Part shown: piece by piece, positions 1 to 64,000 of the stretch
Numbering within the stretch: the first letter of the stretch is position 1
How the letters are laid out: the number at the start of each line of letters is the position of its first letter
The notes under the pieces: model-generated
Told to the model about the DNA's origin: nothing
Databases searched by the model: none
Seen by the model: only the letters and a program-made list of their open reading frames with translations
Translations under genes and position numbers: made by a program
Origin: Isoetes taiwanensis
Taxonomy: Eukaryota > Streptophyta > Lycopodiopsida > Isoetales > Isoetaceae
DNA length: 64,000 nucleotides
Assembly: GCA_021234155.1 (NCBI GenBank)
Contig: JAJEKV010000004.1
Span: 30,039,305-30,103,304, forward strand
Direction of reading: 5' to 3'

Positions 1-1550
1 GCCGCGAGGGAGCGGTGAGTAGGAGCGTGGAGAAGGGAGGGCCGTGGTAGTAGAAGCGTAGCGAGGGCCGTCTGCGGTACTGGGGTTGGGGCCAAGGGTT
101 CTGCAGCAAGTAGCGTGTCGTCGGAAAATGTGCATCCCCGCCAACCAATCCTCGCGGCAAGACTTGTTGGGCGAATGCCTCCCACCGACAAGCTCCCGTC
201 AAAGGCCTCCCCGCTACACGGTGTGAGGTCCCGGCCCACGCACAGGATGTCCCTTCAACATCCGCCCCCGGGCGCAATATGGCATCACGCACTGCATCCG
301 CAACCGCGTGAATATGACAATGCGGCCACGGCCGGGCCAAGCCCCATGCGCTGCTGCTCGAGAAATGTGAACTGGCCCCGAATGTCATCCGATCGAGAAT
401 GTGTGTTCGGATGTTGTGGGCGCAGACTCTCCCCTCAGCCGTTCTCGCATGCCTCAACTACCGATTGTGGCCTCTCGCCAAGGCCCCCGGAGTTCTCCGC
501 GCCCGCAAGGGTCCAAGGTGGGCGGGCCGGGTCCCGGTGGCCGGGGTGGTGGTGGTGGCCGGGATGGCGGGGAGTGACCGGAGTGTGGCCGGGATGGCGG
601 GAGTGGCCGGGAGAGCCGGGCAAAGAAGGCGGGGGCGGCCGCCGGGCGCGGGAGGCCGTGGGCGGATAGCGGGTCCGGAGCCGCTTCGCCCCTCGCGGAA
701 GCCGGGAGCACAGCCTCTTGCAGCCTCGCCGCCGCTTTGGCCATCTCCCCGCACCAGACCGCAGCAACACTATGAACTCCTGTAGGGAGACCCCGCTCGC
801 TCGTTCAGGGATGGTTGCCCGCAACCCCCGGAGCCCTGTGCCTCGAGTAGCGAGAGAGCGTGCTCGAGCCCCCTTTCGGTTAGGGCGGGCTTCTTGTTCG
901 ATCTTACTCGAAGATCCACGGCGAAGGCGTAATGCGCGCAAAGCAACAGCTCCCGTGCCATGGTGGTGGCCCTCTACCCTCCTCGGTGGCCAGAGAACGA
1001 GTGACCATCGTCTCATTGCGGCTCCCTCTCTCTGTGTCATGGTGTCGAGTGATGAACCACGAGTCTGGGCGGGCTGCATGTCGGCGACCTCTGCACGGCT
1101 GCTGGCCGCTTCGAAGTGTGCAAGGCCAAGGCCATCTTCCACATCACGTGTCGCGGGTCTCCAAGCTTTGTGTCTGATTCTTCGACCCGATTTGCCTTTT
1201 GAGCACATGGGATGCCGAGGACTCCATCTCCCTTGCCATGCCCGGCCCGGTGGCGGAACCTTTGTTAGCCTCAATACGAGCCTTTGTTAGCCTCCATTCC
1301 CGGCTTTGGCGTGGCTCCAATTCTCTGCCAGGCAGGAGTTCCTATATTGGTCTCGAGCAATTAATCCCTTCCGGCCGGGCTGGCCTCGCTGAGGGGGCCT
1401 TAGCCTTAGCCCGAGCCTCCTTCTTCATGGAGGATGACTCTCCCCTGTCCATGATGGCTGATCGGGACCGTTTGTGCGGCGGGCCCTCGCCTTGGGTTTC
1501 CCAGGCCGGCCCATCTTCTGTGGCCATGACTCCCAAAGTTTGAGGGGTCT
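1..1550. other. GC-rich block, no convincing gene (possible rDNA spacer)
   Basis: This block is far richer in G and C than the rest of the window and stops abruptly near 1,550, where AT-rich DNA begins. Long frames are open on both strands, but they are proline/arginine/glycine-rich shadows of base composition with no recognisable domain. Positions about 535-620 hold short G-rich tandem repeats (units like GGCCGGGATGGCGGGAGT), and 1,257-1,295 holds a small direct repeat (CCTTTGTTAGCCTC twice). I could not match it to conserved 18S, 5.8S or 26S sequence. A ribosomal intergenic or external spacer fragment would fit the composition and repeats, but that is inference only. Confidence 0.4.
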
Positions 1551-3244
1551 CTGGCTGCGGAAAGGGTGTTCAGACTTCTCCTAGCACATTCAAATATTCA
1601 ACAGCAGGCCTTTTAGAAATATTACTACCATCATGACATTGCAGAATCCATAGTGCTTTTTCTTGTCGTGATAGTTTATACACAAAACAAATTGTTGCGT
1701 TGTTGCGCATTTAAGAGACTTCAAGGCTCCCTCACACAGATGCTGCAATTAATTTTATATTTCTATCATTATGTTTATCTATTGTTATTTAGCTAGCAGC
1801 TATGGCAGCCTCATTCTTCCTTGCTTGCTTTGTTGGAGATTGTGCAAGCAAGGGCTCCATTTACGAGCTAAGTATTCCTTTTTCATTTCTTTAGCAAGTT
1901 AGGCAGATGTACTCACATATTTCTTCTTTCACCTAGCAGGTAAATGAAAACATCACCAACAGGTACCGCTTGATCTAAATTTGGCAGGGAGTTGCAGTGA
2001 GTTGCATGAATTGTTAAACACTTGGAATAGTCTTTGTTCTAGGATTCAAGTAGCTATGAACTATGTATATCGCATCGCATCTCCATTGCGTAACTGCTCT
2101 TTTATCTTATCTGTTCTCCATTGAATTACGTTTTTTATTCTTATGTTTGGCTACTCTGATTTTCATTCCTAGCTGAGCTCCAATATTGGACTTGAATATT
2201 TTATTCTGCTGCAACTATTTAGGGCGAATTTGGATATCGATCTGGTAAGAAATTGGCCTACTATTTGAAGCATTGATAGCAGAGGATAAATGATGCCAAT
2301 AGGCTTTTTCCATTGCCGTTTCTTTGGTTCAAAATGCATCGGCATGACATTTTTATCTTAATATTATTGTTAGATGTACATAATGATCTACTCTGCAATT
2401 TATTCTGATGCATCATGTGTTCTTATATGTGTTCTTTGGTACATCTCTTCTTTCCCGTGACTCCTTATTGAAGGTTTAACCCGGCCCTGTCTTGATTGTG
2501 TCAGTAGAGCAGCCTACTTCATAGCGATCTTGAAAATATCAAGTGGGCATCCATTTTCCGTTGCGTTTTATGGAGGTGAGGTTATTTTTGTAATGCAATC
2601 AATGTGTTCTCTTTTATTCACTCTTACTGTATCTTTGTAGGCATCCATGTGGCAGATTTGTCGAATCACTGCTTGCTCTTTGGCCACTTGCTCTTTACCC
2701 AGTCACTGAAGCTTAAAACAAATTCACAGGTTGTATAGCTGGAGGTGGTTATTATATTACTTCACTACAGATTAGCGACTAATAAACTATATTATTTATA
2801 TCTTAAACTGGGATGTTTATTGTCACATTGACATATCTGAACATACTTCTAGACCCATTTTAATAGTAACATATCTTCAAAGCATGTGATAAAACAATAA
2901 ATAAGAATTTTGAAATTGCATTGAAGTAGGTCTTATGTGGCATCTTGAAATTTTATAATCATACTTAATTAAACAATGTCAAATCTTTTCGTGTATCTTG
3001 AATGGTAGCTTATCTATGGGCATTTTTAAATCTTGAAGGTCTCTAAAGCCAAGAGAGAAGCTTATTTGATAACATGGTGAATATAGAATCAAGTATAAAA
3101 TTATCCAATAAAAGACATAAAATTTTCTAAAAACGACACGTCGCAATATCAAAACTATAGACTATAAAGTACAACCTTAGTGTTATTTTAATTGGAATCA
3201 ACTTCTATTCTACACTTAGCATAAAATAGAGTCCTCTTTTCTAA

Positions 3245-3415
3245 GTCACAATTCTTCACTCACACCTATGAAATACTATGCGCTCCAATTCCGAAAAGGT
3301 TATAATAAATTTTCCTAAGTCACAAACAAAGAAGGGCCACACTTTTTCACTCACATCTATGAAACACTATGCGCTCCAATTGTGAAAAGGTTATGATAAA
3401 TACAGGGCAGCAGAT
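3245..3415. repeat. Diverged direct repeat pair, about 105-bp period
   Basis: The segment around 3,255-3,312 (CACTCACACCTATGAAATAC and following bases to GAAAAGGTTATAATAAAT) recurs with few changes at about 3,350-3,405. Both copies share CTATGCGCTCCAATT. This is a simple tandem duplication with no coding content. Confidence 0.75.
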
Positions 3416-3505
3416 GCCACGATACTCCTATGATACTCCTACTGTAGTTATAAATGTAGGGTACCAATGCAATTGTACTTCGATTGTTGCTTAGTTATCT
3501 ATCCT

Positions 3506-3622
3506 TATCAGTCAACAAAGTGGAAACCAATTTTAAGAAGTGAACTTCTTCTAACAAATCCACCTATTAGTCAACAAAGTGGAAACCAATTTTAAAAAGT
3601 GAACTTCTTCTACCACATCCAC
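3506..3622. repeat. Direct repeat pair, about 60 bp
   Basis: AGTCAACAAAGTGGAAACCA followed by ATTTTAAGAAGTGAACTTCTTCT occurs at about 3,511-3,556 and again at about 3,569-3,613 with one or two substitutions. Each copy contains an internal inverted repeat (GAAGTGAACTTC). Confidence 0.8.
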
Positions 3623-4198
3623 CGAGTCACGCAACCCCAAACAAAGACATACCACTAAGTCTCTAATATGCAAGCTATACCATATAAGGCATCAGCTCTT
3701 ATCTTGGCACTACTGTTTCTATGGCTCATCAATTTGGCTTTGTCTAGCAAGATATCATCTAAATTGCTTGAAATATCTTTTAATATCCAACATTGTTGTA
3801 ACCATCATCATCATTTTGATGTTAGACTCAATCTCCTAAAACTGCTCCAATCAAATGTCATTATATAGAATATAAACTTATCCTAGAAGGTCTTTATATC
3901 TTTTTAGTATTTAATGTACCCATTCAACCTACTGCCTATTTATGTCTACATGATATGCTCATCATGATATGCTATCATGATGGCAAGAACTAGCAATAGA
4001 ACATCATATATTCGGGCATGAACTAGAACGTTAAAATAAGAAAGAAAAGGAAGAGAGGATACAATTGTGTTTCTAAGTGGGAATGCAAGTATGCAAATTT
4101 AGTGCTTCATTGTTGCTTCTACAATCTTAGAATAAAAATCTTCATGCTCCAGATCTTTTTGTAGTACTAAAAGAACCACCTCTTTCAATTGTTACTAA

Positions 4199-4227
4199 GC
4201 CCGGCAACGCCGGGCACCATAACTAGT
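4199..4227 (+). mobile_element. Helitron 3' terminus 1 (hairpin plus CTAG|T)
   Basis: A perfect 7-bp stem, GCCCGGC-AAC-GCCGGGC (4,199-4,215), is followed 7 bases later by CTAG (4,223-4,226) and then T. A GC hairpin just upstream of CTRR with insertion before T is the established signature of Helitron 3' ends in plants. The matching 5' TC end was not found. The body would lie upstream (left). Confidence 0.8.
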
Positions 4228-5380
4228 GTTTTTTGTTTTGGGATATTTAATTAGGGTCCGAAACCATGTATAATATAAAGCCTGAGATTGAACACTGGCT
4301 TGAACCTCTGCTTCTCATCATTTTTTAATTATTGCCATGCAAGACCTATGCATTTGCCTGTTTCTATATGTTTCATTTTTTTTATTAATCCCATCAGCAG
4401 CGTTCCAAATAACCATCTTATGACTCTGATATGGCCCCTCTATTGTGGCCAAAAATGTCGTATTAAACTCCGTCTTTTCCATTACCCATTCTTCAAGAGA
4501 GGCCCCATTCTAACTCAAACAGTGCAAAGCTGAATTTAGTATGCAAAAGTGTTCAGCAATGGAATATGATTTATTTTGAGGTGTTTTGTATTGAAGTATC
4601 AAAGAATCAAGTATTAGATAGAAACCATCTTTTAGATAACATCAGTAGTCATTGTGCTCTCTCTCGATCCCCTGCATTGTTAAATTGCGCATATTCATTC
4701 AAAGATGGGGCAATTTGTACATGCTACCACAATGTCGCGTAAAGAAAAAGCATATCATCTTTTCATTCAGGTACAATTCTTGATACTTGCTAAGATGAGT
4801 CCAGGCTTATTTTGATGCTTGCGTTGTTCCCTTGCAGGATGCTCATGGGAGTAAGCGATGGGTGAAACAATAAGCTAGGTTATATCCACCATCCAGTTCA
4901 ATGGAAGTCTAAAAATAGATATCTCTGACAAAGAATAAATGGTTTTCCATGGATGTAATTATTTGCTCAAGGTAAAATTTTCCAGAGCAAACGATCACAT
5001 TACAAGAATTTGCTGAACAATTTAAAATCAATGTCACCGTGCTTCGGCATTTTATGCGGTTCACCTTTTGGCTTTAGTAAACAGGAGTGAAGCAGGAAAA
5101 CATTGTCACGGCATATTGGATTCCGACAACCAACAATTTAAAATTTCGGATTTAGCTGTGGTGATTCGTTTGTGAAAGAGAAATTTCGTTTTTGGAAGAG
5201 GTTGAAGGGCATACTTATGAATATTACTAAAAAAAGAAGATGCCACCACTGATTATAGTATCGTTGGAGTTTTTAGAAATTGTAAATAGATCAATGCTCT
5301 ATTCCTGCTATATGGAGTGCTGCAAACAGGTTTATTCATGGTGCTAATGCATAACTTCGGACTTGGATCCAAGGAGGCAC
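4228..5380. other. AT-rich intergenic DNA
   Basis: No domain, splice structure or repeat stands out. An 81-codon frame at 4,288-4,533 has no recognisable features. This stretch probably belongs to the body of the Helitron whose 3' end lies at 6,108. Confidence 0.5.
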
Positions 5381-5394
5381 ATTGCATTACACCA

Positions 5395-5690
5395 TGCAAT
5401 GTCCAAACAAGGATGGATCAGCATATGATGAACGATTTTGAGCAAGGATCAGCATATGATGAATGAACTTGCATACGTCTCCTAATGAAAAGATAGGAAA
5501 TTTAAAAGAAAAAATAGAAAATATTAATAGGAACGGGCCAATGCTAATGCCCATGTAATGTAAAGAAATATTAATCACAAAAAATATTAACAGGAATGGG
5601 CCAATGCTAATGCACATGTAATATCAACTTCTTTCTATATATCATGTCGACATTACTCTTTGAAACGTCGACATTACTCTTTGAAACGGG
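5395..5690. repeat. Cluster of short tandem duplications
   Basis: Three small duplications lie side by side. GGATCAGCATATGATGAA occurs at about 5,412 and 5,446. A unit of about 60 bp starting AAAATATTAATAGGAACGGG (5,518) recurs at about 5,580, both containing GGGCCAATGCTAATGC. GTCGACATTACTCTTTGAAA is directly repeated at 5,647 and 5,668. All are noncoding. Confidence 0.75.
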
Positions 5691-6078
5691 GATTGCTGAT
5701 ATTCGCGTGTGCAGCATCAAAGTATTCATTCTATCGAAGGATGGAAATGCTTCCGCAGATGTCGACAGATCGAGATATACAACATATCCTTTGAGTGTGA
5801 GTCTAATACTTAAAAACCTCTACTTTCGATTTCTTTTTGTTCTCAGTTAAATCTAAGTGCCCTCCCACATTCCTTATAAAGCATTCTTTTCTTTACTAAA
5901 ATTCATCCTTTAAACGTAAAATTAGGACACTGATGATACTATCATTAGACAATTTCAATAACAAAAATAATTATAAAAGCAAAATAATGTCCATTCTTGC
6001 CAGTATCTACATGTGCTGTTGTTGGAAGTTGCAGATATGAAGGTTAAAGGCCAAGTAAAAACACACACCAGGACATTA

Positions 6079-6108
6079 GCCCGGCAAAGCCGGGCACACG
6101 TTTACTAG
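6079..6108 (+). mobile_element. Helitron 3' terminus 2
   Basis: A perfect stem, GCCCGGC-AAA-GCCGGGC (6,079-6,095), is followed by CTAG at 6,105-6,108. The bases before the hairpin (TTGGAAGTTGCAGATATG at about 6,023) resemble those before terminus 3 at 9,817, so the two ends belong to one family. The next base begins a TC motif, so another element seems to start directly here. Confidence 0.85.
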
Positions 6109-9100
6109 TCTACTTATTTAAAAAGTTTTTGGGGTGGGGTGTCCCTTTTTCCGGCCGCCGGTAACACTCCATTTTCCGGCCAAAAGCGTGATTTTGGCAC
6201 CGGAATTATTTTTGGGAGCGTGAAGTTTTTGAAGTCCATAATTTTTTTTAGTTAATGGTTGATCGGCTAATTCAACGGACCCATCATTTTTGTGGCAGGA
6301 TGTCCGCCATAGCTGGATTCCTCCGCTTTCATTCATTTCTTCATTCCTTCAAAATACAGCTTGAGCACTCACAGCAAACCCTACCTTCCATGGAGTCTAG
6401 CGCCCAGAGGTAAAAACCTTTCGGCTTATTCTTGATTGATGTCTGCTTCAACGTCGCAGGGCGACCTCTCAATCGGATGCGTTTCTTTCAGAAGTAGGAG
6501 AACTCTCATCATTTTTTTCGCATGCAGGAGGACTGGCCTGCTTTGCCGATATTTGGTAGGAGATTGGAACAGAAGGCATTCTTGGAGCCGTTTATTCTCC
6601 TACGAATTTCTGGAGCCCTTCTTGCGAGATTCTGAAGCCCCGTTCTTACCTTGAGGTTTGCTTCTTTGACTTTATTTTAGCCCCTTCAATCTTCAACGAT
6701 ACTAAAATATTCAAAGTCGTTAACTTTGTGAATCTGTATTGTGCAGGGAAACTCTGTGTTGAAAGGGTTGCATAGTATTATTTGAAATCTTACCGTTTAG
6801 TTGATTTGAAATCCGATGCTGCCAATCAGATTTATGGTCACGATGGGCTGTGAATAGTCACGATTTGCTAGACAATCAGTCTGTGGTAGTCGGCTAGGAA
6901 ATGGGCGAAGTCCCAGGCATTAGAATTGTCTTGTGGAAGGCCGAGACCTGCAGTACTTTTTAGTCCAAAAACCATTGTACCAATTCGTCCTAATTCTCTT
7001 GTAGCCGCTGGTCTGGTTGGTTTACGCATGTATATGGTTTTTGCCTTGACATGTGTTGGATAGGCCTGTGATGCTGGCTGTGCAAGGGGAATTATGTGGG
7101 TAAGACATGGTGCTAAAACTTATGCTGGGATAGACTGGTAAGAGGTTAATCTGACTTTAAAATAAGGCTTATTTAATCATAATTCTTGGTCTACTGTGGC
7201 ATAGGAGTATGATCTGAATGCTTTTTCATTCTGAGATTTAAGTTGGGCTTGCATGAAGAGATTATTTGTTTTTGTGACTATTTTTTTCTAGTTCATTAAT
7301 GTTGTTGCTCTTATCTTTTGACAGATCTGATAGCCAGCATTGCACAACAAGGAATCGAACAGTTTATGGAATCATGATCATGGTTAGTCTAGGTTTGTGT
7401 TTTTAGATATTGTAGGCTAAATTTCAAGCAAATGGACTGAAGTTACAACTGTTTTCTGACATGTTTCTTTTGTTTTTCTTCCTACTACAGCCTAGATGAA
7501 GTTTGAATGAAGTTAAGTCCTACAAGAGTTCATGGTTTCCTTTTTATTTAAAAGGGGACATCCCTTAATCATTTTGCCATGTGTTTTCCAGCTGAGAAAG
7601 ATGTAATCTGGTGATAACAACTCATTCATGCTGGATTAGGTCTTTTATGTATGGCATATGCTTTTAATTATTTTGCTTTCTTTGTTTTATGAATAAGTAA
7701 ATATTTTGCTTTTTTTATTTTATAATATTGTGCTTCTTTAGAAGGTCTGCCCTATAGATTAAGTTATGAACTATCCTTTCATAGCTAACTTAGAAACTGT
7801 AGCTGCAGCTCATGACATTGAACACAATATCTAGATGGATCTAATAGGGAAGCTGCATACAAATATTTAAATGCTCTATTTTACAGCCACAAAAGAGATG
7901 ACATGAGATACTATATATCTATTTATCAATATTGCAAAGGTTGTATCTGATTTTGACAACGGATATAACGTGACTGTTTGATTTTTATCTGGCTGTTGCA
8001 AAGCCAACTCCACTCTGCTGCTATCTCACGGTGCTAAGGATTGCCATGAATTTCTTGAATTAAAGTGGAACTTCAACATGTCATATATGAATATGAGTGA
8101 AGTAGAGGCTTTTCAAGCAAGAGGTAACTAATGCATGAATTTCATTGCACATATTTCTCATTTAGTAGTAAATGACTTTTTGCTAAGCAATATATGCTTT
8201 TGTCAGTTGCAGTCATAGCATCGGAGGTACAAATCATCGAGTACATCCCAAGGTTCCAGAATGTGTTGTTGCTCTTCATTACATGTATTTCCAATTTCTC
8301 AATGTCCAGTTGGGGAACTATAGACCAGAGCATGCAAAAGGATCCTTGCAAGCATAAATGTGTTCTTTTACAGTCATAGCAGCGGAGGTACAAATTATCG
8401 ATTACATCCCAAGGTTCCAGAATGTGTTGTTGCTCTTCATTACATGTATTCTCAATTTATCAATGTCCAGTTGGGGATCTTTAGACCAGAGTATCGAAGA
8501 CAGCACTATAGGGACTAGCAGTGTATGAATTCCTAATTGAAAGATAATTCCAAAGCTCTCAAACTATGCTGACGAGGTATGAGGCCTCAATATGCCAGTA
8601 GAAGGATTGAAGATGAGAAGAAGAAAGCCTAATATGGACTTGAATTTTCACCAGCAATAACTTCTGATTGATATACACTTTGCATGTTGTACAATCTAAG
8701 CATGTATTGCAATCATCTATTTCTACCTTATGGAAAAAAAAAGAAGAAAATCAGAGTTCTACAAATCATGTTGCATGCTTTAGATCCATGAATAGTTAAA
8801 TGCTTTCTGTTTTTCGCTTTCTTGATGCTGAATTAAGATTATTATGAAGGGCCGAATATGGGGATTAGGTAAGAGGAAGAAAGTTCCAGGATAAAGATGG
8901 TAGAAAAGTTTGATAAAGATGGGAGAAAAGTTTGATGTGCTGTTGCTCTTCATTACATGTATTTCCAATTTCTCAATGTCCGGTTGGGGAACTATAGACC
9001 AGAGCATGCAAAAGGATCCTTGCAAGCATAAATGTGTTTTTTTGCAGTCATAGCAGCGGAGGTACAAATTATCGATTACATCCCAAGGTTCCAGAATGTG

Positions 9101-9817
9101 TTGTTGCTCTTCATTACATGTATTCTCAATTTATCAATGTCCAGTTGGGGATCTTTAGACCAGAGTATCGAAGACAGCACTATAGGGACTAGCAATGTAT
9201 GAATTCCTAATTGAAAGATAATTCTGAATTTTCACCAGCAATAACTTCTGATTGATATACACTTTGCATGTTGTACAATCTGAGCATGTATTGCAATCAT
9301 CTATTTCTACCTTATGGAAAAAAAAGGAAGAAAATCAGAGTTCTACAAATCATGTTGCGTGCTTTAGATCCATGAATAGTTAAATGCTTTCTGTTTTTCG
9401 CTTTCTTGATGCTGAATTAAGATTATTATGAAGGGCCGAATATGGGGATTAGGTAAGAGGAAGAAAGTTCCAGGATAAAGATGGGAGAAAAGTTTGATCA
9501 TTTGCAAGTAAACATTGCACCTTCTTCTTATGTTTAACGATGTATGCAACAAAGGGAATCAGTTGCATAAAATGGTGCTCATGGAAAGGCCGTGTTATAT
9601 GGTGTGAAGGTATTTAGTGATCTACTAATTTCACATTACATTTGCCATATATGTATCAAAAACTCGGCGAGAATCATACACACGGTCAAGAACCCAAACC
9701 AAACCAAATCAGGGTAAAGTTGAGTAAAAGCACATGCTCTATTTTGGAAGTTGCACATATGGACGTTAAAGTGGAGTAAAAGCACATGCCCAGCAACGCC
9801 GGGCACCCGTTTACTAG
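6109..9817 (+). mobile_element. Candidate non-autonomous Helitron, 3.7 kb
   Basis: The candidate starts with TCTACTTATTTAAAAAG at 6,109, similar to TC-starting plant Helitron 5' ends. It ends with a hairpin (9,788-9,804; one stem mismatch, loop AAC) and CTAG at 9,814-9,817 followed by T. It abuts the CTAG of the preceding element, giving a head-to-tail arrangement. I see no Rep/helicase frame, so it would be non-autonomous. Near its left end a short ATG-led segment at about 6,390 (MESSAQR, then GTAAAAAC) could be a captured first exon; this is weak. The interior holds the 8.2-9.5 kb tandem duplication. The 3' end is well supported. The 5' boundary is inferred. Confidence 0.6.
8205..9500. repeat. 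Nested tandem duplication inside the Helitron candidate
   Basis: A block at about 8,266-8,932 is repeated at about 8,940-9,500. The second copy lacks about 90 bp present at 8,551-8,641. Within each block there is an older, shorter repeat: a segment containing GGTACAAATTATCGATTACA and ending at CTTCATTACATGTATT recurs about 164 bp apart (about 8,213 and 8,377). So at least two rounds of local duplication occurred. The frames across it are shadows. Confidence 0.85.
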
Positions 9818-10045
9818 TGCATCTTTAAAAAGGAATTGTAAGAGATGGCAAATATCCATCTAGATACCCAAGTTGGTTGCATAATATCTTCCTTCAAGGC
9901 TAGAGATAAGTGCAATTTGATCTCCATATCTACAAAGGTGCCATTGTATTGGATATAGCTCGGGCTATGGAGCTATTTTATGGGCTTCTGTTGCGAGTTT
10001 TTTAATATTATCATATGTTCCTTGATTGTTGAAGATACTTAACCC

Positions 10046-10350
10046 CTAAGTCGAAATAAATATAAATGTAATGATAATAATAACTTTAGCCAAGTATATA
10101 TCATAAAATACTGTAAGACTTTGAAAAATAGCCAAATTATTTTTCATGGAAAAATATATACTATCCTTCATTTTTTTGCCTGAGTATGATCCCAACAATC
10201 GCACTAAAATCGTGCTCAATATTACATGTAGCGACTGATCAGGCCTGACCAATTCAGCATAGCGTGTCCGAATTTGATTATACGTCGGACAGCTCTGAAG
10301 AGTGTGATATTCATCTTCAATAGCTCACACTTGGCAACACTTACAAAGCA
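10046..10350 (-). pseudogene. Relic of a non-LTR retrotransposon C-terminal zinc region
   Basis: On the minus strand the translation contains a pattern C-x2-C, then EDEYHTLQSCPTY, then IRTRYAEL. This resembles the C-terminal Cys/His segment of LINE reverse transcriptases, in which an E-D-E-x-H motif is followed by C-P-x-Y and an arginine-rich stretch. A stop codon lies between the C-x2-C and the EDEYH part, and no other RT region is nearby, so this is a short dead fragment. It differs from the zf-RVT seen in the LINE at 35-38 kb and points to a separate LINE lineage. Identification is by pattern from memory. Confidence 0.5.
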
Positions 10351-10419
10351 TATCTTGGCATGGGTTTCCAATCCATCTGCCCGTCTCTATTTAGAGACGG
10401 TGTGATGTGTGCAGCTCCG

Positions 10420-10556
10420 CATATGTGATACTTTTGAATTGGTAGTAGGTATGAGTAAATTCCTCATGTGTGATACTTTGGAATTGGTAGTGGATATGAT
10501 AAAGGTTCTCATGGGTGATACTTTGAAATTGATAGTACATATCGGTAAGCTCCTCA
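10420..10556. repeat. Tandem repeat, about 55-60 bp unit, three copies
   Basis: Units containing GTGATACTTTGGAATTGGTAGT start at about 10,425, 10,469 and 10,516, each followed by a variable TATG and TCCTCATG segment. Short repeats of AATGTATGTGTGCATGCATGGG follow at about 10,604 and 10,692. The repeats are noncoding and create a misleading periodic minus-strand frame. Confidence 0.8.
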
Positions 10557-10879
10557 TGGTTGTTCACTGATACGTGAGTAAATCCCAAGAAAATGGGCAA
10601 CGATAATGTATGTGTGCATGCATGGGCGTACATATTTCCAAGCCGAGGCCGAGGCCGAAGAATTAGTGCTCTCAAAAAAATGACAAGAACAATGTATGTG
10701 TGCATGCATGGGTGAGGCCGAAGAATTAGTGTCAAACTCGAGCATGGGGCCGAAGAATCAGTGCAAAAGAAAAGGGCCTGCCTGTCACCTTTTGTAGTTT
10801 AAAATATGTTAAGGTCCAATGCTCGAGGATGCATCGTGGTGGAGTAGTGGTACTAACTTAATAACAATAAAACACCTGG

Positions 10880-11065
10880 CATGGCAGCCTGGTACGATCT
10901 GGCTTCAAAATTGTGGAAGACGGTAGTAACCCCGAGAGATGGAATGATGAAAAGTGAGGATGGATATGCAGATGGGTATGCGGCAAGGGATGATCCGAGG
11001 CATTCAAATGGGGCCATGCCGTCGGATCCACGTGACATTGCATCGGGATGGGCATGGAGTTGGCT
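10880..11065 (+). pseudogene. LINE ORF2 fragment, same family as the LINE at 19.3-21.1 kb
   Basis: The plus-strand translation reads FKIVEDGSNPERWNDEK, a stop, then GWICRWVCGKG. This lines up with FEIVGDDSNLRRWNDEKGGW and the following CRWVCFKG in the minus-strand LINE near 19.3 kb. The two segments therefore come from the same LINE family in opposite orientations. It is short, carries a stop codon and has no RT domain beside it. Confidence 0.6.
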
Positions 11066-11129
11066 GATTCCTACAAAAGGTAGCATTCCAACGGCTACGT
11101 TAGGAGACCGCACAACAATGTAGGACTAA

Positions 11130-11594
11130 CATTCAATTCCAGTCCATCGGCAAGCTCGCTCTACAGAAAGCAACACAACTTATCCTATGCTATTGATTTT
11201 ATAACAAAAACCAAATCAATAGCATTATATGCTTCTTTCTTACTTGCACAACAAATGCAACACGACACAAAACAAAGGAAAAAAAAAATAAAAGCTTAAA
11301 AAAATAGAAGCTTTTTACATTTATACACTGGCTGCCCTATCAGTTTTCTTTTGTTAGACAATTGACCTATCTATGTAAACAATCTTAGATTGGCAAAGCA
11401 TTTGAAACCGCAAATGAAACTCTTCGGTCTACCCAGAGGCTTTAGCGAAAACATTGACAAATGCACTACGTGGATTATTATTCCTGTCAGGCACTGACCC
11501 TTATCTTCCCAAGGGCAAATATGACTTGCAAACGTCTATTCTGACGATACGCATCGCGTAACTTTTTGAAAACGAATACGTAATGAATGCAATT
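11130..11594. other. Intergenic DNA downstream of SF3B1
   Basis: AT-rich sequence with A-runs near 11,278-11,310. No coding features or repeats stand out. It lies beyond the likely 3' end of the minus-strand SF3B1 transcript. Confidence 0.6.
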
Positions 11595-11782
11595 TCACCT
11601 GTTAGTTGCTAAGCCGATTGCCTTGCAAAACACAACAAAAACTTGAATGCAAATTTCAGATGCAGAAATATAACTTGGAGAGTCCAGCTTCTGCACAATC
11701 AGATCAATTCTAATGTCATAATGCCATGAATCACACCTTTTCTCGGCACCTCCACACAGAGATCCCATTAACAAGGAAGTAC

Positions 11783-11851
11783 ATGCAAATATAATACACT
11801 GGATGGATAATGGGAAACACATGCAAATATAATACACTGGATGGATAATGC
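11783..11851. repeat. Tandem repeat of about 37 bp in the SF3B1 3' region
   Basis: ACATGCAAATATAATACACT followed by GGATGGATAATG occurs at about 11,781 and again at about 11,818. It lies about 60-130 bp past the SF3B1 stop codon, probably within the 3' UTR. Confidence 0.8.
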
Positions 11852-11907
11852 AATAGTTATGAATTTTACATGGTGTCAACAAAACCAGATGCCACATAAA
11901 AATGACT

Positions 11908-14900
11908 TCAAATGAATATCTGAAGCTCTGGCCTGCTATATGCTATGGTTCCATCAACTTCCAATACAGGATAACTAGCAACTAACCCATCTTGGGATCC
12001 AATATACAAAGAGTTGTAAATCTTCCAATAAACTTCTCTTACCTTTCTTGCCGGATGAAAGAGCCCTTGCAAGCAGTAACTCAAGATTATGGAAGGGCCC
12101 AATGCTACTCGCATCCCCTCTATTGCCTCCATAACTGCATTGATGACATGTGGGGATGTTTCAAATATGTTGGGCCATACATAATTGAGCAGGTGAACTA
12201 ATGCATCTTCACAGCCCAGACCTGCTACTCCTAGGGCCATGTGCTTCACTGCTGATGCTGCTGTCTGTCTGTGCACAAGATCACGGTCCATCAAAGCATC
12301 CTCAAGGAGGGGCGTAACAGCATAGATGTAATCTTTTCCCATTTCGCCAATGTACTCAAATAGAAAAGACAACGATTTTAGTACACCATTTTGGACATTC
12401 AACTCAGGTACACGATATTCATTCATAAGGGCTGGAAGTACTGTAAACGGTAAGCAAGTTTCAGCAACAATTGCAATGGCAACTGTTGTGCATACACGAT
12501 TCTGACGTTCTTGAACTTTCAGATTGTTCAACAAGGTGGCCAAAACATCCTGTGGCCCAATTGCTTTTGCAATGTAACCAAAAGTGTTCACAGTTGCTCT
12601 TCTGATGCCCTTTTTGTGTGCCTTCAGCATCTCAAGAAGCTCAAAACATATCCTCATCCACTCTCGAGCTGGCACAAATTCTGCTCCACGATCAGCAATC
12701 CTTCCAACCAAATCGATGCAATTTTCCTGCACTTTTTCATGCCTATTTTTCAGAATTGGAGTCAGACGAGGAAGCAAGTCCTTGATTGGAGGTGTCATCT
12801 TTGTCATACCAATGACATTTACTATTGCCTTCAATGCCCCCAAAATAGAACCTAACACCTCGGGATACTCTTCACCTAAATATTCATAAAGGACAACTCC
12901 CAGATGACCCATCAACTGCTCTTCATGACACTGCTTCATGACCACTGCAATGCGAGCAATCAGATCTGCTGCCTGCTGCCGCACCTTAGCACTCTTATTA
13001 TTTAACCGCCACTTTATTGTACCACATATCTGAGGCAAGTATGGCTTCACACGCTGGCCCAAAGCATTGACAACAGTTCCAAACCCATTAAGCATCACAT
13101 TTGCATCATCACTTGTTTGCTCTTGGAATGCATACAAAATACCATCAATCAAAAGCTCCTCTAAACGAGCATCAATATCAGAAGAACCCAAATTCTGCAC
13201 GACTTTCTCTATGGTCTCCATTACCATTCGTCTATAGGGCTCACTTTCATCTTTCAGATCTTCAACTACTCGTCCAACAATATCTGCAACACCAACCTTG
13301 TTGGCTATCTCAACAGTTGTATCAACCAGCTGTCGATAATTCCTGCGATCCAATGCCATCCTGCGTACCCAAAAGTTACGGAAAAACTCTGGAAGAATTT
13401 CTGTACGAATATATTCAGCTTCCACTCCTTCCGTGCTCACACATTGCTTCACCACTTTCAACACTATCTTTTTCATTTCCTCATCTGGGGACTGGAATTC
13501 TCTAATCAGTATTACCATCACCTCCTTGGTATAATAGTTTGCATATAATGCATCCATCAAAGGAATAATAAATCCAATTGCCTTGAGAAAGGCAGCCAAT
13601 ACTTTACCACGATGAGATCGAATACCTCTCCAGAGCGGCTTTAAAACAGAGTCAAAACTTTCAATACCATAAGGAGCAGCTGCCTCGGCTAAAGCTGCCA
13701 GAGATAATGCGGTAATAGTTCTGACCTTCTGATTATCATCACTAAGACCATGTTCAATAATTTCAACGAGCGATTTAAGGTGTGGTAGAACAGCACAGCC
13801 CATAAGTATTGCAATTTGCTGTACAATCTTAATACCTGTATGCCTCGCCTGCCAGGATTTTTTACTTTGACAGACTGCTTTCAGAAAGGGCAGAAGGGCT
13901 GGAATTCCAAGTGCAGAGGCTACAACACTGAATGCTCTTGCAGTTGTGTTCCTTACGTACTCATCAATATTATCGATATCTGGCCTCATAGCTGCAATCA
14001 TTGTAGCAAGACCTGCTGCCTTGCTCAGATTTGAAATTATTTCTCTTCCCTCAACTCGAGCATAATAGTCCTCATCAATAAGTAAAGGTTCAATGACGAC
14101 AAGAATCTTGTGCACAAATGGCCTGACCAATTCATCTAACTTGTATAAAACTCTGTCAATAACCTTCACCAGCAAATGGCGCTCTTGATCTTCAAGAGTT
14201 GGAGACATCAGCAACGGCAAAATTTGGTTAAACAGCGGACCCGCTCCAAACTCACGAGCCTTATCAGTTAACTGCCTCAGGGCTGTCTTCCTTTGAGGAG
14301 GTGTACCATTCTTTACTTTCAAAAGAAGCTTCATAATTTTCCGATCCTTGCTTTCTTCTGGAGTCATTTCTTCCTCTTCTTTTTCAGTTAAGAGTGCACC
14401 AAAGTACTGATAATCCTCTGGCTTCATAAATGGCAGTCCTCCAGCAAGTTCCTTAGGCACATCAAATTGCTGTGTTCTGTCCTCCTCAGGAATTGCATAA
14501 AGCGGTGTTCCCATTAGTGGCGTGGGAGTTGCAAGTAACTTTCGAGCAGGAGTCCTTATTGGCACGTATGAAGCAGGGGCTTCCAATACCTGGTATCCTT
14601 CCTTGGGGAACATGGCATCTAGCTCTTCATCTGACAAAGGACGATTACGTTCTTCAATATCCTTTTCCCATCTCATCATATTATACTGCTCTGGAGTCAT
14701 GGGTGCTCGGAGAGCAATCTGGCCAGGAGTTGGGGTTGCAAGTTCTATACCACCCATAGGGGTAACTCCAGGAGTGAAAGAAGAAGGTGTTGCTCCAGGC
14801 ATTGGTGTCGCACTTCCCATCGTGGCTGGTGTCTCATCCCAGCGAGACCTCTGTTTCTTTGGGGTGGGTGTTGCAAGGCCAGGGACTTTTGGAGTGCTGT

Positions 14901-15738
14901 CCCATGCCATTCCTGCAGGGGTAGCCCCTGGTGTAACACCTCCTAGTGGAGTTGCATCTGAATCTTGAAGACGGCCAGGAGTTGGTGTTTCATCCCACCT
15001 GTTTCGCCTCGATATTACAGGTGTAGCTTCTATTCCTGCTCGACCAGGCGTTGGCGTTCCATCCCACCTGTTGGCACCAGGGGTTGCATCTGGGACATCC
15101 CATTCAGAAGTGGTTTTTGCTTTCTTAACTACTTCTTCCTTCTCTCTCTCTTTCTCCTTCTCAGCAGACTGAGAATCCCATCTGTTTCTTCTCTTCAAAT
15201 TTGCACTTGCATCCTTCCCATCTGCAGCCGCCTCTTTGGCTTTCTCAGCTTCTTCCTGCTTCTTTTTAGCAATAGCCCTGAGGGTTTCTTCCTTCTCTCG
15301 TCTTAATTTTTCTTCCTTCATAACATCCGCATACGTCCTAACAGAAGCATCAGGGGTCTTATCTCCCATGGCGAAAGCATCGTTTCTGTCTGGAGAGATA
15401 ATTCTTTTAAGACGCTGTTTCCTGTATTCATCCTCCCTGTCGGTAATTTTCTGAGGCTTTCTGAACCCATAATCCTCCTCAACGTCTCCACCAGGCATCT
15501 CTGATAACAAAGATTTTGGAGCCGTGTAAGACTGAAGTTTCCTAACAACCTCTCGCTCTGTTGCATCCTGCTCCTCTTCTTCTTCCGTCACCGGAATAGA
15601 TTTCACATATTCTGACCTATCACCGCCATATAAATCTCGATCAAAACTCAGGGATGTGAATGTCAAGGCAGCAAGTTCCTGCTCCTTCTTCTTCCGGTCT
15701 TCCTGAACTTTAGCGATTTCGCTATCCAGCACCTCCAT
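11908..15738 (-). CDS. SF3B1: Splicing factor 3B subunit 1 (SF3B1/SF3b155), complete, intronless CDS
   Basis: The 1,276-codon frame is open throughout and close to the usual plant length. SF3B1 is the HEAT-repeat scaffold of the U2 snRNP SF3b complex and helps recognise the intron branch site in the nucleus. The N-terminus ([12 protein letters not shown]) and the SEYVKSIP motif are followed by an acidic/basic linker. Several RWD-x-TP and TPG motifs lie at roughly residues 185-350, the region that binds U2AF-type partners and is phosphorylated in known homologues. From about residue 480 to the end come HEAT repeats, including [10 protein letters not shown] and [18 protein letters not shown], which cover the positions homologous to the human mutation hotspots (His662/Lys666 and Lys700); all are retained. 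The C-terminus ends [10 protein letters not shown]. The start lies in a good context (ACCATGG). Nothing in the frame looks damaged. Confidence 0.97.
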
Positions 15739-15755
15739 GGTCTCTCAGAATAAGT

Positions 15756-15848
15756 CTGTACAATATTGTTAAACCCTATTACAAACCGAACCAGATTGAA
15801 AGATCATAAACACCTAATTAAAAGCAAGAAAGTTAAGATCTTGCGAAC
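15756..15848 (-). other. Predicted 5'UTR intron of SF3B1
   Basis: On the minus strand, CCAG|GTTCGCAAG at 15,848 is a good donor and TTGTACAG|ACTTATTC at 15,756 a good acceptor. This gives a 93-bp intron ending 17 bp before the start codon. An upstream noncoding exon would extend to about 15,990. A short 5'UTR intron is common in constitutive plant genes. Predicted from splice consensus only. Confidence 0.6.
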
Positions 15849-15989
15849 CTGGAGGTGATGCTTCAGATTCTGACAAATTTGAAGGCGATAGAGGTAGCAA
15901 AGAAGCCAAGCGCCTCCTTCGACGCCGGCGAGCAAGAAAGAGCCAAAACCGCCCTTGAAGGTTTCTTCGGCTATAAGAAGCCTTACCCT

Positions 15990-17590
15990 AAAATCTGACG
16001 GTCTAGATGCTTCTGATTGTGCTTCTTCAAGATTTCTTTCATTAGGTAACTGAGATCAAATAATATGTTTTGCATTTCACTTTTCAACGTCTAGGATTCT
16101 CTTAGTTTAGGGTTTTTTTAGTTTGGCCTGGTCTATTGTGCAATTATGTGCGTTGATTTTGACCTGATATTCTCATATTTCTTCCAGATCTTTTAAAGGT
16201 CTTTAAAAGTGCCAATAAACAGGTTCTAAGCTTCAAATTTGTTTTCAAGGCAGTGTTCCTTTTATATAGCAGGGCATGAGCTAAAAACCCCAATCCCTTT
16301 TTGGGCTGTAAACTTTAAGTTATTTGCACAGTATTCCTTGTAACAGTATTTGTTATTTGCACAGTATGCTTTGTTAACTTAGTCTTAGACTTAGATATAT
16401 ATATGCAAGCTTTCTGTTTGGCAATATTTCTCTGCCATCTTTTATTGCAAATATTTTATGTGCTTTACAAACACTAATGCAAATGGTGTGCAGTGCAGGG
16501 ATAAGGGATGCAGTGGATGGAATAGATTGAACAATCAGATTGGAAATCTTATAGCTATCTTCCATTGAGCTTAGTCATATTAAGGTTCTCAGTTTTTTAT
16601 TTCCATCTTCACAGAATGTGAAAAGCTTTTTCAACAAGCACCAATGAGAAATCCATTCTTTTTTAAGAGGCAAGGATACTTGCATGATTCAAAGGGTAAG
16701 TGCACATATATTTTTGTGTTGTAGTATGATCAGCCTAATGGTTTGTTGGTGGATTACTAAAAGATCCAGAACCCAAGTGCTTCCAAACCATGGCATATAT
16801 ATCATTTAGAACTTCGTCCTGCAGACCTACTGGATGATTTGGGTGGCCTTCACAAATTCATGAGCTAGCCACGAGGAGATTCTGGCAGTTTTCAAATGTG
16901 CCTCTATTTATTTTTTTTCTTTTTTTGGTCTTTTTTTTTTTTGCCTATTCTTGCGGGCAACCCACTGTGCAACAGCACCTAGTTCTATTCTAACTTCCAT
17001 TGCTATTTTCCATGCTCATGATTCCACTATAGCTCCGATAGTCTCCCTAAAAATACTGATTTTTTTATGTGGCAGATCTTAAAAGGTGGTAACAGAAACT
17101 CCCATGGGATCTTGCCTGAGAATTAAATCACAAATTTGGGATGCCACATCGGAATTTTTTGGACTGTAGTGGAATGCCAAACTCATGATTTCTTGCGGTC
17201 GTGGAGCTCTCAGGCTTCTCCAGCTCTGATCTTCCACCAGAGTGGAGTCTGGGCTTTAGACTTTAAAGGACGCCAATTAGCCCGCAGCCCATAAAGATTG
17301 TCCACGTCTGCCTCAATTGCTCGACCTCGGATTCCACTCTCTACGATAATTCGTAACCTATTTGCCAATGTGGCATTGGAAATTCGGCGTGCAACTGTCA
17401 GCCAATTTGGCTGACAATTAGGGTTCCAGAGAACACGCAAGAAAAATTTGCCTTGCAAGTGTTCCTTTCGCCCTCTGTGAAGCCTGCGAAATGGATCCTA
17501 AACTATAAATTCCACTCTATTAAGATCTATTAGCAGGGCTTGGTTCTTCTTTGATAAATCTCTTGTTTCTTGGTTTAATAAGAAGCAGCA
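15990..17590. other. Intergenic DNA between SF3B1 and the copia relic
   Basis: AT-rich, with T-runs near 16,910-16,945. The minus-strand SF3B1 promoter should lie at about 15,990-16,300, but I cannot define elements. An 82-codon minus-strand frame at 17,210-17,458 is unrecognised and may belong to copia LTR or leader sequence. No LTR pair could be found. Confidence 0.5.
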
Positions 17591-17599
17591 TTGTGTTGT

Positions 17600-19262
17600 T
17601 GTCCTCAATTGAAGTTGAGTATGTTGCGGCATCTTTATCAAGTTGAGAACTTATTTGGTTATGAAGAATGTTGGAATACCTCGATATGATACATGGCATA
17701 AAGAAGTCGAAGACTGGGATGATAAAGATCAAATTGTTTGAGGTCTAATATTATATGCCCTTAAATATTCCATTCTGGTTGATGCCAAAGTATATATGCA
17801 TGCTCATGAAGTATGGGAGTATTTGGATAAGATTTATTTGAAGCGAACAAAACAAGAAGTATTGCATCTACGCAATACCTTGAATAGTTTAAAGTATATA
17901 ATTATTGATTCTATTGATGACTATATTGACAAATTTAAACTACTGGTGGAGCAATTGTCAGCAGCTGGGGTACCGATGGAGAAAGAACAATTACTTGTTA
18001 TGTTATTTGGCATGATGCCTCATGATTTTGATACTATGGTCGCAGTTCTTCTTAACAACGAAGATTGGCCTTTGAAAGTGCATGTTCATGTATGAAAAGT
18101 GAAGCATGAAGTTGTTCCCTTGGAAGAGAGAGCTTTAATTGTTCATACTATTTTTTACGATGATCAAAAGTTGTCTTTTACAGGTTCCAGACATACTAGA
18201 GAGCCTAGTGATAGAGAAAAAGCTTTTTACATTGTTTATAAGAAAATTAAAAAAAGAAGCATATATTCTGAAAATGAATTTTTCTGCTCGACGGGATCTT
18301 AATGACAATTTTTTCAGTACCACGAACCGTGCTTTTTCCTGGGTTAATGGTTATAGTGAACGTGTATTTCCTTTTTGTGGAAAGCACAATAAGGAGTCTA
18401 ATTGTCACTTTCGACAATTGTTTTATAAACATCATGCTCTTAATAACATGGTTTATAAAGCTCAGGCAATGATGGTGGATTCCTCCACTTATTTCATAGT
18501 TGACTCGGGAGCAACTTCACATATGACTTATGCCAAAGAGCATTTGATGCATTATTTTCCTACTCACATTCAAAAATCGGTATATCTTGATGATGATATT
18601 TGTCATAAAGTTGAAGATATTGGAGATTTACGCATGCAGACCTCGTCTGGTGTTTATATCCTTGGGGTTGTTCTCCATGTTCCTGAATTGCAAAGGACAT
18701 TGCTTTCTATTTCTCGTCTTACTAACTTAGGTGTTGCGATGCAGTTTGAAAGGAACATTTATCACTTTATTGTCGACGGTTGTTTACTAGCTACCGCTCA
18801 TAGTATAGGATCGCGGGTTTATCTTTGTTATGGGATCGCGGGTTTGGTCATGTCAGTTTTCCATATCTTGTGGCTATGGAACTCATTTCAATTCAAAGTC
18901 CATGGGATTGTAATACATGTGCTCTTGGAAAATTGCATAGAAGACCATTTTTCAAATCTGAAATTTCAACATCTAATATTCTTGATTTGGTGCATTCTAA
19001 TATTTGTAGTCTATTTTCGTATTCATATGGAGGTGGCCGATATTTTTTTTACTATTGATCGATGATTTTTCTCGATATACATATGTATAGATGTTCTCAA
19101 GGTGTTATCTAAATTCAAAGAGTTCAAGAGAATGGTTGGAACACAAACAGGTAGGCGATTGTAGAGATTGAGGAGTGACAATGGTGGAGAATACAAGTCG
19201 CATGCTTTCATACAATTTTGTGACGAAGAAGATGTTCATCATGAGTTCATTATTCCTCATAT
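17600..19262 (+). pseudogene. Truncated Ty1/copia retrotransposon (gag, protease, start of integrase)
   Basis: Parts of a copia polyprotein appear in order. A gag segment starts near 17,661 and continues at 17,796-18,095, with the UBN2-type pattern EVWEYLDKIY ... LRNTLNSLK ... FGMMPHDFDTM. A degenerate zinc-knuckle-like FPFCGKHNKESNC lies near 18,370. The aspartic protease signature VDSGATSHMT is near 18,500. A pre-integrase zinc segment (CNTCALGKLHRRPFF) is near 18,910, and the integrase-core motif SDNGGEY is near 19,170. Stops and frame changes separate these parts (for example TGA at about 17,737), and the integrase is cut at about 19,262, where the LINE begins. RT and RNase H are absent. 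The element is dead. Confidence 0.85.
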
Positions 19263-19264
19263 AC

Positions 19265-21110
19265 CATCCTTTGAAGCATACCCATCTGCATACCCATCCC
19301 CCCTTTTCATCATTCCATCTCCTCAAGTTACTATCGTCTCCCACGATTTCAAAAAATAAAGTCCAAGGTAGGACTGGTTTGACAGCCTTCTTGCCTAGAG
19401 GGATACAGTGACCAAGAGCTTGTCTAAGAAGGCATAAACCAGGAGAGTCATTCTCACCGTTCAAGAGTCTCCAAATGAACGTTGAAAAAAGATCTTTGCT
19501 CTGCAGTAAGAAGTCTATTATACCCAGACCACCTGCCCATTTTGGAATGATGCACTTCGACCAAGCCACCTTAATCACAACACCTTCCTCAATACCCACC
19601 CATATAAAGTTCCAAACTATTGCAATGAGCTCACGCACTTTGATCTGTGAGGCTAGCAGTAAGGATGCCATATAAACATGGGTACTACTAAGAACTGACT
19701 TGGCCACTGTAATGCGACCCGCAAGAGACAACTTTGCGGTGGACCACCAGAACAAGTGCTTCTCCAAACCCTTAATAATCTCCTCCCATGCAGCTCCCAT
19801 AGTAACGTGAATGCCAACTGGAATCCCCAACAACTTGATGGCATGTCCATGCACAAGTAGTTTCCATGGATAACCATGAACACACGCCGGAGCCGGAGTA
19901 TCCAGTGTCCATAAAGTTGTACATATCTGCCACCCCATAAGGACACCAGAAGCCAATGAAAAATATCTAAGAGTAGTTTGGCAGCTGCAAGATTCTTAGC
20001 ATTAGCAACTAGGAAGAGGAACGTGTCGTCTGCATATTAATTGCAAACCTCTTGTGTGTCATCCTTCATTGCAAGACCATGGAGAAGTCCCTCTGTGGTT
20101 GCAACGGTGAACAACTGCGACAAAGCCTCTGCAACAATTGTGAAAAGCAACGGTGCTAAAGGGCACCCCTGGCAAATACCACGACCGAGTGAGAAGGCAT
20201 CTGACGGCTCACCATGGAATAGAACAGTCGCCCGAGCAGAGACATGCAGCTTCATAATATCTGATGTGAATTGTTCCCCAAAGCCCAGTCTTAGCATACA
20301 TCGACGCATGAATTCCCAGCTGACACTGTCATAAGCCTTTGCAAAATCAAGCTTAAGATATACAACTGGAAAGTTTTGCTTACGTGCCCAATAAATTCCC
20401 TCGTAAGCAGCAACAACATTGTTCAGAATGCATTGTTTTGGAAGAAAACCTGACTGGGTTGTTGAGATGGACTCTGCCAAGATGTCCTTCACCCACTCTG
20501 CAAAAGCCTTGGCGAATATCTTGTATACGAATGACAATAAGGTGATGGGCCGCCAGTCTGAAATAGTCTTAGGATCCTTGACCTTGGGGATGAGTGAGAT
20601 AGCACCTGTGTTTAGAATTCTATCCAAAGCAGTGGAGCGCCGAAAGTCACAGAAAGCATCATACACATCTGACTCCAGCCACTCCCAATAGTCCCAGAAG
20701 AATTCAATTGGCAAACCATCCAAACTTGGGCATTTGCATCTTTTCAGTTCAAAGACTGCTGAACCTAAATCATCAGCTGTCGTAGCCGCCTCTATTGACT
20801 CGCACTGCTCATTAGAGATCTTGGGGGAAATCCTCGACAAAATAGCATCTCGCATTTCTGATTGAAAGGGAAGATGTTTCACAGCGAAAAAAATCTAGAA
20901 GTGGTTATGCAGATGTTCCTTGAGTTCAGTTGGCTCTGTTAGCACTGTACCATCCGGCAAAAGCAATGAGGACATGGTTGACGTCATGCGACCCCTCTTA
21001 GCCGCAGGAAAAGAGAAGCATGTACAATGGTCTCCATCACGAAACCACTGTAGACCTGCCTTCATCTTTGCCTCCTGAATCTGCTCCTCCTCCAATGCTT
21101 GGATCTGTGA
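19265..21110 (-). pseudogene. Truncated LINE (non-LTR retrotransposon) ORF2: RT part
   Basis: Minus-strand frames at 20,895-21,095, 20,037-20,882 and 19,105-19,956 encode successive parts of a plant L1-type ORF2. An RT thumb/palm region contains WRPITLLSFVYKIFAK, the motif LKLDFAKAYDSV, and GICQGCPLAPLLF. The YADD-box region falls at the frame break near 20,035 and is not intact. Further on come the conserved LAGRITVAKSVL and FIWVG segments. Endonuclease is missing because the copy ends at 21,110, right where the inverted repeat of the large element begins. The other end runs into copia at about 19,262. A sister fragment lies at 10.9 kb. Confidence 0.85.
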
Positions 21111-21134
21111 AGTCGTATTTAATTAAAGTGGGAC
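21111..21134 (+). repeat. Left terminal inverted repeat, 24 bp
   Basis: The 24 bases are the exact reverse complement of 33,471-33,494. Matching stops at 21,134, although both ends go on to carry GGGACTC and short T/A-rich motifs in the next 50 bases (left GGGACTC at about 21,148 and 21,168). Confidence 0.9.
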
Positions 21135-21305
21135 AAATCTTGAATTTTGGGACTCGGACTGAAAATGGGACTCACACACCATAAAAGAAATTTCTGAATT
21201 GATTGCTTGAATAGAATTACACATGACACACATAGAATTGGGTTACTTGTTTTCCTCATAAATTTTACAAACCACTAGTTGAGAAAGTTTTCAAACTTCT
21301 CAATA

Positions 21306-23600
21306 TTATGCACCCTCATACAATGATATAGCATGGAGGTTGCTCATGGCCTTGTCCATCTCCTTTCTTGGGATCTTGTGTGTGTTGTCTTTTGCAATGT
21401 GAGAACTTGGATATGACCACACCACACACTCCACCAATTCCCTCCTTTGAGGGTCAGCATAATTTGGCCTCCACTTCTTCTCCCAGCAGTCAGTGTATTG
21501 CTCCTTCAAGTTGCCCTTCTTGTGCCTCCCAATGGGCTCCCAATATTGAATTTGGAATCCAGGACGCTAACTCCTCTCCATCGGGCATAGTGGTGGTCAC
21601 ATCGAGAGAGTGCCACCCCTAACCATATTGGACAGTCCTCATCATCGCCTTACTAGCACAAAGTATCCTTCCTTGATGTCCTCAAAGGGATCCCACTCGG
21701 GAAGATCAAACCACTTCGGCTTTGAGGCCTTACTTCCCACAAACCACTTGGGACCCAAGTGAGCATTCTTAGACGTGCTTGCACCTTGAGAACCCTCCCA
21801 TCTTGACTCGGCAAGAACCCGCCTCTTAGCTCCCTCCCACATGGTCGTTCGGTTTCTAAGCATGTCACAACTTTCTCCCCCAAGACTTGATTAGGGAGTC
21901 CATTTGATTTTTCTTAAGAGTGGGCGTGTGCTTTCCATTTCGAACATCATCCCAAAGCATGCTATGTAATCCTTGATGCCCTTCACCGGTTGGCTAGAGT
22001 CTTTGACTGCCTTGAAGGGAGGTAGTGGTTTTGGCTGCCCTTTAGGAATGAGAACTTCACCAGCAGACCCCTTTGCCACAACTTCGATACCTTGTACAGG
22101 GGCATCCACAACTTGTCACCTGGTCTCCACTTATATTGCATGATTGGTATTCCATCCCTAACCCAAAACTTGAATTGAAGTGGCTTTGTGTGTCCTTGTC
22201 AACCGGTCCTTGCCATCTAGCAAGTATCCTTCTACAAATGATTTCCAATCTGCAACCTCATCCATCAAGAAAGCCATTGGGTTGGGGTCAATGCACTCTC
22301 AAACACATCCATTAGTTCAGGGGAGAGTGGTCACGTTTTCTCTTGAGCTTGGTGGAGAAAGTTCCAAAGAATCCATCTATATCATCATGCATATGCCCAA
22401 CCATCATGAATCCCACTTTCACAACTTTGAATACTCCCACTTCTTTGTCAAGTATGACATTGCCCCAAACATCCATCTATTCTTGTTTTCTTTCCAACAG
22501 TTGTCCAACCCAACACATAGCTCCTCGGGCGCTGATTTCTCAAGTAAGGGGAAATCATCCCAAGTCCTCCTTGATTCACTAGACACCTTGGATGTGAGCT
22601 TTTTATCGCCTTTGGTAACAAAGCGGTTGATCATCCATCAAAGCCTCAAAAATGGGTGCTTGAAGGGGAATACCTCCTCCCTTCTATCGATCCTTTCTCT
22701 AGTGTTCTCAAGCACTTGAAAATAGAGCTCACATGGAAGTTTGGATCATCTCTCCATAGATCAAGCACAAAATGACCATATGTTCCAGTTCCATGACCAT
22801 GTGTTAATACACCCGCCGGACTCACTTTCATCCTCAAAGCGTTTTGACAACGCTTGGGTAAAGGATCTAGCTTTGGCAAGAAAGTCTTGTGTTGGTCCAT
22901 CTTATCATGAATTATACACAAAAATTTGTCCGGGTTTGCATCTCGAAAAATGTTCTCCACTTTGCCAATACAATCGCCTACATGATATTTGGTCCCTTTG
23001 GTGATCTGCAAATTGCTCCCTAATTGCCATTCTTTCTTTCTCTATTGCAGTTGATGCAAGTGTATCCTTGAGTTGAATGCAAGTGTTGCACTTTGAGAAT
23101 GGCATGTGTTGTAGGACACTCACGTCCGAGAAGTGAGTGCTCCATAACTTGCTGAAATGTGATTGAGAAAGAGGCCTACCTCCAGTAGTTTCTAGGATGG
23201 AGTTGACCTCCTTAAGGCACTCCTTTTGGATATAGTGTTGTGGCAACACTCTTTGCACCACTCGCACACCGTGCTCGTTCACCTTCGACTTGTGGGGCAT
23301 AGATTGAGACATGTATCTCACAAAGCTCTCGAAGACTGCAATGGCCTTTAGAGTATTTGCTCTAGGTTTCAAAGTGAGTGCATTACCATGTTGGAACAAA
23401 GTGTGCCCTTTTCTAACCTGCTCCCAAAGATCAGAAATGAAGACTTGCTCACCCCAAGAATCCATCTCAATGCTCTCATACATACCTTCATTCCCCTCAA
23501 TTGATATAGCAAACGATCTGTGTTTTCATCATAGCCGGAATTCCTACACAAGGAGTAAATGAAATTAATCCTATCTTTTTGAAGTCCCAATGTATTGGGA
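21306..23600 (-). pseudogene. RNase H-like (DUF7869-type) transposase, frameshifted
   Basis: Three motifs appear in N-to-C order on the minus strand, in changing frames. IIHDKMDQHKT lies near 22,900, followed by THGHGTGTYGHFVLDLW. LDNCWKENKNR lies near 22,500. VGHMHDDIDGFF lies at about 22,360-22,400. The set D-K-M-D / D-N-C-x3-N-K-N / G-H-x-H-x-D-I-D is what I know from large transposase-like proteins of the DUF7869 kind, where the acidic residues would form an RNase H-fold catalytic centre. Upstream (23,100-23,590) is a Cys-rich helical part (FSKCNTCIQLKD). Downstream segments contain MQYKWRPGDKLWMP (22.1 kb), KPKWFDLPEWDPFEDIKEGY (21.7 kb) and a C-terminal tail (21.3-21.5 kb). At least four frameshifts or stops break it. 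Family assignment is from memory of motifs. Confidence 0.7.
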
Positions 23601-23715
23601 CCTTATCCGCACGAGGTCATCCACATTGTAATGCACCAGGCAATCTAGGTTGCAACACTCTTGTCCCCTAATTGCCTCCAGTTTTCTTTGGTTGGTGCCA
23701 TACTTTCCATCCTTT

Positions 23716-24200
23716 CTAAATATTTGTCACTTCTAGGCCTCTTGGGCACCTTTGGGTGCCTTTTATGAAAGACATAAAGCGTCTCTTCCTTGTGATCAAA
23801 GGATGCTCATCGACCACCAAATCTTCCACATGGCCTTGGGTGGGCCTTGGGGTGTGTAGTTCAGTAGGGCATTCTAGAGTATCACCATTCTTGTGTGTAA
23901 TAAATCTAATTGGCCATCTCAACTGAGCTTGGGACTCCAAAGAGCCCGAAAGCACACAATGCAATCACTAGAGCTTCCACAGGACATGATAGTATCAACT
24001 TCAATAAGAAGCTTCACAATGCCAACTCCAAGATGTTCATCTCCCACCTCTCATCATTCACACTATCAAATGGATCAACTGCAGTTATTATGCCCTCTGC
24101 AAATACCGTCTGGTTGCAAGGGTGCAACAAAAGGCAACCCATCTTCCTCCATTGGAGCCTAGGGCAATGGCCTCCTTTGGAATTCCCTGGCTCCATTTTA
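23716..24200 (-). pseudogene. N-terminal region of the element's minus-strand gene
   Basis: Minus-strand translation in shifting frames gives GIITAVDPFDSVNDERW, then a segment with LGVGIVKLLIEVDTIM and SDCIVCFRALW, then RKRRFMSFIKGTQRCPRG. The pattern of a short beta-rich unit with DP and G-V motifs looks like an N-terminal non-catalytic domain. It lies upstream of and co-directional with the transposase, with no other gene between. I do not recognise a named domain, and the reading frame is interrupted. Confidence 0.4.
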
Positions 24201-24237
24201 CTCATCTCACATGCTCCCTGAATGAAAAAGCTCACAT

Positions 24238-24545
24238 TAAAACCATATAGCCCCAAACACCACAAATATGACCATATGAACCATATAAAACCATACAAAC
24301 CACACTCATATACAAACCATACAACCATATAAAACCATACAAACCACACTCATATACAAACCATATACAAACCATACAACCATATTAACTAAAATCATAT
24401 AACCATATTAAAGCATACAACCACACTCATTCTAAACCATATGTAAACATTGTAACCATTGAAACCATATTAAATACAACCATTGAAACCATATTAAATA
24501 CAACCATTGAAACCTTATTAAATACATAAGATAACATATATAAAC
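24238..24545. repeat. Minisatellite rich in AACCATA/ACCATACA units
   Basis: About 300 bp consists of degenerate repeats of AACCATA(CA)n, including a longer unit ACCATATAAAACCATACAAA followed by CCACACTCATATACA seen twice (about 24,270 and 24,327), then three copies of AACCATTGAAACCATATTAA with variations. It sits between the minus-strand transposase gene and the plus-strand locus. The minus-strand frame across it (Trp/Phe/Tyr-rich) is an artefact of the repeat. Confidence 0.85.
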
Positions 24546-24577
24546 ATATAACCTGGCCTTTCATATTTTGTCATGGA

Positions 24578-24660
24578 CACGTGGCGCCTCTTCAGAGGCT
24601 GAAACCGTGGCCACGTCAGCAATCCACTGCCACGTCATGGAGGGCATGGCCCACACGTGA
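24578..24660. promoter_or_regulatory. Four ACGT-core (G-box-like) motifs in a divergent intergenic region
   Basis: CACGTG occurs at 24,578-24,583 and 24,654-24,659, and CCACGTCA occurs at about 24,611 and 24,630: four ACGT cores in about 80 bp. ACGT-core elements bind plant bZIP and bHLH factors. They lie between the start of the minus-strand transposase gene and the first plus-strand exon at 24,849, followed by a CT-rich leader-like tract (24,720-24,790). This layout suggests a shared or plus-strand promoter. The transcriptional role is inferred. Confidence 0.5.
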
Positions 24661-24848
24661 CAATGGTTTTTATTATTGCACTTTTACGAGGTTCGAGGGT
24701 GCAGCCAGAATTAACTGCACCCTCTTCCTCTCCCCCCGACCATTCTTCCTCCCCTGTTTTCTCTGATCTCTCTTCCTCCCCTGTTTCCTTAGGCGCCCGC
24801 TTTACCGATCGGTGATCGATCGAACCGGCGATTCCAAATATAAATCTT

Positions 24849-25329
24849 ATGACAGCAGCTTGGTCGACGGATCAGGACGCTTCCAGCGCCGAAGTTCTCG
24901 CGCAGATTCATTGTTCGAGCGGGCGTTACCGCCTGAGAAGAAAGTGAGGCCCTTTTTAGTGCTGCTTTTTAGTTTTCTGTAAGTCTTTTAGTGCATTTTT
25001 TCTTATATTCTGTTGTTAGAGGCTCTTATTAATCCCTGATACAATTTACAGCCCGACAAATCCTTATTCACGCTTTGTCAACGACTATACCCACATGGAA
25101 GCGAACTCGGAAGCCTCCTCCTCATCCAGCAAATCTTCCAGGTATGTTTTTGTAATATCATACCCTTTTTTAATCTCATTTTTCTGTACTGTTCTCCACT
25201 GTTCTCTGTACTGTTCTCCACTGTTCTCTGTTTTCTCATTAATCTCATTAATCTTTGTATTGTTTTCTGTTTTTTGTTATCTTTTTCTTGCTTGTGGTTG
25301 AATTGAATACATTGTACAGGCACAAGTGA
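24849..25329 (+). CDS. Possible small three-exon gene at the start of the cargo arm
   Basis: An ATG at 24,849 opens MTAAWSTDQDASSAEV and runs to AGAAGAAA|GTGAGG (about 24,947). After an acceptor TTTACAG near 25,050, a second segment joins in frame (PTNPYSRFVNDYTHMEANSE, then a serine-rich end) and reaches CCAG|GTATGT near 25,140. A third segment after TTGTACAG at about 25,319 adds two residues and a stop, unless it is spliced again at GTGAGA. The spliced product would be about 65 residues. Both introns are short (about 100 and 180 bp) and AT-rich with good borders. No domain is recognised. This could instead be the 5' part of a longer transcript feeding the downstream exons. Confidence 0.35.
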
Positions 25330-25799
25330 GAATAGTGGTTAGAGTAGTAGCAAGCAACCGAGATAGAAATCATCGAGACCGGTGTTAGGAAGTAAGATAT
25401 TGCGAGCATTAACAAAAATAACTAGGAATGTCTTTCTCCCAAAGAAGAATTCGAATAGGAATTGCTTCACGTAATCTCCATTTCTAACTCACAAAGAAAT
25501 CCACTGCAGAGACATGCATAAGGGAGTGGCGAGTTGAGAATACTTCCAGCTTGCCAACGGTCAAGGAAGTACTGAGGCCTTCTTCTCGACTCATGAAGTC
25601 GAGAACTTCTCGACTTCATTGGCGCAGAAGAGGGAGTGTACACTCTAGGCCTGCTGGCGGGTTGAGGGATTCTCGACTTCGCGATTCGATTGCACAGACT
25701 ACCCAATGTCTTCACATTCTTTAGAACCTGCTGCAGCCTTCTCGACTTCGTGGAGTCGAGAATGTGATACCGCCAATGGCTCTTTGTGCGCCGCGGTGC

Positions 25800-26945
25800 C
25801 TCCACCCACCGAAGCCACTCTCCTTGAACCATGCTCATCGAATATTGCGAAGAGGACGGGCTCCGACCGGGTGGAGGGCCTCGGCGACTAACCACTCGAG
25901 GTGCTGGCCTTTCTCGACTCGTGAGTCGAGAAAAACGAACTCTAGTGCACTCTAGAGCTGGCTGCAGGCAGATCTCAACCACTCTCCTTCTATCTTCCCT
26001 CGGACATTGCGTAAGGGAAGTGGTTTTGACTGCCCTGGAGCCAACTCTTAGCAACCCAATTCTCAGTGTGGTCGGTGGCCTCTACCCAATCAAAGACCGT
26101 CTCCTTGAACCATCTTCGGTATTGCGAAGGGGATGGGCTCTCGATTGGGTGGAGGCCTCGGCTAACCACCTGAGTTCTTTGGCTGCTTTCACTCGTGAGT
26201 CGAAAAACGCACTCTAGTGCACTCTAGAGCTGGCCTGCAGACAGTCTTAAACACTCTCCTTCTATCTTCCTCGGACATTGCGAAGGGAAGTGTTTTTGAC
26301 TGTCTGCAGGCCAACTCTTAGCAACCCAATTCTCCTGTGTGTGGTCGCAGTGGCCTCTACCCAATCAAAGACCGTCTCCTTGAACCTTCTTCGTCGAATA
26401 TTGCGAAGGGATGGGCTACGATTGGGTGGAGGCCTCTACAACTAACCACGGGGGAAACCACGAGTTTCTTTGGATGCATTCTCGGCTCATGAGTGGGAAT
26501 GCCTTACCCAACCGCACTCCATGTGTACTAACCTGAGTTGGATGGCCAAGGCATTCGACTTGCGAAGTCGAAAGAATGTAGACAGAAGCCAAGCATTCTC
26601 GACTTCGCAAGTCGAGAATCCCTTAGCAGCCAATTCTCACAGTAATGCGGTAGCGGTGGCCTCGACCGGTCGAAGTCACTCTCCTTGAACCATCTTCGTC
26701 GAATATTGCGAAGGGAGGGGCTCCTGACCGGGTGGAGGCCTCTACAACTAACCACGTGGAAACCACGGGAAGCCAAGGCTTGCATTCTCTACAAGTCTTG
26801 CACTTTCTATTCTCCCCGTTTTTAGTCCCAAGTGCCTCTAGCCTGTCCTGAGCCACTCTCCTTTGAACCATCTTCCTCGAATATTGCGAAGAGGAGTGGT
26901 TCTGACGAGTGGGAGGCCCCTCCGACTAACTACAAGAGGATGCAT
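25800..26945. repeat. Five diverged tandem copies, about 180-300 bp unit
   Basis: A core beginning CTCTCCTTGAACCATCTTCG, then TCGAATATTGCGAAG, GGGTGGAGGCCTC and ACTAACCAC recurs at about 25,815, 26,103, 26,369, 26,672 and 26,856. The central CTTCGTCGAATATTGCGAAG is itself an imperfect palindrome. Members of the CTCGACTCGCGAGTCGAG family lie between copies. The array is inside the inverted-repeat element and noncoding. Confidence 0.85.
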
Positions 26946-27270
26946 TTGAACCGCATCTCACGGGCCTTAGTCCTAGCCTGATCTATGTACAACATTCCAA
27001 GTAAACAGTCCATGAAAAACACACCTAAAACGGGCTGTTTCTTTACCCCGATCCAATGTTTCCTTGCCGAGCATCTCTCAACCTAGAGAGTAAATCATCT
27101 CTCGAAGCTGAAAAATGCCGGACAAGGAAACATCAAAATCCGTCGAGCTTATCGCCAGCCCATTATTTAAACACATACGGCATGTTCTACAAGCGAAATA
27201 ACATAGGCATCTCTGAAACTCACCTCTTCACGCGGTAATTCCTTGGGGCCATCAGATCACGGATCCCGCG
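26946..27270. other. Noncoding stretch with a long imperfect hairpin
   Basis: AATGTTTCCTTGCCGAGCAT at about 27,055 is mirrored by GCCGGACAAGGAAACAT at about 27,117, giving an imperfect inverted repeat with a loop of about 45 bp. No gene is evident. Confidence 0.5.
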
Positions 27271-27273
27271 GCC

Positions 27274-27486
27274 TCACCCGTAGTCTTTGCTTCTTACATT
27301 TGGTCTCTTCAAGAGTGTATTCGCATCTAATACTTGTATCATCACGATTCTCGCGTATCCCCTTTCCATGGCGCCCTTGATGTAGAGTTCCCGTGTCGGC
27401 AGCTCCTCTCCGCTTCCTACCTTAGCTCCGTGCTCATCGATCAAATCAAGCGCTTGCAATAGGGCGCTGGTCGGGGAAAAACACAC
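27274..27486 (-). pseudogene. Unrecognised minus-strand coding-like segment
   Basis: A 70-codon minus-strand frame reads ALDLIDEHGAKVGSGEELPT, then YIKGAMERG, then ARIVMIQVLDANTLLKRPN. Its composition is protein-like and differs from the repeat-derived frames around it. Its D-x2-G ... V-G-S-G-E ... G-x-A-R-I-V pattern loosely resembles the segment upstream of the transposase at 24.1 kb (VDPFD ... LGVGIVK), so it may be another copy of that N-terminal module. There are no clear splice borders or partner exons. Function is not known. Confidence 0.3.
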
Positions 27487-28055
27487 ATATGCAAAGCGCC
27501 GTTAGCGCCTTACCGCGTCGCGGCGCCATTCCGGAAGTCGCTAACGATCGATGATCCCCTCCACCTCGAAGTTCCCCAATGCAGCGGGAAGATAAACTAC
27601 GCCCACTCACTTAGTCCCTTGATGTGATTAAATTTGAAATAGTGTTTGGGCGGGGCTAAAGCCGACCGTCTTTGTACCCTTTTTAGCCCGCTTTTTTCAT
27701 AAATGATTGCATGTCCTTAACTTCAAATTAAAGAACACGCCTCGATCTTTTTACATGCAGTCCTAAAAACTCACAACGCTGGAGGAAACTTAATTTACTG
27801 AGGGGGTCCTAAGAGGATGAGAGGGCATCTGAGACATGACTCCGCCCAAGAAGCGGTGGGCCGAGGGGATGCTTCTGCCAAATGGGCAAAGAAGAAGAGG
27901 AAAACACCCCGGGTGAGCTCGAGGTTTTTCTTTTGTCGGAATACCTTAATCGATCCATCCTTTCTTCTTGCAAAGATTCACCTCTGACTCACCGGTGATC
28001 ACCGGCGAACTCCATTCTTCGTCATCGAGGGACCGAGACGAGCTTCTTGAAACAA

Positions 28056-28230
28056 ATGGCAGATTCTTGGTGGTATGTCGAGGTATCGACAAGTGGGAAG
28101 GAGAAAGATCTGTTTCTACACCAAAGGGACAAGAAGAGCTCCGGAGACAAGTACAAGAAAATCGGTGTTGTGCTCTCCGCCTCTGCCCGATTCAAGCATT
28201 TAACACTACATGTCGAGGACTGCCCGGAAG
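28056..28230 (+). CDS. Putative first coding exon of the plus-strand cargo gene
   Basis: An ATG at 28,056 (CAAATGG) opens MADSWWYVEVSTSGKEKD, continues with a basic stretch (HQRDKKSSGDKYKK) and IGVVLSASARFKHLTLHVED, and reaches a donor-like GAAGA|GTAAGTTC at about 28,231. An earlier TTG at 28,047 is in frame, but the ATG is the natural start. The composition is coding-like. The next coding segment begins around 28,340. No named domain is recognised. It lies at the head of a run of co-directional exons ending near 32.2 kb. Confidence 0.45.
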
Positions 28231-28339
28231 AGTAAGTTCTATCGCACCAAAAATTAGCAGTTTCAAATTATTCTCACTCTTCCATGAGCAAGGCTAAGGG
28301 CACCAAAAAAGCCGGGCGCTTTTAAATTGTCGGAACCTT

Positions 28340-29112
28340 GGGTGGAAGGATCCGAAAGGGATGAAGGAGGCCTAACCCTAACATCCAAGGAGCTTGGTAT
28401 GGAGATTTCGAGTCGGGGAAAAACTGTTCAATACGGGGAGCTTCACTTCTACCAGTCTTTGAAGGCTCTACAACACTCTGGCGGTGGGGGATGAAGTTGT
28501 GGTTCATACACAAAAAAGTCCACCAAAAAACAAAGATGGGGATGATGACACCACACGGGAGGAATCAGATGACGAAGGAGACGAAGATATGGTCGACTCC
28601 CCAAACCTCGATCCAGATGATCAGATCAGGATTTCACAGAGAGGGGCACAGAAAATGGAGCGTCTAGCTCAGTATTATCCGTTGGGAATATCACACAAGC
28701 CGCTTCTTTGGACATTAGGCGGTGAAGGTTTGCAATCGGAGATGCCGTCTTGTTCAACCACGAATTTAATCCAAAGACACATGCCGGAGATTCTCGAACG
28801 ATGGTGCGACATCCTTGCTGCGATCCAATGCCTCGGGATGTCATACCTTTTAGCGGTCGGCAATTGAGTTGTTCAGCTGGAAGTCTGAGGAAGATCTGAA
28901 GGGAAAAGAAGTCCGGTTCTGGGTTGTAGACGGTCAGCATTCAGTGAGGGCGGCTCAAGTATTGCAGACGGAGAAGGAGGTGCCGCAAAGGATCAAGGAT
29001 AGATATGCCAAGCGAGAGTGCAGAGTTCTTTCGGCGGAGACGCCAGCAACCGAACTGGCCAGCATTAGCCACTGCCAGAACACAATAGCAGCGAGTGCCA
29101 GCTACGTAAGGT
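28340..29112 (+). pseudogene. ParB/sulfiredoxin-like domain segment with a DGQH motif, frameshifted
   Basis: The first part (28,360-28,485) reads TSKELGMEISSRGKTVQYGE, then LHFYQSLKALQHSGGG. A run of five G at about 28,485 breaks the frame; skipping one G joins it to DEVVVHTQK and a highly acidic linker (28,530-28,620). A helical part follows (QKMERLAQYY, IQRHMPEILERW). A second shift near 28,865 leads to GKEVRFWVVDGQHSVRAAQV and further on AETPATELASISHCQNT. The WVVDGQHSVRAA motif matches the D-G-x-H-R core by which ParB/Srx-fold nucleases and CTPases are recognised, although the following Arg is offset. The segment ends at AG|GTAAATA near 29,112. Assignment rests on this one motif. Confidence 0.45.
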
Positions 29113-29612
29113 AAATAACTCTCTGAATCTTTCCATTCTCGACTCGCGAGTCGAGAAAGCCCTGCCATCCTAACATTTCTTGGACATCATCGGGGTTTCT
29201 CGACTTCGAAATGAAGCCGTGAGTAACCTGAGAAAAATCAAAGGATGTGGAGCTTTCGACTCGCGAGTCGAAAAACCCTTAGCCAAGAAAAAAGAAATTA
29301 GACATTCAATGGGACTCTCGACTCGCGAGTCGAGAAAGCCCTGCCATCCTAACATTTGCCGATTATCACTGGGGTTTCTCGACTCGCGAGTCGAGAAAGC
29401 CAGGGTAATGCAGAAAATCAAAGGATCTAGCTTTCTCGACTCGCGAAATCGAAAGCCGGTAATATCTGAAAAATCAAAGGATGAGAGCTTTCGACTCGTG
29501 AAGTCGAAAAAACCAGAGAAGTAAAAAGAAAATTAGACATTCAAGGGACTTTCTCGACTTCAAGAGTCGAAAAAACCCGGCTACTATTTACCGCTTATTC
29601 CTGTGTTTGTAG
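29113..29612 (+). other. Predicted intron packed with palindromes and short tandem repeats
   Basis: Between the donor AG|GTAAATA (about 29,112) and the acceptor TGTTTGTAG (29,612) lie eight palindromes of the CTCGACTCGCGAGTCGAG family spaced about 55-65 bp apart. They are separated by recurrent pieces such as AAGCCCTGCCATCCTAACAT, AAAATCAAAGGAT and AAATTAGACATTCAA. The intron thus consists almost wholly of a palindrome-bearing tandem array. Confidence 0.6.
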
Positions 29613-30385
29613 ATACTTTCATGCTCGACATTGGTACATTGTCCTAATGCAGCCCTTATCCCCGACCAGATCATACACGCTGAGCAACAATGGAAAGCAT
29701 TGGGTTGTCCTCGGCCCTAAAAGGAAACAGGGCTCCCTCGGATAAGTGGAAGACCTTTGAGAAACTATGCAGATATGTTCTGCTGGAGGGACAGGAAGAT
29801 GACGAGGGAGAGGAAGAAGAGGAGAAGAAGAAGAGAACACCAAGGAAAGGCAGGGAGTCTCTCTCAGACCAATATGACCTCATTCTTAGCACTGAGGCGG
29901 TCTGGGAGAAATGGACTGACATATGGGCTCAATGGACAAGAGGCAAGCTGAAGGACAGCAATGGAGAATTTCCAAGCAGGCCGGACCCCAAGTTGTTTGA
30001 CAAGCAGTTCATGAAGAGGATACAGGGCCTCACGGACAAAGAAACGCTTGACCTACAAGGCAAAATCTTGGAGGGAACAATCCTGCTGAGGAAGACCAGG
30101 AGTTCTAAATTGCAGGACGCAAAGGATTATGCCACAGTCCTAAAGCGACAGCGTGCGTTAGAAGAAGGCATCACGGAGTTCTGCAACGTTGCATCTAATG
30201 AATACCATGATTTTGATTATTACAAGGAAAAGGCTGCCCTTGATGAGGAAGACATGAAGGAATTGAACCGTCTATGTCAACCCTACATCAACACCAAGCT
30301 GAAGCATAGCGTCAAAACCCTTCCTTTCCCCTCGAACGTGCTATGGCAATTCTCGAAAGGAAGCTTGATTTCGGGTGGTCCCATT
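29613..30385 (+). pseudogene. Coding-like segment of the cargo gene, unrecognised
   Basis: A 232-codon frame from 29,690 contains KWKTFEKLCRYVLLEGQ, a stretch rich in Glu and Lys (EDDEGEEEEEKKKRTPRKG), then EAVWEKWTDIWAQWTRG, FDKQFMKRIQGLTDKETLDL and a helical C-terminal half. Upstream, in another frame, QIIHAEQQWKALG looks like the proper start of the same protein, so a frameshift is likely near 29,700. The segment is helical and charged with no catalytic motif I recognise. It sits between the ParB-like and FCP1-like parts on the same strand and is probably one long protein or adjacent exons. Confidence 0.4.
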
Positions 30386-30389
30386 TAAA

Positions 30390-31233
30390 GGCGCACGATA
30401 GCTCCCCCATTTCTGGTTACTTTGGGACACAAGGGATTTGGTGGTGCAGAACCGCACTGACCCGTGGCACTATTTGCCATCAATATGATCAAGACCCCAC
30501 CCTTTTTATGACAAAGCCGACATAGAGCAAAGTTGGTACAAGACGTGTCACGGACATGACCGACCGGATACTTTCGCCCTTGTCTTTTGCATGCCGGCAA
30601 TCAAACAACCGCTTTGTCTCCCAATGGGCACCGATATTAACTTCACCAACAAGATCATGCACTCCATATACGAACTTGATCATGAGTGCGGACTTGGCTT
30701 GCCGGAAGGCACCAAGCTTTGCCAACATAGTTTTGGTTTTGATTTCAAGATCGGCGGTCGACTGGATAAGTGGTGGTCTAGCGAGCATCATTATCTCGAC
30801 AAGTTCATGATCTCTCAAGAGCGATGGAACCCCGGAAGGGGGGCAGGTTTATGGAGGATGTTCCATCGATGGACAAGGTCAGCAAAGATGGTGCGACCGG
30901 TCCTATACATAGAATTCCTATTCGCCAAGAGTTATCAAGTACTTCATAACCAGCTTGGTCGAGGAAGATCAAATTGTATGCGAAAGTGGTACATGAATGG
31001 CCTGTTTCTCTCGGGGGGCTATCTTTGTTTGGAATGAAACCTATATCCGTGGTTGGAAATAAGGACATGGTTGAAACCATTCAGTCATACACGGATCTGC
31101 TTCATGAGCATTTCAAGGGGAGGAAGACAAATGGAAGCAAAGAAAGACGACGAGGGGCGAGGGAGACAAACCCGACGGAGACGAGGATGTCGAAGGTTTG
31201 GACCGAAATCTTTGCCGAAAAACATTATTGAAA
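30390..31233 (+). pseudogene. Second coding-like segment of the cargo gene, unrecognised
   Basis: After a frame change at about 30,385, one frame (to about 31,035) encodes WYKTCHGHDRPDTFALVFCM, FTNKIMHSIYELDHECG, HSFGFDFKIGGRLDKWW and RWNPGRG. The end of the segment continues in a different frame as VVHEWPVSLGGLSLFG and ISVVGNKDMVETIQSYTDLL, with a shift near 30,965. It ends at GAG|GTGAGT (about 31,236). Clusters of Cys, His, Trp and Gly suggest a compact domain, possibly metal-binding (C-H-G-H, H-E-C-G), but I cannot name it. Confidence 0.4.
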
Positions 31234-31236
31234 ACC

Positions 31237-31400
31237 CGAGATTGAGGTGAGTTTACTTTGCTCTATCGGTGTTTCTCGACTTCGCGAGTCGAAAAACTCG
31301 CTTTCCTTTCAATACCTTTTTTTTTCATTCTCGACTCGCGAAGTCGAAAAAAACTCGTTCCTTTCGACGGATGTCATCATTTCGTGGAATTCGGTCAACG
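31237..31400 (+). other. Predicted intron with two palindromes
   Basis: A strong donor, GAG|GTGAGTTTAC, lies near 31,236. The following AT/T-rich stretch holds two members of the palindrome family (31,270 and 31,330) separated by about 60 bp. The acceptor is uncertain, somewhere before about 31,420. Confidence 0.45.
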
Positions 31401-31560
31401 ACTCCGGATCATTGTCAATGGATTCCAACGGTTCACGTCGCGAGGGAATGAGAATGAAAATCCGAGAGCAAGACACCGCCACGGCCGGAAAAGAACCTGA
31501 AAAGATAATGATCCCGCATTTGGATCCCGATGAACCGGAAATATGGTCGAGCCAAACTCC

Positions 31561-32224
31561 AATCGGGATCCACTTGGTCCCACCAAGCTTGTAATATTTG
31601 ACGTCAATGGAGTATTAGGCTGCAGTATATACCACGACAAAAGACGTCCCCGAGATTAACACCTCGCAGATCCCAATGAAAAACAGAGCATAAAATAGTG
31701 TATCCGAGGCCTAGAGCTAAGGAAATTATTGGTGGTGCCCAGCACGGATTCGGCGGGGCATATGGTCTTATATGGCAAAGAAAAATATTGTCAATGTTCT
31801 TGGTGTTCTCGGCATTTCAGTTTTGAAGTTCAAGTTCGTTTGGGGAAACGAAAGGGTCGAGCATGTGAAGGACCTCGATCCAGCCATCACAAAGGGGAAG
31901 CCTATAATGGTGAAAAGGTCGGATGGGGTTTATGAGCTATTCCAGGACTATGGCAAACACAACACGCTGATCATAGACGACTCATACACAAGTGCTATCA
32001 TAACGCCGCAAAATACAATCATTGCTAAGCCATATCGACCAAAGAATATGAGACGGATAGGTGGTTGTCCTTCGGACTCTGTCTGCCTTGGCGGAATCCC
32101 TCTTCGCCATTCTTGTCGCCCGATGTGCTTACGAACTATCCGAGCCTCACGGAACCCGATCCAGAGAGCAAGCCCGATCATGAAAGCTATGGACGACAAA
32201 TACTTTGGTGAACAAGAAGAGTGA
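31561..32224 (+). pseudogene. FCP1/SCP-like HAD phosphatase domain, frameshifted
   Basis: Two frames give the two halves of an FCP1-type HAD domain. The first has LVIFDVNGVLG (about 31,588), the nucleophile motif, with Asp at position 1 but Asn in place of the second Asp. After stops near 31,655, another frame resumes at about 31,760: GIWSYMAKKNIVNVLGVLG, KFKFVWGNERV, then NTLIIDDSYTSAI (motif IV, D-D retained) and TIIAKPY. Such domains remove phosphate from serine/threonine, as in RNA polymerase II CTD phosphatases. A D-x-N nucleophile site is common in an uncharacterised plant subfamily, from memory. The frame ends at 32,224. The upstream part (31,470-31,560, acidic, LDPDEPEIW) is in yet another frame. 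Broken in this copy. Confidence 0.7.
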
Positions 32225-32309
32225 CCCCGCTTTCAGATAGTCAAATTGTGTGAATATTGTAATCGAACGTGAACACATGTATTGACCATTTTGTAATGAA
32301 TATACTTGT

Positions 32310-32590
32310 ATATTGAGTTTTCGATGCCTTTCTCGACTCACGAGTCGAGAAAGGCATGCTTGTCGTGTTGATGAAATGCTTGTACAATCTATTATGATAA
32401 TGCTTGTACATTGGGTTTCCTGGGCCTTTCTCGACTTCGCGAAATCGAAAAGGCATGCTGATTGTCTCGTTGACAAAAGCATTTGTTTGCTTCCGTGTGT
32501 GATTGGATGCAACCATATTCTAATGAGAATGGTTGTACTTTGACTTTTATGGGCCTTTCTCGACTCGCGAGTCGAGAAAGACACTACTTC
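32310..32590. repeat. Tandem array of palindrome-bearing units, about 100-125 bp
   Basis: Three palindromes (32,329; 32,427; 32,555) each lie in a similar context. A stretch with TTGTACATTGGGTTTCCTGG or a near relative precedes GGCCTTTCTCGACT, and ATGCTTGT or TTGGATGCA follows. It resembles the array in the 29.1-29.6 kb intron but with a longer unit. Confidence 0.7.
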
Positions 32591-32718
32591 CCACGTCATT
32601 GGATGCAGTTGTATGGAATGAATGTTCTCCGTTGTAATTTGATTTCAACATTCTTTTCTTCGCTTTGACTAATGGCACCGTAATTGTTAATCATACTCTC
32701 CTTGCTCCGGTGGTTTAG

Positions 32719-33075
32719 GCACGATCCCACACCAAAGACAGATCCCGCCGTGCATCACGAGACCGCTCCAGCGACCATGCATCCAGCTCAAGGCCAAAGA
32801 AATACCGCTCGCACGCATCCCTGGCCACGCTACACTCTTGCCCTGCCTTTGGGACAAGGTTGCTCGCTAATTCGAGAGGTTGCTCGCTACACCCCGGGAA
32901 TAAAGAACAAAGAAGAACAAAGAGAAAGTCCAGGAAGCTCAAGGCATATTGCAAGCATTGCGTAACATCCACTGAGGTTGGGGAAGGAGCATATTCGATG
33001 AAAGGTCAGCGGGAGGCGAGTGGAGAAGTCGGGTGGACAAAGTCGGCCGGTAGCTCCAGAGGCACCTCCACGTGA
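32719..33075 (+). CDS. Putative Arg/Ser-rich basic exon near the right end of the element
   Basis: After an acceptor-like TGGTTTAG (32,718) a frame stays open for about 118 codons: ARSHTKDRSRRASRDRSSDH, SSSRPKKYRSHASLATLHSC, a cysteine pair (YCKHC at about 32,947) and a glycine/serine-rich tail to a stop at about 33,073. The beginning has the RS/RD dipeptide character of RNA-binding or splicing-related tails. No globular domain is seen. A likely polyadenylation-type A/T-rich region follows (33,235-33,300). It could be the final exon of the cargo transcript or a separate small gene. Confidence 0.35.
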   Translation, partial: ARSHTKDRSRRASRDRSSDHASSSRPKKYRSHASLATLHSCPAFGTRLLANSRGCSLHPGNKEQRRTKRKSRKLKAYCKHCVTSTEVGEGAYSMKGQREASGEVGWTKSAGSSRGTST

Positions 33076-33470
33076 GGCATTCCACACTCTTCGGTTGCCC
33101 CCAAGGCTTACAGACGGCATGAAGAAGCGCCCACAAGTTAATCCCCTAAGGTGGACCACCTACCAAGATGATGTAATCAGTAGTGACAAAGAAGACCGCC
33201 ATGGTCTCTGCGTCCATGTAAAATACATTGTATCTGTTCAATTTATTAATAAAAATTCTTTTTCAACTACATCTTTGGTTTCAAACTTTAATGAATTTCC
33301 TTTGTTTCAGTTGCATTGTTTTTGTTCTCGACTCGCGAACCTGGGAAAACTGCAGCACAGCTCGCATTCCGAGTTTTATTCAAAAATTCGAATTAAGGAT
33401 AGTTTTCGGGTCGGGGTGCTACTTTTTATGTAAATTAACCGGGTTCCGAAAAAAAATGGGAATGGAATGA

Positions 33471-33494
33471 GTCCCACTTTAATTAAATACGACT
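33471..33494 (-). repeat. Right terminal inverted repeat, 24 bp
   Basis: GTCCCACTTTAATTAAATAC plus GACT is the exact reverse complement of the left repeat at 21,111-21,134. It lies about 130 bp past the last partial palindrome (33,325-33,341) of the family confined to this element. Confidence 0.9.
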
Positions 33495-33990
33495 GGAATA
33501 TCACGATCATGAACATCTGGAAGATGTCCCTGTCGAGCATGGAGCAGGTCCTGATACAAGGTGTCAAAGGATATGACATGATTAGATCAAGAATCTCTAC
33601 ACAATCTTTACTATGGAGCCAACTATGCATAATGATAGAGAGAGAGAGTTTCCCTTGGCAATGCCCTTTGCATATCAAGACCAAGATTTCAGATGGTTTA
33701 ATTTTCTGTTTCCAAAGATTTTGCCTCACGAAAGAGAAGAATCATATAGCAACATGGCATATGAACCATGTCAACCTTCACTTTGCTCTTCATGATATTC
33801 AATGATGATGTTCCCTACATTTTAATCATTACATGGATCGATACTCTTACTAACGTGATAGTTGCCATGCTGGAGAACTGTCTATATGCAAAGCAAAAAA
33901 GTAAAAAATAAAAAAAAAAGGGGCGGGGAAGGGGACTCACATGATTCTGTCATGGAATGTTACTTCGAACATGAGCTGGTGCCTCCTTTA
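33495..33990 (+). pseudogene. Right flank of the element: coding-like debris
   Basis: Just past the right inverted repeat, plus-strand translation gives EYHDHEHLEDVPVEHGAGPD and, after stops, a segment with FPLAMPFAYQDQDFRWFNFL ending at a stop near 33,793. The pieces look like fragments of a protein but match nothing I know. They do not continue the LINE present on the left flank. An A-rich run at 33,895-33,920 follows. Confidence 0.3.
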
Positions 33991-34511
33991 TTTTGTACAA
34001 CACCTTTGTACTTGAAGCTGACATTCTCTTAGCCAGTCAGAAGCAGCAAGCTGATGGCTCTAAATCTTTTGCAAGTATCGAAGCAAATGGCCTCCCAAGT
34101 TTGCAACGATGAAGAAATTTTAGTCTCCCCCCCCAAAAATCTCTCCATTTGACCTGAATTCTTGCCCAAAGCATCCGTTCCTGAACTCGCCAATAAATTC
34201 CAATTCAGATCTCCCCCTAGCTGGAATAGGGATGGACGAACTCTAGAATAACTTAATACAAGAACAATCCATTATACTAGAATAGTAACACAGCCAGAGT
34301 TAAACCAACCAAACTGGTTCCATGAAGAATCCGCCCTCCTAGGTCCGTCCAAAGTGCAGCCACCACCTCCAAAGGGAAAGGTGCAGTTGTAACAGATGAT
34401 GAAGGTTTCACTCTAGCTCCTGCATCCACGAAAGGCAAAGAAAAAGGTTATTTTAATGCAAGGAAAGGCCGAGGTGGCTATAGTCTGTCCATAAAAAATC
34501 CTGACATAAAT

Positions 34512-35153
34512 TTGCAAGTTGGAGAATGTTCTGTCACTAAAAGCAGTATATTGGAGGATCAGCCTAGTGAAGCTCTTGATAGTATGATCCACGATCCAAG
34601 TGGTCAAATGGAAGCAGACGAATATGATGATGGCAACTCTAAGGTTGCAGCAGTAGAGGGATCTCGAAAGGGACCCTTGATACTCCAAAGCAATGCTTTG
34701 AATCTATCCCATGTGGTCTCTACCCTCCTTTGTCCAGACATTGACCTATCATCACCAATATCGATGTTGATACTGACCACCCAGTCAGCATTGACTACCG
34801 CCAAGTCAGCATTGACAATCACCCAATCAGCTTTGGTTACTGCTCATGTGGACACCTTTACCTCAGACATTGACACCTTACCACAGAATATGATGCAGCA
34901 TGGAGTAGCAGACTCTGATACAGAATTTGACAAGCACGTGGCAGCAACAATAGAAGTGCTACTTGATAGATTCTATGTCTGCAGTCCGAACTCTTCTCTC
35001 TGGGATAACTGTTTTGTTACAAGTGATGAAGGGAATATAATTTCTGATCACCAACCACAATTCTTGTGCACAAGGCAATTGACTCAAATTCCAAGAGATG
35101 GAAATATTCCCTACAAGTTCAATTGTGCTCTTCTTGAAATGAATCATTTGTGA
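34512..35153 (+). pseudogene. LINE ORF1-like protein fused to the last part of endonuclease
   Basis: The 213-codon frame starts with a low-complexity acidic part and a threonine/serine/alanine repeat (TTQSALTTAKSALTITQSAL). It then switches at about codon 150 to LDRFYVCSP ... IISDHQPQFL, the C-terminal end of an APE-type endonuclease with its conserved S-D-H. Everything between ORF1 and the endonuclease tail is missing, including the E, N and D-x-N motifs, so an internal deletion joined the two. The frame ends with a stop at 35,151-35,153, overlapping the RT frame by a one-base shift. Confidence 0.75.
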
Positions 35154-38059
35154 ATGATTTCAAGGCTTTTTATCTTGATCTTCAATCTAATTGCAGTCAT
35201 CAATCTATGAAAAGCTTTTATGCTAAGATCAAGAAAGCCAAAAGCTGGATTAAAGAGTGGTCAAGGAAGAAGCACCTCACAAGATTAAAGGAGAAAGAGG
35301 ATTTGTTAACTCATATGAGAAACATAAGATCCCTGCTGCAGGATGATCCACACAACCTTAATCTGCATGTGGGTGAAGAATTAGTAGAAAATTATCTCAA
35401 GAGTATAGAGGAAATTGAAGCTAAAAGCTCAACAATCAAATGCAAAGTTAAATTTAACAAAGAAATGGATTGTGGCAGCTCAAGGTTCTTTTTTAAGGTA
35501 GCCAAAGCTAGGCTGCTTAGAAACTCTATTTCTGAAATTAGAACTGATGCTGGTCTTTGCTTGGATGATCCTAAGCTTGTCAGATCCTTCTTTCAGGATA
35601 ACTATGCCTCTCTCTTTTCCAAAATTGATTCTCAAGATATTGACTTCCCAAGAGAAAAGATTTTTCTTGAGTTGATGGATAAGATTATCCCGAATTCTAT
35701 TGACACTATGGATGACTCTTTTATTATGCCTCCTACTGAGCATGAAATTCTTAAGGTCTTGAGATCTTTTGGTAAATGTAAATCCCCTGGACCTGATGGC
35801 ATTCCTAGTGAATTCTACATTCATTTCTGGGATCTTCTTAAAGATGATGTCATCTCAATGGTGAGAGGCTTCTGGGATAATAACCACCTTCATTCATCTA
35901 TCTCTGCTGGCTTCATTGCTCTTATACCTAAGATAGATAATCCATCTGCCTTTTCGGATTGGAGGCCTATATCTCTCACTAATACCTCATATAAAATCTG
36001 TGCCAAAGTCATTGCCAACAGAATTAAAGAGTATCTCCAGAAAAATATCTCTCATTATCAATCTGCCTTCCTGTCCAAGAGGTTTATCTTAGACAATTAT
36101 ATTTCAGCCATGGAGGGTCTTCATTGGAATAAAGTTTCCAATCAAAATTGTGTGCTCCTTAAGCTTGACTTCAAGAGAGCCTTTGACACTGTTAGGTGGG
36201 ATTTTCTAGACATTGCTCTCACTAAGTTTGGCTTTCATCCTAAACTTAAGCTTTTAATTCATGGCTTGAATATTCACTCAAATTCTGCTGTCATTGTTAA
36301 TGGTTCTCCCTCTCAATTCTTTCCTCTTTCTCGGGGTGTGAGGCAAGGATGCCCCCTTGCTCCTTACCTCTTCCTAATTGTGGCTGAGATGCTTACAAGG
36401 GCAGTAATTCATTCAAAAAATCTGGGGGAGATTAGAGGTCTTCAAATGCCAAATAGGGAGGATAGTCTTGCCATTTCTCAATATGCTGATGACACATTTG
36501 CCTTCCTTGATGCTGATCTTTCTAATATTGAAGCTTTCTTGGAAATTATCAAACAATTTTCAGCTGCCTCTGGTGTAAATCTAAATCTGGCCAAATCTGT
36601 TATCATTGGAGATAATATTCAGACAAACTTTGCTGATATCAAGGTCCTTAATTGCAACCAAGCTTCTACTCTGTTGGGAATGCCTTTATCTCTGAATCCC
36701 TCTTTGAAAAGTCTATGGCAACCTATTGTTGATAGAATTAAGAAAAAGTTGAATCATTTTAGAGGGGGCCTATCTTTTGCAGGTAGGACGATTATTGCTA
36801 ATTCAGTCCTTGCTAGCTCCCACATTTACTTTTCTTCTGTCCTAGTGGCTCCTAAAGCTATCTATCAGGAAATTGAGAAACTTATAAGGAGATTCATATG
36901 GAAGGGGTCTCACTTAGTAGGGTGGAAGTATGTTGCAAAGCCCAAGAAATATGGTGGTCTCGGCTGTAAGGATCTGCACTTGCAAGCTTGTGCCCTAGCT
37001 GGGAAATATGTGTGGAATTCTCTGGTGTCTAATTCTAGTCCTGCTTCTCAATTTGTCAAATATTGGCTTCAGAACTCTCAAGTGGATGGTCACCCTTCCT
37101 TAAGTCATATCTTGCCTGACTCTTGTTTCAATAATCTTCACCCTGGGCCTAATACTTCCCCTCTCATGAGGAATATAATTATGGCTTGGAATAAAGTTCA
37201 AACTTGCTATGATTATGCTGCTCTCAATGATCTCAATCTTCAAATGTCTATTTTCTGGAATCCTATTCTTAAAGATCATGTAAATAGTGTTTTGGCCTTG
37301 AGGCACCCAAGAATTTATAAAAAATGGAATGATCATGGTTTCAGGCTGCTGAGTGACCTTTATGTAGATGGCAAATTCATTTCCTGGACAGCCTTTAAGA
37401 GAATTCTGCAAGGTACTTCAAGTGACAGAAAGATATATTATCATATCAGATCCACTCTTCCTCACCTTTGGCTTAACAATGTGGTGCCTAAAGCTACTAA
37501 CTGGAATTTGGATGGCAAATGTCATTACAAGGTAAGTAAAGTCTATTCAATCATTAGTGATACTGCTACTCCATCAAAAGCTTCCTCTAAATGGTCTATC
37601 TCTGAGGAGGATAGCAGGATTCTGTTTAATGAAGTGTGGCACTCTTATTGTTTCCCTAAAATTAACTTCTTTATCTGGCTTCTGGCAAACAAGAGTATCT
37701 CTACTTTACAAATGGTCTCCAGAAGATATGAGAACATCTCCCCAAATTGCCAGCTTGCTTGCAACATGGAAGAGAGTGCTGAGCACATTTTCCTTTGTCC
37801 AAAGCTTAATCCTTTCTGGTCTTGGTTTAATGAGAGACTGGGATTCCTCTTTCCCATGAAAGTTAATGGCAATCTTTTATCCTATATCCAAAACAATTGT
37901 GCCTTTGCCAATACTATTATGTTCATTGCTTTATGGAATATTTGGAAAGCAAGAAATAGAGTTGTGTATGGTAAAAAGAACTTCTCTATTTTTTGGATTA
38001 AGGTGCATTTCAGCTTCGACATTGAATCTACTCTTGACTCACAAAAGGAAATTGGCTGA
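35150..38059 (+). CDS. LINE reverse transcriptase with zf-RVT, long open frame
   Basis: The 969-codon frame encodes a plant L1-type ORF2 from just after the endonuclease. RT fingers and palm contain GKCKSPGPDGIPSEFY (about codon 205), DWRPISLTNTSYKICAKV, LKLDFKRAFDTVRWDF and RGVRQGCPLAPYLFL. The catalytic YADDTFAFL box is near codon 445, and AGRTIIANSVL and FIWKG follow. The C-terminus has a zf-RVT zinc segment (PKINFFIWLLANKSI ... C-x-E-S-A-E-H-I-F-L-C). No ATG begins it; GTG at 35,150 is only the frame edge, so it is translated as a continuation of the endonuclease part via a lost or shifted base at 35,150. The RT looks intact and recent. Cis retrotransposition would fail without endonuclease. 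Confidence 0.85.
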   Translation: MNDFKAFYLDLQSNCSHQSMKSFYAKIKKAKSWIKEWSRKKHLTRLKEKEDLLTHMRNIRSLLQDDPHNLNLHVGEELVENYLKSIEEIEAKSSTIKCKVKFNKEMDCGSSRFFFKVAKARLLRNSISEIRTDAGLCLDDPKLVRSFFQDNYASLFSKIDSQDIDFPREKIFLELMDKIIPNSIDTMDDSFIMPPTEHEILKVLRSFGKCKSPGPDGIPSEFYIHFWDLLKDDVISMVRGFWDNNHLHSSISAGFIALIPKIDNPSAFSDWRPISLTNTSYKICAKVIANRIKEYLQKNISHYQSAFLSKRFILDNYISAMEGLHWNKVSNQNCVLLKLDFKRAFDTVRWDFLDIALTKFGFHPKLKLLIHGLNIHSNSAVIVNGSPSQFFPLSRGVRQGCPLAPYLFLIVAEMLTRAVIHSKNLGEIRGLQMPNREDSLAISQYADDTFAFLDADLSNIEAFLEIIKQFSAASGVNLNLAKSVIIGDNIQTNFADIKVLNCNQASTLLGMPLSLNPSLKSLWQPIVDRIKKKLNHFRGGLSFAGRTIIANSVLASSHIYFSSVLVAPKAIYQEIEKLIRRFIWKGSHLVGWKYVAKPKKYGGLGCKDLHLQACALAGKYVWNSLVSNSSPASQFVKYWLQNSQVDGHPSLSHILPDSCFNNLHPGPNTSPLMRNIIMAWNKVQTCYDYAALNDLNLQMSIFWNPILKDHVNSVLALRHPRIYKKWNDHGFRLLSDLYVDGKFISWTAFKRILQGTSSDRKIYYHIRSTLPHLWLNNVVPKATNWNLDGKCHYKVSKVYSIISDTATPSKASSKWSISEEDSRILFNEVWHSYCFPKINFFIWLLANKSISTLQMVSRRYENISPNCQLACNMEESAEHIFLCPKLNPFWSWFNERLGFLFPMKVNGNLLSYIQNNCAFANTIMFIALWNIWKARNRVVYGKKNFSIFWIKVHFSFDIESTLDSQKEIG

Positions 38060-38109
38060 CAAATATAACAGGAAGTGGGATTCAATTGGTGTCTTTAGGG
38101 GGGCTTTTG

Positions 38110-38583
38110 ATTTATTTGTCTCTAATTTATGTGTTATTAATTCTAACTCTATTTTTTGTGATGATTCTAGCATACTTGAGAGTGTGTAAAGAAAGCCTTG
38201 GAGACATGGATGACATCAAGAATGATGCAAGCCAAGAACTTGAGCACTTTTGGAGCAGCATTAACACATCTCAATCTGACATAGACATGAAGTCAAGTCT
38301 ACCTGAAGCTTTCTGTAGAGAAGTGACCCAGATGTTCTGCATGTTTGATTTCTTATCTATGTATGACCGTTACATGTCAGTGGATCAGTTCATAAGATAC
38401 AGGGAGCAGTACTATACACACAGACTTTTGGCAGATCTATATGGTTCCTTACTATGCTTATGTGGAACTGAATCTTCTTGCATTGATGACGCTGCTGGCA
38501 AGTCAGAAGAGGCCTATATTTTTGGATCTGCTGCACCTTTTTATGCACATTTCAATGCCAAATTGGATTCCCTTGACTCCTAG
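38110..38583 (+). pseudogene. Extra open frame in the LINE 3' region
   Basis: Following a short hydrophobic stretch, the plus frame reads DMDDIKNDASQELEHFWSSI, then SLPEAFCREVTQMFCMFDFL, YMSVDQFIRYREQYYTHRLL and ADLYGSLLCLCG, ending at 38,581. It is helical, has coding-like composition, and is not part of RT or zf-RVT. It could be a lineage-specific LINE 3' gene or host sequence transduced from downstream of a source copy. I do not recognise it. Confidence 0.35.
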
Positions 38584-38960
38584 ACCTTCCATTTTCCTAA
38601 ACTTACATTGGAACTTCTGGGATTGTTTTCTCATCTGCCTAAACATCCTTTGCTCAACCTTGCCTCCTAATCTTGTTTTGGTTTTAGCTAATACAGGTAA
38701 TCACAGAATTTTGCTGGGGTCGTGACTCTTTTTCCTTCATCAACAAATTGTTTATTATTATTTCTGCTCTACCAACAAGTCAAACTGTGAGACTGATTAT
38801 ATTTTGGACTAGTCCTACATTCCAGTCACCTCATGGTGATGGTCACATCCTAGGGACATTTTGTTTCAGAGATCTTTGCTATGCTTAGCAGATCAACTAT
38901 GTATTATTTCTCTTGATTAATGGAAAAACCAATTCTTACCCTCAAAAAAAAAAAAAAAAA

Positions 38961-41900
38961 CCTTTTAAAATCTGTTCAACAGACTTTTACCATCCATGGA
39001 CTTTTGCAAAGACCACTTCCGGCCAATATGCAGCCTTAAGCCAAATCAGGTGTCAACTTGACTTAAGCCTTAAAAATGGTTAACATTAATCAAAGCAAAG
39101 GAAATTACCAGATTCTCTTATAAATAAAAATTTCCTCTTGTCAATCCAATTAATTTTCTCGTTCAATACATCATATTTACCTCTAAAAGAATTCAGAATT
39201 GACTCAAAAATAACATAAGATTAAACATGGAAGTTTAAGATTTCACTTGTCTTTTAAATCAACACCATATAGCTCAGTAGCCTTGTCAAAAATGTGAGTT
39301 CAATGTCATCACGTCTTGTAGCTTCTCCAACTTGAATGAATGGAAAAACATACACAGGAGCAAGAAATCCCGTTACCTGCAGTGAAACCAGAGGACAGTT
39401 AGCCTTGGAAGGGTAAGAGCCTAAGTCACTAACAGGTAAGCTACGGATTCCTTGGGCTTATCGCCCTTCACCTTGCATGTTAACACAAGCACAATAGACA
39501 TGCATATTTATCAAGCAGAGACTGTATAAGTAACTCTGCTCTAAATAATGAACCTGCCCTTCATCTTGCATTAAGATAAACACCATAGACATGTCCATAA
39601 GATAAACACAATCGACAGAGAACCACAATAGACAGGAAAATTTTATCTGCAAAGAATATCTAAGCTCCTGCCCTAAATATTTAATCTAAGTGAATCTGTA
39701 AATCGCCGCATGCATGCTAATAGAGGCATTCCAAACAGCTAGATCCAACTCCGGAAGCTTCAATCTAGGTAACTCTTAGTGTAAACCATGCCAATAGCCC
39801 ATAAGTGCCACTTGTTCCAAAGGTGTGAAGCCACTTGTTCCGCTTGTTTTATCTGCAGCAATGCTCATCACGTATATTACTTATTTTTTAGCCTAATCAT
39901 CCAGAGAAAGCCCATGTTTAGAGCACCTGTTACTTGCTCTTGGGACATTACTAGCTGCACACATATTAGTCATGCATAAGTCTAGCTTCATATTGCATAA
40001 GCCCCAACAATATTGCATATTACCTTGGCAGAGCCCTTGCTTTTTCTCAGCCATGTTCAAAGAAGCTTAAACATGTGTTCATGGGAGATCATAAATGAAC
40101 ACGTTCAAATCTAGGCTATATACAACATCCAAAACAACCTAGTTCCATTTCCAAAACTTTCTGAAAAAAACCAGTGGACTATTCTTACTCTGTTGTATTA
40201 TTCCAATCACAGGGATATCACATCAATTACGAAATTATTAAGCCCTAAAGCACCTAGATCCTTAAGCCTATCTTGAGATCCACTTAAAGCATCATGCTCA
40301 TAACATCTATTATACCACGCAACTCAAATTCATTGAAAAATTGCACTGAATTTATCATGCACATGCATAGAAGATAATCAGACCTGTTGGGCTCGATTTA
40401 AAATGCCAATGCTTTGAGTTGTAGTGTCGGTATCCTTGCATTTCCTCCTCATCTTCATATGACTATTATCCTGCTTAGATCCAGGGTTTGTAATATCACC
40501 TTGGGCAGCTGCCTTTGTATCTGATGTTTGCATCTCATTGCATACTGCAAGCTTCATAACCTCTAGTTAGATCATAATCACTACGTAGAAACTCAAGCTA
40601 ATGAACACATAAATGATCATGGAATATCCATAAAATCTCATAGATCTTATTCCTGCCTATATCTTTGTCCTTATTGTAATCCCCTTAAATACATCTTTTC
40701 TTAGTCCTCATTCAGGTTCCCAGATTTGCTTGTAATATTTTATGGCAGAGCATCAATAAATTCTTAAACCCATGTTAAGGTCCAAACATACATTGTCTAC
40801 TACTTTCTGCTCATAAACCATCTTTCATAATCAGATCTATCATTGTCCAGACCCAAAATTGCAAAAAGAAATGCCTCAAACCTTAAGAGTTCGTTGGAAT
40901 AGAAAGATTTCTCCATGGCATTTATTCTGGTGCTGCCTCCAGCTTGCTCCATGCGTCTATCAGATTGCTCAGCTAATTTTACAGCAGAGCCTGCCCCACC
41001 ATAGTTCTGACCAACGGCTTCAAACTCGGAGCAAATTATGGCATATCCATGTTTAAATTCAAGGCCGAAATTACAAAATTAGCTTTGCTTCTGCGCAGGG
41101 TTAAGCTAGAAGGCTTGCTAAGACACATCTTGGTCCGATAGCTGAATGCAAATAAACCCTAAATTTGCCGACTGTCCTTAGCCAAGAAACTATCATACCT
41201 CAAAATATTGAACTGTCTACGGCCGTGGGGCATATGTTTGAGTGGTACAAACCCTAACAAAATGGTGTTGATCAGCAATCCAGGCAGTATGCCAACTCAT
41301 GCGCCATGCTATTTTGCTATTTTCTGTAAAGCCATAGAGACATGACAAGCAAATTCAGGTTACATAAAAATTTACAGTTTTTTCATGGTCGAAAACCTTG
41401 GCCCAAACTATTATTTCGAAAAAACCTTTTCAATGCACATTAGCATTTATAATGTAATGCTCAAGTTACTCCCATAGGAATTTCTTATTTTTTATTTTCA
41501 TCTTGCATTTAGAATTGTTTTGAGCAACACATAATATTACATTCTGAAGACCATCATCTTACTAGTGCTAGTTTCACCTCGCCATCACTTAACCAAATCC
41601 AGTGTATCAAAATATTATCTAGCCCTTTTTACCTTGTTCATTCCATGTCTTAGCCATTTCATCTGCTTCTTAGAGCCACGAAATGTGAAGAAAGCCTTAT
41701 TCATCGTTGGACCATTGTTGAACCATTGCATCATTGAACCAAGTCGAACCACTGTACTTGGTTTTAATTTCTTAACTTTTCCAGTCCTTAAAGTTCTCAA
41801 CGAACCTCAGAATTTTTCTCTAATCAATTTCAAGTTCACTCCATGTAAACCAAGTGTACCCACATCTTTAGAAGCAATGACTGCACAATGAGCTTATTGG

Positions 41901-42065
41901 GCGCTTTAGATCACAGCTTGGCCAGTAAACCACCAAAATCATTAAGATACAGCAATATCAAGTCTGTGCTGCAAGTCAAATAAACCATGTATCAAGTGTA
42001 CTGCCACTGCCGAAACCAAGTAAAAAAGCACTTAGCATTCCACATTATCCATAATAATAAAAAAA
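38961..42065. repeat. 3.1-kb direct repeat, copy 1
   Basis: From CCTTTTAAAATCTGTTCAAC (38,961) to CCATAATAATAAAAAAA (42,065) the sequence recurs at 42,578-45,685. The copies are identical over long stretches, with differences confined to about eight short clusters. The left edge is exactly the poly(A) of the LINE, and the right edge is an A-run. It contains the 3' part of a minus-strand gene. Copy 1 keeps the exon frame at 40.9-41.0 kb, so it appears the better version. Confidence 0.95.
39254..41880 (-). pseudogene. 3' part of an unidentified host gene (minus strand), copy 1
   Basis: Four minus-strand exon candidates have splice-like borders. 41,880-41,633 (CAG|TC ... AACAAG|GTAAAA) encodes IASKDVGTLGLHGVNLKLI and MNKAFFTFRGSKKQMKWLRH, with one in-frame stop between. 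41,024-40,882 encodes FEAVGQNYGGAGSAVKLAEQ, then RRMEQAGGSTRINAMEKSFY. 40,544-40,384 (TTGCAG|TATG ... CAACAG|GTCTG) encodes a polar stretch with HMKMRRKCKDTDTTTQ. 39,376-39,254 encodes VTGFLAPVYVFPFIQVGEAT, then DDIELTFLTRLL and a stop. The last two join in phase. Long introns are filled with AT-rich DNA. The protein is not recognised, and upstream exons are missing from the window. Confidence 0.4.
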
Positions 42066-42577
42066 GCCTGCCTCCTACCGTAGGTCAGGGTGGGCCATAT
42101 TCGTACATGAAGTTAGCAACAAGGAGAGTAGGACCTTGTTGCCAAAGCCCTACCCTACCTATATTGCTTGATTATCTTTTATTGCAGAGAGCCGAATGGC
42201 AAATAGATTCTTCCTAGTCTGGGCCAATGCCAAAAGACTAGTTTAAAAGAGCCAAAACTCAGTCTATGATCCAGCTTACATGTTAAGCTTTATTGGCATG
42301 ATTACATCAACAACAAATGTTATGTTACCTTTATTACTGAATGAATTTCCTTCGTTCTGATGCACGCTAAGAGCAAAAATCCACTAACATTTTTGTACAG
42401 GCTATATGGCAGCCTTAGCAGGTAATCGTCCAAATTGGTAGAATTATAGTCATCATTTCCAGCCTATGCCAATTTCTGTAAATATCCAAAAATGTATTAG
42501 AAACAAATTATATACACCTGTATTTTAACCATTTTAAGGCCCCTAGTATAACTAGAGAACTGAGTTAATGAAAAAAA
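42066..42577. other. Spacer between the 3.1-kb repeats
   Basis: About 510 bp of unique sequence beginning GCCTGCCTCCTACCGTAGGT and ending TGAGTTAATGAAAAAAA. No gene or repeat is seen. If the duplication is an assembly artefact, this would be the sequence next to the unit in one haplotype. Confidence 0.6.
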
Positions 42578-45500
42578 CCTTTTAAAATCTGTTCAACAGA
42601 CTTTTACCATCCATGGACTTTTGCAAAGACCACTTCCGGCCAATATGCAGCCTTAAGCCAAATCAGGTGTCAACTTGACTTAAGCCTTAAAAATGGTTAA
42701 CATTAATCAAAGCAAAGGAAATTACCAGATTCTCTTATAAATAAAAATTTCCTCTTGTCAATCCAATTAATTTTCTCGTTCAATACATCATATTTACCTC
42801 TAAAAGAATTCAGAATTGACTCAAAAATAACATAAGATTAAACATGGAAGTTTAAGATTTCACTTGTCTTTTAAATCAACACCATATAGCTCAGTAGCCT
42901 TGTCAAAAATGTGAGTTCAATGTCATCACGTCTTGTAGCTTCTCCAACTTGAATGAATGGAAAAACATACACAGGAGCAAGAAATCCCGTTACCTGCAGT
43001 GAAACCAGAGGACAGTTAGCCTTGGAAGGGTAAGAGCCTAAGTCACTAACAGGTAAGCTACGGATTCCTTGGGCTTATCGCCCTTCACCTTGCATGTTAA
43101 CACAAGCACAATAGACATGCATATTTATCAAGCAGAGACTGTATAAGTAACTCTGCTCTAAATAATGAACCTGCCCTTCATCTTGCATTAAGATAAACAC
43201 CATAGACATGTCCATAAGATAAACACAATCGACAGAGAACCACAATAGACAGGAAAATTTTATCTGCAAAGAATATCTAAGCTCCTGCCCTAAATATTTA
43301 ATCTAAGTGAATCTGTAAATCGCCGCATGCATGCTAATAGAGGCATTCCAAACAGCTAGATCCAACTCCGGAAGCTTCAATCTAGGTAACTCTTAGTGTA
43401 AACCATGCCAATAGCCCATAAGTGCCACTTGTTCCAAAGGTGTGAAGCCACTTGTTCCGCTTTGTTTTATCTCATAAAGAATGCTCATCACGTATATTAC
43501 TTATTTTTTAGCCTAATCATCCAGAGAAAGCCCATGTTTAGAGCACCTGTTACTTGCTCTTGGGACATTACTAGCTGCACACATATTAGTCATGCATAAG
43601 TCTAGCTTCATATTGCATAAGCCCCAACAATATTGCATATTACCTTGGCAGAGCCCTTGCTTTTTCTGTAGCCATGTTCAGCAAGCTTAAACATGTGTTC
43701 ATGGGAGATCATAAATGAACACGTTCAAATCTAGGCTATATACAACATCCAAAACAACCTAGTTCCATTTCCAAAACTTTCTGAAAAAAACCAGTGGACT
43801 ATTCTTACTCTGTTGTATTATTCCAATCACAGGGATATCACATCAATTACGAAATTATTAAGCCCTAAAGCACCTAGATCCTTAAGCCTATGCGCAGATC
43901 CACTTAAAGCATCATGCTCATAACATCTATTATACCACGCAACTCAAATTCATTGAAAAATTGCACTGAATTTATCATGCACATGCATAGAAGATAATCA
44001 GACCTGTTGGGCTCGATTTAAAATGCCAATGCTTTGAGTTGTAGTGTCGGTATCCTTGCATTTCCTCCTCATCTTCATATGACTATTATCCTGCTTAGAT
44101 CCAGGGTTTGTAATATCACCTTGGGCAGCTGCCTTTGTATCTGATGTTTGCATCTCATTGCATACTGCAAGCTTCATAACCTCTAGTTAGATCATAATCA
44201 CTACGTAGAAACTCAAGCTAATGAACACATAAATGATCATGGAATATCCATAAAATCTCATAGATCTTATTCCTGCCTATATCTTTGTCCTTATTGTAAT
44301 CCCCTTAAATACATCTTTTCTTAGTCCTCATTCAGGTTCCCAGATTTGCTTGTAATATTTTATGGCAGAGCATCAATAAATTCTTAAACCCATGTTAAGG
44401 TCCAAACATACATTGTCTACTACTTTCTGCTCATAAACCATCTTTCATAATCAGATCTATCATTGTCCAGACCCAAAATTGCAAAAAGAAATGCCTCAAA
44501 CCTTAAGAGTTCGTTGGAATAGAAAGATTTCTCCATGGCATTTATTCTGTGTCGCCTCCACTTGCTCCATCGTCTATCGATTTGCTCGACTAATTTTACA
44601 GCAGAGCCCACCCCCACCATAGTTCCGACCAACGGCTTCAAACTCGGAGCAAATTATGGCATATCCATGTTTAAATTCAAGGCCGAAATTACAAAATTAG
44701 CTTTGCTTCTGCGCAGGGTTAAGCTAGAAGGCTTGCTAAGACACATCTTGGTCCGATAGCTGAATGCAAATAAACCCTAAATTTGCCGACTGTCCTTAGC
44801 CAAGAAACTATCATACCTCAAAATATTGAACTGTCTACGGCCGTGGGGCATATGTTTGAGTGGTACAAACCCTAACAAAATGGTGTTGATCAGCAATCCA
44901 GCAAGATGCCAACTCATGCGCCATGCTATTTTGCTATTTTCTCAGAAAAGCCATAGAGACATGACAAGCAAATTCAGGTTACATAAAATTTATGCTTTTT
45001 TCATGGTCGAAAACCTTGGCCCAAACTATTATTTCGAAAAAACCTTTTCAATGCACATTAGCATTTATAATGTAATGCTCAAGTTACTCCCATAGGAATT
45101 TCTTATTTTTTATTTTCATCTTGCATTTAGAATTGTTTTGAGCAACACATAATATTACATTCTGAAGACCATCATCTTACTAGTGCTAGTTTCACCTCGC
45201 CATCACTTAACCAAATCCAAAGGTATCAAAAATATTATCTAGCCCTTTTTACCTTGTTCATTCCATGTCTTAGCCATTTCATCTGCTTCTTAGAGCCACG
45301 AAATGTGAAGAAAGCCTTATTCATCGTTGGACCATTGTTGAACCATTGCATCATTGAACCAAGTCGAACCACTGTACTTGGTTTTAATTTCTTAACTTTT
45401 CCAGTCCTTAAAGTTCTCAACGAACCTCAGAATTTTTCTCTAATCAATTTCAAGTTCACTCCATGTAAACCAAGTGTACCCACATCTTTAGAAGCAATGA

Positions 45501-45685
45501 CTGCACAATGAGCTTATTGGGCGCTTTAGATCACAGCTTGGCCAGTAAACCACCAAAATCATTAAGATACAGCAATATCAAGTCTGTGCTGCAAGTCAAA
45601 TAAACCATGTATCAAGTGTACTGCCACTGCCGAAACCAAGTAAAAAAGCACTTAGCATTCCACATTATCCATAATAATAAAAAAA
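42578..45685. repeat. 3.1-kb direct repeat, copy 2
   Basis: This is the second copy of 38,961-42,065, at an offset of about 3.62 kb. It ends in an A-run (45,676-45,694) that directly abuts the next LINE. Differences from copy 1 cluster at about 43,460, 43,670, 43,890, 44,545-44,635, 44,900, 44,940, 44,990 and 45,220. The cluster at 44,545-44,635 shifts the reading frame of an otherwise conserved exon. Confidence 0.95.
42871..45500 (-). pseudogene. Same host-gene 3' part, copy 2
   Basis: The same exon candidates recur about 3.62 kb further on: 45,500-45,253, about 44,641-44,499, about 44,164-44,004 and 42,993-42,871. In the second of these, local insertions, deletions and substitutions destroy the reading seen in copy 1 (for example GGAGSAVKLAEQ becomes GVGSAVKLVEQ and the following residues change) before the frame recovers at INAMEKSFYSNEL. 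The other exons are unchanged. Confidence 0.4.
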
Positions 45686-45699
45686 AAAAAAAAACAATA

Positions 45700-46023
45700 G
45701 AAGTGCAACAAATACCAGATGGAAATCTTCTTTCCTTTGTTGAAAGAGTAAATGAGATGGTAGATGGAGTTTGCAGCCATGATCAGGGTCAGGCCCCTCT
45801 GAAGGCAGCAAGTGAGGTGGTAGATGTTCCATGCCGCCAAAATCAAGCCCTGGAATTAGCTGTTGAAGAGGAAGGTGATGTCACTGGCTCCTTATCCGGT
45901 GTACTAAAAAAGAAAAAGGGGAAGCAACAGCAAAAGAGAGTGTCTTTTGTGCCGGGAGTAGTTGCGAATGTTCTCCAGAAACACTCTCTCTCTGAAATCA
46001 GTCATAAGGGGCAGAAAGGGTGA
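45700..46023 (+). pseudogene. LINE ORF1 remnant
   Basis: The frame reads EVQQIPDGNLLSFVERVNEM, an acidic middle part, then SGVLKKKKGKQQQKRVSF and a short tail to a stop at 46,021. A lysine-rich block after an acidic linker fits the RNA-binding basic region of a LINE ORF1. The part upstream of 45,690 belongs to the duplicated unit, so the natural start is missing. Confidence 0.45.
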
Positions 46024-47345
46024 AGCATGCAATGCTTCTAGTATACTTATAGCGGGAGCATTATTCCATATGCGGCATGTATGTTTTGTTAAGCGATTGG
46101 TGGGAGTTTCATCTCTAAAACGAGGTAAGTTTTCCCTCAGCTCCTACTCATGCTCTTGTTTAAAATTATACATGATATATAGTCTGCTAAAGTTCAGAGT
46201 ATGTTTGGCAAGATCAATTGTTAGATTAATGTTTGTTACTGGAAACCTGGGTTTATGGCACTATGATTACAATATACATGGGGCTGGTCTATGGAATTCA
46301 GCTCGCAGCAGCACAAACATGACTAAAACTACTCAAAATGCGAGTAAGGCAGATAATGGGAACAACACTGTTATGGGGCAGTTTAAGGAAATGATAATTA
46401 CTACAGTTTTCTTGCCTTCTCTAGGTAGAAAGGCACATCAGAAGGGAAATATAGCAGCTGCCAGAAGGATTGTAAGAGGATAAGTGGCGAAACAGTGGAA
46501 GAACACGGGCTGAGTAGTATGATAGTCTGGGCAAACAAGAATGTAATAGTATGGGGTAGTTTTTGCGGTCTATTCTGGTATGGTTCAGCAAATATGGCAG
46601 ATGCAAACATTGTAAATGATGTTAGTGCTATTGAAATCAATGACATGCTGTTGACCCTTAATTTGTGTTCTATTGTAATAATCAGTTTAATACGTTAAAA
46701 GATGCCATTACAATGGAACCAAATTACCCTTTCAGTTCAGACAATTGGTTCCTGCTACAAAAAACATCTAAAAGGCTATGATAATATGCAAATGATAGAG
46801 ATAGGGGATTGGGATAGTTGGCCTTTTATCATGCAAAATATAGGGCTATGGGCCATTGGAAATAAGGAATTCATATGTCGAGTTATGGTGCTACTAATAA
46901 CTTGGATAGGTAGATGATTTGGTGGGTTTCGTGGGGGTGGGACCTCCCTACAGCATTAGCAAGGAGGGGGGCTAGTTAAACCTCAACATAATGGATGGGA
47001 TATTACCTTGCTCGCCTTGGAAAGGGATAGGGGCACCTTAATTGGTTGGGATGCAATGTGGTTGACTCAATGGCTTGGGTTGATAAAAGGGTCATTCCCA
47101 ATCAAATACCCACTATGGTGTAAACTTACCCACCATTGTGGCATCGTGCCCTCACGACATTTGAGAGGAAAACAATCTGACACATACCATAAATGGCTAC
47201 GCCTAGTGGATAACAATTTTTTGACTCCGCTAGCTATAATCTCTGAAATTCGAAGTAACATGCTCTGCCATCCTGACAAGGGGGAAGCGACGAGGGGTGT
47301 GATAAGGGGTGATGTCACTTGAATGAATAGATTATAAAGATTGTT

Positions 47346-48185
47346 TTGTAGAACCTTTGGAGAATCAAGGGACCTCGAAAGAGGGCTAGAGTGCTAGCAG
47401 CAATGAGATCGATGAATGCAGATATCCTACTTATACAAGAACATAGACTTCCAGACTTTGAGGCTAGTTCCTTAGGTGTTTGGGTAGGTAATCAGTACTC
47501 CTCTTTTACTTCTGCTGCCAGAGGCACCAAAGGGGGTACGGGAACTTTATGGAAGGGTTTAACTAGTAAGCTGCAATATGCGGGGACAGACGGTACGTGG
47601 CAGGCTGTGTAATTTGACACGGATGGGATCCAATGGGGAGTGATTAATATATATGCAACAAATAAGCCTGTAGAAAGAGCCATTCTATGGAAGGAAATTA
47701 AGGACTGGCTGATCAGTCAGCCAGTGGCCAATTGGGTAGTGGGTGGTGACCTTAATATGACAGATATTTGGGATCTAAAAATTGGCATGTACAGGAACCT
47801 ACTAGGCGAAAAGCGACTAGCATGGGACTCCCTTCTCAACAATTGTGGTTTTGTTCTTCTCCCACTGTCGAATACTCCCTACTCGTGGTCTAATAAACAA
47901 AAAGGAATGGACAGAGTTTATTGCCTATTAGACAGATTTTATTTGGCTAACAGTTCAGCCCCCTTCATGGATTGGTGTCATGTGGAAGGGGACCTTGTCT
48001 TTTCCCAGTCAGATCATGTCCCACAGAAACTAATATTCGAAGATCTTCCTTCTGCTAGACGAAGAGGAAATGTTCCCTTTAAATTTAATACAGGGCTCCT
48101 GGGGAAGGATCTCTTTTGCACACCATTTAGGGAATATCTTTTAGCCCAGTCGAGGGATGAGGGACTTCCTAGTATGAAGGCCTGA
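47346..48185 (+). pseudogene. LINE endonuclease (APE type)
   Basis: The translation starts with GPRKRARVLAAMRSMNADIL and IQEHRL (the Glu of the active site). It continues with GTKGGTGTLW, breaks at a stop near 47,612, and resumes with WGVINIYATNKP, VVGGDLNMTD (the D-x-N pair), RVYCLLDRFYL and FSQSDHVPQ (the S-D-H). This is a whole APE-like endonuclease, which nicks target DNA to prime reverse transcription. One stop codon and a damaged W-N-x-R-G start make it nonfunctional. Confidence 0.8.
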
Positions 48186-48203
48186 ATCAGGAAGAATGCC
48201 GAT

Positions 48204-50555
48204 ATGAAAGGTTGGATAAAAAACAGGGGTAAGCTGTGGGCTACCAAATCTAGGGCAACTAAGGTTGACCTATGTAACCAAATTCGGCAAGTTAAACGAG
48301 CTTTGATTCTAGACCCCTTCAATATTGTCGATCAGACACTTGAGGAAGAGCTAGAGATCAGAATAAAAGCGATAGAAGAGGAAGGGGCCCGAGGAGCTGC
48401 TATTAGATCAAAGACCAAATGGTATGCAGAGGTTGACCATAAAAGCTCTAAGTGTTTTTTTAGACTGGCAGGAGCAAGGCTAGTTGAGAACAGTATCACG
48501 TCGGTTACAAATGATCAGAATGAAGTTCTTAGAGAGGAGGTTGAAATTAAATCCTTCTTCAGAGACAGTTACGAGGGGTTGTTCAAAGAGGATCCTCTCC
48601 CAAATGACTATTACAATAGATGCTCCGAGTGGCTCCCCCTCCTGAGACAAGGCCAGCTAGTGACAGAAAGAGAAAATGTGCTTCTACTTCAAGAGCCTCA
48701 AGATGTAGAAATCTAAGACTCTGTGTTCCTTAGCTTTTGGCAAGTCTCTAGGACCTAAAGGGTTCCCCTAAGAGTTCTATGTAGAATTTTGGGATATGCT
48801 TGGGCCATTCTTTACTGCAGCAGTCAAGGGGGCGTGGGCAGCTAAATATCTTCACCCGGCCCTAGCAACTGGCTTTATCTCGTTGGTTTAAAAAGTTAAT
48901 AACCCCCAGGTGCTAAGTGAATAGCGCTAACCAATAGCGCTAATCAATGTGTTGTACAAAGTAATCATGAATGTCATTGCCAATCGTATGAAACCAATCT
49001 TAAACCGTCTGATTGGACGTGAACAATCAGCTTTTCTCCTAGGCAGGTACATTTTGGATAACTATCTGGCAGCCAGAGAGGGGCTGCATTGTTGCAAGTT
49101 ATCTCGTCAGAACTGTGTGATGTTGAAGCTAGTTTTCCGTAGAGCCTATGACTCTCTCAGGTGGAGTGGGCTAAGGCAGGTGATAGCTCATATGGGCTTT
49201 GAGGTGGTAAATGGACAACCGTCTGGTCTCTTCGAGCTCAGAAAGGGGGTCAGGCAGGGGTATCCCCTTGCTCCTTACCTTTTTCTAATCATGGCAAATT
49301 TCTTAACTTGTATGGTGAAGAGTTTGATGACCAGGGGATTTCAAAATGGATTACTTCCTCCAGGCACCAATCAAGAATTGACTATTATGAAATATGCTGA
49401 TGATATCTTCCTTTTCCTAAGGTACGATGATGGGAGTTTTCATGCCTTCCAACATGCGTTAAAGTCCTTTACTCTATCTTGGGAGTTGGGCTGAATCACG
49501 CCAAGTGTGAGATCATATGGCCTTTTGAAAAAGACATTGATACAAGGGTTAGGGCTTGGAACTACCATATAGTGACAACTATGGAGACGACTAAGCTTCT
49601 GGGTATGCCACTCAACCTTGGAGAAACTTTGAACGGTCTCTGGTCACCGATTATAAAAAGAATTCAAAAAAAGGTTAACCTCTGGTCTTGCAAGTCCCTG
49701 TCCACTATGGGGAGAGTGACAGTAGCTAACACAATCCTCAATGCTACCCATAATTATTCTTCTTTGGCGATTGTGGCACAAAAATATATATACGACCAGT
49801 TATTGGTAGTTATTCGCAAATTCATATTTGGGGAGATAGTCAAGGTTGCGTGGTCGGAAATGTGCCGAGATAGGAAAGATGGGGGATTGGGATGTGAATA
49901 CCCAATGGTCTAAGGGAAGGTTCTGGCAGCTAAATTTGTATGGAAAGCTATTCAAGAGGATGCATCTCTGGCTATTGCCTTTGTGAGTCACTGACTTAAA
50001 CAGGGGAAGATAAAGGGGAAACCTTCAACCCCAAGAGATGAGGTTGGTTCCTATTTCTATGAATTTTCAATGGGCCGAGGTACCTCCCCAATAATGAAGA
50101 AAATATTAGAAGCTTGGCAGGATGTGCAGAATCTCTTTGGCGTAGCAGATGCTCAGTGGGAGGCGGGGGGGATGAGTATATTTTGGAACACTAGGATTTG
50201 GATGAGGAATACGCTCCCCCTTGCACTTATACACCATCGTGTGTTCATTAAATGGCGGGCCTCTAGAATTTGCAAGGTAGGGCAGTTGTGGGAAAATGAC
50301 AGATGGATTACATGGACAAGATTTAAAGTCTTAGTCCCAGGTGCTGGTGAAGGGGATAGGAAGATCTTCAGGAAGATTATGGTGAATATCAATATGCTTT
50401 CTGGTATTGTAGGAGGAGAGGATAGATGGCTATGTGAGGATGGAGCACAGCACGAAAATCTCATTTTCTGTGAAGGAATTAGCGAAGCCCTTGCGCTTCT
50501 TTGTTTTCACCCTATAGTGGATTATTTTGCTCTCTATATACTATACTATATGTAG
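48204..50555 (+). pseudogene. LINE reverse transcriptase, several frame breaks
   Basis: Segments in order are a linker (48,204-48,716, with WYAEVDHKSSKCFFRLAGAR) and a broken stretch with SLGPKGFP and WDML (48,740-48,930). RT proper follows at 48,949-49,494 (ANRMKPILNRLIGREQSAFL, LKLVFRRAYDSLRW, GVRQGYPLAPYLFL and the KYADDIFLFL box). Next comes 49,479-49,913 in another frame (NHAKCEIIWPF, LLGMPLNLGE, MGRVTVANTIL). The C-terminal part is at 50,070-50,555 (MSIFWNTRIW, WITWTRFKVL). The third residue of LKLDF is Val instead of Asp (LKLVF), so the first catalytic aspartate is lost. Dead copy. Confidence 0.85.
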
Positions 50556-50950
50556 GTTTGTTTCTTTCTAGATGTCTTTGAGGAAGAATGTGCCAAAGAG
50601 CTATGTTTCTGCAGACCAGATCTCTAAAGATAAGAGGTATTGTCATAGCTGATTGGCTTTTGAATGGACGACAAATTCTAGCCAGCCAGAGAATTCTTAA
50701 ATATTAGGTATGGAAAATCTCTTCTCACGATGTGCAAATGTGTCTCCATTTCTAAAAATGATCTTCGTTGATGTTTTGCTTCACCATCTCATTATATCGT
50801 TTAAGTTACTTAGGCCATTGTAATTCTTATTTTCTCTCGTTGTGGAAACGCCAGCATATAGTTTGTCTATATTATAGCCAGGATTAGAAAAAAAAAGGGT
50901 CTTAATTATTGCTTGATGGTAATTACAGTTAATATTGAAAAGCCATTTTC

Positions 50951-51036
50951 ATAGAATAGAATAGAATAGAATAGAATAGAATAGAATAGAATAGAATAGA
51001 ATAGAATAGAATAGAATAGAATAGAATAGAATAGAA
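50951..51036. repeat. (AATAG)n microsatellite, about 17 copies
   Basis: A perfect pentanucleotide array (ATAGA/GAATA phase) of about 85 bp. It directly follows the LINE 3' region and probably grew from its 3' tail. Confidence 0.95.
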
Positions 51037-51269
51037 TGATTTTTGTAGAAGATAACAAAAGCTGCTAGAAAACAAAATACATCTTATTTTTATGTTTTCT
51101 CGTTAACACAACAATCCACATTTAGAATGTCTCTCCATTGCCAAACTAAAGTGACATACAAATGAGTTACAACCAAGTGATTATAGTTATCTATGCCTAA
51201 TGACCCCACAACCCTATCCAACCAGTTTTTTGTTTTTTGAAGAGGGGATGGTCGTGCACTGCCTAGAAG

Positions 51270-51510
51270 AATGTTATCCAAACATCTTACAAATGGTTAA
51301 ATAGGGCACTACAAAGATCAACTTAATCCTACATTGTTTCATGGACCTTACGATTATTTTACTCAAGCAAGTGCACACTAGCTCAAGAACGTTATTTAAA
51401 CACCTTACAAATGGTTGAGATAGAGCACTACAAAGACCAACTTAATCCTACATTGATTCATTGAGCTTACGATCGTGTACTCACAGCAGTGCACACTAGC
51501 TCATGATGGA
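51270..51510. repeat. Tandem duplication, about 116 bp
   Basis: A unit with AAACATCTTACAAATGGTTA, GGGCACTACAAAGATCAACT, TAATCCTACATTG and GTGCACACTAGCTCA at 51,278-51,388 recurs at 51,395-51,507 with several changes. It lies just left of the LTR retrotransposon. Confidence 0.8.
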
Positions 51511-51536
51511 ATAAACAAGTGGGCTCAGGACCACCT

Positions 51537-51750
51537 TGTTGATATATTGTCAACCTCCACCTCATCATCCATAGCCATGTCATGATATGACATGGCAGTC
51601 TAATCTAGAGAGTCGCATGAGTTCATGAAGAGTCGTGTCTGCTATCCATATAAGCTACGGTTGGAGCTTGTCCAACCAAGTTTTCTATATTGAAATATAC
51701 TATCTGCATTTAGTTATCTTCTATTCTTTCTTGATCTCCTAAATTTATCA
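51537..51750 (+). repeat. 5' LTR (214 bp)
   Basis: Starts TGTTGATATATTGTC and ends AAATTTATCA, followed directly by the primer binding site. It differs from the 3' LTR at five positions (C/T or A/G only). Confidence 0.95.
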
Positions 51751-51762
51751 TGGTATCAGAGC
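51751..51762 (+). other. Primer binding site (tRNA-iMet)
   Basis: TGGTATCAGAGC is the standard minus-strand primer site complementary to the 3' end of initiator methionine tRNA. It lies immediately after the LTR with no spacer. Confidence 0.9.
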
Positions 51763-51766
51763 CTGT

Positions 51767-52426
51767 GTGCCCTTGATCCTGGGACGCATGGATGAAGGAG
51801 GAAGTAGGAGCCTGGGACGTAAGGATGAAGGAGAAAGTCGGAGAGCTCCTCCTAATTTGATGCAATTGAGAAAGAAGAGGGGACTTCCATTCACTACCGC
51901 ATTGAAGAAAAGGGTTAAGGAAGTTAGATTAAAAGCCACGGCTTGCCTGACTGCATGCTTCTCTATTGAAGCAGTTATTCTTGAAGAAGATGGGATTTCG
52001 GCTCATTTCTCTGCTACAAAAGAGGATAACCCCAAGAATGAAGCATACATGGACCAATTCAAAGCCCTTTGCCAAAATTATATGGAAGAAAATAGAAGGG
52101 CCATTGCCGTTGCAGCAGATTCTGCAAATGCCATCGAAGAGGTTGCAGAAGACTTAAAAACCAAATCTGGCTTTGATGAAGTCGTTGTTGTGTCTCACAG
52201 GGCCGAGCAGGTTGATAATCCTCTTAGGGCTGCGAGAAATTTGGATGGGGCCATGATGCAGAATGGCCAAGAATTCTATGAGGAGATGTCGTTGGAGTTC
52301 TTTAAAGGGGCTGTTATGGCAGAAGAATCAAGAGGCAAATCTGCCCATGACAGAGTCAGAATTGCGACACATGCTGATTTTGTTGGGCGTTCATGGATAA
52401 TTGCTAGAGGATCCGCGGCCACATAA
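51767..52426 (+). CDS. Retrotransposon interior frame 1, unrecognised
   Basis: A 219-codon frame starts 4 bp past the primer site. Its start (LGRMDEGG ... LGRKDEGESR) contains a small repeat. It continues with FTTALKKRVKEVRLKATACL, IAVAADSANAIEEVAEDLKT and AHDRVRIATHADFVGRSWII. It is helical, charged and not similar to copia gag as I know it (no zinc knuckle). It may be captured host sequence or a diverged packaging protein. A further frame (52,430-52,615) follows after a stop. It is open throughout in this copy, but function is unknown. Confidence 0.4.
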   Translation: MPLILGRMDEGGSRSLGRKDEGESRRAPPNLMQLRKKRGLPFTTALKKRVKEVRLKATACLTACFSIEAVILEEDGISAHFSATKEDNPKNEAYMDQFKALCQNYMEENRRAIAVAADSANAIEEVAEDLKTKSGFDEVVVVSHRAEQVDNPLRAARNLDGAMMQNGQEFYEEMSLEFFKGAVMAEESRGKSAHDRVRIATHADFVGRSWIIARGSAAT

Positions 52427-52918
52427 GAGATGGCTGGAGTTGGAAGTGCAGATAACCCACAATCCTCTGATGCCGTCGTGAACCAGCCCTATCAAGCAAT
52501 CGTTTCATTGGAGACAGAAGAAACCGTCTCGTTAAAGATGAAAAGGGCTCTAATAAATTATGGGAAGGTAGGCAAAAGTGCTGCAGAAGACCCTTTCCTT
52601 AAGAAGGACCCATAGGAGGTCGGATTTGAAGCCCACATCGCCCAGATTGCAGTAAATTTCGCCACTAAAGCAGAAGAGCAATTTAGAGCCAAATGCAGTA
52701 TGGAAAGTGGCTCCTTGCAGGAAATTTCTTGCATTGATGGGGCCCTGATGCAAGACACTGCCCTGATACAAGACCTTGCAGATACCGAGTACCAAGCCAA
52801 GAGTCATGCATTCTCAGAAAGTGGGTTACAGAGAGCCCATGGAACTCTTTTGGATGAGCGAAGCATACCCCATGCCAATATGGGGATTGGAAGCGAGGCA
52901 GTGATTGGGATATGGAAC

Positions 52919-53646
52919 TCAAAGGATGCTGTCACAGAGGTTGTACGCTCTGCGGATCTTGTTTCATATGCTGTAGAAGAAGGTGGCTGTGACACTGGCT
53001 TAGCCATGTCTAATAAGGCAGGCATGATTCCCTTGCAGATGGAGCTGGGAGGGAAGGACATGTGTATTGTTCTTGAAGATGCTGATCTTGAACTTGCAGC
53101 GTCAAACATCATCAAGGGTGGCTTCTCATATAGTGGCCAGTGCTGTACTGCAGTGAAGGTTATTCTGGCAATGGAGTCCATTGCTGATTCTCTGGTAACC
53201 AAGGTGAGTGCAAAGCTTGCGAAGATGAGCGTTGGACCACCAGAGAAAGACAGTGACATCACTCCAGTTGTCTGTGGCCTCGGCAAATTTCATTGAAGGG
53301 CTTATGCAGGATGCAAAGCAAAAGGGAGCAAAGTTTTGCCAGGAATGGAGAAGAGAAGGCAATCTGATTTGGCCTGTGCTTATTGATCATGTCACTGCTG
53401 AAATGAGGATTGCGTGGGAAGAGCCTTTTGGACCCATCATATCGCTCTTGCGAATTAAAACACCTGAAGAGGGTATTAAACATTGTAACACGAGCAAATT
53501 TGGTCGTCAAGGTTGCGTGTTTACAAAGGATATCAATAAAGCCATGCTCATAAGTGATGCCATGGAAAATGGCACAGTGCAAGTTAATTCTGCTCTAGCC
53601 AGAGGTCCGGATCATTTTCCCTTCCAGGGAATCAAGGAAAGTGATC
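52919..53646 (+). pseudogene. GAPN: Captured GAPN (non-phosphorylating NADP glyceraldehyde-3-phosphate dehydrogenase) fragment
   Basis: Intronless coding sequence in two frames reproduces parts of the plant cytosolic enzyme that oxidises glyceraldehyde-3-phosphate to 3-phosphoglycerate. SKDAVTEVVRSADLVSYAVE jumps directly to DTGLAMSNKAGMIPLQMELG, so the whole first part of the NADP-binding domain between these motifs is deleted. The catalytic Glu (MELGGKD) and the catalytic Cys (SGQCCTA; usually GQRC) are still present. At about 53,272 the frame shifts and continues with SANFIEGLMQDAKQKGAKFC, AWEEPFGP and ARGPDHFPFQGIKES, then the C-terminus is replaced. It cannot make an active enzyme. Gene identity is confident. 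Loss of introns shows capture through RNA. Confidence 0.9.
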
Positions 53647-54188
53647 ACACTTATTTCAAATATGGAGATCCTCAGATTGGAGATATTAAAATCAAGGGAG
53701 GGCCCAAGCCTCAGATTGCATATCAAGATCAAGATAAAGATGAAGAAGCTAATTCCAAAGTTATTCATTTGAGTTCTAATGGCATAATCTTTAGCTGCTT
53801 AAGGGAGGGAATGATGAATATAAGCAGCCTAAAGAATGCTACCAGAATAGAAATGCTCAAGCATCTAAAAGAGGAGATGACTGATCTAGCATGTCGAAGA
53901 GAGCAAGCAGATCTTTGGGATATGTGTTACGAATTTGCAGATGATCTAGACATGATGCAATCAATCTTGGAAGGCAGTAATATGAATTTGATGTTCACAG
54001 AAGCTGTAAATGTCTTTGATAAAATATTGCAAGCTCAAAATGGAGAATTTGAACGGAACAATTCATATATGAAGAGAAAACTTCCTGACACAAATTCCAA
54101 GAACAAGAACATTCAGAAGAAGACTAGAAGATGCAGGAAAGGCCAGAGATGGCTAACTTATCAACCTGGCCATGACGATTTTGGATGA
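53647..54188 (+). CDS. Retrotransposon interior frame 3, fused after GAPN
   Basis: In the same frame as the second GAPN piece, the protein continues with YFKYGDPQIGDIKIKGGPKP, KVIHLSSNGIIFSCLREGMM, then helical charged stretches (ATRIEMLKHLKEEMTDLACR, LDMMQSILEGSNMNLMF) and a basic end (KKTRRCRKGQRW) with a stop at 54,186. It is open to the end and not related to dehydrogenases. It may be a second captured gene or the element's own remnant. Not recognised. Confidence 0.4.
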
Positions 54189-54200
54189 TGTAGTTGTAGT

Positions 54201-54211
54201 TTGAGGGAGGG
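54201..54211 (+). other. Polypurine tract
   Basis: TTGAGGGAGGG lies directly before the 3' LTR, where plus-strand priming occurs in LTR elements. Confidence 0.75.
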
Positions 54212-54425
54212 TGTTGATATATTGTCAACCTCCACCTCATCATCCATAGCCACGTCATGATATGACACGGCAGTCTAATCTAGAGAGTCGCATGAGTTCA
54301 TGAAGAGTTGTGTCTGTTATCCATATAAGCTACGGTTGGAGCTTGTCCAACCAAGTTTTCTATATTGAAATATACTATCTGCATTTAGTTATCTTCTGTT
54401 CTTTCTTGATCTCCTAAATTTATCA
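54212..54425 (+). repeat. 3' LTR (214 bp)
   Basis: Same length and ends as the 5' LTR, with five transition differences. It is followed by the target duplication CACCT. Confidence 0.95.
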
Positions 54426-54430
54426 CACCT

Positions 54431-56340
54431 AAAACTAGATACATAGAAATTGCCAAATGGGAGCGCTTGAATAAAATGTGTCCATCATTTGTGCTATCAT
54501 TACATCTAACTAGCCACATCATGTACTTTTTTGGATGTCTAAGATGATGGTACTAGAGTCTTATAACATATGGAACGCGCCCAACTAACTCGACAACCAA
54601 CATATTGACATGTAGATATTCCCTACAGGGCGGATTTTCTTTATCCTACATCATAATGAACTTAATGTGCTTTCTGTTGCATTATTTGGTCTCGTATATG
54701 GGATATTCCAATAAAGTTGTTCTAATTTAAAAAGAAGACAAAGATTAACATTAACATGAGACCAAATGTGTAATATGATGCAAATTTGCACATTTGGGGC
54801 CTTATCTTGATCATTGGGACTAGAACATAGTCCTCTTACACACATGCCACCATAAACTAATGATTCACCACTAGAACCAAATGCGAGTGAAAGAATATTG
54901 CCATTACAATCTTGGCACTAATGTCATGACATGTTGGAGGCCAACAACATTAGGTTGAATAGAATATTCTGCACAACGGGTTGTATGCCATTCCAACATT
55001 TAAGAAATCAACAAGACAAATGGGCCCTAGAACATGCACACAAATGTCTATGTCAATGCACAATACCATTTAGTTTTATGATTATTTTTATTATATTATA
55101 GTTACTTGTAATAGGCCTTTTAACTCGAATAATAAGTGCAAGAAACATCTTACACTACAAGAAGCGCCCTTGAATTCCCATTTTCGCATTGCATAGTGCA
55201 CATTATGACTCATAGTACAAAGAAGATACTCTTTTGGGTACATTTCAAGCATTTTGAACAAATCTTGCAGCAAAAATATCCACCTACTTGTATACCATTG
55301 CAAGAAATTGCCTCTCCAACTAACCCAAACCTCCATTTGAATCTCAAAGGCAATCGCGTAGATAGTTATTCTACATAGAGTTAACATTTTGTCGTTTTGC
55401 CAAACTCGTAATCCACGTAAGGGTGGGATTACTGTCTTTTTCCGTGTGTTTTAAAACCAGTAATTCTATCTCCACCACAAGATTACAAGATTCACACATT
55501 CACAAGATTACTGTTATTTCATACTTTGTGCCCCGTAGAAATTCGAGGCGGCTCCGCCAAATGAGGCGGAGCACGAGCGGCGGACCAAATGCACCGTCGA
55601 GACTGGCGGGTTCGCCAAGAATTATAAGATTAAAGCCCCTCCACCTCAGTTCTGTTCCTGCGATCATTTGCTTCGAAACATCAAGAACTAACCACTACAG
55701 AAAGTTATGAATCAAGAACTTTGAAATAATACAGAGGATTAATCCCAAATGAAGGATCAGAGCTTGAATTCCTGTTTTTGAGAAGGGTAATAATGCCAGA
55801 AGTGAGTGAAAAGGGTAAAGAAAACCTTTCCTCAAAATCAAGAAATGTCCAGACAAAAGAAAATTAAAGCAAGTCCTGCAATCATTACAAGGCAGATCTT
55901 CTGAAACCGCTATTAGAGTCGCAAGTCCTGAATCTGCAACAAAAAAGGGGGGGAAATTTTCAAGTGTCAGAAAAGAGGCCTCAAACTCCGATAGTATAGG
56001 GGGAAAAAAAAAACTCACTCCATAGCTCGCTCCATAGCTTGAATGACAAAAAATTTGCTTGCTCAGAGTGCTCCCCCACCACCACAGCTGGAAAAAATGC
56101 CATAGCCTGCTTGATCGAGCTTGGTCGCCGTAACTAGTTGGAGCTTGCAAAAGAAATTGTAATGTACCTTGCTCACAAGATCCTAACACGAAAATTTACC
56201 TGCCAGAACAAATCGAGCTGCCAGAATCAAGAAAAGGTAACTGCATGTAAAATGTAACTGCATGTAAACTAGTTTCTCGCCAACAGATCTTGTAATGACG
56301 TGACAGAACCAAGAACCTAACAAAGAACAGAAAGAACAAG
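54431..56340. other. Intergenic DNA
   Basis: No supported gene. A 164-codon minus-strand frame at 55,695-56,189 is hydrophobic and unrecognised. A short GC-rich patch at 55,545-55,620 (GGCGGCTCCGCCAAATGAGG and following) stands out from the AT-rich surroundings, with an inverted repeat GGCTCCGCC/GGCGGA, but I cannot assign it. Confidence 0.5.
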
Positions 56341-56362
56341 TTAGATTTACAAGAAAACAGCA

Positions 56363-56455
56363 TCCCCCCTCGGAATATTCCTCGGCGGCGCCCTCGGAAT
56401 ATTCCTCGGCATCCCCCCTCGGCATCCCCCCTCGGAATATTCCTCGGCGGAATGC
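56363..56455. repeat. Palindromic minisatellite, CCTCGGAATATTCCTCGGC unit
   Basis: CTCGGAATATTCCTCGGC occurs three times (about 56,369, 56,393 and 56,431) with CCCCCCTCGGCAT spacers. The core GGAATATTCC is a perfect palindrome. The array breaks the AT-rich composition of the region. The minus-strand frame it creates (EEYSEG repeats) is a by-product. Confidence 0.85.
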
Positions 56456-56459
56456 CCTC

Positions 56460-57540
56460 GGGGCGTAGATTCCCTATTACATAGTTGACCCAGTTAGGTG
56501 GAAGTTATAGGATAAAATGTCGTGATAGTCCTTACTCCTCCTCCAGGTTGAGAAAACTAATGAGGTAAAGAAAGTTTTTTCGATTGGAAGTTTCTAATTG
56601 TCCTTCGAGTTCCAGGTTTTTTCGATTGGAACTGATATTTTCAAGTTGAGTTAGTGCATTGGAAGACAGTTTCCGATAGATTGTTGCCCCAGGGAAAGTA
56701 TAGTAAGTTCTTCCAATTGAAAATTGAGAGTCTTCTAGTTGAGTTAGGCATGGGAAGAAAATTTCAAATAGATTTTCATGTACTTTTTATAATGTCTATA
56801 CAAATTTCCAGTTGAAAACTTGAGATTTTTGAAATATTAAATTATAAAGATAGATAAATGGTATTTTAACGTCCATGAAAACCGTAGCTTAAGAAGGCAG
56901 ACATATCATCTTAGAATGAATGGTCGCACGACCATATGTAAACAATGTAACATATATATATTCAATATAATGCATCTAAGGATATATCATTATCGAGCAA
57001 GTCAACTAGAGCATATGGCCAGATGACATATCCCATGAATTGGCCACCAACAAATGGCCTAGTATTGGTAAAAGGAGAAAAAGGAGACGGTTGTTCACCT
57101 ACAAAAGGGAAGACTTTCTTATTCTACCAAATTGTAGCAGGCAAAAATCAATCATGGACAAACATGTTATCTTCTATCAGACAAGTTTTGATTATTCCAA
57201 GTCACCAACATACGCATAATTATGCAGCAGTGGCACTAAATCCTGATGCTGAGGTCTCTGCCTAATCTTCTGTTAATCATCTGCTAATCTTCACTTAATC
57301 TTTAATTAATTTCTTCTCTTCTGTACTTCGGCTAAGATTTTCATAACTTTCTGATACAATTTGCTCATCATTCTGCTCTTAAAAATCTTCTCAGAAGTTA
57401 TCTTCTGATAAGCAGCTCCATATCTTTCACATCCTCTTCAATCTGCCATTAAATTGCTTTAATCTGCCATTAATCTGCTCTAGGTTTCCAACCACTCTTT
57501 ATGTTTCAAAATTCCACCAGCCTGGAATGTGGGCTGCAGC
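56460..57540. other. Intergenic DNA upstream of the PLATZ 3' end
   Basis: AT-rich, with no supported gene. An 80-codon plus frame at 57,023-57,265 is unrecognised. Repeated AATCTGCCATTAA pieces occur at 57,440-57,480. Confidence 0.5.
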
Positions 57541-57655
57541 CTTTTTCTAACGTTTTGATTCATCTGGAAACGCCAAACAGTAGCAGAAGGCCAAACAGTA
57601 GCAGAAGAGAAGAGCCCTTTTTAACGTTTTGATTCATCTGAAAACGCCAAAAAAC
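57540..57655. repeat. Direct repeat pair with TAACGTTTTGATTCATCTG
   Basis: CTAACGTTTTGATTCATCTG plus GAAAACGCCAAA occurs at about 57,547 and 57,621. Between them GCCAAACAGTAGCAGAAG is itself duplicated (57,573 and 57,591). Confidence 0.85.
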
Positions 57656-57873
57656 CCAAATGCAGGGATCTCATGAGAAAGAACATTTGAAAGCCCATCA
57701 TGCTCATATAATCATGCCATCAGGAATTATTTGCAGATTCTTCCCCTTCCACTTTCTAACCGACACCAAGAATTTTGCAACGTATTTTTGAATCCCCTAA
57801 ACAGAATAAAAAGAATTTGTGGTTTCTGGCACCCACCATACCATGAATTTTGCTCACAATTGGTTCTAAAAAA

Positions 57874-58949
57874 TCACATCCCTAAGTGGGCTCTTTGAGG
57901 AATCCCTTTTCTTCTCTTGGCAGCAACTCCGGCTATGTCAGGTGGAGGTGTTCTTGGAGGTGAAACCTCCAAATTTATTGCCCTATTTTCTGTCTGATCT
58001 TGTGCCAACGTCCTTGGATCTTGAATAACTTTAGTTGTCTTGCGAATCAATCTCGTTTCGCCCGAATCTGAGCTCTGTGGATGCTGTTTTAATTCAGGAT
58101 CCACAGGCTTGTCCTGGTCGTTTAATCCTGCTTCCCTCTGCATAAAACAGAGATTTCAAAAGGGCTTCTATACGTCTTCTACGACATGCAATTGAAGAAC
58201 AGCTGCATAGAACAGAGATTTGAAAAGGGTTTCTATTCTATACCATTTTCTCAGACATGCAATTAAAGAACTGATCATTTGCAACTTAAAGAATTGATCA
58301 TTTGGGTATGTCAGAGATTGGCAATTCCAAAATTTCTAATGATCTGGTAAATAATAATGCTGCAACTTACCTTGCACCCGATTGAGCAATAGCGGAATGT
58401 GTCTAGAAGTGTTCTGTCGCAGTTTATGCATGTATTTGAAGCTCCTCTTGCAGGCTTCAAAATAGGCCTCTCATTAAGAAAAACCACCTTTGCACTGTTT
58501 ATCACGTAGGTTTGAACCCCGCTTACATCCCAAACCTTCTGTATCTCCGTTAAACGAACAACATTGTGATAGGACGATCTTCTTATCTATTCAACAAATA
58601 ACGATCTCCACAATGAAAATGGAGCAGATCCATCTAATAGTTTTTTGAATAAACAGAAGCTTTTCATAAATGAAAACAGATTTATAAATTGGGTTTTGGT
58701 GATTTATGCCGAGGGAAATGATTTGTTTATTGAGCCTTAAAAAAGACGATCAAATCAAGCATTTACCTGCACGATCTGATGATCTTTATGCTGGGTTGCA
58801 CAGATAGAACAGAGTGGACGTCCCATACAATCCGTGCAATATAGATTGCATTCATTCTTGGTAAAATGCTCATGTGCAGGACAGGGCATGAAGAATCTTG
58901 TGTCCAGCAATTGCTTCAACCATTTAGGATTTGACACCGGATTTGCCAT
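57874..58949 (-). CDS. PLATZ zinc-finger transcription factor, three exons
   Basis: Exon 1 (58,949-58,767) encodes [15 protein letters not shown] ... [20 protein letters not shown] ... HKDHQIVQ. Exon 2 (58,586-58,371) encodes [40 protein letters not shown], then C-x2-C and RYCSIGCK. Exon 3 (58,137-57,874) encodes a variable serine/threonine-rich part ending [13 protein letters not shown]. All junctions are phase 0 with good GT/AG borders (CAG|GTAAAT; TAG|ATAAG; AAG|GTAAGT; GCAG|AGGG). The protein is 220 residues, normal for the family. PLATZ proteins are plant-specific zinc-dependent factors that bind A/T-rich DNA and act in the nucleus. The B-box-like C/H cluster and the second cysteine cluster (N-T-C-x2-C ... 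F-R-Y-C-x3-C) are complete. The gene appears intact. Confidence 0.93.
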
Positions 58950-60060
58950 GCCTGATAAGATTCACAAGAAACTTGTATTAGATCCGATCTATATGCTGTT
59001 TTTTTGCAATGCATGTAACTCCATGTCATAAACAGAGCAGATATATATAATGCACATTCAATCAAGAGCACCTTCTGTCTAATGCATGTAAAACAAACAA
59101 ATCAATGCATTCTTTCTAGATAGGTATGCATTTTTCTAAGAACTGAGATTACATCTCAGTCCTGCATTGAATTATGCATCTACATTGAAATGTGCATTGA
59201 ATTGAACAATAATATCAGCGCTTACTTCAAGTTTCCTGAAATATTTAATGCTGCCAAATGTGTGTTGAGAGAATAAGTTCTATCTATTTTCTCCAACACA
59301 TGCCCAAGCAGGGCTGGCTATGGTAATGATGACGGATTCTTATTGCGTGACAACTATTGCTTAGCAGATCGATCAAGGACGAAGCCAAATGTACAAAGGA
59401 TAGAAAATAAAAGAACTGCCCACAAGGAGGTAAATATTCTGTCCAATCTGGTGGTCCAGTAGAACAGACAAGCAATGTCCGTGATGGGTTTTCGATCAGA
59501 TAGCTTTCACGCTAGATTCTTCATTGCAACTACAAAAGATTGCTAAAATTCTGATCATGCCAGCCTGCGGCGTTGGATTTTGCAGAACCAAGATCAGAAA
59601 AACAGGGGAAATGGAATGAATCTCGTGATTTTAAAGCTAAATGTATCTGTAAAGAAGGATCGGATTAATGCAGCTTCAATGCTGAAATGCTAGAGCTTGA
59701 GATCCCAAATTGCATCAGAACACAACAGCTTGATCGAAATGCACAAGATTGGGATAAAACCCACGCTTAAACGATCGATCAGGCGCCAAGAACTGGAAAA
59801 AATTACGATATATACACGATCGGAAATCAGAATGCGGATTTAGAAGCAAAAAGAAGCGGATCGAGGAAGGAAATGGGAGGAAGGTAAAGCGGAATTGAGG
59901 GTGAAAAAATGCATGAAAGGAAGCTGAAAAAATGGAAGGAAGAAGCAGAAAAAAAAAGGGAAGAATGCTAAGAAAAATCCGAAAGGGAGGGAAAGGGAGA
60001 AGAGCTTGATGGGTCGGACGGAGGAGCTTGGATGCAGGGCGCCATCGCCGGAATAGGAAG
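58950..60060 (-). promoter_or_regulatory. Upstream region of PLATZ (5'UTR/promoter)
   Basis: No coding content is evident. Purine-rich runs on the plus strand (59,840-60,010; pyrimidine-rich on the transcribed minus-strand sense) are typical of plant CT-rich leaders and suggest the transcription start lies near 59,900-60,060, with one or more 5'UTR introns before the ATG at 58,949. No specific motif is claimed. Confidence 0.35.
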
Positions 60061-60760
60061 AAACGTGGGGCTCAGCATTGTGGCTTTAGACAGCGTGAAA
60101 AATATTAGGTCTAACATTTCTGTCTTTATTTTCGTAATATATGGGCTTAGAAAAATAATATCCCCCCTTTTCTGTTCCTCTTGATCATGTCACGTAATCC
60201 TCATCATATCAATCCCTTACCAAAAAAAATACAACTATTCTTTCTTTTTTCCTTCTTCAACCCTCTAAAGCCTGACCCTTGCACACTTCCTTCTTTGTCT
60301 ATACCTTCCAAATTCTTCTGTCAATAATAGTCCCCATTACCAGACGTGAGCAGCTTCATTCCTTCGTTTCCAGCACTCTCTCTCCACTGGGTAAATCTAC
60401 CTTCTCTTCAGTCAGCCACTCGTAAATCTAACTATTAACTCAACATATACTTTCTTTCTTTCTTAGAAAAATTCTTATATTTGGACGTAGCAGTAAAAAT
60501 ACTTGTCAAAAGCATGCTCTCTAGTCCTTTGATGGCCATATAGGAACATTATCTGGACACTTGAGATGCCTAATAGGACAAGGTTTATAGCACTTGGATG
60601 TAGACGAACTGGGTGTTGGTTTTAGAGCCTAGAGATAGTCATATCAGTGTTGGTAGGCTGAGGATTCTTTCAGCATAGGCATTGTTGGGAGTAAGGTCAT
60701 GAATTGAATTTGTGATTGGCTAGATTGTATCGCAACATTGCTATTCTTTCTAAGGAAGCT
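60061..60760. other. Intergenic DNA
   Basis: AT-rich with a CT-rich stretch (60,240-60,420). No gene or repeat is supported. Confidence 0.5.
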
Positions 60761-60765
60761 TCGAA

Positions 60766-60922
60766 CTTTTGCACCTAAACATTGCAGTAGAGTAGTGCTT
60801 TTACAAGGTCGTGTTGTGGATTGAATGGCTTCTAGAGCCTGTGCACCTAAACATTGCAGTAGAGCAGTGCTTTTGCAAGGTCGTGTTATGGATTGAAGGG
60901 CTTCTAGAGCCTGTGTTTGCTT
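60766..60922. repeat. Tandem duplication, about 77 bp
   Basis: GCACCTAAACATTGCAGTAG, then AGTGCTTTTACAAGGTCGTG and GGCTTCTAGAGCCTGTG, occurs at 60,770-60,842 and again at 60,842-60,921 with five or six changes. Confidence 0.9.
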
Positions 60923-61066
60923 CTTCCAATCTTCTGGTCATTGTTTTAAGGTTGCCTACCTCTTACATTAGGTGAAGGTACCTCGGATTGCTAAGAACCA
61001 AGATATCATTACTTCACACAAGCAATGCATGACAAACAGAAACTGCACAAGATGGATCCAAGCAAA

Positions 61067-61399
61067 CTAGGCCTGCATAGTACGAAAAGCTGCTCTACCA
61101 AGGCGCTCCAGTACATTCAAATGCCTTATCAGTAAGGCTCTCATGAGATTCATGTGCCCTTGGAAGATCCTTCGCCACTTCAAAGATACTTTGAGGTCAT
61201 CTATGTCCAAATAGTGTAAAGCCTCATCAAGGCTCTGTATAATACTGCCTAGAGCTATCTTGCATTTACGAATGGACATTGAGGTTTCTTTTGCTAACAA
61301 CTCCACATCTACATGCAAATGAAGGCATTCTGACCTACTGCTAGCAGCAGCATGAGCACCTGGAATATCTTCGTTAGCAGAATTAGTGTCCACATTCAC
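61067..61399 (-). CDS. Possible terminal exon of an unidentified gene
   Basis: A 110-codon minus-strand frame, open slightly further upstream, contains CLHLHVDVELLAKETSMSIR, KCKIALGSIIQSLDEALHYL, DIDDLKVSLKWRRIFQGHMN and ALLIRHLNVLERLGRAAFRT, ending at a stop at 61,067. The composition is protein-like and helical, unlike neighbouring AT-rich frames, and AG acceptors occur just upstream (ATTCAG|TCCAG at about 61,412). No domain is recognised and no other exon was found, so it may be a real last exon or a relic. Confidence 0.35.
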   Translation of the reverse strand: MNVDTNSANEDIPGAHAAASSRSECLHLHVDVELLAKETSMSIRKCKIALGSIIQSLDEALHYLDIDDLKVSLKWRRIFQGHMNLMRALLIRHLNVLERLGRAAFRTMQA

Positions 61400-61668
61400 A
61401 ACTGGACTGAATATCCATCTGGATCCGCCAATCCATCATTCTTCTCTACGTCCCTATGTGTGCCTACAAAAAAAAAGCAAGTAAAAGCTTACTCCCAACT
61501 CCATGTGGCTATGCTTAGGTGTACATTGGCATATATTTGCTTGATTATTGACGCTTTTAGTTTTGAGCTTGGACTGCAACATGTATGATTTGTTTTGAAA
61601 GATTTAACGGCATAAAAGGGGAAACAAAAAAGTTAATTCAATTAACTTCAAGAGAATGATACATTTCA

Positions 61669-61975
61669 AGGTGCCATAGCATTATGGACTGACCCAATGC
61701 TACGTTTAATTGCTTTGTGTGTTATCCTCTCTATTCTTCTCCTCTCTCTATATTATTTTTATTCTCTTTATTCTATTCTCTATTTATACTCTTTTGTGGT
61801 TGATAATTTTATCTCTATTTTCTCTCTTTATATGCGCTCTATCAATTCTCTCCTCTATCTCTCTATATAATCTACTCTCTATGTTCTCTCGTTTCTCGTT
61901 CTATTCTATCTTCTCTCATGTTATATCTTCTCTCTATTTTTTTTTCTCCTCAATATTTTCTATCTATTGGATCGA
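61669..61975. repeat. Pyrimidine-rich direct repeat, copy 1
   Basis: AAGGTGCCATAGCATTATGG, then CCCAATGCTA, GTGTGTTATCCTCTCTATTC and a long CT-rich tract to CTATTGGATC recurs at 63,140-63,468 with about 10-15 percent differences. The two copies are about 1.47 kb apart. The CT-rich tract creates false hydrophobic frames. They could be LTR-like ends, but no TG/CA borders, primer site or target duplication are visible. Confidence 0.8.
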
Positions 61976-61989
61976 TGGCACATTCAACA

Positions 61990-62780
61990 AAACATAGACT
62001 TATTCAGATTTAATAGATAACACTTCAAGGACTCCATTATAAGAGTATATATATATATTATTTAATTCTTCCTGATTGTTGTAATTTTTATGAGTTTTAA
62101 TTATATAAGTTTATCTTTAAATTAAGACCTTAATGGTTATCAAAGCATAAAATTGCTTTTCAAACTAATTTTCACTTGAATCTATTCAGAATTTGACATT
62201 TCAAGAATATAAAATTTCAATTTTTGGTGATTTAACAAATTTAAAGTTTGGCAATCCTGATAACTTATAAATGAAATCTGATGGTTCGATAAGTGATTGA
62301 CTTAAAGCTATTATGAGAATTTTTCAATTTACAAACTTTTATACTTTTAAAAACACCTTCAAGAAAAGTTTTAGGGCGAAATCAATTAAATTATAAAGTC
62401 AATATTTTAGTAATAACTATTGAATAATTTATTATTAATGAAAGAAAATATATTAAAACTTAATCAATAATAAATTATACAATTTTTTAAGCATAACCAT
62501 AATCTTTTTAATTAATTCTAAATCTAGACTTTTTTTAAATATTTTAAAAAAATAACCTTTTAATTATACAAAGATTATTTTAGATGAAAATATAATTCTA
62601 AATAAATGAAAGTGAAAATAAATTTTGAAAGCAATTTTCTCATTTTGTAGCAACCATCATACCTTTAATCTACAGATAAACAAAACAAATGATCAAAATT
62701 AATAAGAGTTAAAAATACTGTTAATTATACTATGACATCCTTGAAGTATATCTATTAAATTTGAATAAGTTAAATATACC
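61990..62780. other. Very AT-rich noncoding DNA
   Basis: Between the CT-rich repeats lies one of the most AT-rich stretches of the window, with TA runs near 62,048-62,062 and frequent A or T homopolymers. No gene is seen. Confidence 0.6.
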
Positions 62781-62784
62781 ATAT

Positions 62785-63536
62785 CTGCATAAGTTGCTAG
62801 TCTATCTTCAAAAAGAGATTGATGATCTAAATCCACCTCTTCATCTCTCTTGTATGTTCCGCGTGTAGATGCATGAGATGGCATAGAGTTTGCTTGGCCA
62901 CAAGCACATAATTTACAATGCTGGATCCACCCCCCTCATTCTCATATCGACAGTGTTGGAGGAGCAGGAGGGCCATTGTGAGAAACCAATCCAGATAAGC
63001 AAGTCAAAGATGTTGCACATCTGAAGCAATTGCCTTCCAAATTATATATTAGGATGGCCTTAGTCTTCCAACATGCGTGGCCAAAAGCCTTCTGTCATAT
63101 GAAGCTGTAATATATAGAGTACTACGATATAGAATTTAAGGTGCCAAGGCATTACGGATTGCCCCAATGCTATTTGTTTTTTGTGTGTGTTATCCTCTCT
63201 ATTCTTCTCCTCTCTCTATATTATTTTTATTCTCCCTACTCTATTCTCTATTTACACTCTTTTTTTTGTTAATATTTTTCTCTCTATTTTCTCCCTTTAC
63301 CATGCTGTATCAATTCCCTCCTCTATCCCTCTATATAATCTATTCTCTATATTCTCCCGCTTCTTATTCTATTCTATCTTCTCTCACGTTATATCCAATC
63401 TCTCTATTTTTTTTTCTCCTCTCCCTATTTTACTTCTCTTCTATCTCTATTTTCTATATATTGGATCTGCATAAGTTGCTAATATATCTCTAAAAAGAGA
63501 GATTGATGATCTGAATCCACCTCTTCATCTCTCCTT
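62785..63536. repeat. Direct repeat of about 70 bp
   Basis: ATCTGCATAAGTTGCTAGTC followed by AAAAAGAGATTGATGATCTA and ATCCACCTCTTCATCTCTC at 62,785-62,853 recurs at 63,466-63,535. The second copy directly follows the second pyrimidine-rich repeat. Confidence 0.85.
63140..63468. repeat. Pyrimidine-rich direct repeat, copy 2
   Basis: Second copy of 61,669-61,975. It begins AAGGTGCCAAGGCATTACGG and ends ATATATTGGATC. Confidence 0.8.
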
Positions 63537-63819
63537 TATTGTTATATCATTTTAGTTGGGCATTATCACCCAATTTTATAGTTTTAGAATGCCATTATAG
63601 AACTTCAACCCACTTATGCAAGTACCATAATACATGCCAATATGCTTATCTATCTATGCAAACTTGTTATGTATACTTGTTTCCAATAAGTTTGGATTGC
63701 TTTGGCTTAACCTTTATATATAACAACATAGGGTACGACATTGTCTAAATTGCATTGGCAGAGGTTTTGTCTAAATGAGGATTGAATAGTGATGGTCTTG
63801 GCTTCAGCAAAATTTCGAA

Positions 63820-63940
63820 TACAGTCATATAACAATCTTTGGAGCTTGCAATATGTTTGAAATGAAGTTACCCAAGAAATAGCATACAACAGCCTTTGGA
63901 GCTTGCAATACGTTTGAAATAAAGTTGCCCAATTCTTCAC
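63820..63940. repeat. Tandem duplication, about 60 bp
   Basis: CATATAACAATCTTTGGAGC, then TTGCAATATGTTTGAAATGA and AGTTACCCAA at about 63,827-63,872, recurs at 63,885-63,932 with a few changes. Confidence 0.85.
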
Positions 63941-64000
63941 TTTTCTGCCTCGACACCAGAGCAATTAAATTTAAAATTTTTGGTTTATGTGTGATTACGT

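Follow-up and report, generated by a model that had tools for sequence, protein, structure and literature searches.

A DUF7869 transposon family with a probable NIF-like accessory gene in the quillwort Isoetes taiwanensis

An exact 24-bp inverted repeat pair (21111-21134 and 33471-33494) encloses a minus-strand transposase-like gene and a plus-strand multi-exon locus in a 64,000-nucleotide stretch of Isoetes taiwanensis DNA, hereafter the window. The question is whether these parts form one mobile unit and whether the plus-strand genes are passengers or working parts of it. Given the base composition, such a 24-bp repeat pair is expected by chance about 1.6e-5 times per window. A preliminary description of the locus had taken the perfect 24-bp repeats as the ends of a transposon; the exact pair is present in the window, but comparison with other copies showed that the true terminal repeat is 25 bp long (AAGTCGTATTTAATTAAAGTGGGAC) and starts at 21110.

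The further copies that the same description suggested looking for proved to be numerous. We searched 1,658,258,908 bases in 1110 contigs and found the exact 25-mer end 2,217 times (1102 forward and 1115 reverse), while the reversed control gave 0. Among the first 100 ends listed there were 34 convergent neighbours, 30 of which were spaced 3.5-27 kb apart: 12 at 3.5-5.8 kb, 14 at 11-14.8 kb and 4 at 23.5-26.7 kb, with the last 4 of the 34 lying farther apart. Paired ends thus bound elements of three size classes, about 12 kb, about 4 kb and 23-27 kb, and terminal inverted repeats recur in many copies, as in TIR DNA transposons. The features of the window copy are as follows.

21110..21134, plus strand: left terminal inverted repeat, 25 bp, identical in other copies
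21310..24280 (approximate), minus strand: transposase gene, DUF7869, possibly with a D..D(39-42)D motif; its frame is interrupted in the window copy
25586..26620, no strand: first palindrome cluster, TCGACTCGCGAGTCGA and variants
27920..29110 (approximate), plus strand: ParB-like exon (by motif only), placed by alignment to the older copy C907, in which a 397-aa open frame corresponds to it
29139..29575, no strand: second palindrome cluster, probably intronic
29684..31283, plus strand: middle exons with no known domain; 234-aa and 182-aa open frames in the window copy
31276..31350, no strand: third palindrome cluster
31520..32225 (approximate), plus strand: NIF/FCP1-like exon (HAD phosphatase fold), partly frame-broken in the window copy
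32333..32580, no strand: palindrome cluster in the right subterminal region; the 4-kb relatives have a similar array close to their right end
32691..33208 (approximate), plus strand: Arg/Ser-rich exon, recognised by eye only
33471..33494, minus strand: right terminal inverted repeat with 24 of its 25 bp, the terminal T being gone by comparison with other copies

Target duplications and empty sites, which the preliminary description had also proposed to look for, were both found. All 15 complete insertions that we read (ten paired copies, three 4-kb elements, one 25-kb element and an older copy, C907) carry a 4-bp target duplication, which is CTTT in C907. The insertion at C523 sits in LINE-like sequence, and its flanks, when joined with one duplication, matched seven paralogs over their full length (1-394) without interruption at 90-97% identity, whereas the occupied site breaks that alignment at 199/195. 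In the one C523 empty site that was read, CTCTAAGAGTC, AAGA is present once. A constant-length duplication of 4 bp and empty sites at C523 are what a TIR DNA transposon leaves, and together with the many copies they bear out the proposal of a single mobile unit.

The minus-strand gene was rightly described as transposase-like, as the consensus of six copies matched Pfam DUF7869 with E=1e-37. Its frame is broken in the window copy, probably through assembly errors. In the older C907 copy (L082 plus L083, 11,766 bp), which aligns collinearly with the window copy, an 830-aa open frame on the minus strand matched DUF7869 with E=8.4e-44 (Pfam), followed by one stop and a further 155 aa in the same frame. 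Genome-wide, at least 138 transposase matches were found. When L100 was paired with the others, leaving out L101, in which the frame is partly shifted, dN/dS was 0.08-0.12 (about 0.1) at dS of about 0.7-1.0, and by this measure the transposase is under strong purifying selection. The segments IIHDKMDQ, QLDNCWKENKNR and GHTHDDID are conserved, and the conserved D residues within them suggest a DDD/E catalytic core. A PDB search with the transposase returned nothing beyond one chance antibody match, exact peptide patterns had no match to viral relatives in IMG/VR, and our literature search for DUF7869 found no paper.

On the plus strand, the preliminary description had recognised two enzyme-like domains, and one of them was upheld. 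A 229-aa frame of C907 contains a NIF phosphatase-like domain (E=2.9e-10, Pfam), in which motif I reads DVNG (DxNG) in place of DxDx; hence the protein may not be an active phosphatase. The other, ParB-like assignment found no profile behind it: the 397-aa frame of C907 contains WVVDGQHSVRAAQVL, which recalls ParB-type proteins, but no ParB/Srx match was obtained in Pfam (E up to 0.1), NCBIfam or PDB, and the resemblance is one of motif only. In C907 the middle exons correspond to a 288-aa frame, which contains no known domain.

Both of these exons are repeated across the genome, the ParB-like one with at least 118 matches in at least 115 scored places and the NIF one with at least 150 matches. 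Among the matches listed, the order of the modules is transposase on the minus strand, ParB-like exon on the plus strand mostly 4.8-6.3 kb away, and then the NIF exon on the plus strand, which lies 2.5-4.5 kb beyond the ParB-like exon in 34 pairs; 26 of the 28 nearby transposase-NIF pairs listed have the expected orientation. Across 120 pairs from 16 stop-free copies, dN/dS of the NIF exon had a median of 0.39 (range 0.22-2.43), a value somewhat lowered by our picking the better, stop-free matches, and despite this choice of copies it points to constraint.

The palindromes TCGACT..AGTCGA had been described as private to the unit. Within the window this holds, with 17 of 17 inside the unit, which spans 19% of the window, but similar arrays are also present in the 4-kb elements. 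The three 4-kb elements that we read (L076-L078) have in common a left end of at least 66 bp and a right end of about 1.2 kb with the palindrome array, and their interiors differ from one another. In one of the three, on C53, the interior holds aspartyl-protease fragments (TAXi_N, E=3.4e-17), and pieces of it match separate loci on C1061 and C1018 at 96-100% identity. With shared ends and captured host gene fragments, the C53 element is, by its structure, a Pack-TYPE element; no domain or source was recognised for the interiors of the other two. True captured host DNA was found in the related C53 element, which lies outside the window. The 25-kb element (L079-L081, C22:66691-91675) is the 12-kb transposon enlarged by two inserts, one of about 7.8 kb and the other of about 4.7 kb.

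A puzzling aspect of the family is its interior variation. The interiors of young copies appear to differ by 6-12%, mostly at CHG and CG sites, and positions 21420-33370 of the window give an example of such concentrated differences. In seven 12-kb copies of the same family, the first 310 bases or so are identical and the ends nearly identical, while each pairing with one reference copy showed 312-497 substitutions and 364-504 indel events. Against the older copy, the transposase frame of young copies has 12-18 indels/kb, 51-74% of which lie near CG or CHG, versus 21% of positions there. One reading is that this variation is biological, arising by targeted hypermutation or by break repair at methylated CHG/CG sites, and the differences do fall in discrete spots with several alleles per spot, only 12% of CAG/CTG sites, 2% of CCAG and 31% of CG being fully invariant among copies versus 87% of CATG. 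However, the reads behind the published assembly (1658.30 Mb) were nanopore R9.4.1 with base calling by Guppy 3.1 flip-flop; miniasm served for assembly, and polishing was done by racon and by pilon with 2x150 Illumina reads (PMC8566536). Such short reads cannot be placed inside identical repeats. Moreover, copies are clean at their ends, close to unique flanking sequence, and five other, older copies have only 3-9 indels/kb in the transposase frame. We therefore rejected interior hypermutation, which we regard as very improbable, in favour of assembly error. Given the sequencing method, the best explanation of the differences is that nanopore reads were miscalled at methylated cytosines in repeats that short reads cannot polish, and consequently frames, divergence and age taken from the window copy are not trustworthy. 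Other young repeats of the assembly may be similarly affected, and this case suggests that apparent fast divergence and broken genes inside its young repeats can stem from nanopore errors at methylated sites.

That the inverted repeat of the unit arose by chance, or links two elements that have nothing to do with each other, might be argued from the window copy, which has no second target duplication and has lost the terminal T of its right end. Yet the unit recurs with identical ends and 4-bp duplications, so that the paired copies already refute this idea, and a region at C916, 97% similar, has the two flanks of the window copy side by side (TGTGCCAAAATATC, where the window has TGTG, the element and GGAATATC). 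We give the accidental repeat practically no weight. Because its flanks adjoin at C916, the window copy is an insertion, and its right junction has since been damaged or was misassembled. The plus-strand genes, for their part, could be host cargo, captured passively in the manner of Pack-TYPE elements and of no use to the transposon, as one 4-kb relative clearly holds host gene fragments and NIF-like domains are common in host proteins. Against this, the same modules stand in a fixed order in many copies and the NIF exons retain their frame under the constraint described above, which makes passive capture rather unlikely. Since module order is fixed and the median dN/dS of the NIF exon is 0.39, a maintained accessory gene is favoured over passive cargo. 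The locus does travel with the transposase in a fixed gene order, as the preliminary description proposed, but its term "cargo" is probably wrong, because the NIF-like exon is constrained and looks like an accessory gene of the element.

We consider that the locus belongs to a recently active TIR transposon family with a DUF7869 transposase and a maintained NIF-like accessory locus, in which shorter elements with the same ends move captured DNA, and we put the probability of this reading at about 0.8. The ends, the 4-bp duplication and the empty sites are observed, and around them we infer a cut-and-paste cycle in which the minus-strand protein, acting as a DDE-type transposase, would recognise the 25-bp ends, excise the element and insert it with a 4-bp stagger. 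The NIF/FCP1-like accessory locus moves with the element, is kept by purifying selection and would help it, perhaps by aiding transcription or counteracting silencing, and the palindromes TCGACTCGCGAGTCGA are probably bound by the transposase or by the accessory protein. Given the shared ends and duplication length, the same transposase probably moves the captured host DNA of the shorter elements. More tentatively, and with some doubt on our part, the NIF/ParB-like locus could be an obligatory second component of the DUF7869 lineage that binds the palindromes and counteracts silencing or licenses transposition, an arrangement undescribed in the literature that we searched. The family is a recent and abundant DNA transposon of a lycophyte, and few transposons have been described from that lineage. 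To these it adds DUF7869 elements that make 4-bp duplications, an accessory gene that is phosphatase-like and maintained, and gene capture of the Pack-TYPE kind.

The element resembles TIR cut-and-paste transposons in its terminal inverted repeats, constant-length duplication, dispersed copies and putative RNase-H/DDE-type transposase, and differs from them in having an accessory NIF-like locus. Target duplications are usually 8 bp in hAT, about 9 bp in MULE, TA in Tc1/mariner and 3 bp in PIF/Harbinger, and a duplication of 4 bp fits none of these. Ginger elements are set apart by a retroviral-type integrase domain, and Pfam gives DUF7869 only. The Sola superfamily makes 4-bp target duplications, as the quillwort element does, and on this likeness in duplication length Sola membership is a lead only. 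The autonomous plant elements MuDR and VANDAL, like the quillwort element, combine a transposase with a second maintained gene, but the quillwort accessory gene carries a NIF/FCP1-like domain. The 4-kb elements are like Pack-TYPE elements in that they share ends and differ in their interiors, one of them with host gene fragments; however, Pack-TYPE elements have been described for MULE, CACTA, hAT, PIF and Mariner types (PMC8903248), and a DUF7869 family that makes 4-bp duplications is not among these.

Outside the unit, two further open frames were recognised by eye in the window: an intact one of 973 aa at 35138-38059, resembling a LINE reverse transcriptase, and one at 18139-19065 with VDSGATSHMT, like a Copia-type retrotransposon polyprotein. 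The first 1000 bases of the window (1-1000) have a GC content of 66%, versus roughly 40% in the remaining window.

Follow-up and report, generated by a model that had tools for sequence, protein, structure and literature searches.

A CpG-rich palindrome arrayed across a DUF7869 transposon family of Isoetes taiwanensis as a candidate protein-binding site

What is the near-palindrome that recurs in one part of a 64-kb window of the Isoetes taiwanensis genome (the window being the whole stretch of DNA analysed)? The initial annotation had counted about 22 copies and offered three readings: binding sites for an element-encoded protein, tiny palindromic mobile units, or hairpins in pre-mRNA. With divergence allowed, we listed 22 near-palindromic sites from 25,583 to 33,347, with the consensus TTCTCGACT-CGCG-AGTCGAGAA. 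Exact copies in the window numbered two for the 24-mer (at 29375 and 32556) and five for the 16-mer core TCGACTCGCGAGTCGA. The copies are real: matches with at least 16 of the 18 arm bases numbered 13 within 25.5-33.4 kb, against none elsewhere in the window and none in shuffles. At 14/18 or more, we found 19 matches within that interval versus 2 in the remaining window, and dinucleotide shuffling of the whole window, repeated 40 times, gave a mean of 1.3 and a maximum of 4. At 13/18 or more, the window held 33 matches (23 within 25.5-33.4 kb) versus 11.7 in shuffles, a level that score cannot tell from chance, and outside the interval matches stayed at chance level. Four sites (26185, at 12/18; 26479, 26552 and 29197, at 13/18) were accepted for their place in the series and not for their score, and a 13/18 match at 31806, which falls inside an open frame, was discarded as chance.

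The sites lie in a long (12-kb) transposon copy. Its left terminal inverted repeat (25 bp; 21110..21134, + strand) is over 24 bp the exact complement of the right end (33471..33495, - strand), where the last base departs from the 25-bp form. Terminal repeats of the palindrome-bearing family are 25 bp and target duplications 4 bp, and the terminal 24-mer was counted exactly 1107 times on the + strand and 1121 times on the - strand of the genome. The 4 bp around the window copy did not match each other, while such a duplication flanks 10 of the 12 bounded members of 4 kb, as read by eye. A 4-bp target duplication is characteristic of the Sola superfamily, a possible relationship. The transposase is of the DUF7869 type. 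It is encoded by a frame-shifted gene on the - strand (21300..24250; open pieces 22908-23525, 22649-23041 and others), a hand-joined read of which matched DUF7869 in Pfam at 88.4 bits (cut-off 26). The database search gave two homologues (best E 3e-70), both with PF25273, and no relatives were confirmed in viral or prokaryotic contigs. One or more frame-shifted cargo genes, delimited from open frames, occupy 28056..32224 on the + strand and comprise a DGQHS exon (28854-29111), open pieces at 29684-30385 and 30489-31034, and a NIF-type phosphatase-like part near 31570-32221. Against a cut-off of 21.8 bits, the NIF domain scored 41.7 bits in copy L019, whose ORF is uninterrupted, and 13.3 bits, under the cut-off, in the window's own piece. 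Database searches with one cargo ORF and with the joined cargo protein returned no homologues.

All sites are given on the + strand. The series starts in an upstream array with a site of intact arms and 5-nt centre (25583..25605), adjoined by a candidate half-site with 14/18 arm bases that we kept outside the 22 (25607..25629). It continues with a site whose right arm is degenerate (25670..25692), two sites with intact arms and a 6-nt (25739..25762) or CGTG centre (25911..25932), degenerate sites at 26185..26206 and 26479..26500, a short-arm variant (26552..26574), and another intact-arm site with a 5-nt centre (26596..26618). Seven diverged long hairpins, U1-U7, are interleaved with them (25793..26922, + strand). 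Intron 1 (29111..29612) carries eight sites with three kinds of spacer and a period of about 60 bp: perfect 22-mers at 29136..29157 and 29376..29397, a degenerate right arm at 29197..29218, a changed right arm at 29433..29455, one arm change each at 29315..29336 and 29551..29573, an outer C-G replaced by T-A on both sides at 29253..29274, and an outer T-A pair on both sides at 29488..29510. At position 29253, copies L044, L029 and L028 have a long left arm. The GT donor of this intron was found in 8/8 aligned copies and the acceptor of 29612 in 7/8, with a possible second acceptor at 29652. Intron 2 holds two sites, one kept in 7/7 aligned copies (31273..31295) and one in 6/7 (31328..31350), having been deleted with its flanks in L028. 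Three sites lie 3' of the last open frame: 32330..32351 (6/6 aligned copies, arms changed in L019 and L028), 32428..32451 (6-nt centre; palindromic in 4/6, degenerate in L019 and mostly lost in L026) and the perfect 22-mer 32557..32578 (6/6, degenerate in L019). Finally, the last of the 22 is a left half-site located some 150 bp inwards of the right end (33325..33347), found at the same position in most aligned members, long and short.

Both arms are unchanged in 8 of the 22 window sites. Counting the 22 together with the half-site at 25607, all 23 candidate positions lie outside the coding blocks, whose limits are approximate and which cover 42% of 25.5-33.5 kb. In intron 1 of the window copy, CpG observed/expected was 0.34 with the palindromes masked versus 1.37 unmasked; the contrast was weak in the upstream array (0.58 versus 0.77). 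The left 4.4 kb of the long element contained no site. The proposed confinement to the cargo arm holds for this 12-kb copy; of the 12 bounded 4-kb members, 11 also carried at least one site at roughly 520-930 bp from their left end.

We examined the distribution of the motif across the genome. The 16-base core occurred 4,623 times in 1.66 Gb, where about 0.4 occurrences were expected and the reversed control gave 0. Sequence of the DUF7869 family was present in 26/26 stretches sampled by motif, namely 20/20 in a first sample that covered 45 of 50 listed sites and 6/6 further stretches in a second listing with no exact end listed nearby; the expectation that the motif occurs only inside copies of the element was upheld in all of them. 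Bounded members held 90 sites in 66,020 bp, against 0 in 96,990 bp outside, and the motif was present in 9/9 members picked by their ends alone. As far as sampled, the motif is thus private to the family and not to the window copy. Between the ends, little is common to members of 12 kb and 4 kb except the motif and one exon remnant. When 12 short members were compared with the window element by BLAST, every non-terminal match was at least half palindrome, save one 50-bp exon match; we had considered that long and short members share motif and ends alone, an idea dropped once the remnant was found in both. Because this remnant lies 3' of the motif array in long and short members alike, the motif has persisted while the spacers changed beyond alignment. 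Arrays are retained in the short members, and the one short member with frames listed showed no transposase- or cargo-like open frame. The left site of short members is an intact-arm 22-mer, which in two subfamilies has opposite orientation and unrelated flanks. Viral and prokaryotic collections did not contain the exact 22-mer; when the centre was left free, the arms matched 8 viral contigs, one site each.

On balance, we interpret the palindromes as dyad-symmetric, CpG-rich candidate binding sites for a protein of the 12-kb DUF7869 family members. The first alternative, which we regard as rather unlikely, is a functionless palindromic minisatellite, inherited with the transposon family, in which hairpin-templated correction, unequal exchange and gene conversion multiply the self-complementary units and preserve their symmetry. 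The roughly 60-bp tandem units vary in copy number. Among eight copies of intron 1, site identity was nearly uninformative (same type across copies 3.87 edits, different types across copies 3.94), whereas different types within one copy were closer (3.58 edits, permutation p 0.019); L041 has one odd variant at two sites and L043 one variant at several, and variants seem to be shared among the sites of one copy. Among diverged copies, evolution of the sites is not clearly slower than that of their flanks: identity was 0.765 versus 0.655 in intron 2, 0.617 versus 0.592 in intron 1 (L019 and L028 left out) and 0.683 versus 0.742 in the 3' region. Motif and flanks decay there at about the same pace, without consistently better per-base conservation of the sites; this counts against the binding reading, in that it fits decay in dead copies and gives no direct sign of selection. 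Paired change between the arms, as the initial annotation had suspected, was weakly supported in the window, where all five double changes were Watson-Crick (shuffle p = 0.09); in 222 copies 21/21 were, in favour of the minisatellite. What a minisatellite leaves unexplained is a unit found amid unrelated spacers both in introns and in the 3' region, the upstream array and the left ends, its absence from coding blocks, its preferred 4-nt centre, its presence in 9/9 end-selected members despite spacer replacement, and asymmetric centres (CACT/AGTG) kept alongside intact arms.

Among 118 strict copies the two arms were weakly associated (outer pair p 0.05, centre p 0.12). The L013/L017 subfamily showed a matched change in both arms of its left site, and flank positions 1 and 3 paired above expectation. 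A protein that reads sequence need require neither matched arm changes nor paired flank positions, and both count against the binding reading, as do the site-free left 4.4 kb of the long element, the weak CpG contrast in the upstream array, the intact-arm sites with a centre other than 4 nt and the lack of homologues of the cargo protein.

A structured RNA, with short stem-loops in element transcripts (acting in splicing, stability or small RNAs) and long hairpins in the upstream array, appears improbable. Several sites are indeed intronic and others flank the cargo gene, the window's strongest fold z-scores fall on the upstream array with its hairpins, and of the 27 consensus pairs in the seven homologous long hairpins 11 show double changes, although broken pairs make the RNAalifold covariation term slightly unfavourable. 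Against this, we counted 8,058 genome sites with intact arms and a centre of 3-6 nt, and the centre was concentrated at 4 nt (6,563 sites; 5 nt 943, 6 nt 361, 3 nt 191, thus 1,495 other than 4 nt), though 5 and 6 nt should fold equally; descent from one 22-mer could also have caused this excess. Wobble types were balanced between strands over 222 copies (C.A 91 and G.T 84 of 1,998 arm pairs), and a preference for one strand among the window's own sites (C.A 15, G.T 7) vanished in that sample. The favoured 4-nt centre and the wobble without strand bias point to a dyad in DNA more than to a hairpin in RNA. The retention of arrays in short members, of which the one with frames listed showed no transposase- or cargo-like frame, also speaks against a role in transcripts, and stems of 9 bp are too short for Dicer. 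No match at gathering score was found in the Rfam scan and no tRNA in the tRNA scan; sub-threshold matches to mir-3926 over hairpin U4 (39.5 bits versus 82, E 1e-4) and to the microRNA hairpin MIR821 (E 0.27) were rejected as family members.

That the palindromes are tiny mobile units (hyperparasites) inserting into the transposon is very improbable, since, although the same palindrome stands with unrelated flanks at many places, sites keep constant places among the 7 aligned copies of intron 2 and the 6 of the 3' region, homologous sites are filled in nearly all aligned copies with losses accompanying deletions or decay and no clean empty site seen, and both the 97 kb without sites outside bounded members and the family sequence in every sampled stretch point the same way.

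The binding-site reading is the best supported of the three proposed, given family specificity within the sample, non-coding placement in arrays, retention in 4-kb members, a favoured 22-bp geometry with its 4-nt centre, and wobble without strand bias. We infer the protein binding, its encoding by the element and its effect. The predicted protein would be encoded by the long members, and its putative sites are arrayed in the cargo gene's introns, in its 5' and 3' flanks, and in the subterminal regions of 4-kb members. Clustered in this way, the sites would let it recognise the DNA of its own family alone, in cis and also in trans on short members. Its most likely action there would be to oppose silencing, in the way VANC acts on VANDAL21, the alternative being help with transposition or transcription. 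No binding protein was identified: the Pfam scan of the cargo pieces found no DNA-binding domain, ParB-like matches of the DGQHS exon were sub-threshold (DUF6551 13 bits, cut-off 26.8), and a structure model of this exon was unusable (pLDDT 43).

With a short, symmetrical motif whose intact-arm sites have been counted (8,058), a binding test is immediate, and the system could yield a natural tool for site-specific action on plant chromatin.

A literature search on TCGACTCGCGAGTCGA and on "DUF7869" found no paper, and we compared the system with known ones. REP/HIP1 and mitochondrial double-hairpin elements are likewise short repeated palindromes in mostly non-coding DNA, but they are dispersed over genomes, while the motif here is limited, as sampled, to one transposon family. 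CACTA/Spm elements have subterminal motif copies inside their ends, kept in non-autonomous members; here the motif is palindromic and also stands in introns and a central array, and terminal repeats, target-duplication size and transposase differ. The initial annotation had drawn a comparison with ParB-parS, whose palindromic sites are of similar size and share a dyad of fixed spacing with the 4-nt-centred sites here, and the DGQHS motif of the cargo gene may recall ParB-like folds. The comparison was not confirmed, with no Pfam ParB match above cut-off; unlike ParB-parS, this is a eukaryotic transposon with many sites across kilobases. VANDALs are MULE-like elements, and VANDAL21 with VANC21 offers a further parallel. 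In the two published accounts consulted, sequence-specific anti-silencing of transposons via tandem motif arrays is described for Arabidopsis VANDALs (PMC5735166, PMC10398659), and the VANC21 motif is a 9-nt YAGTATTAY, arrayed in one orientation and rare in other TEs (PMC5735166, PMC10398659), which lies in introns and upstream regions of VANDAL21 as variable tandem repeats (PMC5735166). Both systems share a dense, short motif, enriched in one family and rare elsewhere, in non-coding DNA including introns, as rapidly changing tandem repeats that vary between copies. They differ in that the motif here is a 22-bp CpG-rich dyad and the transposase is of the DUF7869 type; a VANC-like protein was not recognised, with no Pfam match to DUF1985/DUF287 in the scanned pieces of the broken element gene. 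Tentatively, and with more doubt than the binding reading itself, this may be a second, independently evolved case of self-recognition in a plant DNA transposon, in which a DUF7869 element has a new kind of sequence-specific anti-silencing or transposition factor reading arrays of CpG-rich 22-bp dyads; one protein would then tell its own family, about a thousand or more copies and the short members among them, from all other DNA of a 1.66-Gb genome. To find this architecture of a family-private motif with another type of transposase would point to self-marking as a more general strategy of transposons.

We detected 22 palindrome sites in the right arm of the element, with arms TTCTCGACT and AGTCGAGAA around a centre of 4-6 nt. 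Eight sites formed an upstream array (25.6-26.6 kb), another eight were found in intron 1, two in intron 2, three 3' of the last open frame and one near the right end of the element. When a match at 14 of the 18 arm bases was required, 19 sites were recovered inside this arm and 2 elsewhere in the 64 kb, while shuffles gave 1.3. None of 23 site positions fell inside the approximate coding blocks, which represent 42% of the arm; a 13-of-18 match within an open frame, at 31806, was discarded as chance. A half-site, TTCTCGAC(T)CGC, whose right half differs, is located at 33325-33347, some 150 bp inward of the right end. It was present at that place in most aligned long and short members of the family and is possibly a transposase site.

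The transposon itself (about 21,110-33,495) ends in perfect inverted repeats of 24 bp, which measure 25 bp in other members, and no matching target duplication was present at this copy. Its left arm carries a broken transposase gene on the minus strand: the read, hand-joined over frame shifts, reached 88 bits against Pfam DUF7869, above the cut-off of 26, and a database search returned two homologues, with E 3e-70 and 2e-49. The right arm carries a cargo gene on the plus strand, likewise broken, which includes a DGQHS exon and a phosphatase part of NIF type, the latter scoring 41.7 bits in the uninterrupted open reading frame of copy L019 versus 13.3 bits in the piece of the window. Because this gene is broken, the coding blocks and the ends of the introns could be placed only approximately in the window copy, and its intron-2 acceptor reads differently from that of other copies. 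In the left flank (20700-21110), minus-strand frames continue a reverse-transcriptase-like gene, of which the right flank (33495-34300) may be the continuation; from the appearance of these flanking frames, the element seems to be located within a LINE. Near-identical segments were also observed at 8395-8477 and 9069-9151 (about 674 bp apart) and within 39323-45411 (about 3.6 kb apart), which suggests that local duplications took place beyond the element.

The genome search covered the 1.66 Gb assembly (1,110 contigs; window at C1045:30,039,305-30,103,304). The 16-base core of the palindrome occurred 4,623 times versus 0 for the reversed control, with about 0.4 expected as calculated at equal base frequencies. 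Motif-chosen samples were drawn only from the earliest-listed genome positions. The first comprised 20 stretches of 8.7-9.9 kb, holding 45 of the first 50 sites listed, and all 20 matched the element outside the motif, by a kilobase match to the long element, by both ends of a 4-kb member or by at least one end; the weakest, L024, matched 73-77 bp of the right end. The second sample comprised six stretches from another site listing with no exact end listed nearby. Five of them matched the family with palindromes masked, spanning only 38-223 bp in three cases (L050, L053 and L054), and the sixth, L051, matched the left part of the family copy L015 (359 bp, 75%, low-complexity filter off). Across 11 loci with known bounds, 90 sites were found in 66,020 bp inside the elements and 0 in 96,990 bp outside.

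Members were also selected by their ends, without the motif; the exact 24-bp end occurred 1,107 and 1,121 times in the genome. All five 4-kb members selected by end pairs alone carried the motif: with 14 of 18 arm bases required, each had 8-10 sites, right-end half-site included. Their 4-bp target duplications were AAAG, TTGT, TTAT, TTTT and GATT. The middle stretches of four long members carried 12, 2, 16 and 14 sites, the stretch with 2 sites spanning just the window-equivalent 24.4-28.9 kb. With flanks read by eye, a matching 4-bp duplication was found in 10 of 12 bounded 4-kb members, the exceptions being L016 and L017.

Outside the ends, palindrome sequence made up at least half of every blast match between 12 short members and the window element, with the exception of one 50-bp match. 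The latter was found in 2 of the 12 by blast and in 9 of the 12 by a more sensitive comparison (E 1e-5 to 0.02). It corresponds to the exon directly 3' of intron 1, and thus the short-member array holds the place of the long-member intron 1. Spacers were unalignable between long and short members, yet both carried the same palindromes. At the left site of short members, L014/L015 and L045/L047/L049 carried the intact-arm 22-mer in opposite orientations with unrelated flanks. The left site of L013 and L017 (element positions 664 and 695) showed matched changes in both arms (TTCTCGCCT / AGGCGAGAA in L013), representing one subfamily of short members. The 4-kb members (L013-L017, L021, L023, L045-L049) resembled one another at the left end and shared a conserved stretch of about 750 bp on the right, but their middles matched only between some members, as if internal sequence had been exchanged.

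Per-base conservation of the sites was not consistently above that of their flanks. In intron 1, site type was nearly uninformative on sequence and copy identity slightly informative (p 0.019); in the long copy L044, the five intron-1 sites recovered were perfect and did not differ from one another. These patterns are most simply explained by maintenance of a perfect motif in active lineages and its decay in dead copies, together with a degree of exchange among sites; the main rival is pure correction with no function. Intron-1 CpGs are located in the palindromes, the observed/expected ratio being 0.34 with palindromes masked versus 1.37 unmasked. The contrast was small in the upstream array (0.58 versus 0.77). 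In short members, arrays reached 1.02-1.55 versus 0.44-0.83 for right ends, with part of the array CpG in spacers (0.95).

The initial annotation had also considered pre-mRNA hairpins. Intact-arm sites genome-wide, counted for centres of 3 to 6 nt, numbered 191 (3 nt), 6,563 (4 nt), 943 (5 nt) and 361 (6 nt). Centres of 5 and 6 nt should be tolerable for a hairpin loop and less so for a dimer on two half-sites, and the excess of 4-nt centres could also be explained by descent from one ancestral 22-mer. Over 222 copies with at least 15 of 18 arm bases, mostly from loci picked by the CGCG core, C.A and G.T mismatches were nearly equal (91 and 84), so neither strand is favoured as RNA; short loci L033-L040 overlap others, so some of these copies were counted twice, with genome counts unaffected.

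Interleaved with the palindromes of the upstream array are seven hairpins (U1-U7, 25793-26922), which are homologous to each other and about 90 nt long. Their apex is conserved and their stems are diverged yet paired, with double changes at 11 of 27 consensus pairs (covariation term +0.61); the favoured strand was not uniform among units. Same-apex hairpins with fold z below -2 were found in other long copies in varying number (e.g. 5 of 5 in L044, 6 of 8 in L043 and 1 of 6 in L019). A separate long hairpin at 27054-27135, far more stable when read from the minus strand than from the plus strand (-48.5 versus -33.6 kcal/mol), looks like a plant microRNA precursor.

The suggestion of tiny mobile palindromes lost ground, since homologous sites were filled in nearly all aligned copies, with no sign of recent insertion. 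The comparison with ParB is based on a DGQHR motif, and no score above cut-off supported it.

According to Hosaka et al. (PMC5735166), the 9-nt motif bound by the Arabidopsis anti-silencing protein VANC21 is rare outside its transposon VANDAL21, where it occupies non-coding sequence, introns among it, and builds up into tandem repeats that vary; Sasaki et al. (PMC10398659) report RdDM in regions of the same kind. The architecture is the same as that of the Isoetes palindrome arrays, while motif, transposase family and candidate protein are different. We therefore liken the arrays to a VANC target array rather than class them as one, and infer by this analogy that they may work like one.
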